Shown piece by piece: positions 1 through 64,000 of a stretch of DNA of 64,000 bases. The DNA is from Rhodospirillales bacterium (GTDB taxonomy: Bacteria; Pseudomonadota; Alphaproteobacteria; Rhodospirillales; UBA2165): assembly GCA_012960465.1 (NCBI GenBank), contig DUBF01000160.1, forward strand, positions 1 to 64,000, given 5' to 3'. The first letter of the stretch is position 1. Each line of letters starts with the position of its first letter. The position numbers and the translations under genes were made by a program. Below the pieces are notes generated by a model that saw nothing but the letters and a program-made list of their open reading frames with translations, ran no database searches and was not told the origin of the DNA.

Positions 1-36
1 AACCAATTCCTAACTCAAAAAATGGACCGATTTTAG

Positions 37-246
37 GGGGCAAGGTCAAAATCATTAAGCATCCTTTGTGTTGTGCATGACATAAACTATGCCTGCGCAA
101 TTGCGAACCAATTATTTCTTATGAAATCAGGAAGCTTGAAAGAGCAAGTAAAAAATTTAACAAAAAGCAATTTAGAAAACATCTACGATATTGAAATTAA
201 AGAGTTTAAAAGTGAAAATGAAAAACATACAACTTATGTCATTTAA
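37..246 (+). pseudogene. 3' fragment of an ABC-transporter ATPase gene (FecE/BtuD-like)
   Basis: The frame from 37 to the TAA at 244-246 has no plausible start and an in-frame TAG just upstream at 34-36. It reads as the C-terminal end of an iron/cobalamin-type ABC ATPase: a hydrophobic beta strand followed by HDIN (the H-loop histidine region), then a typical 'L-F-L-M-K-x-G' strand and an acidic/basic tail. The Walker and signature motifs lie beyond the window or are lost. It abuts the T4SS relic, so it is probably a truncated cargo gene of a neighbouring module. The family call rests on pattern only. Confidence 0.5.
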
Positions 247-281
247 AGCTTTCGTTAAATAATTTCTTTAAGATCAATATT

Positions 282-424
282 AATAAAAAATATTGCCATA
301 AATAATCACATTTAACCCACATTTTCACAAAATGTGGGTTAAGTTTCAAAATAACCTAAAAATTTTCGCAGGTATTATTTCTCTATATTGCAACGACACA
401 TGTGGAACTCGATAACATGCCCCT
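282..424 (-). pseudogene. Relic of the 3' half of the secreted Cys-rich gene found intact at 11817-12290
   Basis: The bases here align with about 11815-11965 on the same strand. Shared blocks include AATATTGCC, AACCCACATTTT, AAAATG and AACAT(A/G)CCCCTT, in the same order. Frameshifts and base losses abolish the frame. The homology stops at about 424, where similarity to the end of virD4 begins. It is therefore one end of a collapsed second T4SS locus. Confidence 0.7.
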
Positions 425-645
425 TCAAGAATTTTTTAAATCCGCTATAGTTCTGCGTCGATAGTGCCAAAATTAAACATCAGGAAAACGATATTCCGAA
501 ATTTAATATCCCAATTGAGGAGGAAAAAGGCTCCAATCAGAGCTACATGTTTCTTAAGAAAGAAAGCATTTCCGAAACAATATAAGACATAGAAAAAATA
601 GATTACGTAGACAACGTTTTAGAATTGTTGTCTTAGAATCTAAAA
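425..645 (+). pseudogene. Relic of the 3' end of virD4
   Basis: From about 484 the frame encodes ENDIPKFNIPIEEEK, then NQS, MF, KES and (after an in-frame stop) DNVLELLS. This matches the C-terminus of the intact coupling protein (23816-23998: ENDIPKFDIPTEEEK, NQS, MF, NES, DVLELLS) in the same order. Homology extends upstream to about 430, where one lost base shifts the frame (ATCAG here, ATCATG in the intact copy). Two in-frame stops confirm decay. As at the intact virD4, a convergent metal-cargo gene begins immediately downstream. Confidence 0.85.
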
Positions 646-675
646 TCAAAACCTAATTTTTTAAAAAAACATGTG

Positions 676-1557
676 TCACTTTTTATTGCAGTCCTTATTT
701 TCAAATTCTAAAGTCGAATGTTCAATCTCGAATTTTTCATGCAGCATTTGTTTCAGGCGGGCTTTCAAATCGTCCATTCCTGTGCTTTCACTCAAAACAA
801 CATGTGCCTCTAGAGCATTACGGTGTTCGTCTAGTTGCCAAATATGAACATGGTGGACACCTGCCACACCTTTATCGTTCTCCATAGCAACGGTCACTTC
901 TTGAATATGCACACCCTCCGGTGTCCCTTCCATGAGCAGATGAATAACTTTCGGAATTTCAGTAAACCCTTGCCACAAAACGTAGCCGGAAATAATCAGC
1001 GTCATAGCAGCATCCGTCCAGATCCAGCCATATAGTAAAATCAACGTGCCGGTAATGATCACTCCGACTGAAGCCAATGCATCCGTGACATTATGCAGAA
1101 AAGCCGCCTTGATATTCATGCTAGTCTTTGATTGGCTGTATGTTAGCAGCGCAGTAAACACATCAACAATTAAAGCAATTCCGGCAACGATAACAATTGT
1201 CCATCCGGCAATAGGTTCAGGCGACATAAAACGCATAATCGCTTCATAACAAAGGTAAAGCCCAATAATAATCAAAGTTGTTAAATTGATTAATGCTGCA
1301 ACAGTTTCAGCACGTTTATATCCAAAAGTTTTAAATTTATCTGGTGGTTTACGGCCAATACGAATTGCTACCAAGGCAATTAATAGAGAGGCCGCATCGC
1401 TGAAGTTATGCAACGCGTCAGCAATCAGAGATAAACTACCAGAGATTATGCCTCCAATAATTTGAGCTAAAGTGAGGAGAATATTTGCTCCTACTGCCCA
1501 CCATAAGCGTCTCTCACCTATCTCAGATGGATTGCCGTGTGAATGTCCGTGTCCCAT
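676..1557 (-). CDS. czcD: Cation diffusion facilitator, CzcD/ZitB type
   Basis: This 293-residue inner-membrane exporter is predicted to move Zn2+ (possibly Co2+/Cd2+) from cytoplasm to periplasm in exchange for protons. It shows six membrane segments and the paired transport-site motifs HNFSD (H50, D54) and HNVTD (H155, D159), the H-D/H-D pattern of Zn-type CDFs. A cytoplasmic C-terminal domain with HHVHIW follows. The N-terminus is a His-rich tag (MGHGHSH) also found on the neighbouring P-type ATPase. It is the last gene of the czc block and converges on the virD4 relic. Confidence 0.92.
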   Translation of the reverse strand: MGHGHSHGNPSEIGERRLWWAVGANILLTLAQIIGGIISGSLSLIADALHNFSDAASLLIALVAIRIGRKPPDKFKTFGYKRAETVAALINLTTLIIIGLYLCYEAIMRFMSPEPIAGWTIVIVAGIALIVDVFTALLTYSQSKTSMNIKAAFLHNVTDALASVGVIITGTLILLYGWIWTDAAMTLIISGYVLWQGFTEIPKVIHLLMEGTPEGVHIQEVTVAMENDKGVAGVHHVHIWQLDEHRNALEAHVVLSESTGMDDLKARLKQMLHEKFEIEHSTLEFENKDCNKK

Positions 1558-1593
1558 TTTGTTCTTACTCTTTTAATTAATGTTCCATAAAAA

Positions 1594-3618
1594 TCATTGG
1601 CGATATGCTAATAAGCGTAATGCATTAAAGACAACCACTAACGTACTGCCTTCATGTAGCATTATAGCAGGACCAATATTCAAACCTAGAATCGTGGCCG
1701 GTACTAAGAAGGCAACCATACCCAAACTCATCCATAAATTTTGCTGTATAATGCGGCGCGTTGATCGGCTTAGTCCGATAGCTAATGGTAAATGATCAAG
1801 ATTATCAGCCATAAGGGCTATATCTGCAGTTTCTAAAGCGACATCGCTTCCGGCAGCTCCCATAGCAATCCCAACCGTAGCAGATGCCATCGCAGGCGCA
1901 TCGTTGACACCATCCCCTACCATTGCAACGCCCCCATCACTTTGCAGTCTTTTAATTTCGTTAACTTTATCCTCGGCCATGAGTTCGCCTCTGGCTTCAT
2001 CAAGCCCCACTTCTTTAGCCACTGCGTCTGCGACATGCTGATTATCACCGGAAATCATAATCATTTGCTTAATACCAAGCTCTCTCAACTTCGATATTGT
2101 TCGCTTTGCTGCTTCGCGCGGAGTATCCATCAATCCGATAACGCCTAAATATCGATTCCCACGCCGAATAATCATCGTGGTACGACCATTTTCTTCAAGA
2201 CGCGCAGCTATATTGCGTATTTCATCGGGAAGCGGAGTGCCCTCGACTTCTTCAAATAAATCATCTTTACCGATATGAACCAATTCACCCTCAACAACCG
2301 CTTGAATTCCTCGTCCGGTGATACTTTTCAAATCTGTTGCGATTAGATCATCTTTCAAACTCGAAGAAGTGGATTCGGCGATTGCCAACAATCGTTCTTT
2401 GCCATCCCGGACGACTGCTTTGGCTAATGGATGCTTGCTTAAATCTTCCACCGCAATTGTGGTTCTAAGCAACTCCTGTTCATCAATGCCTTCTCCTGTG
2501 CGTATATCGACTACTTTTGGTTCGCCTTCGGTTAGTGTTCCAGTTTTATCAAAAGCAACGGCATCAAGCATACCTAGGCTTTCTAATGGGCCGCCCCCTT
2601 TAATTAATATGCCCCCTTTTGCTGCGCGTGCAACACCGCTAAGAACCGCACTAGGTGTTGCTATTGCCAAAGCGCAAGGGCTAGCGGCCACGAGCACCGC
2701 CATCGCACGATAAAAAGATTCACTGAAATTTTCGTCCAATACAAGCGGCGCAAACAACAAAATGACAACCAAAACAATAATTGAAGGTACAAAGTATTTT
2801 TCAAATTTTTTGGTAAATTTTTGAGTTGGTGATACGCGTGTTTCGGCTTCACTGACCGTCGTTACCACACGAGAGAGTGTATTTTCTGAGGCAATTTTCG
2901 TAACCTGTATTTTCAATGCTCCCGCTTGATTGATTGTTCCCGCATATACGCGATGGTTTTGAGACAATGACTCCGGATCTTCAGCAGCACGTTTTACATC
3001 ATTGACTGGTTGTTTATCTACAGGAACACTCTCGCCAGTAATTGGAGCCTGATTGACGCTTGACTCTCCCAAGATGACAAATCCATCGGCAGGAACTCGT
3101 TCATCGGGTTTAACAACCACAACATCACCCACGACAAGCTCTTCAACTGGTATTTCTGTCTCATTTCCATTTCGTCGAACACGAGCTGTTCTCGGGGCTA
3201 ATTCGGACAGTTCTTCAATCGCACGCTTCGCACGTCCCATTGCATAACCTTCCAAGGCATGACCTATGCTAAACAAGAATAATAAAAGCGCACCTTCAGC
3301 CCAAGCACCTAATGTTGCCGCGCCAGCAGCGGCCACAAGCATTAAAAAGTCAATCTCAAACTTACCCGCTCTGATTTTATCAATCGCTTCTGTAACAGTA
3401 TAATAACCACCACAAACATATGCAGTGATATAGAACAGCAAAGATATCCCGTCAGAAAATTCTGTAAAAGTTTCCAGCAGCCATCCACTTGAAAGAAATA
3501 CACCACTCAAAATAGCAAAGATCAATTCACTACGAGCGCCGAAAAGTCCACCATGGACATGGTCATTGCCATTTTTGATCTCGCTTTTCTTGTCTTTGTG
3601 TGAATGTCCATGTCCCAT
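1594..3618 (-). CDS. P1B-4 type heavy-metal P-type ATPase
   Basis: This 674-residue membrane ATPase exports divalent metal. It has the phosphorylation site DKTGTLT (D357), the TGES actuator motif and a GDGVND hinge. The TM6 metal motif is SPC (313-315) rather than CPC, and the last helix carries HEGS (655-658). Together these define subclass P1B-4 (Co/Zn/Fe exporters such as CzcP, CtpD and PfeT) rather than the ZntA class. No HMA domain is present; the His-rich N-terminus (MGHGHSH, then more His) may bind metal instead. It lies 36 bases upstream of the CDF gene and is probably cotranscribed with it. Confidence 0.9.
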   Translation of the reverse strand: MGHGHSHKDKKSEIKNGNDHVHGGLFGARSELIFAILSGVFLSSGWLLETFTEFSDGISLLFYITAYVCGGYYTVTEAIDKIRAGKFEIDFLMLVAAAGAATLGAWAEGALLLFLFSIGHALEGYAMGRAKRAIEELSELAPRTARVRRNGNETEIPVEELVVGDVVVVKPDERVPADGFVILGESSVNQAPITGESVPVDKQPVNDVKRAAEDPESLSQNHRVYAGTINQAGALKIQVTKIASENTLSRVVTTVSEAETRVSPTQKFTKKFEKYFVPSIIVLVVILLFAPLVLDENFSESFYRAMAVLVAASPCALAIATPSAVLSGVARAAKGGILIKGGGPLESLGMLDAVAFDKTGTLTEGEPKVVDIRTGEGIDEQELLRTTIAVEDLSKHPLAKAVVRDGKERLLAIAESTSSSLKDDLIATDLKSITGRGIQAVVEGELVHIGKDDLFEEVEGTPLPDEIRNIAARLEENGRTTMIIRRGNRYLGVIGLMDTPREAAKRTISKLRELGIKQMIMISGDNQHVADAVAKEVGLDEARGELMAEDKVNEIKRLQSDGGVAMVGDGVNDAPAMASATVGIAMGAAGSDVALETADIALMADNLDHLPLAIGLSRSTRRIIQQNLWMSLGMVAFLVPATILGLNIGPAIMLHEGSTLVVVFNALRLLAYRQ

Positions 3619-3634
3619 TAACTTCTACTCTCTT

Positions 3635-4258
3635 TTAATTCTTTGCGGGTAATTCTTTGCGGGCTTGTAAAATGATTTTGACCGAGGAATGCATAAATAA
3701 CCCTGCAATAATAAATGCAACGACAATATCGGGCCATACCGTGCCGCTTGCAAAAACACCTAAACCTGCCAAAATTACAGCTATATTACCTATTGCATCA
3801 TTTCGGCTACACAACCAAACCGATTTTATATTGGAGTCGCCTTCACGATATTTTAAAAGCAAAAAGACACTAATCATATTGGCAATGAATGCGAGAACAC
3901 CGATACCGCTCATTGTCATCGGCTCCGGCTCTCCGATTACAATTGTGCGATAAAGCGTAAAACACAAAACAAATAAAGCCATTGCTCCAAGGCTTAAACC
4001 TTTTAACAAAGCCGCTTTAGCTCTTAATTCCAACGATTTTCCTAAAACCAAGAGTGTGATTCCATAGGTTGCAGTGTCTCCCAGAAAATCAAGGGCATCG
4101 GCTTTTAGCGCTGTAGAGTCAGCTAAAAATCCTGCAATAATCTCAACACAGAACATCACGCCATTAATTGCAACAATAATCCAAAGGATGCGTTTATACG
4201 TTTGTGTCATACCATCAAAATTTTGATTGCCACATGAGTCGCCACAATTATCAGCCAT
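3635..4258 (-). CDS. Short cation-diffusion-facilitator-like transporter
   Basis: About 207 residues with a Cys-containing N-terminus (CGDSC) and five to six membrane segments, but no C-terminal cytoplasmic CDF domain. The putative transport sites are LDFLGD and RNDAIGN, so the second site has Asp/Asn where Zn-type CDFs have His/Asp; metal preference may differ. The start at 4258 is chosen because an AAGGG-type site precedes it and its ATG overlaps the lspA stop, as in other genes of this operon. An upstream in-frame ATG at 4306 lies inside lspA. This CDF-plus-LspA pairing recurs in lead/zinc resistance islands. Confidence 0.8.
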   Translation of the reverse strand: MADNCGDSCGNQNFDGMTQTYKRILWIIVAINGVMFCVEIIAGFLADSTALKADALDFLGDTATYGITLLVLGKSLELRAKAALLKGLSLGAMALFVLCFTLYRTIVIGEPEPMTMSGIGVLAFIANMISVFLLLKYREGDSNIKSVWLCSRNDAIGNIAVILAGLGVFASGTVWPDIVVAFIIAGLFMHSSVKIILQARKELPAKN

Positions 4259-4766
4259 AATTTTTGTTCCCTTTATTATTTGAATGTTCGGGACTTTTAA
4301 GTTCATAATATATCAGCAATGATACCCCTATAAAAATAGCACTGTCTGTTAAATTAAAGGCTGGCCAGTGATATCCGGCAAAATGGAAGTCCAAGATATC
4401 TATCACATAACCATAATACAGCCGTTCAAATGTATTGCCTAAAGCGCCGCCGATAAGCAGCCCCAGAGCGCAGCCTACCCATAGTGATTTCGTCCTTAGC
4501 AGCCAAATAAAGAAGAAGCCAGTGATGATGAGCGCCATGAATGAAAGCAGCCATTGACCATACGGAAGCCCCTGCAACATCCCAAAACTGATACCATCAT
4601 TGCCCGTCCAGACCAGATTGAAAAACGGCGTGATTTTTACGAACCCTTCTGAATTTTGTAGATACAGTGAAACGGTCTGTTCAGAGAGACGGTCTATAAC
4701 AATAACCAAAACAGCGAGCTTTATCGCCAAATTGATATGGCGGTACTGAGAGATAACGGCTTTCAT
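4251..4766 (-). CDS. lspA: Signal peptidase II-like protein (LspA) of a metal-resistance operon
   Basis: This 171-residue protein has four membrane helices and the family layout: an N-terminal VIDRLS block, N-D-G-x-S-F-G in the first periplasmic loop, GGALGN before helix 4, and FNLTDSAI with the second catalytic Asp. LspA enzymes cleave lipoprotein signal peptides. The first catalytic motif, normally NxxDR, reads NTFER (GAA codon), so one Asp of the catalytic pair is Glu. The frame is otherwise intact. Extra lspA copies are known in metal-resistance loci. Whether this one still cleaves prolipoproteins is uncertain. Confidence 0.88.
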   Translation of the reverse strand: MKAVISQYRHINLAIKLAVLVIVIDRLSEQTVSLYLQNSEGFVKITPFFNLVWTGNDGISFGMLQGLPYGQWLLSFMALIITGFFFIWLLRTKSLWVGCALGLLIGGALGNTFERLYYGYVIDILDFHFAGYHWPAFNLTDSAIFIGVSLLIYYELKSPEHSNNKGNKNYG

Positions 4767-4767
4767 A

Positions 4768-5165
4768 TTATTTTTTGATGGCCTTGTTTTTTATGGTTTG
4801 AGACTCGGCAAATTCGTTAGCAACATAATCATCAACTACCTTCAGAAAAAGTTGACGAATGTTCTTATCAAATGACTCAAATTTTACTCCAAGCCTATCA
4901 TTAGCTTTGCGAACAATTATACCCTTACAAGGAATTTCCAAAATTGAATGATGCAGCTTAAACTTTAATATTATTTCTAATTTCTGATTCTGCGAAAACA
5001 TGCGGGGATCAGCGACAATTTGAACGCCATCCATTGACCAGTCAACGATAGGATAATTTTTCGACTCAATCATACAAACGGATCGCAACGACGCTAAGCG
5101 ATGGGAAGCTCTACGGGTATGTTCTTGTTCTTGCCTTGTGTTTCTACTCATACTTAAATGATGGC

Positions 5166-5169
<4 letters not shown>
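4768..5169 (-). CDS. PilZ-domain protein
   Basis: A 133-residue soluble protein. After about 20 basic residues it has RRASHR (RxxxR) and, after a beta strand, DWSMDG (D/NxSxxG), the two c-di-GMP-binding signatures of PilZ. A beta-barrel-like alternation and a C-terminal helix complete the fold. The start codon overlaps the stop of the EF-hand gene (ATGA), indicating translational coupling within the czc operon. A c-di-GMP receptor here is unexpected; its target is not evident. Confidence 0.8.
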
Positions 5170-8872
<3,703 letters not shown>

Positions 8873-8888
8873 CTATATAGCTTCAATT

Positions 8889-10025
8889 TTAATGTTCGTG
8901 CGCGGCTGTGCCTTTTAGGATATCCGCCTTGATGACAAAGCTTCCGGCACTCACATAGGTTTCGCCGATTTTTAAGCCGGAAGTAATCTCTACATTTTCC
9001 GTTCCAGTCATGCCGATTTTTACAGGGCGCGGTTCATAGGTATTGCCCTCTTTGATAAAGATGACTTGTTGCTCTTCAATAAATTGCAGGGCTGAGCGCG
9101 GGACAGCGATAGCGGCTTGCTTTTCGCCAACTTTTATATCCCCTTCAATCGTCATACCTGGGCGCCAGACACCGCTTTCATTAGAAAGCTCTGCAATCGC
9201 AATAACAGTTTGGCTTAACGCATCAGTGGTTGGAAACAGCATTGATATTTCCGCATTCTGGCGGTTCTTTTCATCAAGTGTATGAATATCGACCTTTTGC
9301 CCCTTTTTGATCATTGGCACATCGCGTGGGAAGATATGATATTTAGCCCATACGGTCGATAGATCGGCAATCACAAACAATTCCTTGCCGTTTGTCACAT
9401 CGCCAATATTGGTCTCTCGCTTTAGGATTACCCCATCCATGGGGGCATAAACAATATAGGCATTCAGGCTTTCATTACTCTCTACTGTAGCAAGTTTTTG
9501 CCCTTTTTCGACGCTATCACCAAGGTTGACGTGGACGGCTTTTACAATTCCTGGAAATCGTGCGCGGACATTGGCCGTTTTATTTTCATTTAAAACAATA
9601 CGTCCTGTCAGAGGTGTTGTCATGGCCACAGTATCAGGGCCGGCTTGTTTGAATTGAACACCCGTCAGCTTGGCGGCATCCGGCGTAATTTCAACTTTAC
9701 CTTCCTCATGCTCGCCATGATCGTCGCCTCCGCCATGACCATGGTCATCGTGGCTGTCTTCCTTTTTATGGCTGTCATGACCGTGTTCGTCATGGTTATC
9801 CCCTTCCTCGGAATGGTCATCACCGTGATCGTCACCATCAGTTTCATCATGGGCATCTTCATGCTCATGCCCGTCATCATGGCCGTGGTCTTTTTGTTCA
9901 TCATGACCGTGATCATCATGCGCTTCTGTTTCAGCTTTCGCCGAAGTGATTATTGTAGGTGTAAGTTGCCATGCAAAAAGCGCAAGCCCCAGCACTGCTA
10001 TGGATAATAATTTTCTATTCATCAT
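8889..10025 (-). CDS. czcB: Periplasmic adaptor (membrane fusion protein), CzcB type
   Basis: 378 residues with an N-terminal membrane/signal segment followed by about 75 residues extremely rich in His, Asp and Glu (roughly 35-110), a likely metal-capture region. Beyond it lie the usual beta-barrel, lipoyl and alpha-hairpin blocks (for example 'GxVxxVxVxxGDxVxKGQ' around 155-180). It joins CzcA to the outer-membrane channel CzcC. It overlaps the czcC 3' end by 11 bases. Two consecutive ATGs begin the gene, and either could be used. Confidence 0.93.
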   Translation of the reverse strand: MMNRKLLSIAVLGLALFAWQLTPTIITSAKAETEAHDDHGHDEQKDHGHDDGHEHEDAHDETDGDDHGDDHSEEGDNHDEHGHDSHKKEDSHDDHGHGGGDDHGEHEEGKVEITPDAAKLTGVQFKQAGPDTVAMTTPLTGRIVLNENKTANVRARFPGIVKAVHVNLGDSVEKGQKLATVESNESLNAYIVYAPMDGVILKRETNIGDVTNGKELFVIADLSTVWAKYHIFPRDVPMIKKGQKVDIHTLDEKNRQNAEISMLFPTTDALSQTVIAIAELSNESGVWRPGMTIEGDIKVGEKQAAIAVPRSALQFIEEQQVIFIKEGNTYEPRPVKIGMTGTENVEITSGLKIGETYVSAGSFVIKADILKGTAAHEH

Positions 10026-11298
10026 TTTGTCCTTTATTCTTTGTTTGCGATATTTGCGTGATCAGAGAGCTGTGTGTTCCCATCAAAAAATCGGTTTGTG
10101 CTTTGGCCTCATAAACGCTCAACAGGCTGTCCAGACGGGCTTCTTGTACCTCATACAATGTGCGCTGTGCATCGAGCAGATCCAGAAACGTAAAAGCACC
10201 GCGCCCATATCCATCATCGGCTTGGCTGTAAGCTTTACGGGCGCTAGGAATAATTTCGTCCTGATAACGGCTGGTTTCTTCCAGTGATGAAGCGAGGCTT
10301 TCCCATGCCTGAATTGCGGATTGCCGTAAAGATAGTCCAGCAGCATAGCTTTGCGCATCGGCCTTGATCATATTGGCCTTGGCTTCTTGAATTCCGCCCT
10401 GATTACGATTAAAGACAGGAATAGGAAAAGACAGACTGGCCACCAAAGCTGTACTGTCATTTTCATTAAAACGCCGCACACCCAGACCAAAAGTCGGATC
10501 AGGGACGCCCTGTGATCTCGCAAGATCAAAAGAAGAGCGCGCTTGCATCTTGGCAAATTCCTGTGCTTGCGATTGCGGGGCATTCCTTAAAGCATCCAGA
10601 AGAGTTTGCTTTTCAATCAGATCCGGCAATGCGCCTAGATCGGCCTCAATATCAAGATCGGACACATCCATAACACCGAGCAACCGCCCCAGATCATTTT
10701 GTGCCGTAACTAATTCTTTTTGGGCCTTGCGTTTTTCAACTTCTGCCGCTGCTTGTTCAATATCGGCTTTAGTGTGCTGAATGTCTGCTGCTTTTGCAGC
10801 GCCAATGCGTTTTTTGACGATGCTGTGGGTTTTATCCGCTAGATCGAGGCGCTTGTCAGCCAGTGCCATGCGTTCCTGTGCCACGGCTACGCGGATAAAG
10901 GCATATTCAGTTTCAGCGAGAAGGCTCAAGGCTTGTGCTTTGGCTTGTTGTTGAGAAATTTTATAATCAAAATCGGCGACCTTGGTGCGATTGCTACGCT
11001 TGCCGCCCATCTCAATCGTTTGCTCAATACCAAGTGTGAGTTCGGCTCCATCAAAGCCTTCATTTTCATCCTCTCCGGCGAAGTTTTCGATTTCAAAAAC
11101 GGCATCGGGATTCGGCGGCAAAGAGGCTTGAAGGCGTGAGCCATCTGCCGCGTCAATAGCCGCAAGTGCCGCCATATAGGTGGGATTGTTCTGCAACGCC
11201 TTTCGAAGGGCTGTTTCTTTATCAAGACCATCCGCATTCGCCATGGTCGGCTGCCATAGCAGCACTGCCATTGCAGACATAGTGAGGTATTTTTTCAT
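10015..11298 (-). CDS. czcC: Outer-membrane channel of metal efflux, CzcC type
   Basis: A 427-residue TolC-fold protein with a signal peptide (cleavage near ANA, residue 22). It has two repeats of long alpha-helical coiled-coil sequence with the usual 'A-E-x-x-x-A' heptads, and no lipobox. It provides the outer-membrane exit duct for the CzcCBA complex. It is the first gene of the czcCBA-EF-PilZ-lspA-CDF-ATPase-CDF series. The 136 bases upstream (11299-11434) hold no gene; I see no convincing promoter there. Confidence 0.93.
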   Translation of the reverse strand: MKKYLTMSAMAVLLWQPTMANADGLDKETALRKALQNNPTYMAALAAIDAADGSRLQASLPPNPDAVFEIENFAGEDENEGFDGAELTLGIEQTIEMGGKRSNRTKVADFDYKISQQQAKAQALSLLAETEYAFIRVAVAQERMALADKRLDLADKTHSIVKKRIGAAKAADIQHTKADIEQAAAEVEKRKAQKELVTAQNDLGRLLGVMDVSDLDIEADLGALPDLIEKQTLLDALRNAPQSQAQEFAKMQARSSFDLARSQGVPDPTFGLGVRRFNENDSTALVASLSFPIPVFNRNQGGIQEAKANMIKADAQSYAAGLSLRQSAIQAWESLASSLEETSRYQDEIIPSARKAYSQADDGYGRGAFTFLDLLDAQRTLYEVQEARLDSLLSVYEAKAQTDFLMGTHSSLITQISQTKNKGQNDE

Positions 11299-11434
11299 GT
11301 AGTTAGTTCCTTAAGCTTAAATCAAAATGGGGTCAGGCCGCGCTGAAAAAACCGCGCAGTCCCAGATGAAAAGGTCGTAAAAATTTATCAGCCGCGACTA
11401 TCGTCAAACGGCAGATATACTACGCCTTATAGAT

Positions 11435-11755
11435 TTAAGCTTTAGGGGGACGTTTCAGGCCGTAAATCAAGTCTGAAACAAAGAGGGATGTGTTGGGAAG
11501 GCTCATTTGATCTTTACCAAGAACGGCAAAGTCTTTTACACCAAAGGATGTATTCATCGCGTGATGAACACAACAACCACCGCACAACATATCGCAACCG
11601 TTACTGCCCAGCTTATTATCGCTTGAACCGTCGGCATCAATGCTTATGGAGATTTCCGTGTCCGTATCAACACTGGCATGAGCAGCATGCGAAACGCAGA
11701 CCGTCACGGAGACGATCAATGCGAAAGCGGAAAGTATTAAAAAAAACTTGCTCAT
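11435..11755 (-). CDS. Small secreted Cys-rich protein upstream of czcCBA
   Basis: 106 residues with a signal peptide (cleavage near AHA, residue 27). The mature part has an acidic stretch (DTDTEISISIDADG) and a dense Cys/His cluster, CDMLCGGCCVHH, likely to bind metal or form disulfides. The tail ends KRPPKA. I do not recognise a family. Its position ahead of czcC parallels that of the secreted protein at 39415-39825 ahead of cusB. It may be a periplasmic metal buffer or sensor. Confidence 0.7.
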   Translation of the reverse strand: MSKFFLILSAFALIVSVTVCVSHAAHASVDTDTEISISIDADGSSDNKLGSNGCDMLCGGCCVHHAMNTSFGVKDFAVLGKDQMSLPNTSLFVSDLIYGLKRPPKA

Positions 11756-11816
11756 TGAGATGACAATATCACTGAAGAGTTACTAACTCAATAATTAAAA
11801 TCAGCATTGCTAATTT

Positions 11817-12290
11817 CTAATAAAAATATTGCCCTAAATACGCCCCATCAACCCACATTTTAATAAAATGAGGTTTTGACCGAACAACAGCTTGATAATG
11901 CTCACACCTGTAATTGTAATTCTCCTGATATTGTTGCGGTACGCATTGAGTACGGTAACATACCCCTTGAGTGGATCTGTAGCCCTGCCGCCTTTCCCTT
12001 AATACGTAACCATCATCGCATGGCTCAAATCTCTCATATCCAAGCTGATAATGACCGTCTACCTTTTCACCATTCGGCCCGGTCGTACATGATGATAGCC
12101 TAGGAAGCGGATCTCTGCCCTTTTTAATACGCTTTTTAAACTCGCTGTAAGCTCCGCTGCATTCCGATGGGAACCCTCCGGGCAAGCATATCCAAATCGC
12201 ACAAGCGTCTTGGCTGGCAGAATTTCCGAGGGAAGGGTTTAAAACGAATACAGCCAGAAGAGCCAAAATTGTTAATTTGAGAAACTTCAT
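11817..12290 (-). CDS. Secreted Cys-rich conjugation-associated protein (TrbM/KikA-like N-terminal pattern)
   Basis: 157 residues with a signal peptide and about nine cysteines in the mature protein. The start of the mature part (DACAIWICLPGGFPSEC) resembles the 'C-x-I-x-C-L' opening of TrbM/KikA-like conjugation proteins. The rest is unfamiliar, with Tyr- and Cys-rich segments (YRTQC, YRC). Its ATG overlaps the stop of the repressor gene (TAATG). It sits beside the T4SS promoter, and a decayed copy lies at 282-424 next to a virD4 relic. Both facts tie it to the transfer module. Confidence 0.65.
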   Translation of the reverse strand: MKFLKLTILALLAVFVLNPSLGNSASQDACAIWICLPGGFPSECSGAYSEFKKRIKKGRDPLPRLSSCTTGPNGEKVDGHYQLGYERFEPCDDGYVLRERRQGYRSTQGVCYRTQCVPQQYQENYNYRCEHYQAVVRSKPHFIKMWVDGAYLGQYFY

Positions 12291-12685
12291 TAATCTGCCT
12301 CCTCCACTTCATTGTAGGAATTTTGATATTGCTGAGAAAACTGCCGGAGTTTTCGCACTAAAGCTAAAAATTCAACTCTGACGTCGCTTGGAACGCTGTA
12401 AAATTCACTTACAAGCTGAAGAAGTTCATTATCATCAGTATTAAAAGGGCCATTTTTATCTATGAAAAAATAATTCATAGATACCCCCAAAACATCCGCA
12501 CAGTCTTTGAGCCTCTCAACCGTTACTCGGTTTTCACCTGTTTCGTATTTATGTATTTGCTGTGCCCGAACACCTAATAAATCTCCCAATTCACCCTGCG
12601 AAAGGCTCCGGTTCTGACGAAGAAAACTCAGTTTCTTGCCTAATTTCACATTGAATTCTGTGTTTTTTGGTTTTGCTTGCTCCAT
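12290..12685 (-). CDS. XRE-family transcriptional regulator
   Basis: About 131 residues from the chosen ATG at 12685; the frame stays open to an ATG at 12778. A cro/cI helix-turn-helix occupies residues 13-65 (LSQGELGDLLGVRAQQIHKYE is its core), followed by a short C-terminal helical region. It is divergent from the T4SS operon across a 270-base intergenic segment with two CGGGATT words 21 bases apart, a plausible operator. It is probably the repressor controlling transfer genes and itself. Confidence 0.88.
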   Translation of the reverse strand: MEQAKPKNTEFNVKLGKKLSFLRQNRSLSQGELGDLLGVRAQQIHKYETGENRVTVERLKDCADVLGVSMNYFFIDKNGPFNTDDNELLQLVSEFYSVPSDVRVEFLALVRKLRQFSQQYQNSYNEVEEAD

Positions 12686-12809
12686 TTTTTTAAGTCCATT
12701 TGTGTGGTTTGCAAGCACAGCCAAAGTATCAAACCCCATCATTGATTTGGCATGTCTCCCAATCTTTAGCTCTACCAAGACATGCGCGCGCTTTTGTTAA
12801 GATCATTAT

Positions 12810-12855
12810 CGGGATTTTTATTTGACTAAACGGGATTCAACCTGATGCGTATAAT
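12810..12855 (+). promoter_or_regulatory. Candidate T4SS promoter and repressor operator
   Basis: A perfect -10 hexamer TATAAT lies at 12850-12855, about 100 bases before virB2. A TTGACT at 12822-12827 is 22 bases away, too far for a standard -35. Two direct CGGGATT words begin at 12810 and 12831, exactly two helical turns apart, and could be sites for the divergent XRE regulator. I inferred this from spacing only. Confidence 0.4.
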
Positions 12856-12954
12856 TTTACTGGATTTATTAACTCTGAGGTGAAAGTCGTTGAAATTGCT
12901 GCACAGTCCCTTTTTATGAATTTGTGAAAATTCAATTATGAGTAAGGATGCGCC

Positions 12955-13245
12955 ATGAAATACCAGTTCGTTTTATTTTTATTAATATCAATGATACTGG
13001 TCTCATATCCTGACGTAGCCCATGCTCAAGCTTTGTTTGACTCTGGGACAAACTTTTTAAATGCTTTAATGGATCTTCTGACCAACACCTGGGCACGCAT
13101 TATTGCCATTATTGCTGTTGTTGCTCTAGGTATTCTCTGGATGACTGGGCGATTGGCTTGGGGCATTGCGGCTTCAGTCATTGGCGGTATTATTCTCGTT
13201 TTTGGCGCTCCTGCGATTGTGGACAGCATAGCCGGCTCATTATAA
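12955..13245 (+). CDS. virB2: VirB2/TrbC-family pilin subunit
   Basis: 96 residues. A long signal peptide ends near AHA-Q (residue 24), followed by two hydrophobic helices separated by a short WMTGRLAWG loop, the standard VirB2 topology. It is the major conjugative pilin subunit and the first gene of the rightward T4SS operon. Its size and position ahead of virB3 fit the family. Confidence 0.9.
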   Translation: MKYQFVLFLLISMILVSYPDVAHAQALFDSGTNFLNALMDLLTNTWARIIAIIAVVALGILWMTGRLAWGIAASVIGGIILVFGAPAIVDSIAGSL

Positions 13246-13258
13246 GGAGCTGGTTAAA

Positions 13259-13567
13259 GTGGAGTTTAAAAATAATCAAGATTTAGACCCTTTATTCATT
13301 GGCATGACAAGACCGCCTCTCGTATTGGGCGTCCCAATGGAGTTTTTCGGGATCAATTTCATACTCTTTGGCATCGGTATGATTGCCTTTGCTTCTCTCT
13401 CCGGCAAAGCCCTCTTTTTCTTAAGTGTTTGCGTTCCGCTCCATATCGCAGCGTATATTTTGACGGAAAAAGAGCCTCACTGGATGAGCATTTATATTAC
13501 TAAATTAACGAGGTGTGGCCCGATACAAAACAGAGCGTTTTGGAAATCAAACAGCTATAAACCATGA
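13259..13567 (+). CDS. virB3: VirB3 inner-membrane T4SS protein
   Basis: 102 residues starting with GTG, 13 bases after virB2 and preceded by AAGGAG. The family signature 'DPLFIGMTRPPLVLGVP' appears near the N-terminus, followed by two membrane helices and a basic tail. VirB3 anchors VirB4 at the inner membrane and takes part in pilus assembly. Confidence 0.92.
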   Translation: MEFKNNQDLDPLFIGMTRPPLVLGVPMEFFGINFILFGIGMIAFASLSGKALFFLSVCVPLHIAAYILTEKEPHWMSIYITKLTRCGPIQNRAFWKSNSYKP

Positions 13568-13582
13568 AAGGACTAAGCCTCA

Positions 13583-15991
13583 ATGCTAAAAGCGGCGAGA
13601 AAAGAAGATATGAGATACGGTCATGTTGCAAAACGTGAGATCTCTGTCGAGTCCTTCATTCCCTACTCGCGTCACTTAAATGATACGACGCTCAAAACCA
13701 AAGCTGGCTATCTCCTGAAAATCATCAAAGTGGAAGGGCTTCCTTTTGAAACGTCCGATCAGGTTGATTTGGATAGCCGGAAAAACATCCGTGCCACATT
13801 ATTAAGAGGGATCAGCAATTCCCGATTTGCCATTTATCAGCACACTATTCGAAGGCAGGTCTTTGACCAGCTGGATTCTCATTTCGACAATCAATTCTGC
13901 GACGATCTCGACCGCGCCTATCAAAAGAAGCTCAGCACGAAGAAGATGTTTGAAAACGCTCAATATATCACAATCATTCGAAGGCCAGCCAAAAGCAAAA
14001 TTGGCCTTATGTCTGAACTCAGCCGGACATTGTTCTCCAAAGTCGATAAAGACCATCAAAAACAAAATGAAGCTGAAAATCTTCGCGCTCTCAACGAAGC
14101 GGTCAATAACATCCTTTCCACTCTCAAACCCTATAAGCCTAAGCTACTGAGCGTGCAAAAGGACGATCATGGCTTTTATTCGGAAAATCTATCCTTCCTC
14201 TCATATCTGATTAATTTTGAGAATAAAAAGGTGAGACTGCCGGAACAATCAATCGCCAGTTATTTACCTGAAAAGCGCATTTCATTTGGCCGCGAGACAT
14301 TCGAATTAAGAGGCGCCGCACCCAATGACATCAAACTCGGCGCTGTCTTATCCGTAAAAGAATATGCCTCCACCACAGGCGCGGGGATGCTTGATAATCT
14401 GCTTGCCCTGCCCCATGAATTTATTCTGTGTCAGAGTTTCGGCTTTGTCGATCGGCAGACATCACTGTCCGCTATGAATGAGGCCGAGCGTAAAATGATT
14501 GCAACAGAATCCGGTGCAGAAAGCCTTATTCTGGATATTCAGGATGCGCGTAATGATCTGGCCTCCGGCCTCTCGACCTTTGGCGAGCATCATATTTCTC
14601 TGACCGTCCATGCAGGTGATAAAGACAGGCTCGATTTCGGGATCAGCGATATTTTGAGCGTCTTTACCAATATCGGACTAATATCCGCGCGAGAAGATGT
14701 AAATTTAGAACCTGCATTTTGGGCTAATCTTCCGGGGAATTTCAGCTATATTGCAAGGCGTTCTCTGATTTCGAATAAGAATTTTGCAAGTTTTGCGAGC
14801 CTTCACACATTTCCGGCCGGAAGCAAAACTGGCAATCACTGGGGAGAAGCTATCACACGGCTCGAAACCACGTCTGGTACTCCCTACTGGTTTAATTTTC
14901 ATGAGCGGGATGTCGGCAACTTTACTGTGATCGGCCCAACCGGAACAGGTAAAACAGTCCTCCTCACCTTCCTCATGGCGCAAGCACAGCGCGTAAAACC
15001 AAGATCAGTCTATTTTGATAAGGATCGCGGTGCTGAAATTTTCATTCGTGCGATTGGCGGGGATTATACCAATGTCATCTCTGGTGAGCCAACTGGTCTG
15101 AACCCTCTGCAAATTGATGATACCCCTGCAAATAGAGCCTTTATAAAAGACTGGCTCGATTTGATTATCACATCAGATGGCGGGGCAAAATTATCACCGC
15201 AGGAAAGTGATATTCTCAGCGATGCTATCAGAGCCAATTTTGAAACGCCGCTTGAACACAGGCGGCTTCGATATTTTTCAGAGCTTTTGGCAGGATATGA
15301 CTCTGGCGATGCATATTCCCTATCAGCCAGAATAGCCAAATGGCACAGTGGGGGCGAAAAAGCATGGCTCTTTGATAATGAGGAAGACACACTCTCGCTT
15401 GGAAATTCCACACTAGGCTTTGATCTTACGTCTATATTAGATGATGCCACCTCACGCGCACCATGGCTCATGTATATTTTTCATCGTATTTCGGCGCTCA
15501 TGGACGGGCAAAAGACAATTATCATGCTCGATGAAGGCTGGAAAATGCTTGATGATCCGGTTTTTACCTACCGTATCAAAGACTGGATGAAAACAATCCG
15601 TAAACAAAACGGCATTCTGGGCTTTGCCACGCAATCGGTGCGAGATGCCCTAAATTCCGATGTGGGGGATACCATCATCGAGCAATCTCCTACACAGATA
15701 TTCTTGCCTAATAATAAGGCCTCCGAAGAAGATTACTGCAAAGGCTTTGGTCTGACCCAGCATGAACTGAAACTCATTCGTGAAATATCACCTGAATCAC
15801 GTTGCTTTCTCATCAAACATGGCAGCGACTCCGTTATCGCCCGTCTTGATTTAAGCGGCATGGATGATTTCATCGCCGTTTTGTCAGGGCGCACGGAAAG
15901 CGTCAATCTCATGGATCAAATTATCTCTGAAACCAGCCCTAACCCCGAAGACTGGCTTGGGCTTTTTATTCAAAGGAGAACCCAAACATGA
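13583..15991 (+). CDS. virB4: VirB4 ATPase of the T4SS
   Basis: 802 residues. The N-terminal CagE/TrbE-type half is followed by a RecA-like ATPase with Walker A GPTGTGKT (about 451-458), Walker B IIMLDEG (about 645) and a downstream Gln motif FATQS. VirB4 energises pilus biogenesis and substrate passage. The stop overlaps the virB5 start (ATGA). Full length. Confidence 0.96.
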   Translation: MLKAARKEDMRYGHVAKREISVESFIPYSRHLNDTTLKTKAGYLLKIIKVEGLPFETSDQVDLDSRKNIRATLLRGISNSRFAIYQHTIRRQVFDQLDSHFDNQFCDDLDRAYQKKLSTKKMFENAQYITIIRRPAKSKIGLMSELSRTLFSKVDKDHQKQNEAENLRALNEAVNNILSTLKPYKPKLLSVQKDDHGFYSENLSFLSYLINFENKKVRLPEQSIASYLPEKRISFGRETFELRGAAPNDIKLGAVLSVKEYASTTGAGMLDNLLALPHEFILCQSFGFVDRQTSLSAMNEAERKMIATESGAESLILDIQDARNDLASGLSTFGEHHISLTVHAGDKDRLDFGISDILSVFTNIGLISAREDVNLEPAFWANLPGNFSYIARRSLISNKNFASFASLHTFPAGSKTGNHWGEAITRLETTSGTPYWFNFHERDVGNFTVIGPTGTGKTVLLTFLMAQAQRVKPRSVYFDKDRGAEIFIRAIGGDYTNVISGEPTGLNPLQIDDTPANRAFIKDWLDLIITSDGGAKLSPQESDILSDAIRANFETPLEHRRLRYFSELLAGYDSGDAYSLSARIAKWHSGGEKAWLFDNEEDTLSLGNSTLGFDLTSILDDATSRAPWLMYIFHRISALMDGQKTIIMLDEGWKMLDDPVFTYRIKDWMKTIRKQNGILGFATQSVRDALNSDVGDTIIEQSPTQIFLPNNKASEEDYCKGFGLTQHELKLIREISPESRCFLIKHGSDSVIARLDLSGMDDFIAVLSGRTESVNLMDQIISETSPNPEDWLGLFIQRRTQT

Positions 15992-16734
15992 ATAAATTCC
16001 TTATTGCAGTCATTGCTACGACCTTGGTGCTTTTCGCTTCCAACCCCTCAAAGGCGCAAGGCATCCCTGTGTATGATGCCTCTGGATATGCGCAGCTCAT
16101 CGCTCAGCTTGATGCTATGGCAGATGACTATGCCAATCAGATTGACCAGCTCGAAGAAGCGGTGAGACAAGCCGATGCAATTACCGGAACGCGCAATATG
16201 GGCGATGTAGCAAACGGGGTATTTGAACAGCAACTTCGCCAGTATCTACCCAATACCTGGCAGGACACGCTCAATATGATTAACGGCGCGCCTATTCCTA
16301 ATGGCGCTTTGGGAACACAAAATATCTATAGCAATCTTTATAGTGAGTTTGATCCCTTATCAGGAGCGACAATCATGGCTTCTGATCCAAGCGGACAAGT
16401 CGCCAAAGCCATTGACCGCAGAACTGGCACGACCTATGCCGCAATCGCAGCCAGTGAACAGGCTTACAACAATATCCCTGTTCGGATGCAGACTTATGAA
16501 TCTTTGCTAAGCGAGCTGAATAATAGCGATGATTTAAAAGCATCTGTTGATCTGAATGCCCGCATTGCTGCTGAGAACGGCATTTTGATGAATGAGATTA
16601 TGCGCCTGAATGCCATTCAAATTCAGCAAAACTCATCCATTGATAATACGCAGCTCATGGAAAACCGCCGCGCGGCAACATTTAACCAATATGACCCTGA
16701 ACTCGCAAGACAGGCCATTGAATTCCCAGATTAA
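15988..16734 (+). CDS. virB5: VirB5-like minor pilin / TrbJ-type protein
   Basis: 248 residues with a signal peptide ending near SKAQG (residue 24). It is helical, with Gln- and Asn-rich heptads (for example IDQLEEAVRQADAITGTRN), as in VirB5/TrbJ proteins at the pilus tip. The ATG overlaps the virB4 stop. Sequence conservation is weak in this family, so position in the operon is the main support. Confidence 0.8.
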   Translation: MNKFLIAVIATTLVLFASNPSKAQGIPVYDASGYAQLIAQLDAMADDYANQIDQLEEAVRQADAITGTRNMGDVANGVFEQQLRQYLPNTWQDTLNMINGAPIPNGALGTQNIYSNLYSEFDPLSGATIMASDPSGQVAKAIDRRTGTTYAAIAASEQAYNNIPVRMQTYESLLSELNNSDDLKASVDLNARIAAENGILMNEIMRLNAIQIQQNSSIDNTQLMENRRAATFNQYDPELARQAIEFPD

Positions 16735-16747
16735 GGAGAAAACACGC

Positions 16748-16933
16748 ATGAAAAAACTACTCACCCTCTCATTTGTACTGATCGCATTTAGCGTTTCGGG
16801 CTGCTCGCATTACAGCGAAAAGAAAGCCCCATGTGGCAATAAAAAGACAGCCAGCTTGTCCGGCAATCCTTGTGATCCGTTGCCGATAAATGTCGCAGAG
16901 ATCACCAAGGCCAAAACGAAGGATCATTCATGA
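16748..16933 (+). CDS. Small T4SS lipoprotein (VirB7-like position)
   Basis: 61 residues. The start at 16748 follows AAGGAG and gives a signal peptide with lipobox VSGC (Cys19). The mature part is short with several Cys and ends in a Lys-rich tail. VirB7-type lipoproteins stabilise VirB9 in the outer-membrane core; this small protein before virB6 could be the counterpart. An in-frame ATG inside virB5 (16610) would destroy the signal peptide and is rejected. The stop overlaps the next start (ATGA). Confidence 0.72.
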   Translation: MKKLLTLSFVLIAFSVSGCSHYSEKKAPCGNKKTASLSGNPCDPLPINVAEITKAKTKDHS

Positions 16934-17322
16934 GAAAGACCCTTCTTCTAGCCTTAACATCATTATCTTTGAGCGCGTGCATTCAAGAGGGCAATCCCTT
17001 GCAGGATGTTGAGACAAATACGCTCGCGCAAAAAATCTTCGAAAGTCAAAACTATAAAAGCTTTTGCGGGAAGATGTGGGCGAACCCTGACTCTATTAGC
17101 GCAGACGGCCAAAAATATAAAGAATGTGAAGACCGCGCCTCCCTCATTGCAATTTCTCTTAAAGAGGCGGGATTAGGCGATATTTCTGCCCGTAATGTCA
17201 AAGCCATCAAGCGTTGGAGCGAAATTGATCTGATTATTGAACGCCTTCAAGACGAAGCGCGCAAAAAAGCCCGTGAAGACAGCAAAAATCTCTGGGGTGA
17301 TTGGAGCAAGAAACAAGAATGA
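16930..17322 (+). CDS. T4SS-operon lipoprotein of unknown function
   Basis: 130 residues with lipobox LSAC (Cys17). The mature protein is charged and helical, with three further Cys (FCG, ECED) and a Lys/Arg/Glu-rich C-terminus. It overlaps both neighbours by ATGA. Lipoproteins in this position sometimes act in entry exclusion (EexN) or core assembly, but no clear EexN motif is visible, so I leave the function open. Confidence 0.72.
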   Translation: MRKTLLLALTSLSLSACIQEGNPLQDVETNTLAQKIFESQNYKSFCGKMWANPDSISADGQKYKECEDRASLIAISLKEAGLGDISARNVKAIKRWSEIDLIIERLQDEARKKAREDSKNLWGDWSKKQE

Positions 17323-18326
17323 TCGAGGCTCTCATCAACAATATTGATAGTGTCATTCTCGCATTCGTCCAAGGTGCGTTTGGCAGCCTGACGCCGACTG
17401 TTCAGCTTCTCTGGCGATTGATGTTCATCATCTTTATTGCCGTTTTTGGTTATAAAGTCATTATTTCCGGCCGTTTTGCCGCTACAGACTTAATCGTAAA
17501 TACATTAAAGATTATCGTTCTCCTTTTAATCGCAACCGAGTGGGATACGTTCTTCCTCCTTGTTTATAATATGGCGACTGATCTCCCCTCCGATGTGGCC
17601 GGCCAAATCATGACAGGCGCAGCTAATGCAACACCGAATGCGGTCGCAACTGACGATACATCCGCAAACACCATCCTCTCCCAGTTTTATGACCGAGCCA
17701 AGGATATTGTCAGTGATATTTTGGAAGGGGCTGGCTGGTCGGATTTAGGGAAATACTTCCATGCCGCAGTGATCTGGTTTGGGGCTTTGGCACTCACCGG
17801 CTATGCCGCGATGCTGATTATATTGGCTAAGATTGCTGTCGCTATTCTGCTTTCAATCGGGCCGCTCTTCATATTGCTTTTGATTTTTGCCAATACGCGC
17901 AATTTATTTGAGGGCTGGCTGCGCACACTACTCAATTACGCCATCATACCAATATTCGTCTATGCCTTGCTCGCCTTGCTCTTAACGATTGCAGAGCCGC
18001 CTCTTCAAAATCTCGAAAATAATTCAAGTGGAGATGCACAGACCCTTTCGTATATCGGCCCATTCTTCTTTGTCTCAATCGTCTCGGTTCTTCTGCTCAT
18101 GCAGATTATGAACATGGCGGCATCAGTCACGGGCGGTCTTTCCTTATCAACAATGGGATCGGCAGCTTGGACATCACGATTAGCATCACGCTTTGGCAAG
18201 GGAACGCCCAAAGGCTCATTCACAACTGGCGTAATGGGCTACAACATTGCCCGTCACCCGGTTCAAACAGGAAAAGCTATGAGCGCGCGCGTGACGACAG
18301 CTGCCAAAAATATTAGAGGATTTTAG
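17319..18326 (+). CDS. virB6: VirB6/TrbL polytopic T4SS protein
   Basis: 335 residues from the ATG at 17319, chosen because it overlaps the upstream stop (ATGA). It has six or more membrane helices and a large periplasmic loop (about 85-140), followed by the well-conserved central helices with 'LILLLIFANTRNLFEGWLR'-like sequence. VirB6 forms part of the inner-membrane channel. The C-terminus is cytoplasmic, Gly/Lys/Arg-rich. Confidence 0.9.
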   Translation: MIEALINNIDSVILAFVQGAFGSLTPTVQLLWRLMFIIFIAVFGYKVIISGRFAATDLIVNTLKIIVLLLIATEWDTFFLLVYNMATDLPSDVAGQIMTGAANATPNAVATDDTSANTILSQFYDRAKDIVSDILEGAGWSDLGKYFHAAVIWFGALALTGYAAMLIILAKIAVAILLSIGPLFILLLIFANTRNLFEGWLRTLLNYAIIPIFVYALLALLLTIAEPPLQNLENNSSGDAQTLSYIGPFFFVSIVSVLLLMQIMNMAASVTGGLSLSTMGSAAWTSRLASRFGKGTPKGSFTTGVMGYNIARHPVQTGKAMSARVTTAAKNIRGF

Positions 18327-18329
18327 AAA

Positions 18330-19007
18330 GTGACCAATACAAAGACACCGGAATATTATAAAAAAGGCGAAACATGGGATCAGGAAGTCATTGCCAATGC
18401 CTTGCTATCGCGCAACCGCGCTTGGATCATGGCTTTTTTCTGTATGGGCATTGCGGCGCTCTCTCTTTTGACGCTGATTTTGATCTTACCGCTTAAAACC
18501 TTTGAGCCTTATGTTGTGACTGTTGATCAAACTACGGGCTATCTCGAAGTCACCAAAGGACTTTATGATGGAAGTCTCACACAAGATGAAGCGGTAACAC
18601 AAGCCAATCTTGTGAAATACGTATCTTTGCGAGAACAGTATAATCCGGCCATTTTAAAAGAAAACTATGAAGCTGTAGAACTCATGTCTGATGGGGAAGC
18701 CTTGAAGGAATTTCAAGAGCTTTGGTCTGGAACGAACCCCGATAACCCCTCACGAAAGCTTGGCACAAAAGCCTCTATCGACATCAAAATCAAGTCTGTG
18801 TCCTTCATCAATGACAAAACGGCGTCAGTGCGTTTTATGCGCGAGGTCAGAGAAAATGACCGCATAAAAACAGGGCATTTCAACGCTGTTATCCAGTTTC
18901 AATATTCGCAAAAACCCATGCAGATGAAAGACAGATTTTCTAATCCGCTTGGCTTTCAAGTCACGCATTACCGTATTAACCCAGAAGTATTGGAGAGAGT
19001 TCGATGA
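18330..19007 (+). CDS. virB8: VirB8 inner-membrane T4SS protein
   Basis: 225 residues starting with GTG three bases after the virB6 stop, preceded by AGAGG. A single membrane helix (about 30-52) is followed by the periplasmic NTF2-like domain ('YVVTVDQTTG' opens it, 'NPLGFQVTHYRINPE' closes it). VirB8 is the assembly platform linking VirB9/VirB10. The end overlaps virB9. Confidence 0.93.
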   Translation: MTNTKTPEYYKKGETWDQEVIANALLSRNRAWIMAFFCMGIAALSLLTLILILPLKTFEPYVVTVDQTTGYLEVTKGLYDGSLTQDEAVTQANLVKYVSLREQYNPAILKENYEAVELMSDGEALKEFQELWSGTNPDNPSRKLGTKASIDIKIKSVSFINDKTASVRFMREVRENDRIKTGHFNAVIQFQYSQKPMQMKDRFSNPLGFQVTHYRINPEVLERVR

Positions 19008-19951
19008 CATTTAAAAAACTGCTATTAGGCGTGAGCCTGATTTCCTGCCTATCAATATCCCCTGCCCTTGCAGGTAAATACCCACGACCAACAAGTGCCG
19101 ATAGCCGCGTAAAAGTCGTTACTTATCATGAAAATGATGTTTATCAGATCAGAGGACATTACGGCTATTCAACGGTGATTGAATTTTCGGAAAAAGAGCG
19201 CATTCAGACGATCTCTTTGGGTGATACGGCAAGCTGGCAAGTCATGAAGCCCGGCCAGCCCAATATCATGTTCATCAAGCCTTTAGAGGAAGATGCCGAA
19301 ACCAATATGACTGTGATTACAGATAAAAGAATTTATACCTTCGAGGTAACTGCAGGAGATGCCTATTCACCTCGGTCTTCGGACTTAACATTCCGCCTGA
19401 AATTTCATTACGCCGATGAAGCCGCCAAAGAGCTGGCCTTTATCGGCAGCGTCTCCCAAGCCCATTTCAATCCGCTAGATAATGTCAGCGCCTCGGATTT
19501 AAATTTTGATTACAGCTATGCCGGATCAAAACGTCTTCGCCCCATCCGCGCATTCGATGATGGCGTTTTCACATACTTCCAGTTTGAAGATTTTGATGTG
19601 ATGCCTGCTATCTTTAGTGTTGATGAAAATGGGAATGAACGCCTCGTCAATTTCAATCTTCAAGGTCAATATTTGGTTGTCACTGGCGTCGGCTCTCAAT
19701 TCACGCTTAGAGACGGTGATACTGCCACTTGTATTTGGAATGATGCCTATCCTCAAGTTGAACCGGCATCCTATGACCCCGAACCCATTGCAGAGCTGGA
19801 AGAGGTTAAAGAGATAGATGTTGCTTCTGTGCCTGTTCCTTCTCAAAAACCTGACATTGCTGCCCTTCAAGCTGAAGAAGAAAAGCCAAGCCTTTTGGCG
19901 CAGCTCTTTTCCAATTTCGATAGTCCCAAAACTACGAGCCTGAATGAGTAA
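19004..19951 (+). CDS. virB9: VirB9 outer-membrane core protein
   Basis: 315 residues with a signal peptide (ALAGKYPRP marks the mature N-terminus). The N-terminal domain has the typical 'ISLGDTASWQV' and 'NMFIKP' beta elements. The C-terminal domain contains 'PIRAFDDGVFTYFQF', diagnostic of VirB9/TraO. An extra Pro/Glu-rich tail of about 55 residues follows the conserved domain. It forms the outer-membrane core with VirB10. Confidence 0.94.
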   Translation: MTFKKLLLGVSLISCLSISPALAGKYPRPTSADSRVKVVTYHENDVYQIRGHYGYSTVIEFSEKERIQTISLGDTASWQVMKPGQPNIMFIKPLEEDAETNMTVITDKRIYTFEVTAGDAYSPRSSDLTFRLKFHYADEAAKELAFIGSVSQAHFNPLDNVSASDLNFDYSYAGSKRLRPIRAFDDGVFTYFQFEDFDVMPAIFSVDENGNERLVNFNLQGQYLVVTGVGSQFTLRDGDTATCIWNDAYPQVEPASYDPEPIAELEEVKEIDVASVPVPSQKPDIAALQAEEEKPSLLAQLFSNFDSPKTTSLNE

Positions 19952-19963
19952 GGATATTATGAT

Positions 19964-21130
19964 ATGAATGATCAAACCCCGCCTGATAGATTCGATGAAG
20001 AGCCTAAGCCAAAACCTTTGGATGGTGATCGTGAATTTCCGACCATAGCTCAAGGCTCAAACGCATCCAAATTTGGAATTTTTGCATTTCTGGCTGTTGG
20101 CGTTATCGCAATCATCTTTGTCGCATTGGATGGCATGGAGAAATCCGCCCCGCGTGAGCTGACCACCCCTGAAGAAATCGAGTTTAGAACGCCTACTCCT
20201 TCCGGCCCTTATATTGAAATTGAAGAACAGGCCGAAGTGCCAATAGAACAACTCGTTCCCCCGATTGATGAGCGTGAATTATATGATCCGCTAGAAGCGC
20301 AGCGCGAGCTACAAATGCAGCAAGAAGCATTGCGTTTGGCGCGGGAACAAAAGAAGCGCATGGAAGAGCGCAGACGCTCCCCTCAAGTCATCTTTGATAA
20401 CAGTGGTTCAGCTCAAGGCAATGTTGCCGGCGGGGCTGCTTCCCAAGGCGGGCAAGGATCACTTCTTGGGGGCGGTGAACAAGACCCCAATATCGCCTTT
20501 GCTAATCAATATGCAAATAGCGATGTTGAAATAGCAACGGCTTCACAGTTACAAAATCTGGATACGCTTGTGACACAAGGCACATTGATTGATGGAATAT
20601 TAGAAACGGCCATTCAAAGCGATCTTCCAGGATTGGTGCGTGCGATTGTAAGTGAAGATGTCTATTCCTTTAATGGCTCTCACCTTATCATTCCCAAAGG
20701 ATCGAAGTTAATCGGTCGTTATCGCTCAGGGCTTGTTCGCGGGCAATCACGCGTTTTTGTGATCTGGAACCGCCTTATCAGAAATGACGGTGTGAGCATC
20801 AATATCGGCTCATACGGCACGGATGATTTAGGGCGCAGCGGTTTGGCAGGGGAAGTTGATACGCACTTCTTTGAACGCTTTGGCTCTTCGGTACTTCTCT
20901 CACTTATAGATGGGGCTATCCAGATTGGCGTGAATGCCATAGATGATGACGATCAGGCCACTGTTGCGCTTGATACAGGCACAGATTTTTCAAGATCAGC
21001 CGAAATCGCCCTTGATAACTCTATAGGAATACCGCCAACGGTGCATGTTCACCAAGGCGCCCGCATCAAGGTCTTTGTCGGCAAGGATTTGGATTTCTCG
21101 CAAGTCGCCGGAAATATCCCGAAACATTGA
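19964..21130 (+). CDS. virB10: VirB10 energy-sensing T4SS core protein
   Basis: 388 residues: a cytoplasmic N-terminus, one membrane helix (about 35-52), a Pro/Glu-rich periplasmic stalk with a Gln/Arg/Glu coiled region (about 105-140), then the TrbI beta-barrel domain with 'GTLIDGILETAIQSDLPG' and 'IPKGSKLIGRY'. The antenna region and 'VHQGARIKVFVGKDLDF' end are present. It spans both membranes in the core complex. Confidence 0.95.
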   Translation: MNDQTPPDRFDEEPKPKPLDGDREFPTIAQGSNASKFGIFAFLAVGVIAIIFVALDGMEKSAPRELTTPEEIEFRTPTPSGPYIEIEEQAEVPIEQLVPPIDERELYDPLEAQRELQMQQEALRLAREQKKRMEERRRSPQVIFDNSGSAQGNVAGGAASQGGQGSLLGGGEQDPNIAFANQYANSDVEIATASQLQNLDTLVTQGTLIDGILETAIQSDLPGLVRAIVSEDVYSFNGSHLIIPKGSKLIGRYRSGLVRGQSRVFVIWNRLIRNDGVSINIGSYGTDDLGRSGLAGEVDTHFFERFGSSVLLSLIDGAIQIGVNAIDDDDQATVALDTGTDFSRSAEIALDNSIGIPPTVHVHQGARIKVFVGKDLDFSQVAGNIPKH

Positions 21131-21140
21131 AAGGCGTGAG

Positions 21141-22193
21141 ATGAGTTCACACAAAAAACCCATAAAACCCGCCAACCAATCTTTTGAGCAAAAAGACAGC
21201 GCAAAATCTGAGCAATCCGGCGTTTATCTCAAACAATATATGGGGCTGTTCGAGAAATACCTGAATGATCCCGATATTTCTGAAATCTGCGTGAATAAAC
21301 CAGGTGAGCTTTGGATTGAAAAGGCCGGTGAGCCTGAAATGCTATTCATCGAAAACAAAGACATCACCGATGATATTTTATGGCGTTTGGGTCGTTTGGT
21401 CGCCAATTACACCGATCAATCCATAGCGGCCAATAAGCCTTTATTATCGGCATCACTTCCAAGCGGTGAGCGTATCCAGTTTGCAACGCCGCCTATTTCT
21501 CGTTTTGGCGTTGCACTCTCCATCCGAAAGCAAGTCATGCGGGATTTGAGCCTTGATGACTATCGGGAAATGGGGGCTTTTGAGAGCTTAAAAGAAAGCA
21601 GTGCATCGAAAACCGACATTAATCAAACCCTGCAATCCAATCTTGAAGCTGGCCAATATCAGGACTTTATTTCTGCTGCCATTCGCGCCAAGAAAAATAT
21701 CATTGTTTCCGGAGGAACATCGACGGGAAAAACCACTCTTTTGAACGCAATTTTAAAAGAGATTGAGCCGCATGAGCGCATAGTCACAATCGAAGACACG
21801 CCCGAAGTCATGCCGCCCCAGAAAAATCATGTCTCACTTCTGGCATCCAAAGGCGATCAAGGGCAAAGCAAAGTCACTATTCAGGATTTATTGGAAGCCA
21901 GCCTTCGTTTTAGACCAGACCGTATTTTACTTGGTGAGCTACGCGGCAAGGAAGCTTATAGCTTTCTTCGCGCTGTCAATACTGGCCATCCGGGATCAAT
22001 TACCACAATTCACGCCGATACGCCTCAAGGGGCATTAGAGCAAATCTGTTTGATGGTGATGCAAGCCAATCTCGGCCTCACCCATGACCAGATCATGGCT
22101 TATATCAGCTCGATCATAGATGTTGTGATCCAACTCAAGCGCATTGGCGGCAAACGCATTATTTCTGAAATCTGGTATCCGGGGGGTTCATGA
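21141..22193 (+). CDS. virB11: VirB11 hexameric ATPase
   Basis: 350 residues from the ATG at 21141, which follows GGCGTGAG; upstream in-frame starts lie within virB10. It has the N-terminal domain, then Walker A GGTSTGKTT (about 189-197), the Asp box (VTIEDTPE), a Walker B-like RPDRILLGELRG and the His box GHPGSITTIHAD. VirB11 switches the machine between pilus assembly and DNA transfer. The stop overlaps virD4 (ATGA). Confidence 0.95.
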   Translation: MSSHKKPIKPANQSFEQKDSAKSEQSGVYLKQYMGLFEKYLNDPDISEICVNKPGELWIEKAGEPEMLFIENKDITDDILWRLGRLVANYTDQSIAANKPLLSASLPSGERIQFATPPISRFGVALSIRKQVMRDLSLDDYREMGAFESLKESSASKTDINQTLQSNLEAGQYQDFISAAIRAKKNIIVSGGTSTGKTTLLNAILKEIEPHERIVTIEDTPEVMPPQKNHVSLLASKGDQGQSKVTIQDLLEASLRFRPDRILLGELRGKEAYSFLRAVNTGHPGSITTIHADTPQGALEQICLMVMQANLGLTHDQIMAYISSIIDVVIQLKRIGGKRIISEIWYPGGS

Positions 22194-23998
22194 GCGACAC
22201 AAATATAAAATATCTCTATGGTTTTGGCGGCATCTTTGGCCTTATTCTCTATTCCTATGCCGCATCACTCATGTTTTTCCTGCTCTCAAAACAGCCTTTG
22301 GAATTCGCAAACCCGCTTTCCATCTGGTTTACATTTGGAAATGAGATTGACGAGCAAACAGGGTCACGCCTGTTTGTAGCTTTCGGCGCCCCTGCCCTTG
22401 CGCTCATATTTATTGCAGGTCAAATTTATGACACGGCCTTCAAAGGTAAGGATATTTTCGGAAAAGCGCACTGGGCAAGCTTAAGAGAAATCACGAAGGC
22501 GCGGCTTTTTGCTAAAACCGGTGTGATCCTGGGCAAATTTAAAAACCAGTATCTCATCAGCGATCATCCCACGCATAGCATTATTGTAGCACCGACCAGA
22601 TCGGGTAAAGGTGTCGGTATTGTCGTTCCAAATCTCTTAAATTGGCCGGGATCAGTCATTTGCTTTGATGTAAAGCATGAAAACTATAGAAAAACCGCCG
22701 GTTTTAGAAAAGAGCATGGTCATGGTGTCTTCATGTGGTCGCCAATGGATGAGCATGGCCTCTCGCACCGCTATAACCCGCTCGATGCTGTGAGCCAAGA
22801 CCCGCATCAATGCGTGAGTGATTTACAAGTCATTGCCAAAATCCTGATACAAGACCCTCCCAAAAGTGACCCGATATGGGCGTCTGAAGCCCGTGCCCTT
22901 TTTGTCGGCCTTGCACTTTATGTGATGAATAATAATGCCATGCCTTCAACAATAGGGGCTATTAACAGACTTTTAGGAACTGAAGCCGATTTGGGCGATG
23001 TATGCCGGCATATTGTTCAAACGCACACTGAACTTACCTCCACAGTTAAAAAATCTCTGATGAATTTTGCAAATAAGGCTGCCAAAGAGCGCTCCGGTGT
23101 AAAATCTTCTCTTAATCAGGCCATAAATTTGTGGGATAACCCTCTGATTGATGCCGCCACATCGGAAACAGATTTTAAAATTGGAGATTTACGCCGTAAT
23201 AAGCTCTCAATTTATGTTGGCGTTCTAACTGGTCAGATTGAAACACTCACGCCCTTGCTACGCATCTTTTTCGAACAAATTATCACCAAGCTTTCTATGA
23301 AAGAGCCAGGCGAAGATGAACCGCATAAGGTTTTAATGCTGCTCGATGAGTTTCATATGTTGGGCCGCATAGATTCCATGACCACCGCATTCACTCTTCT
23401 GGCTGGCTATAATGTCCGCGTTATGGCCGTGGTGCAGTCTTTGAATTGGCTTGATGTGACATATGGCCGTGAAAAACGGAACGGTATTCTTTCTTGCTGC
23501 GCCCACCAGGTTTTTTTTGCAACAAATGATCTTGCAACAGCGCAATATGTCTCTGAAAGCTGCGGCCAACAAACCGTTGAAGTGACTTCCAGATCAAAGA
23601 AAAAATCCATGCGTTATGAAGCGCCTATGGATAATGTCTCGCAGCGTGGCCGGCCTCTGATTGAAAAACATGAAATGCGGGACTTTCCGCAAGACAAGGA
23701 AATTATATTAGTGGAATCCTCATCCCCCATTAAGGCCGATAAGCTAAAGTATTTTAGCGACAAAAATTTCAAATCCCGTGAGATTGCTGCGCCGATTGTG
23801 CCGAAACTGAACATCATGGAAAACGATATTCCTAAATTTGATATTCCAACCGAAGAAGAAAAAAAGGCGCAAAAAACCAAAGACCCTAATCAAAGCGATA
23901 TGTTTGATAGGAAAAATGAAAGCATTGCAGACACTATTCCTGAGGAAGAAAATCAAAATGCAGATGTTCTAGAACTATTATCCGACAATTTGAAATAG
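22190..23998 (+). CDS. virD4: VirD4 type IV coupling protein
   Basis: 602 residues with two N-terminal membrane helices and a TraG/VirD4 ATPase domain with Walker A APTRSGKGVG (about 134-143) and Walker B LLDEFHMLG (about 384). The C-terminal tail is acidic, and its last 60 codons are duplicated as a relic at 425-645. It recruits the relaxase-DNA complex to the channel. The 3' end overlaps the convergent glutaredoxin/MauE gene by 21 bases. Confidence 0.96.
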   Translation: MSDTNIKYLYGFGGIFGLILYSYAASLMFFLLSKQPLEFANPLSIWFTFGNEIDEQTGSRLFVAFGAPALALIFIAGQIYDTAFKGKDIFGKAHWASLREITKARLFAKTGVILGKFKNQYLISDHPTHSIIVAPTRSGKGVGIVVPNLLNWPGSVICFDVKHENYRKTAGFRKEHGHGVFMWSPMDEHGLSHRYNPLDAVSQDPHQCVSDLQVIAKILIQDPPKSDPIWASEARALFVGLALYVMNNNAMPSTIGAINRLLGTEADLGDVCRHIVQTHTELTSTVKKSLMNFANKAAKERSGVKSSLNQAINLWDNPLIDAATSETDFKIGDLRRNKLSIYVGVLTGQIETLTPLLRIFFEQIITKLSMKEPGEDEPHKVLMLLDEFHMLGRIDSMTTAFTLLAGYNVRVMAVVQSLNWLDVTYGREKRNGILSCCAHQVFFATNDLATAQYVSESCGQQTVEVTSRSKKKSMRYEAPMDNVSQRGRPLIEKHEMRDFPQDKEIILVESSSPIKADKLKYFSDKNFKSREIAAPIVPKLNIMENDIPKFDIPTEEEKKAQKTKDPNQSDMFDRKNESIADTIPEEENQNADVLELLSDNLK

Positions 23999-24718
23999 CA
24001 TCCAAGCAGCCATAGCCATCATCATAAGGTTTTCAGTCAAAGATACAAAGCCAAGCGGAACATTGCTATTACCGCCAACACAAGCGCATTTTAATTCGCG
24101 TTTGTCAATATAAACGGCTTTGAACACGGAGACCGCGCCGATTGTACCAATAAACAATGCAGCAGGTGCCGAGACGATTGTCAAAAACCCAGAAATCATA
24201 GCAGCGCCGGCAAACATTTCTACGAACGGATACACGTAAGCATATTTGACCCACTTTTGGGCTAGCAGATCATAATTCAAAAATTGTAAACTAAATGCTT
24301 CAAGGTCTCGCAGCTTTTGGATGGCCAGAGCGCACATACTGATCGCAATAAAAAGCTCAATAACTCTTATGACATTTAACTCACCGAGTGCCCAAGCTGT
24401 GGAAAGTGCCATCAGGAAAGTTGTCGCAAAGATCGCAATTATTGGTTTGTAGGTTGTGCCTTCCTGCTTTTTGCCGAAAAACTCTTTCAAATCATCGTAG
24501 CCCCCAACACGCTTATCATTGATAAAGGTTTGCGGAGTGGTTTTTACGCCGTGCTTTTCTTTAAATTGATCTGTTTCTTCACGGCTTGTTAGATGATGAT
24601 CTTCAACCTCGTAACCTTGGCTTTTCAAAAGATCAAGAGATTTACGGCCATACGGGCAAATATGTTTGCCCATAACCATGCGATAAACGACGGCTTTTTT
24701 ATTAGAGGGCATTTCCAT
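23978..24718 (-). CDS. Glutaredoxin-MauE/DoxX-like membrane fusion protein
   Basis: About 246 residues. Residues 1-80 are a glutaredoxin fold with CPYG as active site and the cis-Pro/Gly-Gly motifs TTPQTFI and VGGYDDL. The remainder is a four-helix MauE/DoxX-like membrane domain with CACVGG near the end. It may pass electrons or reshape thiols across the inner membrane during copper stress. The start is uncertain among ATGs at 24733, 24718 and 24712; 24718 is placed well behind AAGGA. It overlaps the DUF305 gene. Confidence 0.8.
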   Translation of the reverse strand: MEMPSNKKAVVYRMVMGKHICPYGRKSLDLLKSQGYEVEDHHLTSREETDQFKEKHGVKTTPQTFINDKRVGGYDDLKEFFGKKQEGTTYKPIIAIFATTFLMALSTAWALGELNVIRVIELFIAISMCALAIQKLRDLEAFSLQFLNYDLLAQKWVKYAYVYPFVEMFAGAAMISGFLTIVSAPAALFIGTIGAVSVFKAVYIDKRELKCACVGGNSNVPLGFVSLTENLMMMAMAAWMLFQIVG

Positions 24719-25229
24719 CCACCTTTCCTTCAAATTTAGGAATTGGGCGAGCCTGTCTTTCTTCTTCAGTGGTTACCTTGCCGTTAGCTTTAATATCGTC
24801 AATGAGCCATTCCATTTCCTTAATCTCTTTTCTTTGAGCCCTGATAATATCATCCGCTAATTTACGCACTCTTATATCTTCAATATTGGACCGCTCACTC
24901 GTCATAATGGCTATAGAATGGTGAGGAATCATAGCGCTCATATATGATGTATCGCCCACAGTTGTTTGACTGCGCACCAAGAATAAAGCTCCTGCAAAAA
25001 CAATAACACTGCCCGTATAAATTAAAATGTTTTTACTCCTATCCTTATACATGCCCAGCATAAAAGAGAGCATTACGATGGCCATAGCTGCCCCCATGAC
25101 AAAGGCCATATAAAATCGCGTTTCACTCCAAAACGCATGCTCAATTATTGAATATGAATTAAGGTACATCAGCCCAAGCATAATTGCCGTGGAAGTCGCT
25201 ATCATTGCAAAAAAACGTGAATATTTCAT
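24702..25229 (-). CDS. DUF305 family membrane protein
   Basis: 175 residues. Three or four membrane helices precede the DUF305 core: YMSAMIPHHSIAIMTSER, then LADDII, AQRKEI and EM. DUF305 proteins (ferritin-like helical, His/Met-rich) recur in copper- and silver-resistance islands. Function is not established. It is preceded by AAGGAGATAAAA. Confidence 0.82.
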   Translation of the reverse strand: MKYSRFFAMIATSTAIMLGLMYLNSYSIIEHAFWSETRFYMAFVMGAAMAIVMLSFMLGMYKDRSKNILIYTGSVIVFAGALFLVRSQTTVGDTSYMSAMIPHHSIAIMTSERSNIEDIRVRKLADDIIRAQRKEIKEMEWLIDDIKANGKVTTEEERQARPIPKFEGKVDGNAL

Positions 25230-25311
25230 TTTTATCTCCTTTTTTTTATTAATTGAATTTTATCCAACACTTTCGAAAGGAAATAGTTCCATTTTAAAGG
25301 CTTAACACTTA

Positions 25312-25749
25312 TTAATCATGCCCATTTTTGTTTAAGAATTGTCCTGCCGTGGAATAAAAAAAAGTTGCCGACCATGTCAGCATCATAAATCCAGCCAACG
25401 CTTCGGTAATGGCAAATATTTTAAAATGTCCTTCAGGATAAAAATCACTCATTCCTAGCGTTGTATAATTAGCGCCAGAAAAATATATATAGTCGCGGGA
25501 TATTGGTTCGAATTTTTCGGTAAAATCTCCCAAATTTGTATGGGTATGTAGAAAATAGAAAATACCAGCATACATTAAAATCTCTAATAAATGCAGCATA
25601 GCGATACCAGACATGAGGGCAAGGGGAACAATATGTTTAGATGTATCCCAACGTCTTGCCAGACCAGCTATATATCGTAATCCACAATAATGAACACAAA
25701 CCGTCATAAAGAGCATAAGCAGACTCAATAATGTAGCGATTATCATCAT
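25312..25749 (-). CDS. Two-helix ion-channel-like membrane protein
   Basis: 145 residues with three or four hydrophobic helices. The segment ANYTTLGMSDFYPEG followed by a long helix resembles the pore loop and second helix of Ion_trans_2 potassium-channel proteins, with TTLGMSD in place of the TVGYGD filter. The deviating filter suggests altered or no K+ selectivity. Its start overlaps the stop of the glutamate-synthase-like gene. Confidence 0.65.
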   Translation of the reverse strand: MMIIATLLSLLMLFMTVCVHYCGLRYIAGLARRWDTSKHIVPLALMSGIAMLHLLEILMYAGIFYFLHTHTNLGDFTEKFEPISRDYIYFSGANYTTLGMSDFYPEGHFKIFAITEALAGFMMLTWSATFFYSTAGQFLNKNGHD

Positions 25750-27176
25750 ATTGTCTGTCCTCCTATATGTGATTTCTGAAGTTCGCGTATATTCTTGACA
25801 CCACAGCTATGGGAAATCATTGCAACCTCATTACGTAACTGGTTTACGTAGTTAGCGACTTTGTGTTTTTTGTCATGGGGTTTGAGAGCTTTTTGCAGCT
25901 TCGGATTATGGGTTGCAACACCACTAGGACAACGATCAGTATGGCATTTCAATGCCATTATACAGCCTATGGAAAACATAAACCCACGAGCTGAAACAAC
26001 ATAATCTGCCCCATTGGCCATTGCCCATGCAACATCCGCTGCTGTAACCAGCTTGCCCGATGCAATAATTTTTATTCTATCCTTCAAATCATATTCCTTT
26101 AAAATTGTCTCTATTAAAGGTAAAGCTTCATGAATTGAAAGCGCTGCATTATCCATTAAAGTCATTGGTGATGCGCCAGTTCCGCCTTCCGCACCATCAA
26201 TAGTAATAAAATCCGGAGCATCCTTCTCACCTCGTATTTTAATTTCATCACAAAGATCTCTTAGCCACTGAGGATCACCTAGCGCGGTTTTGAAACCTAC
26301 GGGTTTTCCAGTAATATTTCTTAAAAGAGAAATAAAATCGATAAGATCTTTAATATCCGTGACTTCTGCATGACGATTAGGTGAAATTGAATCTTCACCC
26401 ACTGGAATATTTCGTATTTCAGCAATTTCTTGTGTCACTTTTTTTGCTGGTAACACCCCGCCCTTGCCGGGCTTTGCACCTTGGCTTAATTTTAGTTCAA
26501 ACATTTTGATTTGGGGCTTAGCCGCAATCTCACGCAATTTATTTTTACATAGATTACCTTGCTGATCTCGAACACCATATTTAGCGGTGCCTATTTCAAA
26601 AACAATATCCGGATTACCTTGCAAATGATATGGTGCCAAACCACCCTCGCCAGTATTTAACCAGCATCCAGCCATTTCCGTACCATATGAAAGAGCCTCG
26701 ACAGCTGGTGCGGACAATGCGCCATAACTCATAGCAGACATATTGAAGAAAGAAGGTGGTTTATATGGAGTTTTACAATATGGGCCAATAGTTAGAACAG
26801 GCACATCAGTAGTTTCATCAGCGTTAAGCGGTATTACAGCATTTTTGAAGAAAAATGGCCGTTTTAAAAAATTAACCCGTGTACCAAAACCCCTGATAGG
26901 CTCTTGTCCATCTGAAACTTCATAAATCCAATGACGTATAGCACGTGAAAAAGGAAGTTCTTCTCGATCATCGAAATCAATGTACCTTCTGTAAAACTCC
27001 CCTATCGTTTCCGCAAATGGTCTAAAATGTCCTAAAACAGGATAATTTCTATTTACAGCATCTTTCGCCCATAACTTGTCGTGAATAAACACTACAATAA
27101 TACATAATACAGCAACGCCGATTACTAAAATAAAAAGAGTGGATAAAAAATCCATATGGAAGAAAGCATTGTTCAT
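25746..27176 (-). CDS. FMN-binding glutamate-synthase-family protein
   Basis: 476 residues. One N-terminal membrane helix (about 10-30) precedes a GltB-type FMN barrel: YGALSAPAVEALSYG, LKLSQGAKPGKGGVLP, ITIDGAEGGTGASP and CHTDRCPSGVATHNP are all family landmarks, the last including the Cys cluster. The amidotransferase and FAD subunits are absent, so it is not a complete glutamate synthase. Such stand-alone proteins occur in many bacteria, substrate unknown. Its placement in a copper block with membrane and redox proteins is unusual. Confidence 0.88.
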   Translation of the reverse strand: MNNAFFHMDFLSTLFILVIGVAVLCIIVVFIHDKLWAKDAVNRNYPVLGHFRPFAETIGEFYRRYIDFDDREELPFSRAIRHWIYEVSDGQEPIRGFGTRVNFLKRPFFFKNAVIPLNADETTDVPVLTIGPYCKTPYKPPSFFNMSAMSYGALSAPAVEALSYGTEMAGCWLNTGEGGLAPYHLQGNPDIVFEIGTAKYGVRDQQGNLCKNKLREIAAKPQIKMFELKLSQGAKPGKGGVLPAKKVTQEIAEIRNIPVGEDSISPNRHAEVTDIKDLIDFISLLRNITGKPVGFKTALGDPQWLRDLCDEIKIRGEKDAPDFITIDGAEGGTGASPMTLMDNAALSIHEALPLIETILKEYDLKDRIKIIASGKLVTAADVAWAMANGADYVVSARGFMFSIGCIMALKCHTDRCPSGVATHNPKLQKALKPHDKKHKVANYVNQLRNEVAMISHSCGVKNIRELQKSHIGGQTI

Positions 27177-27180
27177 AATC

Positions 27181-28080
27181 TTAAAACCAGCTTTTTATGC
27201 CGACGACAAACGCCGTGTTGTTCGTTTGCTCGCCGTCCGCTTCGAGCATATCCTTGGTTTCAAAGGTGGCTTGTTCCCAACTCACGCCAACATAAGGCGC
27301 AAATTTGCGGCTGACTTCGTAACGCAGGCGCAATCCTGTTTCAAAGCCGGTTATACCAGAGCCGATATTGTAATCCTCCACATCCTGCACGGCGACTTCC
27401 GTTTCAAAACGCGGTTGTAAAATCAGGCGCTGAGATAAAAGCAAATCATATTCGGCTTCCAGAACAGCTGAGATGTCGCCCTCATCACTGATGTAAGAAG
27501 TCGCCTCTACTTCAAACCAATAGGGAGCCAGCCCCTGAACGCCAAATGCGGCAAAGTCGCGGTCATCTGCTTCGCTAATAAAATCGTGGCGGAGCCCCGC
27601 TTGCAAATCCCAAAACGAAGCAATATTACGGCTGTAGAGTGCCTCAAAACTTGTTTGTTCATGTTGATCTTTACTTGTGTTGTATTCGCCTTCGGCCTTC
27701 AGCCACACCTTATTATAGTCGTTTCCGATCCATCCTTGCGTATCATACAGCACCGCATTATCACCCTGTTGGGATCGATGCTCAATTCTATCACCAATTA
27801 CTTGATAAAAGATTTGATCGTCATGAACCAACTGCATACCAAAATTTTGCTGAGGGCCGTCCTGTCCATCTTCAACTGTTTTAACGATGGGTTTCCCGAC
27901 TTGCGGATGAGTTTTAACATCGCGGTAATCCGCCGGCATATTTCTTTCTTTGGGCTCGACAAATTTTTCAGGTTCCTCCTGTGTCATAGAATTGCCCTGA
28001 TGTATCGAATGATCCATTTGTGCATATGCTTTAAAAGGTAAAATAAAAGTAACTGCTGTTAATAAAAAATATTTTTTCAT
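27181..28080 (-). CDS. copB: Copper resistance outer-membrane protein CopB
   Basis: 299 residues from the ATG at 28080, which follows AAGGA and gives a clean signal peptide (ending KAYAQ). The short His/Met-containing N-terminus (MDHSIHQGNSM) is followed by a CopB beta-barrel domain (WLKAEGEYN, LQAGLRHDF, LRLRYEVSRKFAPYVGV, ending in WF). CopB works with the CopA oxidase in periplasmic/outer-membrane copper handling. An upstream ATG (28104) lies inside the oxidase gene. Confidence 0.9.
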   Translation of the reverse strand: MKKYFLLTAVTFILPFKAYAQMDHSIHQGNSMTQEEPEKFVEPKERNMPADYRDVKTHPQVGKPIVKTVEDGQDGPQQNFGMQLVHDDQIFYQVIGDRIEHRSQQGDNAVLYDTQGWIGNDYNKVWLKAEGEYNTSKDQHEQTSFEALYSRNIASFWDLQAGLRHDFISEADDRDFAAFGVQGLAPYWFEVEATSYISDEGDISAVLEAEYDLLLSQRLILQPRFETEVAVQDVEDYNIGSGITGFETGLRLRYEVSRKFAPYVGVSWEQATFETKDMLEADGEQTNNTAFVVGIKSWF

Positions 28081-28096
28081 GATCTTATCCTTTTCC

Positions 28097-29878
28097 TTAA
28101 GCAACTCGTACAGCCTGCATCATGCCCGCTTCCATATGATACAAAAGATGGCAGTGAAACGCCCAATCGCCTTTTTCTATAGGGGTAATCAGGGCAGACA
28201 ACTTCTCGCCGGGTTTCATAAGGAGCGTATGTTTATAAGGTAGTTTCTCATGAGGGTTGCCGTTTTCTAACTGCATCCACATGCCGTGCAAATGGATCGG
28301 GTGTTCCATCATGGTATGATTGACAAGATAAAGTCTGAGCCGCTCATTATGCCTAAATAAGTAAGGCCCATCTTGCTCGGTAAATTTCTTGCCGTCAAAG
28401 GAGAACATATAGCGTTCCATATTAGCGGTAAGATTAATCGTCATTTCCCGGTCAACTTCTGCTTTATAAGGCTGCGGTTCATTCGAAGTCAGATCTTTGT
28501 ATGTTAGGACTTTCCATCCATCTTTGCCCAAACCGATACCAGGGTCCGCAAGTCTGTCTTTTGGGTTTTTAATAACCATTACGACATTTGATCTGGATTT
28601 ATCCGGAAGATCACTAGGCGTAGTCATACCATGGTCCATACCAGCATGGTTCATACTGCCCATATCCCCCTTAGTATCACCCATGTCCATCATTTTCCCA
28701 CTTCCCATATCCATGCCGGCCATCATGCCAATATCTTCCATCTTTCTAATCGGACGCGGGCGTAAAGGGGGAATAGCTGCACTTAAACCCGGCTCAGGAG
28801 AGAGCGTTCCGCGCGCGTATCCACTGCGGTCCAAACTTTCTGCAAATATTGTGAATGGCCTATCCGCACGCGGTGTTACTAAAACATCGTACGTTTCGGC
28901 AACGCCAATACGGAACTCATGGAAATCCACCGGCTTTACTTTTTTGCCGTCTACCATGACAACTTTCATATCAAGCCCGGGTATACGAACGTCGAATGTA
29001 CTCATCGCGGCAGCATTGATAAAACGTAAGCGAACGGTTTCACCCGGATTGAAAATCCCAGTCCAATTCATTTGCGGCGAATTGCCGTTCATCAAATATG
29101 TATAAGTTGCCGCTGTCACATCAGCCAGATCAACGGGCATCATGCGCATTTTGCCCCACATAAGGCGTTCATTTACGGTTTTTCCAAGCCCCTTTTCTGA
29201 CACATCATCAAAGAAGTCCCAAACAGTTCGTTTTTGGTAATTATAATAATCTCCAGAGCGCTTGATATTAGCGAAAATCGCTTCAGGTGTTTCAAACGAC
29301 CAGTCTGATAACACAACTGCGTAGTCCCGATCATAAGAAAATGGTTCAGGGGTTTTAGGTTCAATCACTAGAGGACCGTATGTTCCGGTCTGTTCCTGAA
29401 AAAAAGAATGGCTGTGATACCAATAGGTACCGGCCTGTTTTACTTCGAATTCATATTCATATGTTTCTCCGGGTTGAATACCATTAAAATTAATACCCGG
29501 AACACCGTCCATTCTAAACGGCACCAATAAACCGTGCCAATGTATAGAGGAATGCTCAGTATCCATCATGGAATTTTTAACATTCAGGCGAACTTTATCT
29601 CCCTCGCGCAATTTAACCAAAGGCCCAGGAACTGTTCCGTTTATTGCGCTTGCTTTGCCGGTGCGTCCATTCAAAGTAAAAGGTGCATATCCTATATCAA
29701 GATTATACAAATTCTTGGTTTCAATATGTCTTATGCCTTGCTGATCAACTGCGCCGGAAGCCGTAGTGGATTTAGCCCAAGCCGGTAGAGGCAAACTCAT
29801 ATTGAGACCAGTTACAAAGGCTGCTCCTGCGGCACCTCCTATAAAATGCCTTCTAGATATATTTTGTATTTTCGTCAT
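28097..29878 (-). CDS. copA: Multicopper oxidase CopA (periplasmic copper resistance)
   Basis: 593 residues. A Tat signal (SRRHFIGG, residues 8-15) is followed by three cupredoxin domains. Copper-ligand motifs are visible: HWHGLLVPF, WYHSHSF, HPIHLHGMW and HCHLLYHMEAGMM. A Met-rich insert (many MxxM/MDM/MNH, roughly 385-425) is typical of CopA/PcoA and binds Cu(I). It likely oxidises Cu(I) to the less toxic Cu(II) in the periplasm. The end slightly overlaps the upstream region of copB. Confidence 0.95.
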   Translation of the reverse strand: MTKIQNISRRHFIGGAAGAAFVTGLNMSLPLPAWAKSTTASGAVDQQGIRHIETKNLYNLDIGYAPFTLNGRTGKASAINGTVPGPLVKLREGDKVRLNVKNSMMDTEHSSIHWHGLLVPFRMDGVPGINFNGIQPGETYEYEFEVKQAGTYWYHSHSFFQEQTGTYGPLVIEPKTPEPFSYDRDYAVVLSDWSFETPEAIFANIKRSGDYYNYQKRTVWDFFDDVSEKGLGKTVNERLMWGKMRMMPVDLADVTAATYTYLMNGNSPQMNWTGIFNPGETVRLRFINAAAMSTFDVRIPGLDMKVVMVDGKKVKPVDFHEFRIGVAETYDVLVTPRADRPFTIFAESLDRSGYARGTLSPEPGLSAAIPPLRPRPIRKMEDIGMMAGMDMGSGKMMDMGDTKGDMGSMNHAGMDHGMTTPSDLPDKSRSNVVMVIKNPKDRLADPGIGLGKDGWKVLTYKDLTSNEPQPYKAEVDREMTINLTANMERYMFSFDGKKFTEQDGPYLFRHNERLRLYLVNHTMMEHPIHLHGMWMQLENGNPHEKLPYKHTLLMKPGEKLSALITPIEKGDWAFHCHLLYHMEAGMMQAVRVA

Positions 29879-29923
29879 AAGTAAAAATCTCCATTTTCTT
29901 CAACGGTTTCAGAGGGATAAAGT

Positions 29924-32266
29924 TCATATTTTTGTTAGGTTTAAACGTAAGGCATTCATAACAACGCTCACGGAACTGAGTGACATTGCCGCCGCTGCAA
30001 TGATGGGCGAAAGCAAAATGCCAAAGACCGGATAAAGCACACCGGCCGCAATCGGTACGCCCGCTGCATTATAGACAAAAGCAAAGAACAGGTTTTGCCG
30101 GATATTACGCATAGATGCGACTGAAAGCTTTCGTGCTCTGACGATACCTGTCAGATCACCTTTAAGCAGGGTAACGCCTGCGCTTTCCATGGCAACATCG
30201 GTACCCGTTCCCATGGCTATACCAACATCCGCAGCGGCCAGAGCTGGAGCATCATTGGTGCCATCACCGGCCATTGCTACAATTTTACCTTCATTCTGCA
30301 GTTTTTTGACAATCCGCCCTTTATCTTCGGGCAGGATTTCCGCTTCAACCTCCTCAATATTAAGTTGCTTGGCTACAGCTTCAGCCGTACGGCGATTATC
30401 CCCTGTCAGCATGACAATACGAATACCTTGTTCATGCAGAGCTTTAATGGCTTCGGATGTTGTTTCTTTGATGGGATCGGCTATGGCCAGTAATCCGGCA
30501 ACCTTACCCCCAACAGCCATAAATATAACTGTAGCGCCATCTGATCGCATATCATCCGCCTGCGATACCAATGAAGAAGCGTCTACTGATTGCTCTTCCA
30601 TAAGCATGACATTGCCAAGCGCTACGTTCTTGCCATCAATAGTGCCGATAACACCTTTTCCTGTCGGAGAATCAAAATTTTCAGCTGGTATTAACTCAAG
30701 ATTTTTGTCCTTCGCCGCCACGACAATGGCATGCGCTAGAGGATGCTCACTGCCTTGTTCTAAAGATGCAGCCAGTGATAAAAGCTCATCTTCTTTAAAA
30801 TCATCTGTAGCCACTATTTGTGTAACAGTTGGTTTTCCCAATGTTAGCGTTCCTGTTTTGTCGACAACTAAAGTATCGACTTTTTCCATGCGCTCTAACG
30901 CTTCGGCATTTTTGATAAGAACTCCGGCTTTAGCGCCTTTCCCTACACCGACCATGATAGACATGGGGGTAGCAAGGCCCAAGGCACATGGACAGGCAAT
31001 AATCAGAACACTAACAGCTGCGATTAAAGCATAGGTAAAGGCGGGATTAGGGCCAAAAATGATCCAGCTTATAAATGCAATCACTGCAATCAATATCACA
31101 GCAGGTACAAACCAACCCGCTACAATATCTGCCATGCGCTGAATAGGCGCCCGGCTGCGCTGCGCTTCAGCAACCATATGCACGATTTGCGAGAGCATGG
31201 TGTCTTTGCCTACCCTCTCTGCTTTCATGACAAAACTCCCTGTCTGGTTCATCGTGCCGCCGATTACTTTGTCATCCGGCTCTTTCTTCACAGGCATGGA
31301 CTCGCCTGTAATCATGGATTCATCAACAGAACTACTTCCTTCAACTACAATTCCATCAAGCGGGATTTTCTCACCGGGCCGGACACGCAAACGATCTCCA
31401 ACCTGAATTTGATCAAGCGGTACGTCTTCTTCCTCACCATTTTCATTGATACGACGGGCTGTTTTTGGTGCCAGATCAAGAAGCGCCCTAATCGCGCCGC
31501 CAGTTTGTTCTCTGGCTTTTAACTCCAATAACTGGCCTAGCAACACGAGAACCACAATCACAGCGGCGGCTTCAAAATAAACAGCAACTGCTCCTTCCGG
31601 CCCCTTGAATGCGTCCGGAAACAAGCCCGGTGCCAGTGTAGCGACAATGCTGTATAACCATGCAACGCCTGTACCGATGGCAATGAGCGTAAACATATTG
31701 AGGTTGCGCGTTTTAAAGGACATCCAGGCACGCTCAAAAAACGGCCAACCTGCCCATAAGACCACTGGCGTTCCAAAAGCCAGCTGTATCCAGTTCGACA
31801 TATGCGGCCCGGTCAGGTGAAGACCGAAAACATGTGCCCCCATTTCCATTAAAAACACTGGCAAGGTCAAGATCAGACCAATCCAAAAACGGCGGCGAAA
31901 GTCTGTTAGTTCAGGATTTTCGCCTTCTTCTCCCGTAATCGTCTCCGGCTCTAATGCCATGCCGCAAATCGGGCAATTACCGGGGCCTTCCTGACGGACT
32001 TCAGGGTGCATAGGGCATGTGTATATTGCGCCTGGTATAGCGGTTTCTTCTTCGCGGGGTTTGAGGTATTTTTCAGGATCATCAGCAAATTTCTTTTCGC
32101 ATCCTGCTGAACAGAAATAATAAGAATGATCTTTATATTCCGTCTTATATTTACTGTTATCAGGATCAACTTTCATCCCGCATACAGGATCAAGCACAGA
32201 TGTTTCTCCCGAATTCACTGTGGCATGGCCATGGTGGCAGCATCCTTTATAATTATGGTCGGTCAT
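29924..32266 (-). CDS. copA: Copper-exporting P1B-1 ATPase
   Basis: 780 residues. An N-terminal Cys/His-rich leader (CCHHGH) precedes a YHS domain ([10 protein letters not shown] to about 68) and a heavy-metal-binding domain (YTCPMHPEV and [10 protein letters not shown], about 82-107); no HMA ferredoxin-like domain is present. The core has TGES, CPC in TM6 (425-427), DKTGT (469-473) and [11 protein letters not shown] with downstream YN and MSxxS motifs defines Cu(I)/Ag(I) exporters. It is coupled to the next gene upstream (overlap at 32266). Confidence 0.95.
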
Positions 32267-33660
32267 TATAAATCTCCTTGTAACTGCTGTTCATCTTTCC
32301 ATCCCCCGCCCATGGCTTTAAATAAATCAATGCTGGCCGACAGGGTTTCAAATCTGGCGCGGGCATAGTTATCTTCGGCCTCAAGCATCATACGCTGTGC
32401 ATCAAGTACATTTTGAAAATCCAAAACACTGAGTTCATACTGATTTTTTGCAATATCATAGGCTTTGCGCGCTTTCGAAGCCGATTGCCGTAAAGCGGTT
32501 TCCCGTTTTTGCGTTGTTTGGACCCGAACTATTGAATCCTCGGCTTCTTTAAAGGCCGATAAAACAGTTTGCTGATAATTTTCCGCCAATTCTTTTTGAC
32601 GCGCAGTAACTTTCTTCAAATTCCCTTCCAGCCGTCCGCCCTGAAAAATAGGGGCGTAGACTGATGAAGCGAGAGTGAGCGCCGTTGCCGCAGGATCAAA
32701 TGCTTTGATAAGGTTAGCCCCTATATTGACAGAGGGATAAAAGGCAGCGCGGGCTGCACCTATATCGGCATTGGCGGCTTTAAGTTGCGCCTCCAAGACC
32801 TTGATGTCAGGGCGGCGTTCTAATAGAGAGGCAGGTTGTAAGACGGCAATTTCGGGCAGCATCATGCCTTTTAAACTGACGCCTTTAATATCAAAGCTTT
32901 GTGGCGGTTCGCCTACAAGTAAAGCCAAAGCGTTTTTAGACACAGCCAGCTCTTGTTCAATGCCAGCCAGTTCCGCTTTCGCATTGGACACCACCGTTTC
33001 CTGCTGGGCTATATCAAAAGATGTCCGCGCGCCGATTTGAAAACGGGCCTCGGCAACTTGGAGAAGCTCTTTGGTACTTTGCAGGTTGTCCCGCGCAATT
33101 TGATAGCGTTCCTGCAAATTCAGCACATTTAAATAAGTTTGCGCCACATCCCCCATAATCACAAGGGCAAGCGCGTCATACGCATATTCACTTTCTTTAA
33201 GCGCCTCTATAGCAGCGGCTTTTTGTGCGCGGTTGGCTCCGAACAAATCAAGTTCGTAACCGATCCCCGCATTTACAGTGTATTGAGGAATACCGTTATT
33301 GCGCATATCCGTCACATTCATAGGCACGGTCGAACCGCTCATATAAGCCGCAGTGACGCTCGCAGACGGTAGTAACTCGGCTCCAGCCATTTGTAAATCA
33401 CCCCGCGCCTGCTCAACCCGATGGAGAGCCGCCTGTAAATTATTGTTATGGGACAAGGCTTTTTGAATAAGAAAATCCAACTCCTCGGAATTATAGTTTT
33501 TCCACCAGTCTACGGCTATTTGCGCATTCTCACCTTGCGCCAGTGAAGATCGCCAAGCTGGTGTCTGGACATCGGGACGGACATAGTCAGGCGTTAGCGA
33601 GCAGCCTGTCACAAACAAAGCTGCCGCTAACGATGATAATAATAAGCCGGATTTTCTCAT
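32266..33660 (-). CDS. cusC: Outer-membrane efflux lipoprotein, CusC/NodT type
   Basis: 464 residues from the ATG at 33660, chosen because GAAGGAGCC precedes it and it gives a lipobox (VTGC). Then follow the NodT/CusC signatures 'DYVRPD', '[11 protein letters not shown]', 'GYELDLFG' and '[21 protein letters not shown]'. It is the outer-membrane duct of the Cus-type pump, although separated from cusBA by two genes. The open frame extends upstream to 33816 but without a signal peptide. Confidence 0.92.
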
Positions 33661-33670
33661 GTTGGCTCCT

Positions 33671-34264
33671 TCAATGCGCGTGGCCGGAATGATCATGGGG
33701 TTCGGAGTCATTGGTACTCTGACTGTCCATACCTTGGCTTTTATGCTCATGCCCGCCGCTTTCTTCATGATCTTGAGTTTCACTACTGCCGCCATGTGCG
33801 TGTGCGCTGTGATCATGCGAACCTGTATCCGGCAAAGACATCACGCCTGTTCCGTGACGATAGACCAACTCGCCGCCTTTATATCCGGTCACAGCTAGAG
33901 CTCCGGAAGCCAGCAGCAATAAAACGGTGAAGATCGCCGTCGGAGCAGCTTTGCGATGCTTGAACATGCTCCATGCTGCGAGAACGGCGAACACACCCGC
34001 CGTTCCCAAAGCCCAGTTCCGATGGTTCATCATGGCCGCATGACTTTGTGCATCATGATCCACAGTGCCCGCAGCCTGAAGACCTGCTATCACAGTGCCG
34101 ACCGTTATCAATGCACCGACCCATAAATTCCATTTCCCGACAGTGTAGAAAACGTCCTTTTTAGTGATTAATCCTGCCAGATAAAACAGCGCAGAAATAC
34201 TGAGCAGCGCGATAGTGAAATGCACAAATATCGGATGCCAGTTGGGTATGATTTCTATATTCAT
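33671..34264 (-). CDS. DUF2231 membrane protein with a His-rich tail
   Basis: 197 residues. Four membrane helices with the DUF2231 opening WHPIFVHFTIALL lead to a C-terminal tail of about 55 residues rich in His, Asp and Ser (HDHSAHAH, HEHKS, HDHSGHAH). The tail is a likely copper/zinc-binding segment. Family function is unknown; members often accompany CusABC genes. Confidence 0.85.
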   Translation of the reverse strand: MNIEIIPNWHPIFVHFTIALLSISALFYLAGLITKKDVFYTVGKWNLWVGALITVGTVIAGLQAAGTVDHDAQSHAAMMNHRNWALGTAGVFAVLAAWSMFKHRKAAPTAIFTVLLLLASGALAVTGYKGGELVYRHGTGVMSLPDTGSHDHSAHAHGGSSETQDHEESGGHEHKSQGMDSQSTNDSEPHDHSGHAH

Positions 34265-34276
34265 TACGATATCTCC

Positions 34277-34963
34277 TTAATGTTGATGATCGTGGCCATC
34301 TTCTTGAGGTTGAGTATTATTATTTTCCATTTTTTCAATGACATACGTTTGGTCTTTAAGTTTTAAAAAGAAGCGTACGTTATCGCCTTTTTCAAAGCCG
34401 GAAAGATCAACGGACTCCGATACAGGAATATCCATGGTCATTTCAGGCCATTGCAAAGCCGGTATAGGACCGTGCGTGACATTCACCTTGTTATCTGAAA
34501 TCGCATTCAAAGTGCCTGTGCCTTCGGTAAGCTCCGATGTGTCATGTTCACTGTGCATCATCTTGTCATGCATCATGCCTTCATGACCGTCCATCATATG
34601 ATCATGATTATCAGCAGCGGCTACCTTATATTTATCCAGATTAACTGAACTTTCGAAGTAATAGACTTTACCTTGATTATCCTCGCCAATGACGGCCTCT
34701 GCCTTGTCCACTTGCACGCCGCTGACCGGATCGACTGCGCTGCGAATATCCGTGTCTTTTTTCAGGCGGGCTTCACACATCGAGCAGCATCCAAAATATG
34801 TTTTTCCGTCAACTTCAACTGCGATTTGTTCTTTATCAAAAGTTGTATCGTTCACCATACAAACGTATTTGGCCTCGATAGGTTTAAGCGTATGCGATGT
34901 CTCGGTTGCCATTGCAGGCATGGCAATTATCGCCATAAAGAGAGCTAAAAATAGGTGTTTCAT
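34277..34963 (-). CDS. Periplasmic copper-binding protein: TRASH-like domain plus CusF domain
   Basis: 228 residues with a signal peptide (AMATE). The N-terminal half has C-x-V-N-D and YFGCCSMCEARL, a TRASH/YHS-like metal site. A His/Met-rich linker (DHMMDGHEGMMHDKMMH) follows, then a CusF-like OB fold with WPEMTMD (the Trp/Met copper site) at the C-terminus. It probably hands Cu(I)/Ag(I) to CusB. It ends upstream of the DUF2231 gene and overlaps the cusA stop. Confidence 0.88.
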   Translation of the reverse strand: MKHLFLALFMAIIAMPAMATETSHTLKPIEAKYVCMVNDTTFDKEQIAVEVDGKTYFGCCSMCEARLKKDTDIRSAVDPVSGVQVDKAEAVIGEDNQGKVYYFESSVNLDKYKVAAADNHDHMMDGHEGMMHDKMMHSEHDTSELTEGTGTLNAISDNKVNVTHGPIPALQWPEMTMDIPVSESVDLSGFEKGDNVRFFLKLKDQTYVIEKMENNNTQPQEDGHDHQH

Positions 34964-37900
34964 GAGGGTTTCCTTTCATTTTCAGTTTGGGTTTGGTTGG
35001 GTAGTTTTAAATGCCACTGCATATACAGGGCATAAAGAACAGGGATTAAGATCAGCGTCAGAACTGTGGTGCTCAACATACCGCCGACCATAGGAAGAGC
35101 AATGCGGCGCATGACATCCGCGCCGGGCCCATCGGTTAGAAAGATAGGTACAAGACCTAAAATAATCGTGCTAACTGTCATGAGTTTTGGACGTAGGCGT
35201 TGAATAGCGCCGTTTCTCACATTCTCCAGCAATTTTTCAAAACTGTCCGGCCAGTGTTCGCGCATTTCGTGGTCGATATAAATCAGCATGACAATAGCAG
35301 TTTCCACAGCAATACCTGCCAAAGCGATAAAGCCGACCGCCACGGCCACTGATAAATTATATCCGGCCAGCCACGTCCACCAGACCCCGCCTATAACACC
35401 GAAAGGCACTGAGAGCATAATAAGGAGCGTCCGGTCCCATGTACCGAAATGCACATATAGTAAAATCATAATAATCAGCAGAGTGGAAGGAATAGCGATT
35501 TTAAGACGCTCATTAGCGGTCTGCATCTGCTCAAACTGTCCAGAGAGCTTGAGCGTATAACCGGAGGGTAGTTCCAGTGTTTTTAAAGACTCCTGTAAGC
35601 GCGAAATATATGTGCCGATATCCACACCTTCTATATCGACGAATACCCAGCCATTCAGACGCGCATCCTCGGACTTGATCATGGAAGGACCTTCGGCCAG
35701 CCGGATATCGGCCAGATCCGCAAGGGGTATTTGCGCGCCGTTTGGCGCGGCAACCAGAATATCTTCCAGATCGGAAATATGCTCTCTGAACGGCCTGTCA
35801 TAGCGCACCATGATAGGATAGCGTTCCCGTCCGATCACAGCTTCATCGAGCATCATGCCGCCGAGAGCGGTCTGGATCACAATCTGCACGCTTGATAGCG
35901 AAACACCATAGCGGGCAAGCTCACGGCGGTCGGGAATAATTTCAATATATTTTCCCCCTACCACGCGGTCGGCTATGGCACTGCGCGTTCCTTCCACACC
36001 GCGCGCCATATGCTCTACGTCTTTGGCGATTTGATCAATCTTTTGTAAATCAGGCCCCGCAATTTTAATCCCGACCGGCGTTCTGATTCCCGTGGTCAGC
36101 ATGTCGAGACGGATTTTTATTGGATAGCCCCAGCTATTCATCATCCCTGGCAAGCGCACTTTTTTATCAAGCTCAGCAATCAATTTTTCCGGTGTCATGC
36201 CTGCACGCCATTCCTCGCGGGGTTTTAGCTCAATCCAGGTTTCAATCATCGCCAGAGGGGCGGGATCAGTCGCGGTATCTGCACGTCCGGATTTGGCAAA
36301 GACGTGTTCGATTTCAGGCACGGTCATAAGCTGACGATTGGTTACTTGCAAAATCTCGCGCACCTTGGCTGGGGAAACGCCTGGCACTGTCATTGGCATG
36401 TAAAGCAGTCCGCCTTCATACAGCGGCGGCATAAATTCATGACCGATTTTGGTTACAGGGATGGCTGTGCTTAAAAGAGCAATGACCGATAAAGCGACCG
36501 TTGTTTTGCGCCATTTCAAAGCCAAATTCAAAAAGGGTTTATATAGAGCTATAAAAAAGCGGTTAATCGGATTCTCGTCTTCACGGCGTATTTTCCCGCG
36601 TATCAGCCAGAGCATCAGCACAGGCACGACCGTCACAGATAACAACGCAGCTGCCGCCATCGCATAGGTTTTGGTAAAGGCCAGCGGTGTAAACAGACGT
36701 TCCGATTGCCCGGTCAGCGCAAAGACCGGCAGAAATGAAACCGTGATGATCAATAAAGAGAAAAACAATCCAGGCCCTACCTCTTTTGCCGCCTGAATGA
36801 GCAAGTTGCGTTTTAAATTTTTATCAGCATTATCGGGCAATGAAGAAAGTTTACGATGGGCGTTTTCCACCATAACAATTGAGGCATCCACCATTGCGCC
36901 AATGGCAATTGCAATGCCGCCGAGTGACATGATATTGGCTGTGATTCCTTGTCCGGCCATAATAATAAACGCCGCCAATATACCGAGCGGTAAAGTAATA
37001 ATAGCAACCAGAGCGCTCCGCGCATGTAATAGAAAAAGAAAAGTTATCAGAGCAACCATCAGGCTTTCTTCCAAAAGCTTGTGCTCTAAATACTCAACAG
37101 AGCCTTCTATGAGCTTGCTGCGGTCATAAACAACTTTCAATTCGACGCCCTCCGGCAATCCTTGTTTGACGGATTGCAGCTTGTCCTTGATATCTTCTAT
37201 GACACTCAAGGCATTCGCACCGGGCCGCATAACAACGATGCCGCCAACTGCTTCGCCAATACCGTTTAGTTCTGTAATGCCGCGCCGGATGGATGGGCCT
37301 TCTACGATGCGCGCAACATCGCCAAGAGTAACAGGTGTTCCTTCCACGCTTTTAAGAACGGTTTGCTCTAAATCTTCCGGCTTTGTGACGTATCCAAATG
37401 AGCGGATCAGATATTCAGTTTCCGCCATTTCCAGTGTGCGTCCGCCCGTTTCTTTATTAGCCCCGCGTGTAGCCTGAATGACAGTATCCAAAGTTATATC
37501 GAAGGCACGCAGCTTGTTCGGATCGACCAGAACCTGAAACTCTTTAACAAATCCGCCGACACCCGCCACTTCAGCAACACCATCTACTGTGGCTAGCTCA
37601 TAGCGAACAAACCACTCCTGCAGGCTTCTAAGTTCTGCCAGATCGTGCTGACCAGTCCTATCATAGAGCGCGTACTGAAAAACCCAGCCCACACCTGTTG
37701 CATCCGGCCCGAGCTGTGGATCGGTGCCTTCAGGCAAATTGCCGCGCACTTGCGAAAGCGCTTCCAGAACGCGGCTGCGCGCCCAGTACATATCAACATC
37801 ATCCTCAAAGACAATATAAACAAAAGATGTACCGAACATGGAAAATCCGCGCACGACTTTTGTTTTCGGCAGACCCAGCATCTGGGTAGATAGAGGAAAC

Positions 37901-38145
37901 GTAACCTGATCTTCAATGACCTGTGGCGCCTGGCCGGGAAAATCCGTCCTGATAATCACTTGCGTATCGGATAAGTCTGGAATGGCATCAAGCGGAATTT
38001 TATTGAGCGAAATGATACCTGCCGCCAACAATGCTAGTGCACCGAGCATCACAAAGAAGGTATTGGCCACCGACCAGTCTATGATCTTGGCCACAAAACT
38101 TTGCGACGGGTCGTGTGACAGGTCTTTTTCAGGCTTAATGGACAT
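34960..38145 (-). CDS. cusA: Copper/silver RND efflux pump CusA
   Basis: 1061 residues, 12 membrane segments. The TM4 motif AIGAMVDASIVMVEN marks HME4 pumps for monovalent Cu+/Ag+, in contrast to the CzcA motif of the other RND gene. The Met ligands of the periplasmic cleft were not individually placed. Coupled to cusB by an 11-base overlap. Forms the CusCBA exporter with 38135-39364 and 32266-33660. Confidence 0.95.
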   Translation of the reverse strand: MSIKPEKDLSHDPSQSFVAKIIDWSVANTFFVMLGALALLAAGIISLNKIPLDAIPDLSDTQVIIRTDFPGQAPQVIEDQVTFPLSTQMLGLPKTKVVRGFSMFGTSFVYIVFEDDVDMYWARSRVLEALSQVRGNLPEGTDPQLGPDATGVGWVFQYALYDRTGQHDLAELRSLQEWFVRYELATVDGVAEVAGVGGFVKEFQVLVDPNKLRAFDITLDTVIQATRGANKETGGRTLEMAETEYLIRSFGYVTKPEDLEQTVLKSVEGTPVTLGDVARIVEGPSIRRGITELNGIGEAVGGIVVMRPGANALSVIEDIKDKLQSVKQGLPEGVELKVVYDRSKLIEGSVEYLEHKLLEESLMVALITFLFLLHARSALVAIITLPLGILAAFIIMAGQGITANIMSLGGIAIAIGAMVDASIVMVENAHRKLSSLPDNADKNLKRNLLIQAAKEVGPGLFFSLLIITVSFLPVFALTGQSERLFTPLAFTKTYAMAAAALLSVTVVPVLMLWLIRGKIRREDENPINRFFIALYKPFLNLALKWRKTTVALSVIALLSTAIPVTKIGHEFMPPLYEGGLLYMPMTVPGVSPAKVREILQVTNRQLMTVPEIEHVFAKSGRADTATDPAPLAMIETWIELKPREEWRAGMTPEKLIAELDKKVRLPGMMNSWGYPIKIRLDMLTTGIRTPVGIKIAGPDLQKIDQIAKDVEHMARGVEGTRSAIADRVVGGKYIEIIPDRRELARYGVSLSSVQIVIQTALGGMMLDEAVIGRERYPIMVRYDRPFREHISDLEDILVAAPNGAQIPLADLADIRLAEGPSMIKSEDARLNGWVFVDIEGVDIGTYISRLQESLKTLELPSGYTLKLSGQFEQMQTANERLKIAIPSTLLIIMILLYVHFGTWDRTLLIMLSVPFGVIGGVWWTWLAGYNLSVAVAVGFIALAGIAVETAIVMLIYIDHEMREHWPDSFEKLLENVRNGAIQRLRPKLMTVSTIILGLVPIFLTDGPGADVMRRIALPMVGGMLSTTVLTLILIPVLYALYMQWHLKLPNQTQTENERKPS

Positions 38146-39364
38146 GTCCGCCCTCCATATTCATAGCGGGTGAAGAACCCTCATCTGCGTCTGATCCCAT
38201 CTCAGGCATAACCATATCACCATGATCATGGCCCATATTGGCCATACCGCCGCGAAGGTTACTCTCCGCATCGATCATAAACTGGCCGGATGAGACAATC
38301 CGCTCTTCAGCTTCAAGACCGCTTGTGATTTCAGTCAGCCCATTCGCGGTTATGCCGGTTTCAACCATGCGGGGGCGGAATTTCCCGTCGCCAAGCGCTT
38401 CAATCACGTAGGAACCGCCTTCGCCATAGAGAACCGCGTCTTGTGGGACTGCCAGTCTCTTTTCCAACTTTCCTGTCAAGGTAACATTGGCATAGGTTTC
38501 CGGCTTTAACGCACCGTCAGGGTTATCGGCCACAACACGAACTGTGACCGTACGGCTGTCCGGATTGGCGATGGGGTGAATAAAATCAATAGTACCCTGA
38601 ATTTTTTTGCCTGTTTCGGAAAGCGCGATGTCTGCACGATCTCCTGCTTTTAAAAACTCTATATCGCGCAGCGACACTTCGGCATTGAGCCAGACTTTAG
38701 AGAAATCCTGCAATGTCAAAACGCGCGCGCCTTCCCCCATATACATACCCGGCCTTGCTTCCAGCATCGTCACCGTCCCATCCAAAGGCGCGTAAAACGG
38801 CGTGGCCTCCATCATTTTTCCGCCTTTTTTAAATTCGGCTATGGCTTTATCGTCCATCCCGTAAAGCCGGAGACGCTGTTCCGCTTTGCCTGTGCGACTG
38901 CCTATCAGGTAATCGGATTGCGCGGACATGAGATCGGGGCTGTAGAAGGTAAATAAGAGATCACCTTTTTTAACATTATCACCAATAGCGCTTGTTGCCA
39001 GATCCACTATCCATCCATCTTCCCTGACGGTTACGGTATGTTCTAAGCGTGTGCTTGCCGCAATTTTACCGTAGGCGCGGATTGATTTCCCAAATTCTTC
39101 TAGTGAGACTTGAGCCGTTTTAACACCAAGGGCCTGAATATATTCCGGCGTAATGACGATTGCATTTTCATCAATTGTCCCGCTTTCATCACCGGACGCA
39201 CTGGTTTTTTCTGTCTGTTTGGGGACAAGAGACATACCGCAGATCGGACATGTATCACCAGCTCCGCCTTCTATATGCGGGTGCATAGGGCAGATATAAA
39301 CCTCTTCTGCCGCATAAACGGGATTTATAAATAAAAGTAGTAATAAAAACGCTAAAACACGCAT
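38135..39364 (-). CDS. cusB: Copper/silver efflux adaptor CusB
   Basis: 409 residues. A signal peptide is followed by a heavy-metal-binding domain (YICPMHPHI, CPICGMSLVP, about 23-50), then lipoyl, barrel and hairpin parts (GWIVDLATSAIGDNVKKGD, FYAPLDGTV). The C-terminal tail is Met/His-rich (MGHDHGDMVMPEMG, MNMEGGHVH), suggesting a second copper site. It bridges CusA and CusC. Confidence 0.94.
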   Translation of the reverse strand: MRVLAFLLLLLFINPVYAAEEVYICPMHPHIEGGAGDTCPICGMSLVPKQTEKTSASGDESGTIDENAIVITPEYIQALGVKTAQVSLEEFGKSIRAYGKIAASTRLEHTVTVREDGWIVDLATSAIGDNVKKGDLLFTFYSPDLMSAQSDYLIGSRTGKAEQRLRLYGMDDKAIAEFKKGGKMMEATPFYAPLDGTVTMLEARPGMYMGEGARVLTLQDFSKVWLNAEVSLRDIEFLKAGDRADIALSETGKKIQGTIDFIHPIANPDSRTVTVRVVADNPDGALKPETYANVTLTGKLEKRLAVPQDAVLYGEGGSYVIEALGDGKFRPRMVETGITANGLTEITSGLEAEERIVSSGQFMIDAESNLRGGMANMGHDHGDMVMPEMGSDADEGSSPAMNMEGGHVH

Positions 39365-39414
39365 GCCAAAAGCTCCTTTCTTTAAGGCGTAAAAAACCGT
39401 AAAAAGGAGCGTGT

Positions 39415-39825
39415 TTAGATGCGCATACGCTGCGTTGAGAGATAAAGATCAATATTGTTGAAATGAGAAAAAGCAACATTAATAGGCGGTCCGCGTATCA
39501 GTCGTGTCATTTGCGGATGCAGATTATACAAAGCTGTCAGATTAGCCCATGAAAAATCAATCTGATCCAGGGTAAGATCGGGCGTAAAATCAATATTTTG
39601 ATCAACATTAAATAAGTCTACATTTAAGCAATCCGAAGAAAGCATAGGTGTGTGTGGGTTTTTGTCTTCAGATGATTTATCACCATGACAAGGCATTGGA
39701 GCAGCATCTTTAGTAGTATTTTCAGTTTGTGCAGCTTCAGCCATAATCGGACAAAAAGACATTGTGCACGCTAATGAAAGCGTGAAAATTATCAATGCCA
39801 TAAATGCCGAAATAGATTTTCTCAT
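39415..39825 (-). CDS. Small secreted protein ahead of the cus operon
   Basis: 136 residues with a signal peptide (near AEAAQ). The mature N-terminus has PCHGDKSSED and SSDCLNVDL; the rest lacks Cys and ends RMRI. No family recognised. Its size, export signal and place in front of the metal efflux genes mirror the gene at 11435-11755. The region 39365-39414 contains an imperfect inverted repeat (AGCTCCTTT ... AAAAGGAGC). Confidence 0.65.
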   Translation of the reverse strand: MRKSISAFMALIIFTLSLACTMSFCPIMAEAAQTENTTKDAAPMPCHGDKSSEDKNPHTPMLSSDCLNVDLFNVDQNIDFTPDLTLDQIDFSWANLTALYNLHPQMTRLIRGPPINVAFSHFNNIDLYLSTQRMRI

Positions 39826-39874
39826 AATGCTTTATAATACATCATTCGAATTAAAAGTCTATAAAGTTACTAAA

Positions 39875-40231
39875 TACTCTGCCAAACCCAATATAGAATA
39901 AGGCCAATCACGCGCCATGGCAGGGCAAAGAAAAATGCAATACGGATGAAATTAAACCTCTTCACGATCTGATAGAGGTCTAAGCTCAGACACATTGCGC
40001 ACAATATTTTCTATGAAGACATTAGGCCGCTCATTGGCCTCCGCTTCTCGCGGAGCTTTATTATCTTCTGGAATAAACGGGTGATGCATAAAAAAACTCA
40101 TGGCTGAATTTTAAGATCAACATCGCGCTCATTACAGTATTCAGGAAACATCGCCTTGCGAAGGCTGTCATTTCTTGACTGAAGCGCTGCTTTATAACAA
40201 TCACCATCATTTTTAATAAGATTAATGCTCA
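39875..40231 (-). pseudogene. Relic of the mobilization accessory genes intact at 41983-42705
   Basis: The stretch repeats parts of 41985-42600 in order: ACTCTGCCAAACCCAATA, AAAATGC(A/G)AT, TTAAACCTCTTCACGAT, CTCGCGG(A/G)GCTTTATTAT and ATTCAGGAAACATCGC. About 230 and 110 bases are missing at two points, the second between short repeats (ATCA(A/G)C). A 44-codon frame from 40231 still encodes NDSLRKAMFPEYCNERDVDL, matching NDGLRYAMFPEHRNDRDADL of the intact gene. It separates the copper block from hipBA. Confidence 0.8.
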
Positions 40232-40292
40232 TTTTTTATACCTCTAAGTAATTCAAGTACTTGATTTTGTATAATTAAAATATGCGCTTGTT

Positions 40293-41537
40293 TCATTCGC
40301 CTGCTACCCACGATATTTTGCTTTGTATCAGCTCAATATTCATATCACTAACGGCATATTGCTTTGCAAGCTCTGGCCAATTGGACAGGCTAGATTTTGT
40401 GGTCTCAATAATCTCAAGTGCACGATCTTTTTTGATTTTCGCTTCATCTGCCAATTTTAACAGATGTTTTGTATCAGGGTTTTTGCCTTCGCCCATCACA
40501 AGCGTGCTTTGTTCACCGCGGGGGCCAGATGAGAATGTGAGGTCATAGGCAGGAGAGAGTTTCCACCTTCCTTGGCTATCCATTAAATAGCTGAAGTTTT
40601 TAGAATGATCGTCGCGGTTGTGAGCAAGAACGTTAAAAACAGCCAGTTGATAAAGTTTTTCAACCTCGCGCACATCACGGGTCAGAATACCAGTGAGCGC
40701 AATCAAATCTTCATAATCCAATGAGGGTGTGCGAAAATCTGAATGCAATAATCCGCAAGCCGTGTGCATGTGGTATCGTTTATCACCATCACGGTCAAAC
40801 CGCTTAATCGCAAAATATCCTGCGCCACGCTTGGCTTCGAAAAAGTGAACATCGGGCATCGCAATGCCTGCATCTTTTGCCATCAGGGCATATACATATT
40901 CAATGGCACCGGCATCTAGCCCATCTTGGCTATTTGGGAATTTGACCATCCATGGCGCATAGCCTGAGGGCAAATCATGGACGCCATGAATAATATGCTC
41001 CCGTTTATCGTCTACACCAATAAGCGCTTTTGGTCGTGCACCCGCCGAAGATCCGTTCAAAGCGATCAGCTCAGCCAATACGTCATCCGATGTTCCGTCC
41101 AAAACCTCTTGTGCCTGCGTTGCAAGGTTATCAAGGTTTATATCGCCTTGTGTATCTTCTGCGCTGTGGTCAGGTTCAAATACAAGAGCACCAAGAGCAT
41201 TTGATCCCACATGCGCCAAGCGATCCAAAGGTTTAATATCTGAGGGTAATATTCCTTGTGATCTTATAAAACGATCAAACAATAGCCTTCCCCAGCCGTC
41301 AGGCAAACTGTCGTTAAACACACCCGGCAAACCTTCAAAAAGGTCATAATCAAAGCTTTGTAAACCTGGTTGTAACGGCAAGCGCAGCGGTGATATTTCT
41401 ATTCCACTTTTTATAAAAGCACTATTATATTCAAAATAAATCTTGTGCTCACGTACCGCCAATCTGCCTACATCTTGTACACTTTCGCCAAAATTTATAC
41501 CTACTCTTACTTCCGATACGGATAGATAATTTTTCAT
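40293..41537 (-). CDS. hipA: HipA-family toxin kinase
   Basis: 414 residues. The N-terminal subdomain (FEGLPGVFNDSLPDGWG) and the kinase core with SSAGARPK (163-170, the P-loop-like motif with the autophosphorylated Ser), HNRDDHSKN (306-314, catalytic loop) and YDLTFSSG (metal-binding) are all present, so the kinase looks active. HipA toxins phosphorylate aminoacyl-tRNA synthetases. Overlaps hipB by 4 bases. Confidence 0.93.
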   Translation of the reverse strand: MKNYLSVSEVRVGINFGESVQDVGRLAVREHKIYFEYNSAFIKSGIEISPLRLPLQPGLQSFDYDLFEGLPGVFNDSLPDGWGRLLFDRFIRSQGILPSDIKPLDRLAHVGSNALGALVFEPDHSAEDTQGDINLDNLATQAQEVLDGTSDDVLAELIALNGSSAGARPKALIGVDDKREHIIHGVHDLPSGYAPWMVKFPNSQDGLDAGAIEYVYALMAKDAGIAMPDVHFFEAKRGAGYFAIKRFDRDGDKRYHMHTACGLLHSDFRTPSLDYEDLIALTGILTRDVREVEKLYQLAVFNVLAHNRDDHSKNFSYLMDSQGRWKLSPAYDLTFSSGPRGEQSTLVMGEGKNPDTKHLLKLADEAKIKKDRALEIIETTKSSLSNWPELAKQYAVSDMNIELIQSKISWVAGE

Positions 41538-41842
41538 TTACGCTTTCCTCTTTTGCGTATTGGAACGCTATCTGATTCCAGCACCTCGTCGATAGATGAA
41601 AAACTCTCTTCTTTGATTTGTGTGGCTTTAAGAATATCTTCCAATCCACCAAGCACCATTTGAAGCTTAAGAAATGATTCCAGGGATAGAGTGCCCGTGC
41701 GTTCGAACTTGCGGAGAGTGGGCAATGCGACACCAGAGCGCTCAGCAAGGCCTTCCTGCGTCAATTCCATTTGTAAACGTCGCGCGCGTGCTTGTTCTGC
41801 GATCCTTTTTTGTGCTTTTGCGGGCGTTATAAGTGATACCAT
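41534..41842 (-). CDS. hipB: HipB-family antitoxin and repressor
   Basis: 102 residues with an XRE helix-turn-helix (LTQEGLAERSGVALPTLRKFE, about 28-48) and a basic tail (RKRGKRK). It would neutralise HipA and repress the pair. A near-perfect palindrome lies 30 bases upstream of its start. Confidence 0.9.
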   Translation of the reverse strand: MVSLITPAKAQKRIAEQARARRLQMELTQEGLAERSGVALPTLRKFERTGTLSLESFLKLQMVLGGLEDILKATQIKEESFSSIDEVLESDSVPIRKRGKRK

Positions 41843-41872
41843 TATATCTTCAATATTATTTATTTCCTACAT

Positions 41873-41892
41873 AATGATATTATAGTATCATT
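41873..41892. promoter_or_regulatory. Candidate hipBA operator palindrome
   Basis: A 20-base near-palindrome, AATGATATTATAGTATCATT, lies between the hipB start and the next gene. Its halves differ at only one position per arm pair. Similar words (GTGATAC) recur near the hipB start. HipB proteins bind such palindromes. Confidence 0.5.
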
Positions 41893-41982
41893 AGCCAAAA
41901 ATATCAAATACAGTTTCTAATTCCGAAACCTTCAAAAAATTGATCTCGAACATTTATAAAAAGGAGGAGCTAATTAGATCAG

Positions 41983-42282
41983 CTATATACTCTGCCAAAC
42001 CCAATAAAGAACAAGACTTATGACGCCCCAAGTGAGCGTAATGAAAAATGCGATGCGGATGAATATGCCAAGAGCGCCTAAAATACCCCCAACAATGACT
42101 GCCGGAATAATAGTTGATGCAAACCGCGCCCATTTTGGCCATTCATCGGGAATAAACTCCTGAATATTATAGCCGGTAAAGAAAGCAGCCGCGATAAAGA
42201 CCCAGAAACTCCACACGCCGATTGCATGGAACTCGTATTCCTCTTCATCCATAAAATCATTGCCAACGCGTCTATATGCCAT
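41983..42282 (-). CDS. Small membrane protein beside the relaxase, unknown
   Basis: 99 residues. A charged N-terminus (DEEEYEFH) precedes three hydrophobic helices. The start follows the upstream gene's stop by 3 bases, with GAGG ahead of it. No family recognised. A decayed second copy at 39875 shows that it belongs to the transfer backbone. Confidence 0.7.
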   Translation of the reverse strand: MAYRRVGNDFMDEEEYEFHAIGVWSFWVFIAAAFFTGYNIQEFIPDEWPKWARFASTIIPAVIVGGILGALGIFIRIAFFITLTWGVISLVLYWVWQSI

Positions 42283-42285
42283 GAG

Positions 42286-42705
42286 TTAAACCTCTTCACG
42301 ATCAGATAGAGGCTTTAATTCTGACATATTACGCACAATATTTTCCATGAAGGCATCAAGCCGCGCATTGGCCTCTGCTTCTCGCGGGGCTTTATTATCC
42401 TCTGGAATAGACGGGTGATGCATGAAAAATTCATGGCTGAACTTTAAAATCAGCTCTTGCATGAAGGCCAGATCACGCGCTGTTTTCTTGCGGTGCATCG
42501 CCAAAGACGCTGAAAACTGGTTATACAGCTTTACAAGATCAGCATCACGGTCATTACGGTGTTCAGGAAACATCGCATAACGAAGCCCATCATTCACAAT
42601 CGCAGAGACATTGGGGTTATGAGAGACTTTCATCTGCTTTTCCAATGCTTCCCAAACTTCCGCATCAAAATAAACTGTCTTTTGTACCCGTTTGGCTTTG
42701 GCCAT
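42286..42705 (-). CDS. Putative ribbon-helix-helix mobilization accessory protein
   Basis: 139 residues. The N-terminus (RVQKTVYFDAEVWEALEKQMKV) has the beta-strand/helix/helix pattern of RHH DNA-binding proteins, and the C-terminal half is helical. It lies 2 bases after the relaxase stop, the usual place for a MobC/TraJ-like oriT-binding partner. The family assignment is inferred. Confidence 0.6.
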   Translation of the reverse strand: MAKAKRVQKTVYFDAEVWEALEKQMKVSHNPNVSAIVNDGLRYAMFPEHRNDRDADLVKLYNQFSASLAMHRKKTARDLAFMQELILKFSHEFFMHHPSIPEDNKAPREAEANARLDAFMENIVRNMSELKPLSDREEV

Positions 42706-42707
42706 GT

Positions 42708-44783
42708 TTATAGCTCCATTTCATTATCATCATCACGCCCGCGTGAGGATTGTTGTTCTTGCTGTTTTTGCTGTTCAGCAGCGCGCATTTCGAATAGTCC
42801 GCGCTCGATTTCACTAAACTGAACCTTTTGCCCTTTTTCAAGATCGGGGGCTTTATCAATCCGCGCCATCTGCAACTCTTTTCCGCGCATCGCAACCGCC
42901 CATTTGCCTGTCTCAAGCTCTGTATAGCCAAGATAGGTATATGACTGATCGGACGAGACTTTATGATCGTTGAAGGTAAGACCGGCTTTTGTGGCCAGGA
43001 ATTTACCCTCTTCATGAACTTCCATGACGCTGAGGTCGCGCATTGCTGATTTCTTCATGCCAAAGTCGCCGTTAGACTGGATCATCGCGAGCTTATGATC
43101 AACGAGCCATTCCTGACGTTTTTGAAGTGCTAATTCCAATGATTGATCGGTGATACTGCGATCTCCCTTGCTTCTCTTATATAGCTCTTTATCCAGCCAG
43201 GTTTTCTTTTTCGCATCCGCCATATCTTCCGGTGCATGGGATGAGAGAATATCAAGCTTTGGATAGAACCGCTTTTTCTCGCGCGCATTAATTTTGGCAG
43301 AGATTTCTTTGCCCTTTTCGATCACATCATCAGGAATTTGATAACGCCCCTGCCCTAATTCTCTAGCAGCTTCATTTGCAACCAGTGTTTCAATACGTTT
43401 GATATGGGATTGTAAGTAAGGCTCTCGAACATCTTCATCAATATAAGACTGCTCGGCTGATATATAGGCGCGGTGTTTTTCAATATCATAAATACCCTCA
43501 TTCTGGGCTGCGATCAGCGCGATATTGTGATCGGCCTTACCGGTTGAATGATCAAATGGACGAACCCGCACAAGGCCGCGCTTATTTACCTCATCATAAT
43601 TAAAAGCTTCGCCAACTGGAACGTAATGTTTACCGCCTGATAGAGATTCAACAACGATGTATTTCTTGTCTGTTAGCTCATCGGCTGGCCCTTTATCCAA
43701 AACGCGCCCTTCAATGACCCGCCCCTCTCCGGCCTTCAAAGAATAGACCTCCAGATCATCCAAGCCCTCAACACGCTCATAAAGCTTTTTAATAACATCA
43801 TTGCGCGTGGCAATGCTGGCCAAGACATCTCTATACCCTTCTTTCAATGTATAAACGCCCGGAGGATTTTCGACCGCCATACCGCTTGATGCCAGATAAC
43901 GCAGACGCCCTTTCAGGACTGATTCATAATGCGCCGATTTACCGAAATTATTGTCTTTGCGGACATCGATTGTCTGATCGTCGCCAACCTGTTTTTCAAT
44001 AAAGCGGTCTAAAGAAGTGACACGCAGCGCGTCTACTTCCTTCTCCAATCCTTTTTGAATGTCTTCGATTGAGCGCTCGCCCAATAACTCGGTTGCAATC
44101 TCCTGCGCTCTTGCGCGAATACCAAAAGCGATATAATCGCGGGCCATCACCAGATCCTCACCGCGCGCATCTTTGCCCCGAATAATTACATGCGCATGAA
44201 CATCATCGGTATCATAATGAACTGCCGCCACCCATGAGAGTTTGGTCTTAAGATCACCCTCGACACGCTTCATAACTTCACAAACATAGCCTCTGAAATC
44301 TTCGATCTCATCACCCCGTTCCGGCGAGAGTATCATCCGAAAATGGTGACGATCATTTTTGCATAACTCGAAGAAATCCTGGCGCTCTAATCCCTCATTT
44401 TTAGCATCAAAAAGGATGGCTTTTTCACCATCCTCCCCTGCCCTGTTTCGGCTGATGTAATGGATGTGATGATAGAGATTCTGACCGCCTGAATTGGCAC
44501 CCGCTCCAACACCCTTAGTCTTGTTCTTCACTGGATTGATTTTCACGACCACGCGCTGCGCTGATGCCAAACCTGCAAATGAATTACCGCGCATCAATCC
44601 TGATCTTCGTTTAATCCTCGATGCGCCCGACTTCACTTCGCCATGACGATTGAGCTTTTTAAAGAACGCTTTTCTTGGGCTATCTCTGGTCACGATCAAT
44701 GGCCGGGAAACGCCATCGCTCCCCGTAAAATTCTCAGCCCTGATCCGATCTAAAAACATCAACTTCGCTTTCCAAACTCTCAT
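42708..44783 (-). CDS. Relaxase/mobilization nuclease (VirD2-like, DUF3363 family)
   Basis: 691 residues. The N-terminal relaxase domain has a conserved Tyr-containing strand (NLYHHIHYIS, about 102-111) and the three-His metal motif H-Y-D-T-D-D-V-H-A-H (189-198). The C-terminal half matches DUF3363 relaxases of alphaproteobacteria. It nicks oriT and pilots the strand through VirD4. The first ATG is used; ATG at codon 9 is also possible. The final 60 residues are Gln/Arg-rich. Confidence 0.9.
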   Translation of the reverse strand: MRVWKAKLMFLDRIRAENFTGSDGVSRPLIVTRDSPRKAFFKKLNRHGEVKSGASRIKRRSGLMRGNSFAGLASAQRVVVKINPVKNKTKGVGAGANSGGQNLYHHIHYISRNRAGEDGEKAILFDAKNEGLERQDFFELCKNDRHHFRMILSPERGDEIEDFRGYVCEVMKRVEGDLKTKLSWVAAVHYDTDDVHAHVIIRGKDARGEDLVMARDYIAFGIRARAQEIATELLGERSIEDIQKGLEKEVDALRVTSLDRFIEKQVGDDQTIDVRKDNNFGKSAHYESVLKGRLRYLASSGMAVENPPGVYTLKEGYRDVLASIATRNDVIKKLYERVEGLDDLEVYSLKAGEGRVIEGRVLDKGPADELTDKKYIVVESLSGGKHYVPVGEAFNYDEVNKRGLVRVRPFDHSTGKADHNIALIAAQNEGIYDIEKHRAYISAEQSYIDEDVREPYLQSHIKRIETLVANEAARELGQGRYQIPDDVIEKGKEISAKINAREKKRFYPKLDILSSHAPEDMADAKKKTWLDKELYKRSKGDRSITDQSLELALQKRQEWLVDHKLAMIQSNGDFGMKKSAMRDLSVMEVHEEGKFLATKAGLTFNDHKVSSDQSYTYLGYTELETGKWAVAMRGKELQMARIDKAPDLEKGQKVQFSEIERGLFEMRAAEQQKQQEQQSSRGRDDDNEMEL

Positions 44784-45066
44784 AAAATCTCAATTTTACG
44801 CCCTATTACTATACAACTTATTTAAACTTATAACAAGTATTATTAACGCGTATATTATACAATAATAACAATAAGTTCATATAAATATAATTTATATCTT
44901 TTATCTTGTATTAGTCTAATATCTAACAAACGCACTTCACTATGACATTTGAACTCTGCCCTATCCGCTTTCGCCTTAACCTGTTTGCAAGCTGTGCATT
45001 GCTGTAAATTCAAAGCACAAAAAACGCCCTCATCATTTCCGACAAGAGCGCATTTCGAACAAGAAA
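44784..45066. other. Gene-free AT-rich segment upstream of the relaxase; candidate oriT
   Basis: About 280 bases without a gene. 44800-44930 is strongly AT-rich and holds the inverted repeat ATATAAAT-ATA-ATTTATAT (44879-44897). The part from 44935 is more balanced. An origin of transfer usually lies beside the relaxase gene, and the gene orientation to the right (all leftward) fits an oriT here. No nick consensus is recognised. Confidence 0.4.
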
Positions 45067-45067
45067 A

Positions 45068-45088
45068 AGCCCCGCTAATTGCGGGGCT
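45068..45088 (-). terminator. Rho-independent terminator after the DUF736 gene
   Basis: A perfect 8-base stem (AGCCCCGC / GCGGGGCT) with a 5-base loop. Read on the minus strand it is followed by TTTTTCTTG, 9 bases beyond the DUF736 stop. Confidence 0.85.
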
Positions 45089-45096
45089 AAAGTGAG

Positions 45097-45402
45097 TTAG
45101 TTTTGGCGTGACCAGATTAAAATATACTGGTCGTCTTTTTGAACCAGATTGGCGTAAATCGGATTTGGAAATTCCGGCGCATCAATCTGAACGGAGATAT
45201 ATGGATTTTGATTATCGCTAATCTTATTCCACCCTGCCCCTGCTTCGAAGCTTCCGATTTTGGCTCTGAAATCAGGCTTATTATCATTTGCTTCCGCATC
45301 ACCGATGGGCTGTAATTTGAGATGAACATTGAGGGTCGCTGTTTTCAGTTTTCCTTCAAAACTTCCATTCTCTTGTTTTTTCATATTCGCTATAATTGAC
45401 AT
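45097..45402 (-). CDS. DUF736 family protein
   Basis: 101 residues from the ATG at 45402, which follows AGGAAAAT; the frame runs further upstream without a better start. 'IANMKKQENGSFEGKLKT' and a C-terminal 'YANLVQKDDQYILIWSR' are typical of DUF736, small proteins widespread on alphaproteobacterial plasmids. Function unknown. Here it is the gene nearest the putative oriT in the leading region. Confidence 0.85.
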   Translation of the reverse strand: MSIIANMKKQENGSFEGKLKTATLNVHLKLQPIGDAEANDNKPDFRAKIGSFEAGAGWNKISDNQNPYISVQIDAPEFPNPIYANLVQKDDQYILIWSRQN

Positions 45403-45492
45403 TGTATTTTCCTTTTCTTGATTATCACCAGAGCAACACCTTATTGCCCTTTCTGATGGCATAAAATTCACTGGCCGGCTTCGACGCGTCAC

Positions 45493-45550
45493 AGAATAAA
45501 TTTGTCACCGCGAGGAATTTGAGCGAATGCGAAAAGGGGAAATTTATTCT
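45493..45550. repeat. 11-base perfect inverted repeat
   Basis: AGAATAAATTT at 45493-45503 pairs exactly with AAATTTATTCT at 45540-45550, separated by 36 bases rich in GCGA words. It lies between DUF736 and parE in about 260 gene-free bases. It could be an operator, or part of the transfer origin. Confidence 0.5.
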
Positions 45551-45664
45551 TGAAGCATAGGCGAAGGCAGGTCAGTTAAATTGCCCAATCTTGAAAGGCA
45601 TAAGGCTGTTTGGTCGATAATTCCCAAAAAAGGAAATCGTCAGTATTATTGGAAAATGGAAAAT

Positions 45665-45973
45665 CTAGGTTTTGAGTTGAGAGGTGAAATCCATGCTGCC
45701 ATGTAATATCGCTATCAAATAAACAGTTTGGTCTTCGATACGATAAATCAGACTGTGTTCGCCAATTTTGTAAGCTCGATAGATCTGGGGAATATCGGGG
45801 CGCACATGGCCATATAATTTCGGGTTTTCTTCGAGTTTTCGTAAAGCTTCTTTCAGCATCCCTGTATAAATCCAGACCTTTTTTTCACCATAGGTCTTGA
45901 GCGTGTATCGCTGAATGGATTTGAAATCTTTTTCTGCGCGCGCAGAAAATTCGATTTGGTAGTTTTCAGACAT
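45665..45973 (-). CDS. parE: ParE/RelE-family toxin
   Basis: 102 residues with the RelE-superfamily fold pattern: IEFSARAEKDFKSIQRYT near the start, LYGHVRPDIPQIYRAYKIGEHSLIYRI in the middle and VYLIAILHGSMD near the end. ParE toxins inhibit gyrase. It overlaps its antitoxin by 8 bases. Confidence 0.88.
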   Translation of the reverse strand: MSENYQIEFSARAEKDFKSIQRYTLKTYGEKKVWIYTGMLKEALRKLEENPKLYGHVRPDIPQIYRAYKIGEHSLIYRIEDQTVYLIAILHGSMDFTSQLKT

Positions 45974-46226
45974 CTTCTTTCAAAACGTCCTCTGTCATAC
46001 TATCCAGCATCTTGGGCGAATATTTTTTGGTTCGGCCTGCTTGAATATCAGCCTCCCCTTCCACAATAGCGCTATGAATAAAAGCCATTTGTTTTGAAGG
46101 TGTTTCATTGTTCATGTGCAAGCGTAAAGCATCTTTTACCACCTCGGCATATGTGCTGTATAATCCTGAGCCAATTAAACCTTTGACGTATGATTCATAC
46201 GGATCACCTAAATCGATATTGGGCAT
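45966..46226 (-). CDS. parD: ParD-family antitoxin
   Basis: 86 residues from the ATG at 46226, placed behind GGAGGT. An RHH-type N-terminus (NIDLGDPYESYVKGLIGSG) leads to an acidic C-terminus that would bind the toxin. It is the first gene of the pair. Confidence 0.85.
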   Translation of the reverse strand: MPNIDLGDPYESYVKGLIGSGLYSTYAEVVKDALRLHMNNETPSKQMAFIHSAIVEGEADIQAGRTKKYSPKMLDSMTEDVLKEDV

Positions 46227-46275
46227 TTTTACCTCCATAAAGCAGTTTTAAAGCATAAATAACACAATTATTGTA

Positions 46276-47217
46276 TCATATCTGTATAGTTTTTCCAGTT
46301 TTTTCGAGTGTGTCCTTATAAACATCGTTCCAGTCCTGCCCTTCTAGGCATGGCCTGTGCGTTTCACACAATCCGTTAAAGCTCGATAACTCGATGGCTT
46401 CACGGATGCGCTTTTCAAACTTTTCGCCGCCTTGGTCATGGTCGGGAATAATGATAATGTGTTCCAGAGCTTCAAAATCGCAGATGAAAGCCGTAATAAT
46501 TTCTCCCTGCTCTGGCGATAACCCACCCCCTGTAGCAGCATAGACAGCTTTTTCTCTATGATATAGCGCATGATAACTTAAAGCATCTATGACGGCTTCT
46601 GCCAAAATCAGCGTATTGTCATCCTTGAAAACATAAGAGCGCCATAGTGTTTTTTCGCTTCCTCTGACAAAAAGGGCTTTATCATGGTTTTTCAATTCAA
46701 GCCCGCAAACCTGCCCGCCCTTAAAATGCGGAAATGCGGCGTTCTGATAGCGGTCTGTAAAAACGCGCCCTACAAACCGTTTATCTGTCAAAAGGGCATC
46801 TGTAAGCCCTCTACTGGCCAAATAACGATGCTTATGGACAGGTTTTAGAGATTTGAAAATTCCCCCGATACGTGCGGGGTCATATTCCTGTGGGGCAACC
46901 TCACGCACATAACTTTTTGCATCTGGCAATAAGACACCGCCGCCAATCCAGTTTTGAAGGTCGCGGCCTATTTCACCCATGCTTTTATGAGTGCGCTTTT
47001 GAGCAAAATCAATAATTGTGCCGTTGTCATCATCGTCTGTGACTGAAAAATAAACCCAAAGATTACCACGCCTTGAAATTATAACTTTATCGCTGTCTTT
47101 TCGCATGGCTATGGATGAGCGTGTGCTTTTCTTACGGTCTACCTCATAGCCTAGATGCGCGGCATACTGGGTCAGGTTTATCTCTGTTTTGAATTTTGAA
47201 TAATCAAGCTGTGTCAT
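46276..47217 (-). CDS. Toprim-domain primase-like protein (DUF3991)
   Basis: 313 residues from the ATG at 47217, behind GGGAGGGCAGG. The DUF3991 part (HKHRYLASRGLTDALL, VCGLELKN) precedes a Toprim domain with 'LILAEAVIDALSYHAL' (catalytic Glu) and 'IIIPDHDQGG' (DxD). Such proteins are plasmid primases or primase-like accessory factors. Overlaps the DUF6876 gene upstream. In the leading region it could prime synthesis on the incoming strand. Confidence 0.85.
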   Translation of the reverse strand: MTQLDYSKFKTEINLTQYAAHLGYEVDRKKSTRSSIAMRKDSDKVIISRRGNLWVYFSVTDDDDNGTIIDFAQKRTHKSMGEIGRDLQNWIGGGVLLPDAKSYVREVAPQEYDPARIGGIFKSLKPVHKHRYLASRGLTDALLTDKRFVGRVFTDRYQNAAFPHFKGGQVCGLELKNHDKALFVRGSEKTLWRSYVFKDDNTLILAEAVIDALSYHALYHREKAVYAATGGGLSPEQGEIITAFICDFEALEHIIIIPDHDQGGEKFEKRIREAIELSSFNGLCETHRPCLEGQDWNDVYKDTLEKTGKTIQI

Positions 47218-47231
47218 ATCCTGCCCTCCCC

Positions 47232-47633
47232 TTAATATTCTGTGGGGAGTAACAAGACATTGTTCACACAATAGAACTTGATGCTGGCAAGCGGAAAATC
47301 AGTGTAGAGAATGCTTTCAGAATATAGCTCGTTGTAATTGCCATCTGTGCAAATAAGCCTTGCCCCCTGCCCTTCTACATTCTTTTTCAATTCCCAACTG
47401 CAAAAATCCTCGCCTGATAGTTTTGGGACACTGGCCTGACACGCAAAAATCTTATCCAAAAGCCAATAAGCTTCGCCATGTTCTGCAACATACTGAACGC
47501 CTTCGGTATATAGATAGGTTCTAAAGGCGGGATGTCTGTACCAGACTTCTGTGCCGTAAAAATTGGACAAATCCTGCTCACGCAGCGTTTTTCGTTGATT
47601 GCCGTTAAGTGATTGCGTTTGTTGGTCTGTCAT
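47232..47633 (-). CDS. DUF6876 family protein
   Basis: 133 residues. The segment TEGVQYVAEHGEAYWLLDKIF and FYCVNNVLLLPTEY at the end are typical of DUF6876, a plasmid/phage-borne family of unknown role. The start follows AAAGGAAAAGGAG. It is the first gene downstream of structured element A. That position makes it a candidate early-expressed or anti-defence gene. Confidence 0.75.
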   Translation of the reverse strand: MTDQQTQSLNGNQRKTLREQDLSNFYGTEVWYRHPAFRTYLYTEGVQYVAEHGEAYWLLDKIFACQASVPKLSGEDFCSWELKKNVEGQGARLICTDGNYNELYSESILYTDFPLASIKFYCVNNVLLLPTEY

Positions 47634-47716
47634 AGCGAACTCCTTTTCCTTTTAAATTGCGCCTCGAAACATACTTTTTTCGAGGCGAGCAGGAATCTGC
47701 TCGCTAAGCGGGAGGA

Positions 47717-47837
47717 GATTGTCATGACCCGGCCTTGCCGGAGGGGGATCACCCGCCTTGCACAAGTCGAAGACGCGGAAAGGTGGGGATACCGGCAAGG
47801 CAGCCGAAGGTGAGCGTCAGCGAAGGTCTTGATAATC
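47717..47837 (+). promoter_or_regulatory. Structured element A (candidate single-stranded promoter)
   Basis: Stems on the + strand: P0 GATTGTCATGACC (47717-47729) with GGTCTTGATAATC (47825-47837); P1 47732-47741 with 47792-47801; P2 CCCGCCTT (47752-47759) with AAGGTGGG (47780-47787); P3 GTC-gaa-GAC (47766-47774). It is one of three copies and lies 84 bases upstream of the DUF6876 start. Wobble pairs are G-T on this strand only. Confidence 0.8.
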
Positions 47838-48048
47838 GGGCCGAAGCGGCCTCTTTAAAAACAAAAGACCGTTCCTATAAGGAATGGCCTTGCCATGAAT
47901 GCGTTAAGGATCGTTACCCTATGGGCCGAAACTCGGGCATCCGAGGTTCGGTGAACTTAGCAGCCCGAAGTGGCCTCGGCCGCTTGGGGGTGCTTAGTGA
48001 ATAGAGCCTGACCTTGGGCTTGTCAAAGCACAAGGAAACGCCCTGACC
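47838..48048. other. Gene-free segment with several hairpins
   Basis: No gene is supported. Hairpins seen: GTTCC-tataa-GGAAT near 47872, CCGAA-a-CTCGG-gcat-CCGAG-g-TTCGG (47926-47951) and CCTTG-g-GCTT-gtca-AAGC-a-CAAGG (48011-48034). They lie just beyond the 3' end of the parA partner gene and could be terminators or a structured RNA. Confidence 0.5.
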
Positions 48049-48354
48049 CTAGCGGGTCTTACGGGCATCTACCAGATCGGCTTCATCAATATCAAAACCC
48101 AAAGCCTTTAAACCGCGCATAACGATGACACCTTGAGGCTCCCTACTCTCTTTGGTCGCATCCCATAGAAGATCCCAAACATATTCAGGCATCGATAAAG
48201 AAGATTTCTTGCGCTTCTTGGTCGCATCCTTCTTTTTCTCGACTTTCAGGCTTGGATAATCCTTTGCCCCTTCTGATAAGCGTTTTTTCAGCTCGTCCGC
48301 GTTACGGTTTTCCGTGCCGACATTCGGAAGATTCTTTAAACTTGGTTTTGCCAT
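48049..48354 (-). CDS. Putative small DNA-binding partner of ParA
   Basis: 101 residues from the ATG at 48354, behind AAAGGGACT. A Lys-rich, disordered N-terminal half precedes a compact region (SSLSMPEYVWDLLWDATKESREPQGVIVMRGLKALGF) with an RHH-like strand-helix-helix pattern. It follows parA by 57 bases, the place of small centromere-binding proteins such as ParG. The role is inferred. Confidence 0.6.
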   Translation of the reverse strand: MAKPSLKNLPNVGTENRNADELKKRLSEGAKDYPSLKVEKKKDATKKRKKSSLSMPEYVWDLLWDATKESREPQGVIVMRGLKALGFDIDEADLVDARKTR

Positions 48355-48383
48355 GATAGTCCCTTTCATAAATGACTAATTAG

Positions 48384-48413
48384 AGAAGTACAGAAGTAAA
48401 GACTTCACTACTT
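48384..48413. repeat. AAGTA/TACTT repeat downstream of parA
   Basis: The bases AAGTACAGAAGTAAAGACTT followed by CACTACTTA contain three AAGTA-type words and an inverted TACTT. The same words recur upstream of parA at 49118-49375. It may be an operator or partition site for ParA and its partner. Confidence 0.4.
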
Positions 48414-49095
48414 ATGCCGCTTGTTTTTGCAGCTTGGCTTCCTCTTTCAAAACTTTATCGATTTCCTTGCCCAGATTTGTGAAGTCTTCAGCAGCAGGAC
48501 TTTTAGGTTCTGTGCGCATGACGGTAGTACCGTAGAAACGCGCCTGTTTATGGGCTTCGCGCTGTCCGATAGTCGTGCGGAAAATCTTGATATTGTTAAT
48601 CTCCTCAAACTGCTTTGCGGCGTGCTCCAGAACAATCGTACCTTTGCGTGTTTGAGACAGCAGAACACGATATTTAATATCGCGCTTGGCAAGCTTGCCT
48701 GCACTTTTAACAGCCTCGATTGTGTTGATCGCTTCATCAATATCATCTTCGGAAGGCTGCGCGGGAACGATAACCAGATCAGCAATACCGGCTGCATATA
48801 AAAGTGCCCTACTCCGAACGCCCGCAACATCTATTAAAACAATGTCATGCTCCTGCGCGGCCTGCTCGGCCGCATCAATAATCTGCTCTTCATCCTCTAA
48901 TGTCTGAAGGCTTACCCCTGCAAACGCATCATCAAGGGCTTTCTTATTGTACCATTTGGAGAGATTTTTGTTCGGGTCAGAATCGAGCATGGCGACTTTC
49001 TTGCCCTTTAAAGCCCAATAATCAGCAAGGTTGGCAACTGTATTGGTTTTGCCAGGGCCGCCTTTTGAGCTGGATATAGCGATAATATATGACAT
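48412..49095 (-). CDS. parA: ParA-family partition ATPase
   Basis: 227 residues with the deviant Walker A KGGPGKT (11-17), 'AMLDSDPNKNLSKWY' and 'IVLIDVAGV' (Walker B). The size matches small type Ib ParA proteins, which have no N-terminal HTH. Works with a centromere-binding partner in plasmid segregation; the small gene just downstream is the likely partner. Confidence 0.92.
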   Translation of the reverse strand: MSYIIAISSSKGGPGKTNTVANLADYWALKGKKVAMLDSDPNKNLSKWYNKKALDDAFAGVSLQTLEDEEQIIDAAEQAAQEHDIVLIDVAGVRSRALLYAAGIADLVIVPAQPSEDDIDEAINTIEAVKSAGKLAKRDIKYRVLLSQTRKGTIVLEHAAKQFEEINNIKIFRTTIGQREAHKQARFYGTTVMRTEPKSPAAEDFTNLGKEIDKVLKEEAKLQKQAA

Positions 49096-49385
49096 TGTTT
49101 AGCTCCTTGGATAAAGGTGTGAAGTAGTGACTTATTCTTGACGGTAAGTCGGCAGGTAATCTCGTGATGAGTTATTGACTTACCATTTAGAGTATATAGC
49201 GACTTGCCCTCTTCGTAAAGTACCATTCTATTGATTTAAAGAAGTAGCTATTTACCGTCTTAATGAAATACAGAAGAGTGTAAGTAGGGTCTTCTCTATG
49301 TCGCTATCTCTTTACCTTCTTACTTATGCACGTACTCTTTTATATGTACAGAGGTATAGAAAACCCTACTTACTCCTTTTGCGCT
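49096..49385. promoter_or_regulatory. parA upstream region with clustered AAGTA/GACTTA words
   Basis: 290 gene-free bases. At least eight short words of the type AAGTA, TACTT, GACTTA or TAAGTC occur in both orientations (for example GTGAAGTAGTGACTTA near 49118, GTAAGTAGGG near 49290, CCCTACTTACT near 49365). This looks like an iteron or centromere array. GTAAGTAGGG and CCCTACTTAC are inverted copies. Confidence 0.5.
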
Positions 49386-49811
49386 TCAACCAGAATGAGC
49401 AATAACAGTAGAGAATTCACCTGTCGGCGCGTCATGATGATAAATCGTATAATCCAGAGTTTTCTTCACAGGGTCATACGTACCTCGAAACGTCCATTCT
49501 GCTGTTTTGGGAAAGGCTTTTTCTATATAGCATTCTGCATTATCGGCCTTAATTTCGGCATGGCCTGATAAATGTCTCCAGCCCATATTCCGGCCTTCTA
49601 CATAGAAAAAGCCTTCGGGTGATATGTCATCCAATATGGCTTTAAGCTGTTCTTTAAAATCATCGAATTCCCATTCCATAACTTGCGTATCAGATATTGC
49701 CATAGAAAATGCTTCATCTTCCGTTTCAGCAATCTCTGCGGCCAAAAATTCGGCAGCGCGCGCGTTGGCAATTTCAATTTCATCCCATGTAATAGTTTGT
49801 ACATTTTGCAT
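49386..49811 (-). CDS. Acidic protein of unknown function in the leading region
   Basis: 141 residues. An acidic helical N-terminus (about 1-60, many Glu/Ala) is followed by a beta-rich part (FFYVEGRNMGWRHLSGHAEI, WTFRGTYDPVKKTLDYTIYHHD). The acidic character recalls DNA-mimic anti-defence proteins, but I recognise no family. It is the third gene of the ArdC group. Confidence 0.65.
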   Translation of the reverse strand: MQNVQTITWDEIEIANARAAEFLAAEIAETEDEAFSMAISDTQVMEWEFDDFKEQLKAILDDISPEGFFYVEGRNMGWRHLSGHAEIKADNAECYIEKAFPKTAEWTFRGTYDPVKKTLDYTIYHHDAPTGEFSTVIAHSG

Positions 49812-49822
49812 GATTTGTTCCT

Positions 49823-50020
49823 TTATTTGATTTTGAGAGTAGGGGGCTTAAACAGATATTGGCCATTCGGGGCATTCAGCGCGGCGGGTATGAATTCCCA
49901 CCAAGCGCAATAACCTGCGCCGTTCAAAACATCGACTTGATGTTTGCAATCTTCACGGTTGTTCCAAATTGAATGTGTTTTTTCGCCTGACCCTGTGTCA
50001 ATAAATACGAGATAAGTCAT
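49823..50020 (-). CDS. Small protein of unknown function
   Basis: 65 residues, with WNNREDCKHQVDVLNGAGYCAWWEF in the middle, i.e. two Cys and several Trp. It lies 12 bases upstream of the acidic 141-residue gene and 50 bases downstream of ardC. The start follows AGGAGC. No family recognised. Confidence 0.6.
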   Translation of the reverse strand: MTYLVFIDTGSGEKTHSIWNNREDCKHQVDVLNGAGYCAWWEFIPAALNAPNGQYLFKPPTLKIK

Positions 50021-50070
50021 AATTTGCTCCTGATATAAGGGGGCAGGGGCGTAGCCCTCCTTTCGATTTC

Positions 50071-50943
50071 TTAATCTTGATTGGTGAATGAAAAGAGGTA
50101 ATCGGCTGCTTTTTGTGCCTGTGAGCTGGCCGAAAAAATAAATTTTTTATCGTCCTTCAAGGCTTTCAGCCAGTTTTGTATATAAATGGCGTGGTCTTCT
50201 CTGGGGCTGGATTCTACGCCTGTGGACGCGCAAAGCATGGCGGCGCCAAGTTCTGCAACCAATTCCTCAAAAGCATAATCTTTTGAAGCAAATTTATGTT
50301 TCTGGTCACGGTTTAAGCGCTTTTCCGCGCCTGTCCAGTGGACAAGCTCATGAAATGCTGTGCTGTAATAATTTTGTGTTGCTGTTGAACCGCAGGTATC
50401 CTTAAAGAATTCAGGGCTTGGCAAATTGATAAAATCATCCATGACGCTGTAATAGGCACGGCGTTCATCAAAGCGAATATCTGCGCCTGATGCGTCAATT
50501 AGATGGTCTGCGGCGGAAATAGCCTGTATATCGTTCGGCTCAAAATTATCTTGGGGCAGGGTATATCCTTCAACCTGATCGGCATTAAAGACAGTTGAAT
50601 ATTTGGCAAACATAATTTGCTCGCGCTGTTCATTGTCTTCGGTTGGCTCGACTTCTATGGATTTCCAAAAAACAATCTGGCGGCCTTTCTCGCCCTTTTT
50701 TACCTGTGCGCCCATATCCTGCCATTGTTTATAAGTTGCCCATGTTCCGCTTGAATAGGCGCTTTTCATCTGGTGCGCCCATAGCAAAGGCACATTGATA
50801 CCGTGATAATAATTTCCCGTGCGGGCGTTCTGGGGAACAATCGAACAACCATGCCAAGGCAATTCAAAGTCATCTGATAAACCTTGCTCCAAGGCTTCAA
50901 TGATTGTGTCAGTAACGGATTGGTAAATATCGGTGCGTTTCAT
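50071..50943 (-). CDS. ardC: ArdC-like antirestriction protein
   Basis: 290 residues. The N-terminal ssDNA-binding domain (FELPWH, GNYYHGINVPLLW, TYKQWQDMGAQVKKGEKG) and a C-terminal zincin-type metalloprotease domain with HELVH (198-202) followed by WTG and RL match ArdC. ArdC protects incoming plasmid DNA from restriction. The start lies behind AAGGAGAAAAGAAG and 78 bases downstream of element B. Confidence 0.92.
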   Translation of the reverse strand: MKRTDIYQSVTDTIIEALEQGLSDDFELPWHGCSIVPQNARTGNYYHGINVPLLWAHQMKSAYSSGTWATYKQWQDMGAQVKKGEKGRQIVFWKSIEVEPTEDNEQREQIMFAKYSTVFNADQVEGYTLPQDNFEPNDIQAISAADHLIDASGADIRFDERRAYYSVMDDFINLPSPEFFKDTCGSTATQNYYSTAFHELVHWTGAEKRLNRDQKHKFASKDYAFEELVAELGAAMLCASTGVESSPREDHAIYIQNWLKALKDDKKFIFSASSQAQKAADYLFSFTNQD

Positions 50944-50964
50944 CTTCTTTTCTCCTTAAAATGT

Positions 50965-50983
50965 GTGTTGCACTTCTTTCCTA
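50965..50983. repeat. 19-base leader repeat, copy 1
   Basis: GTGTTGCACTTCTTTCCTA is identical to 53619-53637. Both copies sit in the leader between a structured element and the start codon of the gene it precedes (ArdC here, ParB there). In this copy it is part of a 7-base hairpin, GCACTTC/GAAGTGC. Confidence 0.75.
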
Positions 50984-51020
50984 GAAGTGCCGTGAAACGG
51001 CTTAAGAAGCGGCTGGAGCA

Positions 51021-51132
51021 GTCAAGGGCCCACAAAAACGGAGGGAGATCACCCGCCTTGCACAAGTCGAAGACGCGGAAAGGCGGGGATACCGTTTTTG
51101 TGCGCTTTAGCGGCCCGAAGGGAGGTCTTGAC
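51021..51132 (+). promoter_or_regulatory. Structured element B (candidate single-stranded promoter)
   Basis: P0 GTCAAG (51021-51026) with CTTGAC (51127-51132); P1 CACAAAAACGG (51031-51041) with CCGTTTTTGTG (51092-51102), 11 pairs with a sequence unrelated to the other copies; P2 51052-51059 with 51080-51087, with G-C where A and C have G-T; P3 GTC-gaa-GAC. The core between the P1 arms is nearly identical to A and C. It precedes ardC by 78 bases. Confidence 0.8.
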
Positions 51133-51146
51133 GGATACAGCCAAGA

Positions 51147-51806
51147 TCAAAAAAGACGGCCATGCTGCCTGAGAAAGGCAAGCGTGGCCGGTGTCCAAGA
51201 AGCGTCGAAAGTCTCCATAGACAGGCTATTGCAACGCTCCACATGGGCGGGGATTCCTGCAAATGTCAGTTGCAAAAAGCACATATGATACGCAATTTGA
51301 CTGATATCCTGAGCGCTTACGAGTAAATGGGAGGAGGGGTCATAACCCATTTCTGCAATAACCTTAGCCGCCGCTAATATCATCCCGCCTGCGCCTGATG
51401 CAGGCTCATTCAGCGTTATAAAGCCTTTTTCCTTAATGGCGGTCTCTGCCCCCTGTAATCCAATCACAGCCATCATTCGAGAGACAGGCATCGGCGTAAA
51501 AAACTGACCTGTTTTAGCATCAAGTGCATTTAATTCAGCAGCGGCCTGTCCGAGAAAGTCTTGTCCGTCCATCACACCGCGCCAAACCATAGCCATAAGA
51601 CGGGGATATGCTCTAATCGTGTCTTTATCACGATATGTTTGAACGATATTCATATAACGCTCTTCAAGGTTTTCGGCGCGATCTGGGGATGCTGTCAATT
51701 TTGCATAGGCGCAAAAGGCCAGTTCACAAAAATCCCTGAATTTTTCGGATGAAGATTTTGAAGGGTCTAAACGTGATAAGTCTCTAATAAATTCTTGAAT
51801 GCTCAT
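51147..51806 (-). CDS. N-6 DNA methylase-like protein without a visible catalytic motif
   Basis: 219 residues of HsdM-type methylase sequence. TGQFFTPMPVSRMM and the SAM-binding motif NEPASGAGGMILA are clear, followed by QDISQIAYHMCFLQLTFAGIPAHVE. The (N/D)PP(Y/F) catalytic motif is not seen; the frame ends about where it would occur. Similar short proteins are common on alphaproteobacterial plasmids. It may bind SAM/DNA without methylating. It is the second gene after parB and ends 15 bases right of element B. Confidence 0.75.
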   Translation of the reverse strand: MSIQEFIRDLSRLDPSKSSSEKFRDFCELAFCAYAKLTASPDRAENLEERYMNIVQTYRDKDTIRAYPRLMAMVWRGVMDGQDFLGQAAAELNALDAKTGQFFTPMPVSRMMAVIGLQGAETAIKEKGFITLNEPASGAGGMILAAAKVIAEMGYDPSSHLLVSAQDISQIAYHMCFLQLTFAGIPAHVERCNSLSMETFDASWTPATLAFLRQHGRLF

Positions 51807-51828
51807 GGTGAATTCCTAAAAAAGAAAA

Positions 51829-51850
51829 GCCGCCCGATATTTCGGGCGGC
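51829..51850 (-). terminator. Rho-independent terminator after parB
   Basis: A perfect 9-base stem (GCCGCCCGA / TCGGGCGGC) with a 4-base loop, 13 bases beyond the parB stop. On the minus strand it is followed by TTTTCTTTTTT. It separates parB from the methylase-like gene, so read-through may be limited. Confidence 0.85.
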
Positions 51851-51862
51851 AAATTGGTAGAA

Positions 51863-53584
51863 TTAAGCGGCCTCTTTGAAATCCTCGGCTGTATCGTCCA
51901 AGGTTTCATCCTGCTCGACCTGCTTCACATCAGGGTCAATCGCAGGGAAAGCCATAGCTTCTGGAATCCAGAATGTTGCTTTCAATTCGTCTTCACTGGG
52001 GCTTTCAAGTGTAAGAACGTGCTGAAAATGTTTGCTCATTGAGGTCACAAGTTCTTTTTTCTTATATCCTGCAACATTGCCGAATTTCTGAAAGCACCCT
52101 GCCTCGGTAACAATCTGCTGTAATTGCACCTTGTTACGGCGTTTCAAAAAGGCTTCATCTGGTCGCCAGTAATTCCGCATATCAACACGCAAATCCTGGG
52201 CAACCTGATTGAAGATGCTGCCTTCATAAGTATCAAGCTGATCACAGAATAATTGCCCGAATTCCAAGGCATCCAGTGTCACCAAAAGGCTTTCTAAAAC
52301 ATCATCCGATAAGTCTTTGACAGCTTTATAGGCATCTTCTAGGTCATAGTTGAAAAGATAACCCAAATCGCGCCATGTAGCGTCTTCGGAGTCATGGCCG
52401 AAATGCGCCAATAAAGCCTTTGCCTGTTCATTGATAATTGCGAGGGCAGGGGAGGTTGTCTCTTCCTGCTCGAAATAGGACAGACAATCATGGTTTTTGA
52501 AACGATATAGCTTGTTTGCGACAGCAAGCTGTTTCGCAACCCTTGGGTTTTCAATCAAAGCCGATTGAACCGCGATACTTTTATGCATGGCCATATAACG
52601 GCGTAGCGGAGTAGGGTAAGTGGCTTTAGGCTTCACTTTAAGGCTATTTGCTGTACCTTCATCAGCCTTGGTTTTGATAAGCCCTTCATGGACTTCAACA
52701 GCACCGCTTGCCGATAACGAAACAATAACGCCTCCTGTCTCACCTTCTTCGGCGCGGCCATACTGCCAAGCACTGAAATAGCTCTCAACAAATTCCACCC
52801 AATCGGCTTTCTCACGATAGGATTCTGCTAGTTCTTCCGCCGCTTGCTTTTGCAAATCAAAGAATTGCTCTGCATCATTGAAATAGGTGTTATCATCCTC
52901 GCCTAAAAGGTCGGTTGTATACTCACCTGTGTAAAGCTCACGCTCAAAAATAGCCATAGAGAGGGTAGGAAGATCGCCCAGAATACGGTCTTTAATATCT
53001 TCGGCATCCCAATAACCTGATTTAGCCATATTGAGACAGCGTTCCTGCTCCTCAAATGTGCCAACACTCAATGCTTCTGCCTGTGAAAGGGTAATTTCAC
53101 CTGTCTCAAGACATTCTTTGACTGTCTCACTTAACTGCATGAGAACAAGGCGACGTCTGACTGTATGTGCGCTTAATCCTGTTTGAGCGACAATATCATC
53201 AAGTTTTTCACCGTCCTGAACCAGTTTTGTTAGCGCTTGTGCTTCCTCCAATGGTGTAAGGTCTTGCCTTTGGATGTTTTCCATTGTGGCAATTCGCAAA
53301 GCCGTATCGGCATCGAGGTCGTCTTTAATTTCAACAGTAACCTCGTAATCTTTCGGCAAATCGCCATTTTCAACCAAAAGGCTGATAGCCCGAAAACGGC
53401 GTTCACCGCAGATAATAGGGTGTAATTTCTTTTTGCCCTTGGCTTTTCCGACAATCAGGTTTTGAAGCAATCCGTCAGTTTTAATAGATTGTGCCAAGCC
53501 AATAATTGAATCATCATCAAAGGCTTTGCGCGGGTTTGCATCCGAAACCTGAATTTTCGTGATTGGTAGTTTTGTGTAAGTCAT
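51863..53584 (-). CDS. parB: ParB/RepB/Spo0J-family protein, large form
   Basis: 573 residues. The ParB N-terminal domain includes ANPRKAF, GLAQSIKTDGLLQNLIV and GERRFRA (60-66), followed by an HTH (DDIVAQTGLSAHTVRRRLVL, about 120-140). The long C-terminal part is family-specific. It is far from parA and lies beside anti-restriction genes, so it may not be the partition partner. Start preceded by AAAGGAAAAAACT and 84 bases from element C. Confidence 0.88.
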   Translation of the reverse strand: MTYTKLPITKIQVSDANPRKAFDDDSIIGLAQSIKTDGLLQNLIVGKAKGKKKLHPIICGERRFRAISLLVENGDLPKDYEVTVEIKDDLDADTALRIATMENIQRQDLTPLEEAQALTKLVQDGEKLDDIVAQTGLSAHTVRRRLVLMQLSETVKECLETGEITLSQAEALSVGTFEEQERCLNMAKSGYWDAEDIKDRILGDLPTLSMAIFERELYTGEYTTDLLGEDDNTYFNDAEQFFDLQKQAAEELAESYREKADWVEFVESYFSAWQYGRAEEGETGGVIVSLSASGAVEVHEGLIKTKADEGTANSLKVKPKATYPTPLRRYMAMHKSIAVQSALIENPRVAKQLAVANKLYRFKNHDCLSYFEQEETTSPALAIINEQAKALLAHFGHDSEDATWRDLGYLFNYDLEDAYKAVKDLSDDVLESLLVTLDALEFGQLFCDQLDTYEGSIFNQVAQDLRVDMRNYWRPDEAFLKRRNKVQLQQIVTEAGCFQKFGNVAGYKKKELVTSMSKHFQHVLTLESPSEDELKATFWIPEAMAFPAIDPDVKQVEQDETLDDTAEDFKEAA

Positions 53585-53618
53585 AGTTTTTTCCTTTCGC
53601 TGATTTAGTTAAAAGTGC

Positions 53619-53637
53619 GTGTTGCACTTCTTTCCTA
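53619..53637. repeat. 19-base leader repeat, copy 2
   Basis: Identical to 50965-50983 and located 35 bases upstream of the parB start, between element C and the gene. The flanking hairpin seen in copy 1 is broken here and replaced by GTGC/GCAC and GCCGC/GCGGC stems. Confidence 0.75.
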
Positions 53638-53667
53638 TGAGCCGCGTAGCGGCACGAAAGCGGGGGA

Positions 53668-53792
53668 GATTTAAACCATGACCCGGACTTCCCGGAGGGG
53701 GATCACCCGCCTTGCACAAGGCGAAGCCGCGGAAAGGTGGGGATACCGGCAAGTCCGCCGAAGGTGAGCGTCAGCGAAGGTCTTGTTAAATC
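53668..53792 (+). promoter_or_regulatory. Structured element C (candidate single-stranded promoter)
   Basis: P0 GATTTAA..CA.GACC (53668-53683) with GGTC.TG.TTAAATC (53779-53792); P1 GGACTTCCCGG (53685-53695) with CCGGCAAGTCC (53746-53756), one mismatch; P2 CCCGCCTT (53706-53713) with AAGGTGGG (53734-53741); P3 GGC-gaa-GCC (53720-53728), a two-sided change from GTC/GAC in A and B. P3 contains GCGAAGC, known as an unusually stable DNA mini-hairpin. Confidence 0.8.
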
Positions 53793-53904
53793 GGCCCGAA
53801 GGGGGCTAATTAAAACCTATCAAAACCCTTGCCATACATAGATTATTAACTAATTGAATGTAAGATTAATATATGCTATTATCTTACATATTGAGGTGAT
53901 AAAA

Positions 53905-54507
53905 ATGCTATCTACAGCGCAAAAAATTATGAACAGAATTAAGCGGAAAGGCCGTGGATGGGTCTTTACGCCGCAGGATTTTGTCGATTTAGCATCACGC
54001 AGTAATGTGGATGTGATTTTATACCGTCTTGTTCAGGATGGTGATATTCGCCGTATTCAGCGCGGATTATATGATTTTCCAAAGATTGATGCCCGCCTTG
54101 GTATCTTATCACCAGATGTAAAAGGGATCGCTCAAGCGGTTGCGCGCCAATCTGGCGATAATATCGCCCAATCCGGTGCGGCCGCAGCCAACCTTTTGGG
54201 CCTAAGTACACAAGTTCCAGGCAAGATCGTGTATTCTACAACAGGCAAAAGCAAAAGCATTCCAATGAAAAACCGCTCAATTCGGCTTGTTTCCTCTCAT
54301 ATTCCAGCCGCTTTGCATCATCTGGACGATCCCGTAACCCTGACACTGCAAGCCCTCGATTATCTGGGAAAAAAGCATGTGACCACGACAATGATCAAAA
54401 AATGTGCAAGCATTCTGTCCGATACGGATAAAAACAGAATCAGGCACAATCTCCGCTATATTAAAAACGCTTGGCTTTCAGATGTCGCGCGCCAACTATG
54501 CAATTAA
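53905..54507 (+). CDS. AbiEi-like antitoxin family protein (DUF6088)
   Basis: 200 residues from the ATG at 53905, behind GAGGTG; an upstream ATG (53854) has no such site. The N-terminal winged helix (WVFTPQDFVDLASRSNVDVILYRLVQDGDIRRIQRGLYDF) and the region after it (IAQSGAAAANLLGLSTQVPG) match DUF6088/AbiEi proteins, which act as antitoxins or regulators. It is upstream of the Fic gene in the same direction, suggesting a pair. Confidence 0.82.
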   Translation: MLSTAQKIMNRIKRKGRGWVFTPQDFVDLASRSNVDVILYRLVQDGDIRRIQRGLYDFPKIDARLGILSPDVKGIAQAVARQSGDNIAQSGAAAANLLGLSTQVPGKIVYSTTGKSKSIPMKNRSIRLVSSHIPAALHHLDDPVTLTLQALDYLGKKHVTTTMIKKCASILSDTDKNRIRHNLRYIKNAWLSDVARQLCN

Positions 54508-54553
54508 ACCCCAAAAATTCAAATTATTTCTTTCTTAAACCCCAAAAATTCAA
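54504..54553. repeat. Two direct 19-base repeats between the AbiEi-like and Fic genes
   Basis: TTAAACCCCAAAAATTCAA occurs at 54504-54522 and 54535-54553, 31 bases apart. The first copy begins in the stop codon region of the AbiEi-like gene. It may be a local duplication or operator for the winged-helix protein. Confidence 0.75.
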
Positions 54554-54578
54554 TAAACTCGGCAAATAAGGATTTTAA

Positions 54579-56069
54579 ATGCCCACTTTTTTTGATGAAC
54601 TGCCGGAAGTATTTGTCTCCAATACCGAAATTTCGGCATTGGTAAGCGAAGCTGTGAAATCAGGAAAACTGCGAAAACTCGGCTCAAGGCTTTACACAAA
54701 GAATCTGGAAGAGGCGCCGGAAAGTATCGTAAGACGAAATTGGTATTTTTTGCTCAAGGATTATTACCCCGATGCTCTGATTGCCGACCGCACCGCCATA
54801 GAAAATCAGCCTTCTACGGATGGCTCGGTGTTTATCGTTTCGAAGAAAAAACGAGAAACCGCTCTACCAGGAATTACTTTCAAACCAAGACCAGGAGTAG
54901 GGGGCTTGGAAACAGACAAGCCTTTTTTAGGCGGGGTTCATCTATCCTCAACCGGCCGGGCTTATCTTGAAAATATGCGCGTATCCCGCGCGCGCGGGGG
55001 CGATACCTCCCGCACCTTGTCCCGAAAAGAAATTGAAGAACGCCTTGACCGCATCTTGCGACAAAGCGGTCATGCCGGAGTGAATGCTATTCGGGATGAA
55101 GCCCGCACATTGACTAAAAAGCTGGACGCGGAAAAAGAATTTAAGGAACTGGACGAGCTGATCGGATCACTGCTTGGAACGCGCGACGCAGAAATGAAAA
55201 GTGATCTTGGTAAAGCCCGTAAAGGGGGGATGCCCTTTGACCCTGTCAGGCTGGAAAAATTCATCAAATTGTTTGAAGCCTTAAAAGCCTCAGCCCCGAT
55301 ACACCGCCGCGCGCGCGAAACTACTTCACAGGCCAACACCAATTTGTCCTTTTTTGAGGCTTATTTCTCCAACTTCATTGAGGGCACAGAATTTGAAATT
55401 AATGAAGCCGTTGATATTGTCTTCAACGGTCGCATCCCGAATGATCGGCCGGAAGACGCCCATGATGTTTTAGGAACATTCAGGATTGTTTCCGATACTA
55501 CGGAAATGAGCAGATTACCTGGTTCAGCGGAAGAATTATCTCAATTACTAAAAAGCCGTCACGCGGTTTTTATGGAACTCCGTCCTGATAAACAACCCGG
55601 TGCATATAAAATCAAAAATAATCAGGCTGGTTCAAGCCTCTTTGTTGCCCCTGAACTGGTAGAAGGCACACTAGAAAAAGGGTTCGAGATATACCAATCA
55701 CTAAACGTGCCTCTTTACCGGGCTATTTTTATGATGTTCTTGATTAGCGAGATACACCCTTTTACAGATGGTAACGGGCGCGCGGCGCGGATTATGATGA
55801 ACGCGGAGCTGGTTGCGGCCGATGAAGAAAAAATAATTATTCCAACAGTCTATAGAAGCAATTATCTCTCTTCACTCAAGGCGCTGACCCATAACGGCCT
55901 AACAGATCCGCTGATACGAACACTCGACTTTGCTCAAAAATATACAAGAAGCCTTGATTGGCATAATTTTGAAGAAGCGCGACACCAGCTCACCGAAACA
56001 AATGCTTTCATGGATCCAAATGAAGCCGATGAAACCGGCGTGAGACTGAAACTTTATAAGGAAAGATAA
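54579..56069 (+). CDS. Fic-family enzyme with N-terminal AbiEi-like winged helix
   Basis: 496 residues. Residues 1-140 resemble the AbiEi antitoxin domain (EAVKSGKLRKLGSRLYT, ALIADRTAIENQPS). The Fic core has the intact motif HPFTDGNGRAAR (about 392-403) and the inhibitory-helix motif SNFIEG (about 264-269, pattern S/TxxxE/G), so it looks self-inhibited (class II). Fic enzymes AMPylate target proteins. The regulatory DNA-binding half may control its own gene. Fusion of both modules next to a DUF6088 gene is notable. Confidence 0.9.
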   Translation: MPTFFDELPEVFVSNTEISALVSEAVKSGKLRKLGSRLYTKNLEEAPESIVRRNWYFLLKDYYPDALIADRTAIENQPSTDGSVFIVSKKKRETALPGITFKPRPGVGGLETDKPFLGGVHLSSTGRAYLENMRVSRARGGDTSRTLSRKEIEERLDRILRQSGHAGVNAIRDEARTLTKKLDAEKEFKELDELIGSLLGTRDAEMKSDLGKARKGGMPFDPVRLEKFIKLFEALKASAPIHRRARETTSQANTNLSFFEAYFSNFIEGTEFEINEAVDIVFNGRIPNDRPEDAHDVLGTFRIVSDTTEMSRLPGSAEELSQLLKSRHAVFMELRPDKQPGAYKIKNNQAGSSLFVAPELVEGTLEKGFEIYQSLNVPLYRAIFMMFLISEIHPFTDGNGRAARIMMNAELVAADEEKIIIPTVYRSNYLSSLKALTHNGLTDPLIRTLDFAQKYTRSLDWHNFEEARHQLTETNAFMDPNEADETGVRLKLYKER

Positions 56070-56234
56070 CCGCTGGCATATCAATTTGTATTGCATCCTT
56101 CTTATTTTGAAAGACACGTATTTAATCTTGAAGTCTTTTGTAAGCCTGAATTACAAGTTTCTTTGCTTAGCCTCAAAGCATAAAATTAACTTACAGGTTA
56201 TTTTTTCGACAGATTTATTAATCTATAGGTTAAT

Positions 56235-57476
56235 TTAAAGCCAAAGATTGCTCACAGGCACTGCCCATAGATTTTGGCCAAACGGAACAACATCACGACC
56301 ACGATACAAGACTATTCCGCATATGAAATCATGACCTGCTAAACGCTGAAGCTCTTCCAGACCTTTAAAATCAGCTTTTGAGACACTATCGCGCTGTTTA
56401 ACCTCAACCGCAGCTAATTGCCCGTTGGATTTTTCCAAGACAAAATCGACTTCCTTATTATCACTGGTACGGAAATGATATAAATCCATCTTCTCATTCT
56501 GAAATGTCATCAGTTTGAGAAGTTCGGTCGCAACAAAATTCTCAAGAACATGCCCGAACAGTTCAGGTCTGTTTTGCTCAAGATCGCTAAGCTCATACTG
56601 CATAAGATGGCATAGGAGCAAAGTATCACTCATATAGCCCTTAGGCGACTTCACGAGACGTTTTCCAATATTTCGTGACCAAGGCGCCAGTTCGAAAGTC
56701 AGGAACAGCATTTTAAGCAGAGTTTTATAATTGCGCGATGTGACAGGATTTAAACCAGCATCCCGTGCAATATCTGCATCATTAACCAAGCCGCCGGCGC
56801 GGTTGGCTAAAATGCGAAGTAGGTTGGGCAGGGTGCTTAATTTTTCAATTTCAGCAAGAGCACGGACATCTCTTTGCAAAATAGTGGTCAGATAACCATC
56901 AAACCAGGTTGTACGCTCAAGTTTTTCTGAGCCGGATATCTCCGGATAGGTCGCTAAGCGTATAGTTTCTGCCAGTTTCTGCTTCGTTGAATCTGCTTCA
57001 AAATCTTTGTTAAAGAGCCTTTCGACAAAATTACCTTTACCGCCCATAGCTTCAGAAGCTGCCAAAGGATAGAGCGTTAGAACGCTCATGCGGCCAACCA
57101 AAGGATCTGATAATTTTGGCAAGGCCATAATATTTGCTGATCCGGTGAGAAGAAATCGGCCTTTGAGTTTTGGCTGGTCCAGTCTCAACTCATCCACGAC
57201 AACCTTTAAGGCTCTGAAAATCTCCGGAACAAGCTGAACTTCGTCTATGATTAAAGCGCCTTTACGCTCTTTCAAATAGCTCTCAGGGGAGTTGGCGGCG
57301 GCAGCCATTTGGGTTGTACTATCAAAAGTCACATATTCGGCTGGATAGTCTTTCTTGGCAATAGATTGAACCAAGGTGCTCTTGCCAGCCTGACGCGGAC
57401 CATTTAAAAAGACGACAGGGCTGACATTTAATGCCTCTAAAAGCCTGTCCCGAGCGTGTCTTTTGATATGTGACAT
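56235..57476 (-). CDS. AAA-family ATPase with DUF4143 domain
   Basis: 413 residues. Walker A GPRQAGKST (about 25-33), Walker B ALIIDEVQ, a sensor region FLLTGSANI, and a C-terminal DUF4143 part with ELLKLMTFQNEK and DNKEVDFVLEKSNG, the latter a nuclease-like acidic motif. Members are common in plasmids and genomic islands; cellular role is not established. Flanked by gene-free segments of 160-165 bases. Confidence 0.88.
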   Translation of the reverse strand: MSHIKRHARDRLLEALNVSPVVFLNGPRQAGKSTLVQSIAKKDYPAEYVTFDSTTQMAAAANSPESYLKERKGALIIDEVQLVPEIFRALKVVVDELRLDQPKLKGRFLLTGSANIMALPKLSDPLVGRMSVLTLYPLAASEAMGGKGNFVERLFNKDFEADSTKQKLAETIRLATYPEISGSEKLERTTWFDGYLTTILQRDVRALAEIEKLSTLPNLLRILANRAGGLVNDADIARDAGLNPVTSRNYKTLLKMLFLTFELAPWSRNIGKRLVKSPKGYMSDTLLLCHLMQYELSDLEQNRPELFGHVLENFVATELLKLMTFQNEKMDLYHFRTSDNKEVDFVLEKSNGQLAAVEVKQRDSVSKADFKGLEELQRLAGHDFICGIVLYRGRDVVPFGQNLWAVPVSNLWL

Positions 57477-57640
57477 CGAATTTTAAAATCCTGTAGTTAT
57501 AAATTTATCTTTTATAAATTATAAAACAAACTTTTATATTTGCAAAATGATTTATTATTTCTCAAATAGCACTCGATCTGGGCGTTTTCAGAGTAACTTG
57601 GCACAGTTTTTATAACTGAAGGACACGAGAGAGGGTGTTA

Positions 57641-58150
57641 TTAGCGTTTATTTTGCTTCCTCCATTGATAAGGTTCTGTAAACGCACCCTGCCAAATACC
57701 TTTCTGACCAGATTTCGCGGCGCGCTCCTCGGATTTATAAAATCCATCACTAAAATAGGTATAGTCTATAGCATGGCCGGCACTAACCATTTCGCTGCCC
57801 AGATCAGATTGAGCCAATAAGCATTTTGCCACAATTCGGCTTTCCCGTTTCGCCCCAGGCATAATATCGCATGAAACAGAGCGGCCGCGCGCCAAATCCT
57901 CGAAAAACTGACGTGACTGCTTGCCGCAGGGGTATTCTTTGCCCAGAGCATCAAGGCAATTTTGGTAATATTCCGGCGCATCGATGCCCCATAGTCTAAC
58001 TTTTTGCCCCTGCATTATGAAGCTGTCACCATCTGTGAAATGATCGATTACGCCGCTAAGCTGATCTTGAGCCTGTGTGTTATGCGATGCGAACGCAAAG
58101 GCGAACACAATCAGGCCGCAAACCGAGAGTAGGGGTATAATTTTACGCAT
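57641..58150 (-). CDS. Secreted thermonuclease-family protein (SNase)
   Basis: 169 residues. A signal peptide (residues 1-27) precedes an SNase domain with DGDSF, VRLWGIDAPE and 'RESRIVAKCLL' (catalytic Arg). Exported to the periplasm or beyond. The start overlaps the repC stop by 8 bases, so it may be translated from the repC transcript. Such nucleases are frequent plasmid genes; role in conjugation unknown. Confidence 0.88.
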   Translation of the reverse strand: MRKIIPLLSVCGLIVFAFAFASHNTQAQDQLSGVIDHFTDGDSFIMQGQKVRLWGIDAPEYYQNCLDALGKEYPCGKQSRQFFEDLARGRSVSCDIMPGAKRESRIVAKCLLAQSDLGSEMVSAGHAIDYTYFSDGFYKSEERAAKSGQKGIWQGAFTEPYQWRKQNKR

Positions 58151-59468
58151 CTTTGCTTTCCTCGCTCCGTTTCAAAAGTCCAAAAATCGAGCCTTGTAAA
58201 TTCAACTCACCTTTTTGCGCACGAACAGTCATTTCTCGTAGATAACCGCCGGGGCTGCGGACAGGATTAGAAGAATCTTGCATCTTTTGATCAATAATCA
58301 TGATGCAAATTGTAGCACCGGTTCGGCCCAATGTTGAACAAGCTTCCCACCACGCAGATTTATGGATGCCTAAAGTAGGAAGAAGCCCATGAGCTGCATC
58401 GGTTAAATCTTGCCAGGACAATGGCCGCTCGTGCAGGGGTATCCGTTCTTTAAAACGATCAGAACAAGCATTGAGAACCTGTTTCCATGTAATTTTGCTG
58501 ATGGTTTCAGCTATTTTGTTGGATTCAGCTTCTTGCTCTTTAGCGATCTCTCCACATGCTGTATGTTTGTTATTGGTCTCAGTAGAATCCGCTACGCCTT
58601 CCTGAAGGCTAATACCAGAATGGTTACTGTAATCTAATTTATTAGATGTTTGAAGGTTTGTACATTGTATGTGGGGGAAATCAGTTTCGTCCGTGGCGGA
58701 AGTATCACAAGAAAAAGAAGACTTATCCTCAGCTTGAGCAACCCCTTCCAAAGCTTGATACATGGCTTCATATAGCGCTTTATGCTCACCAAGAAGATCC
58801 TCCAGATCACTTTGGGCATGATAAGTACGAATAGAGAATGATATTTTCTCATATTCGTATGTGATATGAAGCAGCATCTCATCTAGTTCATCGTAATGGC
58901 CGGCCTCGGCAATTAAAGCCCTTATCCGCGCTCTATAAGCCGAAATTTTACGCTTGGTTTCATTCCATTTGGCTTTAGCTGCTTGCTTTGCAGCCACCTT
59001 TGCCTCCAGAATTGGCATCAGAGAGGCGAGAGGCGATAGATCAACACCGAATGCATACTGAATTTCGCGTGTCTCACGATCTCTCATTCCGTAGCGTTTA
59101 AAGTTCCCTGAATCCTGCCAAGTCAGTGCGCCAAGGGCATGAAGAGCCTTCTCACGGTTTCTCACTTGTCGTTCTGAAATGTCCAGATCCTGAGCCGTTG
59201 TAGTAACGCTTTGGTAATTGATCGGCTGAGATCCTTCTTGCCAGTCAAGCTCATCAGTTCTTATCACGTAATACTCCAAAAGCTCGATCAATTCAGCAGA
59301 AAAACCTGCATCCTTACCAGCCATCTTCACAAGTTTAAGTGCTTTGAAGCGATCGACATCTTCTTCAAGGCCGATATATTCATCCAAATCCTGTAAGCCG
59401 GCCCTAAATTTGGGTGAGCTTACCCGTCCGCCAAATGCACTTGGCGAATTAATATCTACTATCTGCAT
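58143..59468 (-). CDS. repC: RepC-type plasmid replication initiator
   Basis: 441 residues. RepC landmarks are present: AFGGRVSSPKFRAGLQDLD near the start, TTTAQDLDISERQVRNREKALHALGALTWQDSGNFKRYG (about 88-130) and DLSPLASLMPIL. No repA or repB is linked directly. RepC proteins replicate alphaproteobacterial plasmids and are controlled by an antisense RNA; a candidate lies just upstream on the opposite strand. Confidence 0.92.
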   Translation of the reverse strand: MQIVDINSPSAFGGRVSSPKFRAGLQDLDEYIGLEEDVDRFKALKLVKMAGKDAGFSAELIELLEYYVIRTDELDWQEGSQPINYQSVTTTAQDLDISERQVRNREKALHALGALTWQDSGNFKRYGMRDRETREIQYAFGVDLSPLASLMPILEAKVAAKQAAKAKWNETKRKISAYRARIRALIAEAGHYDELDEMLLHITYEYEKISFSIRTYHAQSDLEDLLGEHKALYEAMYQALEGVAQAEDKSSFSCDTSATDETDFPHIQCTNLQTSNKLDYSNHSGISLQEGVADSTETNNKHTACGEIAKEQEAESNKIAETISKITWKQVLNACSDRFKERIPLHERPLSWQDLTDAAHGLLPTLGIHKSAWWEACSTLGRTGATICIMIIDQKMQDSSNPVRSPGGYLREMTVRAQKGELNLQGSIFGLLKRSEESKDA

Positions 59469-59540
59469 GTTTCATGTAAGCCATTAGAAACCCCTGAATT
59501 AAGGCCGCAAAAAAGGGTCGCGAAAAATCACTTTTTTCAC

Positions 59541-59569
59541 TTGCGTCCTGATTCGTTCAGCGGTATATT
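59541..59569 (+). promoter_or_regulatory. Candidate promoter of the antisense RNA
   Basis: TTGCGT (59541-59546) and TATATT (59564-59569) are spaced by exactly 17 bases, a good match to a housekeeping promoter, directed away from repC. Transcription would begin at about 59576. Confidence 0.6.
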
Positions 59570-59576
59570 GAAAGTA

Positions 59577-59636
59577 CGAAATAAGAATATATCGCTGATT
59601 TATTTAGCTAGACCGCTGCGCCAACAGCGGTTTTTG
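59577..59636 (+). ncRNA. Predicted counter-transcribed RNA controlling repC
   Basis: A transcript of about 60 bases would run from the promoter just upstream to a strong terminator. It is antisense to the repC leader. In repABC plasmids an antisense RNA of this size, in this orientation and place, limits RepC synthesis and sets copy number and incompatibility. No rightward protein gene accounts for this promoter-terminator pair. Confidence 0.6.
59613..59635 (+). terminator. Rho-independent terminator
   Basis: CCGCTG and CAGCGG form a perfect 6-base stem with a 6-base loop, followed by TTTTTG. It ends the predicted antisense RNA. Confidence 0.75.
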
Positions 59637-60125
59637 CTTATCTGGGTTCTAAATTATGCTTCTCCTTTCTTATTGTTGGTTCAACGATTAAAATTGCCCT
59701 GGTTGTGACGGCTTGCACCGCCTAGGGCGGGACATAATTGCAATTACCGGATGGCAACTGCGGTGCCAGATATCCAAAATCATTAAATGATTCTGAATCT
59801 CTTATAAAAAATCTATCATACTGTCTCATTATCCACAATGTAACATTCTCATTAGACACTATAAGACAGGAATGAATTCTCTTATAACTCCTCCATAATC
59901 GTTACTGAGCAATAGTTTTTGTTCCTTTGAAAATAATGAGACTATTTTGAAACTACCTTGCACACAGTCTCATGTGGATAAGTAAGACAGTTTTGGACAG
60001 CCTAATTTGACTCACAATGCGAATCTGATTTTTGGTATTAGGGATTTTTTTCTTAGAAAAATTCTTTATACTTTGAGAAAGTAATAACAAAGTCGCAGGT
60101 ATGTCTCATGCGACGAGGTGAGAAA
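59637..60125. other. Gene-free origin-like segment with DnaA boxes
   Basis: Two perfect DnaA boxes lie at 59829-59837 (TTATCCACA) and 59973-59981 (inverted). Each abuts a GTCTCAT word (59823 and 59967). Further GTCTCA/TGAGAC copies occur at 59937 and 60103. A third perfect box lies at 60710-60718 after the next gene. The segment is AT-rich. It is a plausible vegetative origin between repC and the HTH/coiled-coil gene; in classical repABC plasmids the origin lies inside repC, so an alternative remains open. Confidence 0.55.
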
Positions 60126-60704
60126 ATGAGTTCAAATAAAGTTTCTGTTTCCGTAGCAGCCAAGATGGCAGGGGTTTCCCGCGCTACCTTCTATCGTCAT
60201 ATTGATGAAAAATCCATATCTACCGAACAAGACGACAAGGGCAATAAAGTCATAGATGTTGCTGAACTGGTACGTGTCTACGGGAATCAACTCAAAACAT
60301 TGGAAGATGTTGAGAAAGCCGAGAAAGCTAAAAAGAAAAAAGGTGAGACAGGGCAAGACAGTGAAATTGTCTCAACAGAACTGGAGCTGATGCGCGAAAA
60401 ACTTAAGAATCTTGAGACAGAGCGCGAAAGAGAGAGGAAACAATTATCTGACCAGATCGGGGATCTGCGTTCGCGGCTTGAAAAAACTGAAGAACAGCGC
60501 ATCAAAGCTGAGGAGCAAAAAGACCGTCTTACCCTTATGCTGACAGATCAGAGATCTGATAAAGAAAAAATTGAAGAAAAAGAAAAATCGCAGGAGAAAA
60601 AATTCAGCGACCTTGAGGCGACAATTCAGGAACTGAAAAGCCAGCAAGAAAAACTACTCAACAATGAAAAGAAGGGATTTTTCGCACGCTTATTCGGAAC
60701 CTGA
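60126..60704 (+). CDS. HTH/coiled-coil DNA-binding protein (KfrA-like)
   Basis: 192 residues from the ATG at 60126, behind GAGGTG. An N-terminal HTH (VSVAAKMAGVSRATFYRHIDE, about 6-26) is followed by a long Lys/Glu-rich coiled coil (about 55-180) ending GFFARLFGT. This architecture is shared by plasmid replication/segregation accessory proteins (KfrA type). It may bind the GTCTCA words next to its start and act at the origin. Confidence 0.75.
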   Translation: MSSNKVSVSVAAKMAGVSRATFYRHIDEKSISTEQDDKGNKVIDVAELVRVYGNQLKTLEDVEKAEKAKKKKGETGQDSEIVSTELELMREKLKNLETERERERKQLSDQIGDLRSRLEKTEEQRIKAEEQKDRLTLMLTDQRSDKEKIEEKEKSQEKKFSDLEATIQELKSQQEKLLNNEKKGFFARLFGT

Positions 60705-60750
60705 AATTATTATCCACATTTTCAGTGGATGAAAACGGGCATAACTTATT

Positions 60751-62259
60751 TCATTCTGCAAAATAATCAGTTGATGTCTGTGTCTTTAGCATCAGAACAT
60801 ATAATAATTCGACCATTGCAAATGTATCTTGCTTACAATAGTCGCTTAAATCCTCCCATAAGGCATCCCAGAATGATGCGTCCAGGTTGCCTGACATGAA
60901 CGCGCCGTATTGCCTCATAGCCTCGCCTCCATGACTAATTTCTAGATCGTCATAACTGAAATCCGTAAAAGCTGGTAAAACTGCTTTAATCGAAGCAGAG
61001 CCTTTTTGGTTCGGGTGATAAAGCCATCTGCTCCTAAAGGGCACGAGCAAATCTATGACGCGATCATTGATTGACCTTATGCTTTCTGCATATTCAGGAA
61101 AATCGGCCGCAAGTTCATTGTTACGGGCGATTTCAAAAGCCTGATTATAAACAATGATTGTTCCTTGCGTTCCGCAGTCTTGAACAAGTTTTTCAACAAA
61201 ATCCTTTCTAGGATCACTCTGATCTTGATGCAAAAATTCTTTATGCTCAAGGGCAGAGGAGGGGGCTTGCTGAATATGAACCGAATATTGAAAAGGTATT
61301 TGCTGAAAGGGCCGCGTTCCATCAAAAAGCGGAATTGCCGGCATGAGGGTTTCATAATCCAGAAAATAGAGCGGATACTGCAATTCACTTAAATAGGCTC
61401 GAATATTCTCGGGGTTAATTATTTCTTGCCCGCTCAGATAGCTCTCCAAATCAAGCGCTTTGTTGCCTGACGGCCAAACATCTCGTGGGAGCTTTTCTAA
61501 AGACAAGCCATAAAGTTTCGCAACCTCTTCTGCTTTAGGCTTTTGAAAAACATCATAGACAGAGTAATCGGGTACATGCGCCCAGCAATAAGGCCGGTAA
61601 TCACATTCAAAGGGAACAAAACACTTTGCGCCAATCGATACTTTCGGCTCTTCTTTTCGTTCAAGTACATAACCAAGTTGCCCTGAAACGGCCTCTACCT
61701 CAGCCTGCTTCGCTAAAACTTGGGGCGTAATGTCCTCGAATTTAAAAATGCCCTTGGGATCAATCTCGCCAATACGTATGTATGTATTATCAAGAAGCAT
61801 CATTTTACAGCTTCTTATTTTATACCCTGCCGCATGAAACACATGATACTGAAAGGCCATATCATCATAGTGATAGTCTTTGACGCTTGTAGAGCCTTTA
61901 ACCTCAATCAGATCCCACTCATCCGAGCCTTCAACACGCTTTAGAATATCAATTCTTGAATATCCGCCATCAATCGGATGCAGCGCAGTTGCTTCAAAAA
62001 TGATGGCCTCACCGCGCTTGATATAGCCCTTTGTTGCTTCAACCGCGCCTTGAACATCCCAGTAATCTCTCGTAACCTCAACACCATTAGCAAAATATTG
62101 CTTTGCCAGCTCCCCAATGGCCAAACCTGTATCAAATAATGCTTGTTTGTCAGGCGTGATATCAGGGGCCAAGTCCTTACGATGACGATATAACCAGAGT
62201 GACTTCGGGCATTGCAGACCCTTAAGATACTGAGATTTGGATATTTTATGTGCGCTCAT
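60751..62259 (-). CDS. DUF2779 protein: Cas4-like nuclease plus DnaQ-like exonuclease
   Basis: 502 residues. The N-terminal half has LQCPKSLWLYRH, DLIEVKGS (PD-(D/E)xK core) and a C...CDYRPYCW cluster, as in Fe-S nucleases of the Cas4/AddB kind. The C-terminal half begins YFLDYET (D-x-E of DEDD exonucleases) and contains YNQAFE and DYCKQDTFAMVELL. DUF2779 proteins occur in defence islands. It is divergent from an HTH and helicase pair. Confidence 0.82.
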   Translation of the reverse strand: MSAHKISKSQYLKGLQCPKSLWLYRHRKDLAPDITPDKQALFDTGLAIGELAKQYFANGVEVTRDYWDVQGAVEATKGYIKRGEAIIFEATALHPIDGGYSRIDILKRVEGSDEWDLIEVKGSTSVKDYHYDDMAFQYHVFHAAGYKIRSCKMMLLDNTYIRIGEIDPKGIFKFEDITPQVLAKQAEVEAVSGQLGYVLERKEEPKVSIGAKCFVPFECDYRPYCWAHVPDYSVYDVFQKPKAEEVAKLYGLSLEKLPRDVWPSGNKALDLESYLSGQEIINPENIRAYLSELQYPLYFLDYETLMPAIPLFDGTRPFQQIPFQYSVHIQQAPSSALEHKEFLHQDQSDPRKDFVEKLVQDCGTQGTIIVYNQAFEIARNNELAADFPEYAESIRSINDRVIDLLVPFRSRWLYHPNQKGSASIKAVLPAFTDFSYDDLEISHGGEAMRQYGAFMSGNLDASFWDALWEDLSDYCKQDTFAMVELLYVLMLKTQTSTDYFAE

Positions 62260-62335
62260 AAGGATCGTTCATTGTTTTGTTCTTAAAAATGCCGTATTTT
62301 CTCATTTATACATTTTTCTAAGCTATGAGGAAATA

Positions 62336-62515
62336 GTGGAAACAGACATCCTTACTGTGAAAGAAGTTTCGGAATATCTGAAGCTCAATGAAAAGACTGC
62401 CTATAGGCTAGCAGCCAAAGGCGATATCCCAGGATTTAAAGTCGGGGGGAGTTGGCGCTTTAGAAAAAGTGAAATCGATCAATGGATTGAAGAAAACAGA
62501 ATTAAAGAAAAGTAA
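62336..62515 (+). CDS. Small excisionase-like HTH protein
   Basis: 59 residues from the GTG at 62336, 6 bases behind GAGG; the upstream ATG (62237) would add a hydrophobic stretch and is unlikely. A MerR/excisionase-type winged helix fills the protein (TVKEVSEYLKLNEKTAYRLAAKG and GSWRFRKSEIDQWI). It probably regulates the helicase gene, which overlaps it by TAATG. Confidence 0.85.
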   Translation: METDILTVKEVSEYLKLNEKTAYRLAAKGDIPGFKVGGSWRFRKSEIDQWIEENRIKEK

Positions 62516-64000
62516 TGCTCTTAGATAATAAAAATCACGGAAATGTTGCCCAAGAGCTTACCAGCAGAATTGGAGCTGACAGTAAGATAGCCATTCTTTC
62601 TGGTATCTTCACGATCTATGGCTATTCATCTCTAAAAAAAGCCGTGAGCAATATTAAAGACTTGCGATTGATGTTATCAAGATGGGATGATTCATCATTG
62701 ATGAACCTTGCAGGCACGAAAGAAGAGACAAGGCTCAAAAATAGACTTCAGCAAAAGGAAATCGCAGCAGAATGCGCGAAATGGATCGAAAAGGGTGTTA
62801 ATGCACGTGCCATGACAGGAAATATGGCGTTTCCTCCACAAAATATGTTTCATATTCAAAATTCAGATGAAGCTTTTGTAGTGCAAGGCGGTTCCCACTT
62901 TACTGCATCTGGATTAGGAGAAATCAAATCAGAGACCTTTGAAATCAACATGGGTATTTCTGATACAGAGACAACTAAACAGCTTTTACAATGGTTCGAT
63001 ACGATCTGGAAAGATAATAAAGCCACCCAAGATATTAAAAATGAACTATTGGCGCATCTCAAATACCTAGCCGAAGATAAACCGGCAAACTTTATATACT
63101 TCATAACCCTCTATAATATCTTCAAAGATTATTTAGAAGACATCGATGAAGAGAGCATTATTCGCTCTAAAACAGGCTTCAAGGACACACTTGTTTGGAA
63201 CAAGCTTTACAAATTCCAACGTGATGGTGTCTTAGGGGCTATTGATAAGCTAGAGAAATATAATGGCTGTATTATTGCAGATAGTGTTGGTTTAGGTAAA
63301 ACCTTTGAGGCTTTAGCAGTCATTAAATATTACGAGCTTCGCAATGACCGCGTGCTGGTTCTATGTCCTAAAAAGCTTAGGGAAAACTGGACTGTTTATA
63401 CAATCAATGACAAACGCAATTTATTGGCCGCAGATCGATTTAATTATGACGTCCTTAATCACACAGATTTATCTCGTCCCGGAGGTAAATCAGGCGAGAT
63501 CAATTTAGAAACATTAAATTGGGGTAATTACGATCTATTAGTCATCGATGAATCACACAATTTCCGCAATAGCGGAACAAAAGCTGATGGCGCTACGCGT
63601 TATTCAAAGCTTATGGATCAAGTGATCCGCTCAGGCGTGAAAACAAAAGTTCTTATGTTGTCGGCTACACCAGTGAATAGCCGAATGAATGATTTGAAAA
63701 ACCAAGTTGCTTTCATAACAGAAGGGCGTGATGCAGCTTATTTCGATTACGGCATAAGCAGTATCGAGAACACACTTCGTAAAGCTCAAACAAAATTTAA
63801 CCAATGGCTGAAATTACCAGAAGACCAACGTAAAGCAGAAGCCCTGTTGGAAAGCATGAACTTTGATTATTTTAAACTGCTCGACCTTCTGACCATTGCA
63901 CGCTCCCGTAAACATATCGAAAAATACTACGACGCAACCGAGATTGGTAAATTCCCTGAGCGCCTGAAGCCCATGAACATTAAGGCTGATATTGACACCA
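62515..64000 (+). CDS. PLD-domain SNF2-type helicase, 5' part (cut by window end)
   Basis: Open from the ATG at 62515 to the window end, 495 codons without a stop. The N-terminal region has a PLD-like element (FVVQGGSHFTASGLGE, about 120-135). A superfamily 2 helicase follows: Walker A DSVGLGKT (about 256-263), VIDESHN (about 342) and LSATPVNSR (about 382). This architecture appears in phage-defence and restriction loci. The start overlaps the HTH stop (TAATG). The remainder lies beyond the window. Confidence 0.85.
   Translation, partial: MLLDNKNHGNVAQELTSRIGADSKIAILSGIFTIYGYSSLKKAVSNIKDLRLMLSRWDDSSLMNLAGTKEETRLKNRLQQKEIAAECAKWIEKGVNARAMTGNMAFPPQNMFHIQNSDEAFVVQGGSHFTASGLGEIKSETFEINMGISDTETTKQLLQWFDTIWKDNKATQDIKNELLAHLKYLAEDKPANFIYFITLYNIFKDYLEDIDEESIIRSKTGFKDTLVWNKLYKFQRDGVLGAIDKLEKYNGCIIADSVGLGKTFEALAVIKYYELRNDRVLVLCPKKLRENWTVYTINDKRNLLAADRFNYDVLNHTDLSRPGGKSGEINLETLNWGNYDLLVIDESHNFRNSGTKADGATRYSKLMDQVIRSGVKTKVLMLSATPVNSRMNDLKNQVAFITEGRDAAYFDYGISSIENTLRKAQTKFNQWLKLPEDQRKAEALLESMNFDYFKLLDLLTIARSRKHIEKYYDATEIGKFPERLKPMNIKADIDT

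Follow-up and report, generated by a model that had tools for sequence, protein, structure and literature searches.

The window, a 64,000-nucleotide stretch of a Rhodospirillales contig (DUBF01000160.1), carries three copies (A, B and C) of a previously uncatalogued DNA element of mainly alphaproteobacterial conjugative plasmids. It is likely that this element is a zygotic single-stranded promoter, functionally like the Frpo of plasmid F and unrelated to it in sequence and architecture; its folded + strand probably switches on anti-defence genes before the plasmid turns double-stranded. The initial annotation had interpreted the copies as probable single-stranded promoters, and the fold, its strand, its coupling to genes and its placement on the transferred strand (T-strand) in relatives largely support that interpretation.

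A covariance-model search, proposed in that annotation as a check, returned many copies upstream of leading-region genes and near relaxases. They form a large, compact, structure-conserved family from at least 119 genome stretches and 81 plasmid records, with scores of about 44–94 bits. The hosts are conjugative plasmids, mainly of Alphaproteobacteria, and isolates of Bacteroidota and Verrucomicrobiota also bear the element. There are many copies per plasmid, more alike within one plasmid than between plasmids; a search of the whole assembly of the window found A, B and C only. Zero matches were obtained in 5,426 E. coli genomes with a consensus search and in IMG/VR with a strict pattern, and a pattern match in an Oscillospiraceae MAG (L069) was judged a chance match. 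The literature searched, also with the core sequences, did not describe the element, subscription papers being mostly outside its coverage; the initial annotation was right in not recognizing the sequence.

Structure and covariation of the element

All three copies lie where the initial annotation had placed them (Table 1), with a common core of about 55 bases. As it had observed, the arms of P0, P1 and P3 diverge among A, B and C yet pairing is kept; P3 changes on both sides, from GTC/GAC in A and B to GGC/GCC in C; the P2 wobble of A and C is G·T on the + strand; and its spacings to the three start codons are correct. P1 of C carries one mismatch.

Table 1. Positions of elements A, B and C, their helices and neighboring features in the window
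Feature	Position	Strand	Remarks
Relaxase (DUF3363 / VirD2-like)	42708–44783	−	
Candidate oriT	44879–44910	+	Perfect inverted repeat ATATAAAT/ATTTATAT, then TATCTTGT, which differs from YATCCTGY at one position; no more than suggestive
Toprim/DUF3991 ORF	46276–47271		Overlaps the DUF6876 gene and comes after it
DUF6876 protein	47232–47633	−	84 bases downstream of element A; leftward
Element A	47717–47837	+	P0-P1-P2-P3-P0'; covariance model R1 score 87.6 bits
A, P1 5' arm GCCTTGCCGG	47732–47741	+	Pairs with CCGGCAAGGC (47792–47801); covarying helix
A, P2 5' arm CCCGCCTT	47752–47759	+	Pairs with AAGGTGGG (47780–47787), one G·T wobble
A, P3 GTC-GAA-GAC	47766–47774	+	d(C-GAA-G) mini-hairpin
A, P0' 3' arm GGTCTTGATAATC	47825–47837	+	Conserved CTTG; pairs with 47717–47729
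ArdC anti-restriction protein	50071–50943	−	ArdcN + MPTase-PolyVal; 78 bases downstream of element B
Near-copy of P-2 leader repeat	50958–50983		Belongs to element B
Element B	51021–51132	+	Covariance model R1 score 88.7 bits
B, P1 5' arm CACAAAAACGG	51031–51041	+	Pairs with CCGTTTTTGTG (51092–51102)
N6 adenine methylase	51147–51806	−	
ParB-family protein	51863–53584	−	Opens the unit that comes after element C; start codon 84 bases from the element
Leader repeat with hairpin AAGTGCGTGTTGCACTT (P-2)	53612–53637	+	Lies after element C, ahead of the ParB gene
Element C	53668–53792	+	Covariance model R1 score 86.5 bits
C, P1 5' arm GGACTTCCCGG	53685–53695	+	Pairs with CCGGCAAGTCC (53746–53756), one mismatch

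Compensatory change among these copies had been taken as strong evidence for a selected fold. The fold holds, but its proof lies in a large alignment of about 135 copies, not in the three copies of the window. In this alignment, covariation was significant: the top 12 of about 3,700 column pairs were exactly the predicted P1/P2 base pairs, and six column pairs scored above all 60 simulated alignments of a tree-based null. A separate covariation count gave a score of 0.496, as against 0.156 when shuffled and at most 0.15 when slid. Folding of single sequences, also proposed in the initial annotation, gave support for A and for B whichever strand was folded (z mostly −2.7 to −4; −1.7 for the minus strand of A as DNA), but C folded poorly on the + strand. 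A partner-swap test of P0, in which 10 of 79 copies lay above the 95% null, was not decisive, because P0 carries a common CAAG/CTTG; CTTG occurs in the P0' arm region of 60 of the 79 copies, with 25 expected. P0 is treated as a pairing helix that stands outside the covariation proof.

Folding strand, downstream genes and transferred strand

Read on the + strand, the P2 wobble pairs of the family were G·T in 57 cases and A·C in 8. C-GNA-G triloops numbered 79 on the + strand (18.6 ± 4.4 in shuffles) and 6 on the − strand, and RNA-type C-GNRA-G tetraloops were depleted (4 vs 12.9 expected). These biases confirm the + strand as the folding strand, as the initial annotation had concluded from wobble pairs, and indicate that the element functions as single-stranded DNA of this strand. 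The element has a conserved secondary structure of one strand, a feature of the single-stranded promoter class.

An ATG with a ribosome site was found leftward within 300 nt of 65 of 71 copies, compared with 17 of 71 in the mirror direction, and the spacing from element to start codon had a median of 76 nt (quartiles 72–83). Among 61 elements scanned, the downstream families were ArdC (22), DUF3768 (7), ArdA (6), ParB (6), DUF932 (5), RadC (2) and methylase (2); the leading-region genes ArdC, ArdA, DUF3768, DUF932, ParB and methylases are mutually unrelated. The position of the element, directly upstream of leading-region genes that point towards oriT, is likewise a feature of the single-stranded promoter class.

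In 58 of 62 cases, the relaxase lay to the 5' side of the element; 11 plasmid records showed this polarity for nearly all of their elements, and a few copies were inverted near the relaxase. The exact canonical nic TATCCTGC, within about 1.5 kb of the relaxase, shared the strand of the element in all 11 cases; since about six exact nic 8-mers are expected by chance on both strands of the searched region, it is the 11:0 strand bias that counts here, not the number. Together, relaxase polarity and nic strand assign the elements of related plasmids with a recognizable nic to the leading region of the strand that is transferred. These relatives support transfer of the + strand, the condition set in the initial annotation; for the plasmid of the window itself this falls short of proof, since no recognizable nic for its DUF3363-type relaxase was found. 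Nic-like 8-mers on the wrong strand were set aside for their distance from the relaxase, which was almost 3 kb or greater. Most of these 8-mers represent one conserved sequence that resembles coding DNA.

Relation to Frpo and proposed function

Like Frpo, the element is non-coding and folded, lies on the transferred strand in a leading region whose genes point to oriT (ssb and psiB in F), and is present in more than one copy per plasmid; the leading region of F also has similar gene families (ParB, DUF932, antirestriction, methylase). By contrast, the Frpo copies of F are located inside a repeat of 0.55 kb, which folds into a single, very long and imperfect hairpin, whereas the element has a strongly conserved core of about 100 bases with internal loops and GNA mini-hairpins. 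A covariance-model search of the F leading region (17.5 kb) with filters off gave 11.9 bits at best (E 0.12). The element is thus unrelated to F's Frpo in both sequence and structure and falls outside that family; the initial annotation was right in calling it Frpo-like, a likeness of probable function and not of homology. A motif, CAATGAGC, common to P-1 hairpins and Frpo2 was dismissed as a coincidence; Frpo1 lacks it, and so do all but 15 of 79 elements.

The promoters of phage N4 virion RNA polymerase are small single-stranded DNA hairpins with GNA-type loops, recognized when folded. The element shares such hairpins and loops, but N4 uses a dedicated phage polymerase, and its promoters are of another size and architecture.

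Frpo is reported to re-create −10 and −35 boxes (PMC9849209). Our scan for the −10/−35 consensus showed no enrichment over shuffles; because it was also blind to the real Frpo1 and Frpo2 of F, which served as positive control, the sigma-70 hexamer scan was dropped as evidence either way. In work cited in PMC9849209, the ssi and ColIb-P9 T-strand sites are connected with ardA, ssb and psiB being expressed early; by description only, they resemble the element as T-strand sites linked to leading-region genes. Published Frpo/ssi searches used BLAST with five known sequences and candidates derived from these or from the −35/−10 consensus (PMC11541004, PMC12826799), and are not expected to pick up this family.

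We propose that the element is a cis-acting site that would work as folded single-stranded DNA. In conjugation, the recipient would receive the + strand with its 5' end leading, starting from the oriT close to the relaxase gene, and each element would fold into P1-P2-P3 with conserved purine-rich internal loops. Host RNA polymerase, the recognizer that we infer, or a factor bringing it, would use this partly duplex structure and start transcription leftwards on the same strand, within the 75–85 bases before the start codon. ArdC, the methylase, ParB, DUF6876 and similar gene products would be produced while the second strand is still missing, and conversion to double-stranded DNA would end the signal. 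Primase, SSB and sigma factor are absent from the gene list of a complete 17-kb element-bearing plasmid, suggesting that the recognizer is probably a host protein.

Alternative explanations and wider meaning

The element may have a role in second-strand priming, alone or in addition to the promoter role. T-strand-specific folded DNA with a conserved core is typical of single-strand initiation sites, many copies per plasmid would suit them, and Frpo of F is credited with both transcripts and primer RNA in the title of a 1997 paper by Masai and Arai that PMC11541004 cites. A site that attracts primase, the PriA primosome or RNA polymerase for primer synthesis, with no mRNA made, would not need tight spacing and fixed orientation to the start codons of unrelated genes, however, and a Toprim_2 primase-type domain was found on 0 of 10 element-bearing plasmid records; we consider such a site unlikely. 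Covariation cannot separate RNA from DNA folding, and A and B have strong RNA folds, as would suit an antisense or small RNA made by transcription of the + strand and acting through its structure over the 5' region of each gene. The loops are of DNA type, with GNA triloops present and GNRA tetraloops depleted, and the promoter of such an RNA would need to sit in unrelated coding sequences or inside the element. At the gathering score Rfam 15 gave no family match, other hits being weak, sub-threshold chance matches, lax threshold included. Taken together, these points make an RNA very unlikely.

Even less credible is a double-stranded site, whose inverted repeats would be used by a dimeric protein or as a cruciform. 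Inverted repeats may mimic stems, and P-2 is strand-neutral, but P1 varies freely in sequence with its pairing kept, and the excess of G·T over A·C and the strand-specific loops would be meaningless for a duplex. We give least credence to an attC-like single-stranded recombination site that shuffles leading-region gene cassettes: the units of gene and element are modular, and the higher likeness of copies within a plasmid would fit, but there is no sign of integron core sites or a linked integrase, and the element sits at the genes' 5' side at a fixed distance.

Zygotic expression from single-stranded promoters has been studied in enterobacterial plasmids. If Alphaproteobacteria and other groups possess an unrelated second family, this would point to more than one origin of the strategy. 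More tentatively, the family might constitute a new class of single-stranded DNA control element, recognized by its conserved folded core and not by sigma-70 boxes, that switches on anti-defence genes in recipients across Proteobacteria, Bacteroidota and Verrucomicrobiota. So compact and strongly constrained an element is suited to studies of the way in which folded DNA is read by RNA polymerase or priming proteins, and can serve as a marker for leading regions and new anti-defence genes where BLAST searches for Frpo fail. The preference for DNA-specific GNA loops is the mark that evolution has left on a fold working as DNA and not as RNA, and it could help to find further folds of this kind. 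The P-2 leader hairpin is also real (median 8 bp vs 5 in shuffles); as it is strand-neutral, it is perhaps a feature of the mRNA.

Architecture, covariation and folding strand

Elements A, B and C belong to a real, widespread and previously uncatalogued family whose members fold as single-stranded DNA and lie on the transferred strand. Read 5' to 3' on the + strand, the alignment runs from the leftward gene's start codon and ribosome site through hairpins P-2 and P-1 (for example, CCCGCGCCAATGAGCGGG) to the 5' arm of P0. From the 5' arm of P1 onward, it continues with GAGGGGGATCR, P2 (CCCGNYYT), GCA, P3, GAA, P2', GANA and P1', followed by P0' with a frequent CTTG and then by hairpin P4. P2 and the internal loops are near-invariant, and P1 keeps its complementarity with an almost free sequence. 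P3 is often closed by d(C-GNA-G); in the copy on stretch L029, P3 is almost absent.

In fixed-register blocks from 135 copies, the top 12 of about 3,700 column pairs by APC-corrected G score were exactly pairs of P1 (k 0-8) and P2 (j 4-6). The null, a simplified version of the R-scape idea made for this analysis, comprised 60 simulations preserving each column's substitutions along a FastTree tree; six pairs lay above every simulated value, and E was about 0.05 for the seventh. For 48 sequences, a separate tool counted 90.2% of cells as paired, and the covariation score was 0.496, compared with 0.156 ± 0.012 after shuffling and no more than 0.15 after sliding.

Extraordinary stability of DNA mini-hairpins extends from GCGAAGC to C-GNA-G triloops generally. 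GCGAAGC itself is an extraordinarily stable DNA mini-hairpin, used in papers such as PMC4686876. The P2 wobbles, read on the + strand, comprised 57 G.T and 8 A.C; C-GNA-G triloops numbered 79 on the + strand and 6 on the - strand, against 18.6 ± 4.4 expected from shuffles; and RNA-type C-GNRA-G loops were seen 4 times against 12.9 expected. Together, these biases point to folding of the element as DNA, on the + strand.

Position relative to relaxases and downstream genes

The contig that contains the window is 76.4 kb long and belongs to a 3.74-Mb assembly. Left to right, its relaxase gene is followed by DUF736, ParDE, Toprim/DUF3991, DUF6876, ParA, ArdC, N6-methylase and ParB, all leftward; mixed-direction genes and RepC lie right of ParB. 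As the initial annotation had placed them, A lies upstream of DUF6876, B of ArdC and C of ParB. The leader repeat at B and C is possibly an mRNA leader structure. Judged from their starts alone, the long ORFs flanking the transfer-like region resemble genes for cation transporters (MGHGHSH) and for RND-type efflux or copper-resistance proteins.

Coordinates of features in the window and of selected copies elsewhere
Feature	Position	Strand	Remark
DUF3363/VirD2-like relaxase	42708-44783	-	leftmost of leftward gene series
Candidate oriT/nic site	44.88-44.91 kb		inverted repeat and TATCTTGT
Element A	47717-47837
Element B	51021-51132
Element C	53668-53792
Leader repeat at B	50958-50983		AAARTGYGTGTTGCACTTCTTTCCTA with hairpin, between element and gene
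Leader repeat at C	53612-53637		AAARTGYGTGTTGCACTTCTTTCCTA with hairpin, between element and gene
Flanking long ORFs	676-11298
Flanking long ORFs	24-39.8 kb
Stretch L137	10317-10418	+	inverted copy
Contig G447:C3	63600		inverted copy
Contig G457:C40	33791		inverted copy
Contig G481:C23	40194		inverted copy
NZ_CP013266	28341		inverted copy
Stretch L111	6672-6771		element
Stretch L208 (MT835635.1)	19922-20062		element, 36 bits

Among 62 element-relaxase pairs on the same contig and at most 40 kb apart, the relaxase was on the 5' side of the element in 58. Its gene was on the opposite strand, pointing away, in 52 of these and on the same strand in six, apparently all Rhodobacteraceae-type. YATCCTGY is the nic consensus of MOBP systems, in which the transferred strand continues 3' of nic. 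In the 1.5 kb or so upstream of the relaxase, exact TATCCTGC occurred 11 times on the element's strand and never on the other. Manual reading of 11 plasmid records, MOBF and MobQ types included, found the same polarity for 30 of 32 elements. The five inverted copies lie about 1-3.5 kb from the relaxase and, unlike the other copies, occupy the opposite strand; the inverted copy of Caulobacter p2 has a damaged core. One further pair, on contig G449:C22, is on the wrong side.

Among the 71 dereplicated copies that had sufficient flanking sequence, a leftward ATG with a ribosome site lay within 300 nt in 65, versus 17 in the mirror direction. The start-codon distance, measured from the start of the analysed block (approximately the P0 arm), had a median of 76 nt (quartiles 72 and 83). 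The proteins encoded downstream come from families that are unrelated to one another and typical of leading regions.

Putative mode of action

Taken together, the fixed start-codon distance, T-strand placement, leading-region genes and single-stranded DNA signature fit zygotic single-stranded promoters, which the elements most probably are. In the F plasmid, Frpo1 and Frpo2 were demonstrated to act in this way in vivo (PMC9849209), and single-stranded promoters elsewhere were surveyed through BLAST homology (PMC11541004). The elements, initially called Frpo-like, probably work as Frpo does but are unrelated to it. No consensus promoter boxes were found in them by a scan that likewise missed F's Frpo and so counts neither way. 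Because P1 varies freely, sequence-specific recognition would have to occur mainly through the P2 core and its loops. The genes listed for a complete 17-kb element-bearing plasmid include no primase, SSB or sigma factor, suggesting that the recogniser is a host factor.

Distribution of the family

Plasmid searches returned 64 places in 31 records with element A as query and 149 places in 81 records, 45 of them typed conjugative, with the consensus. In GTDB genomes, a strict pattern matched at least 119 stretches; among the matches listed, the majority were Alphaproteobacteria, and other carriers included Thiothrix, Pseudomonas, Competibacter and Microbulbifer. Isolates of Verrucomicrobiota (Cerasicoccus arenae) and Bacteroidota (Kordia periserrulae) also carried it. 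The strict pattern had no match in IMG/VR, nor the consensus in E. coli. The covariance model was positive in 16 of 385 sampled alphaproteobacterial genomes and in 2 of 249 genomes from the family to which the Kordia genome belongs.

Stretches L111, L048, L033 and L086 carry the elements of the Kordia and Cerasicoccus isolates and of Calothrix and Saprospiraceae assemblies. In both Kordia and Calothrix, the copies lie upstream of similar N6-methylase-like genes, which suggests a cross-phylum sub-family, the draft assemblies among the carriers being ones that may include contamination. A clear element also occurs in MT835635.1, an unverified record from human faeces titled 'Bacteriophage sp.', which may be a conjugative plasmid contig mislabelled as phage. 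Copies on the same plasmid are nearly identical (L012, L013 and W10 (NZ_CP025410.1)) and divergence between plasmids is wide, a within-plasmid likeness as under concerted evolution.
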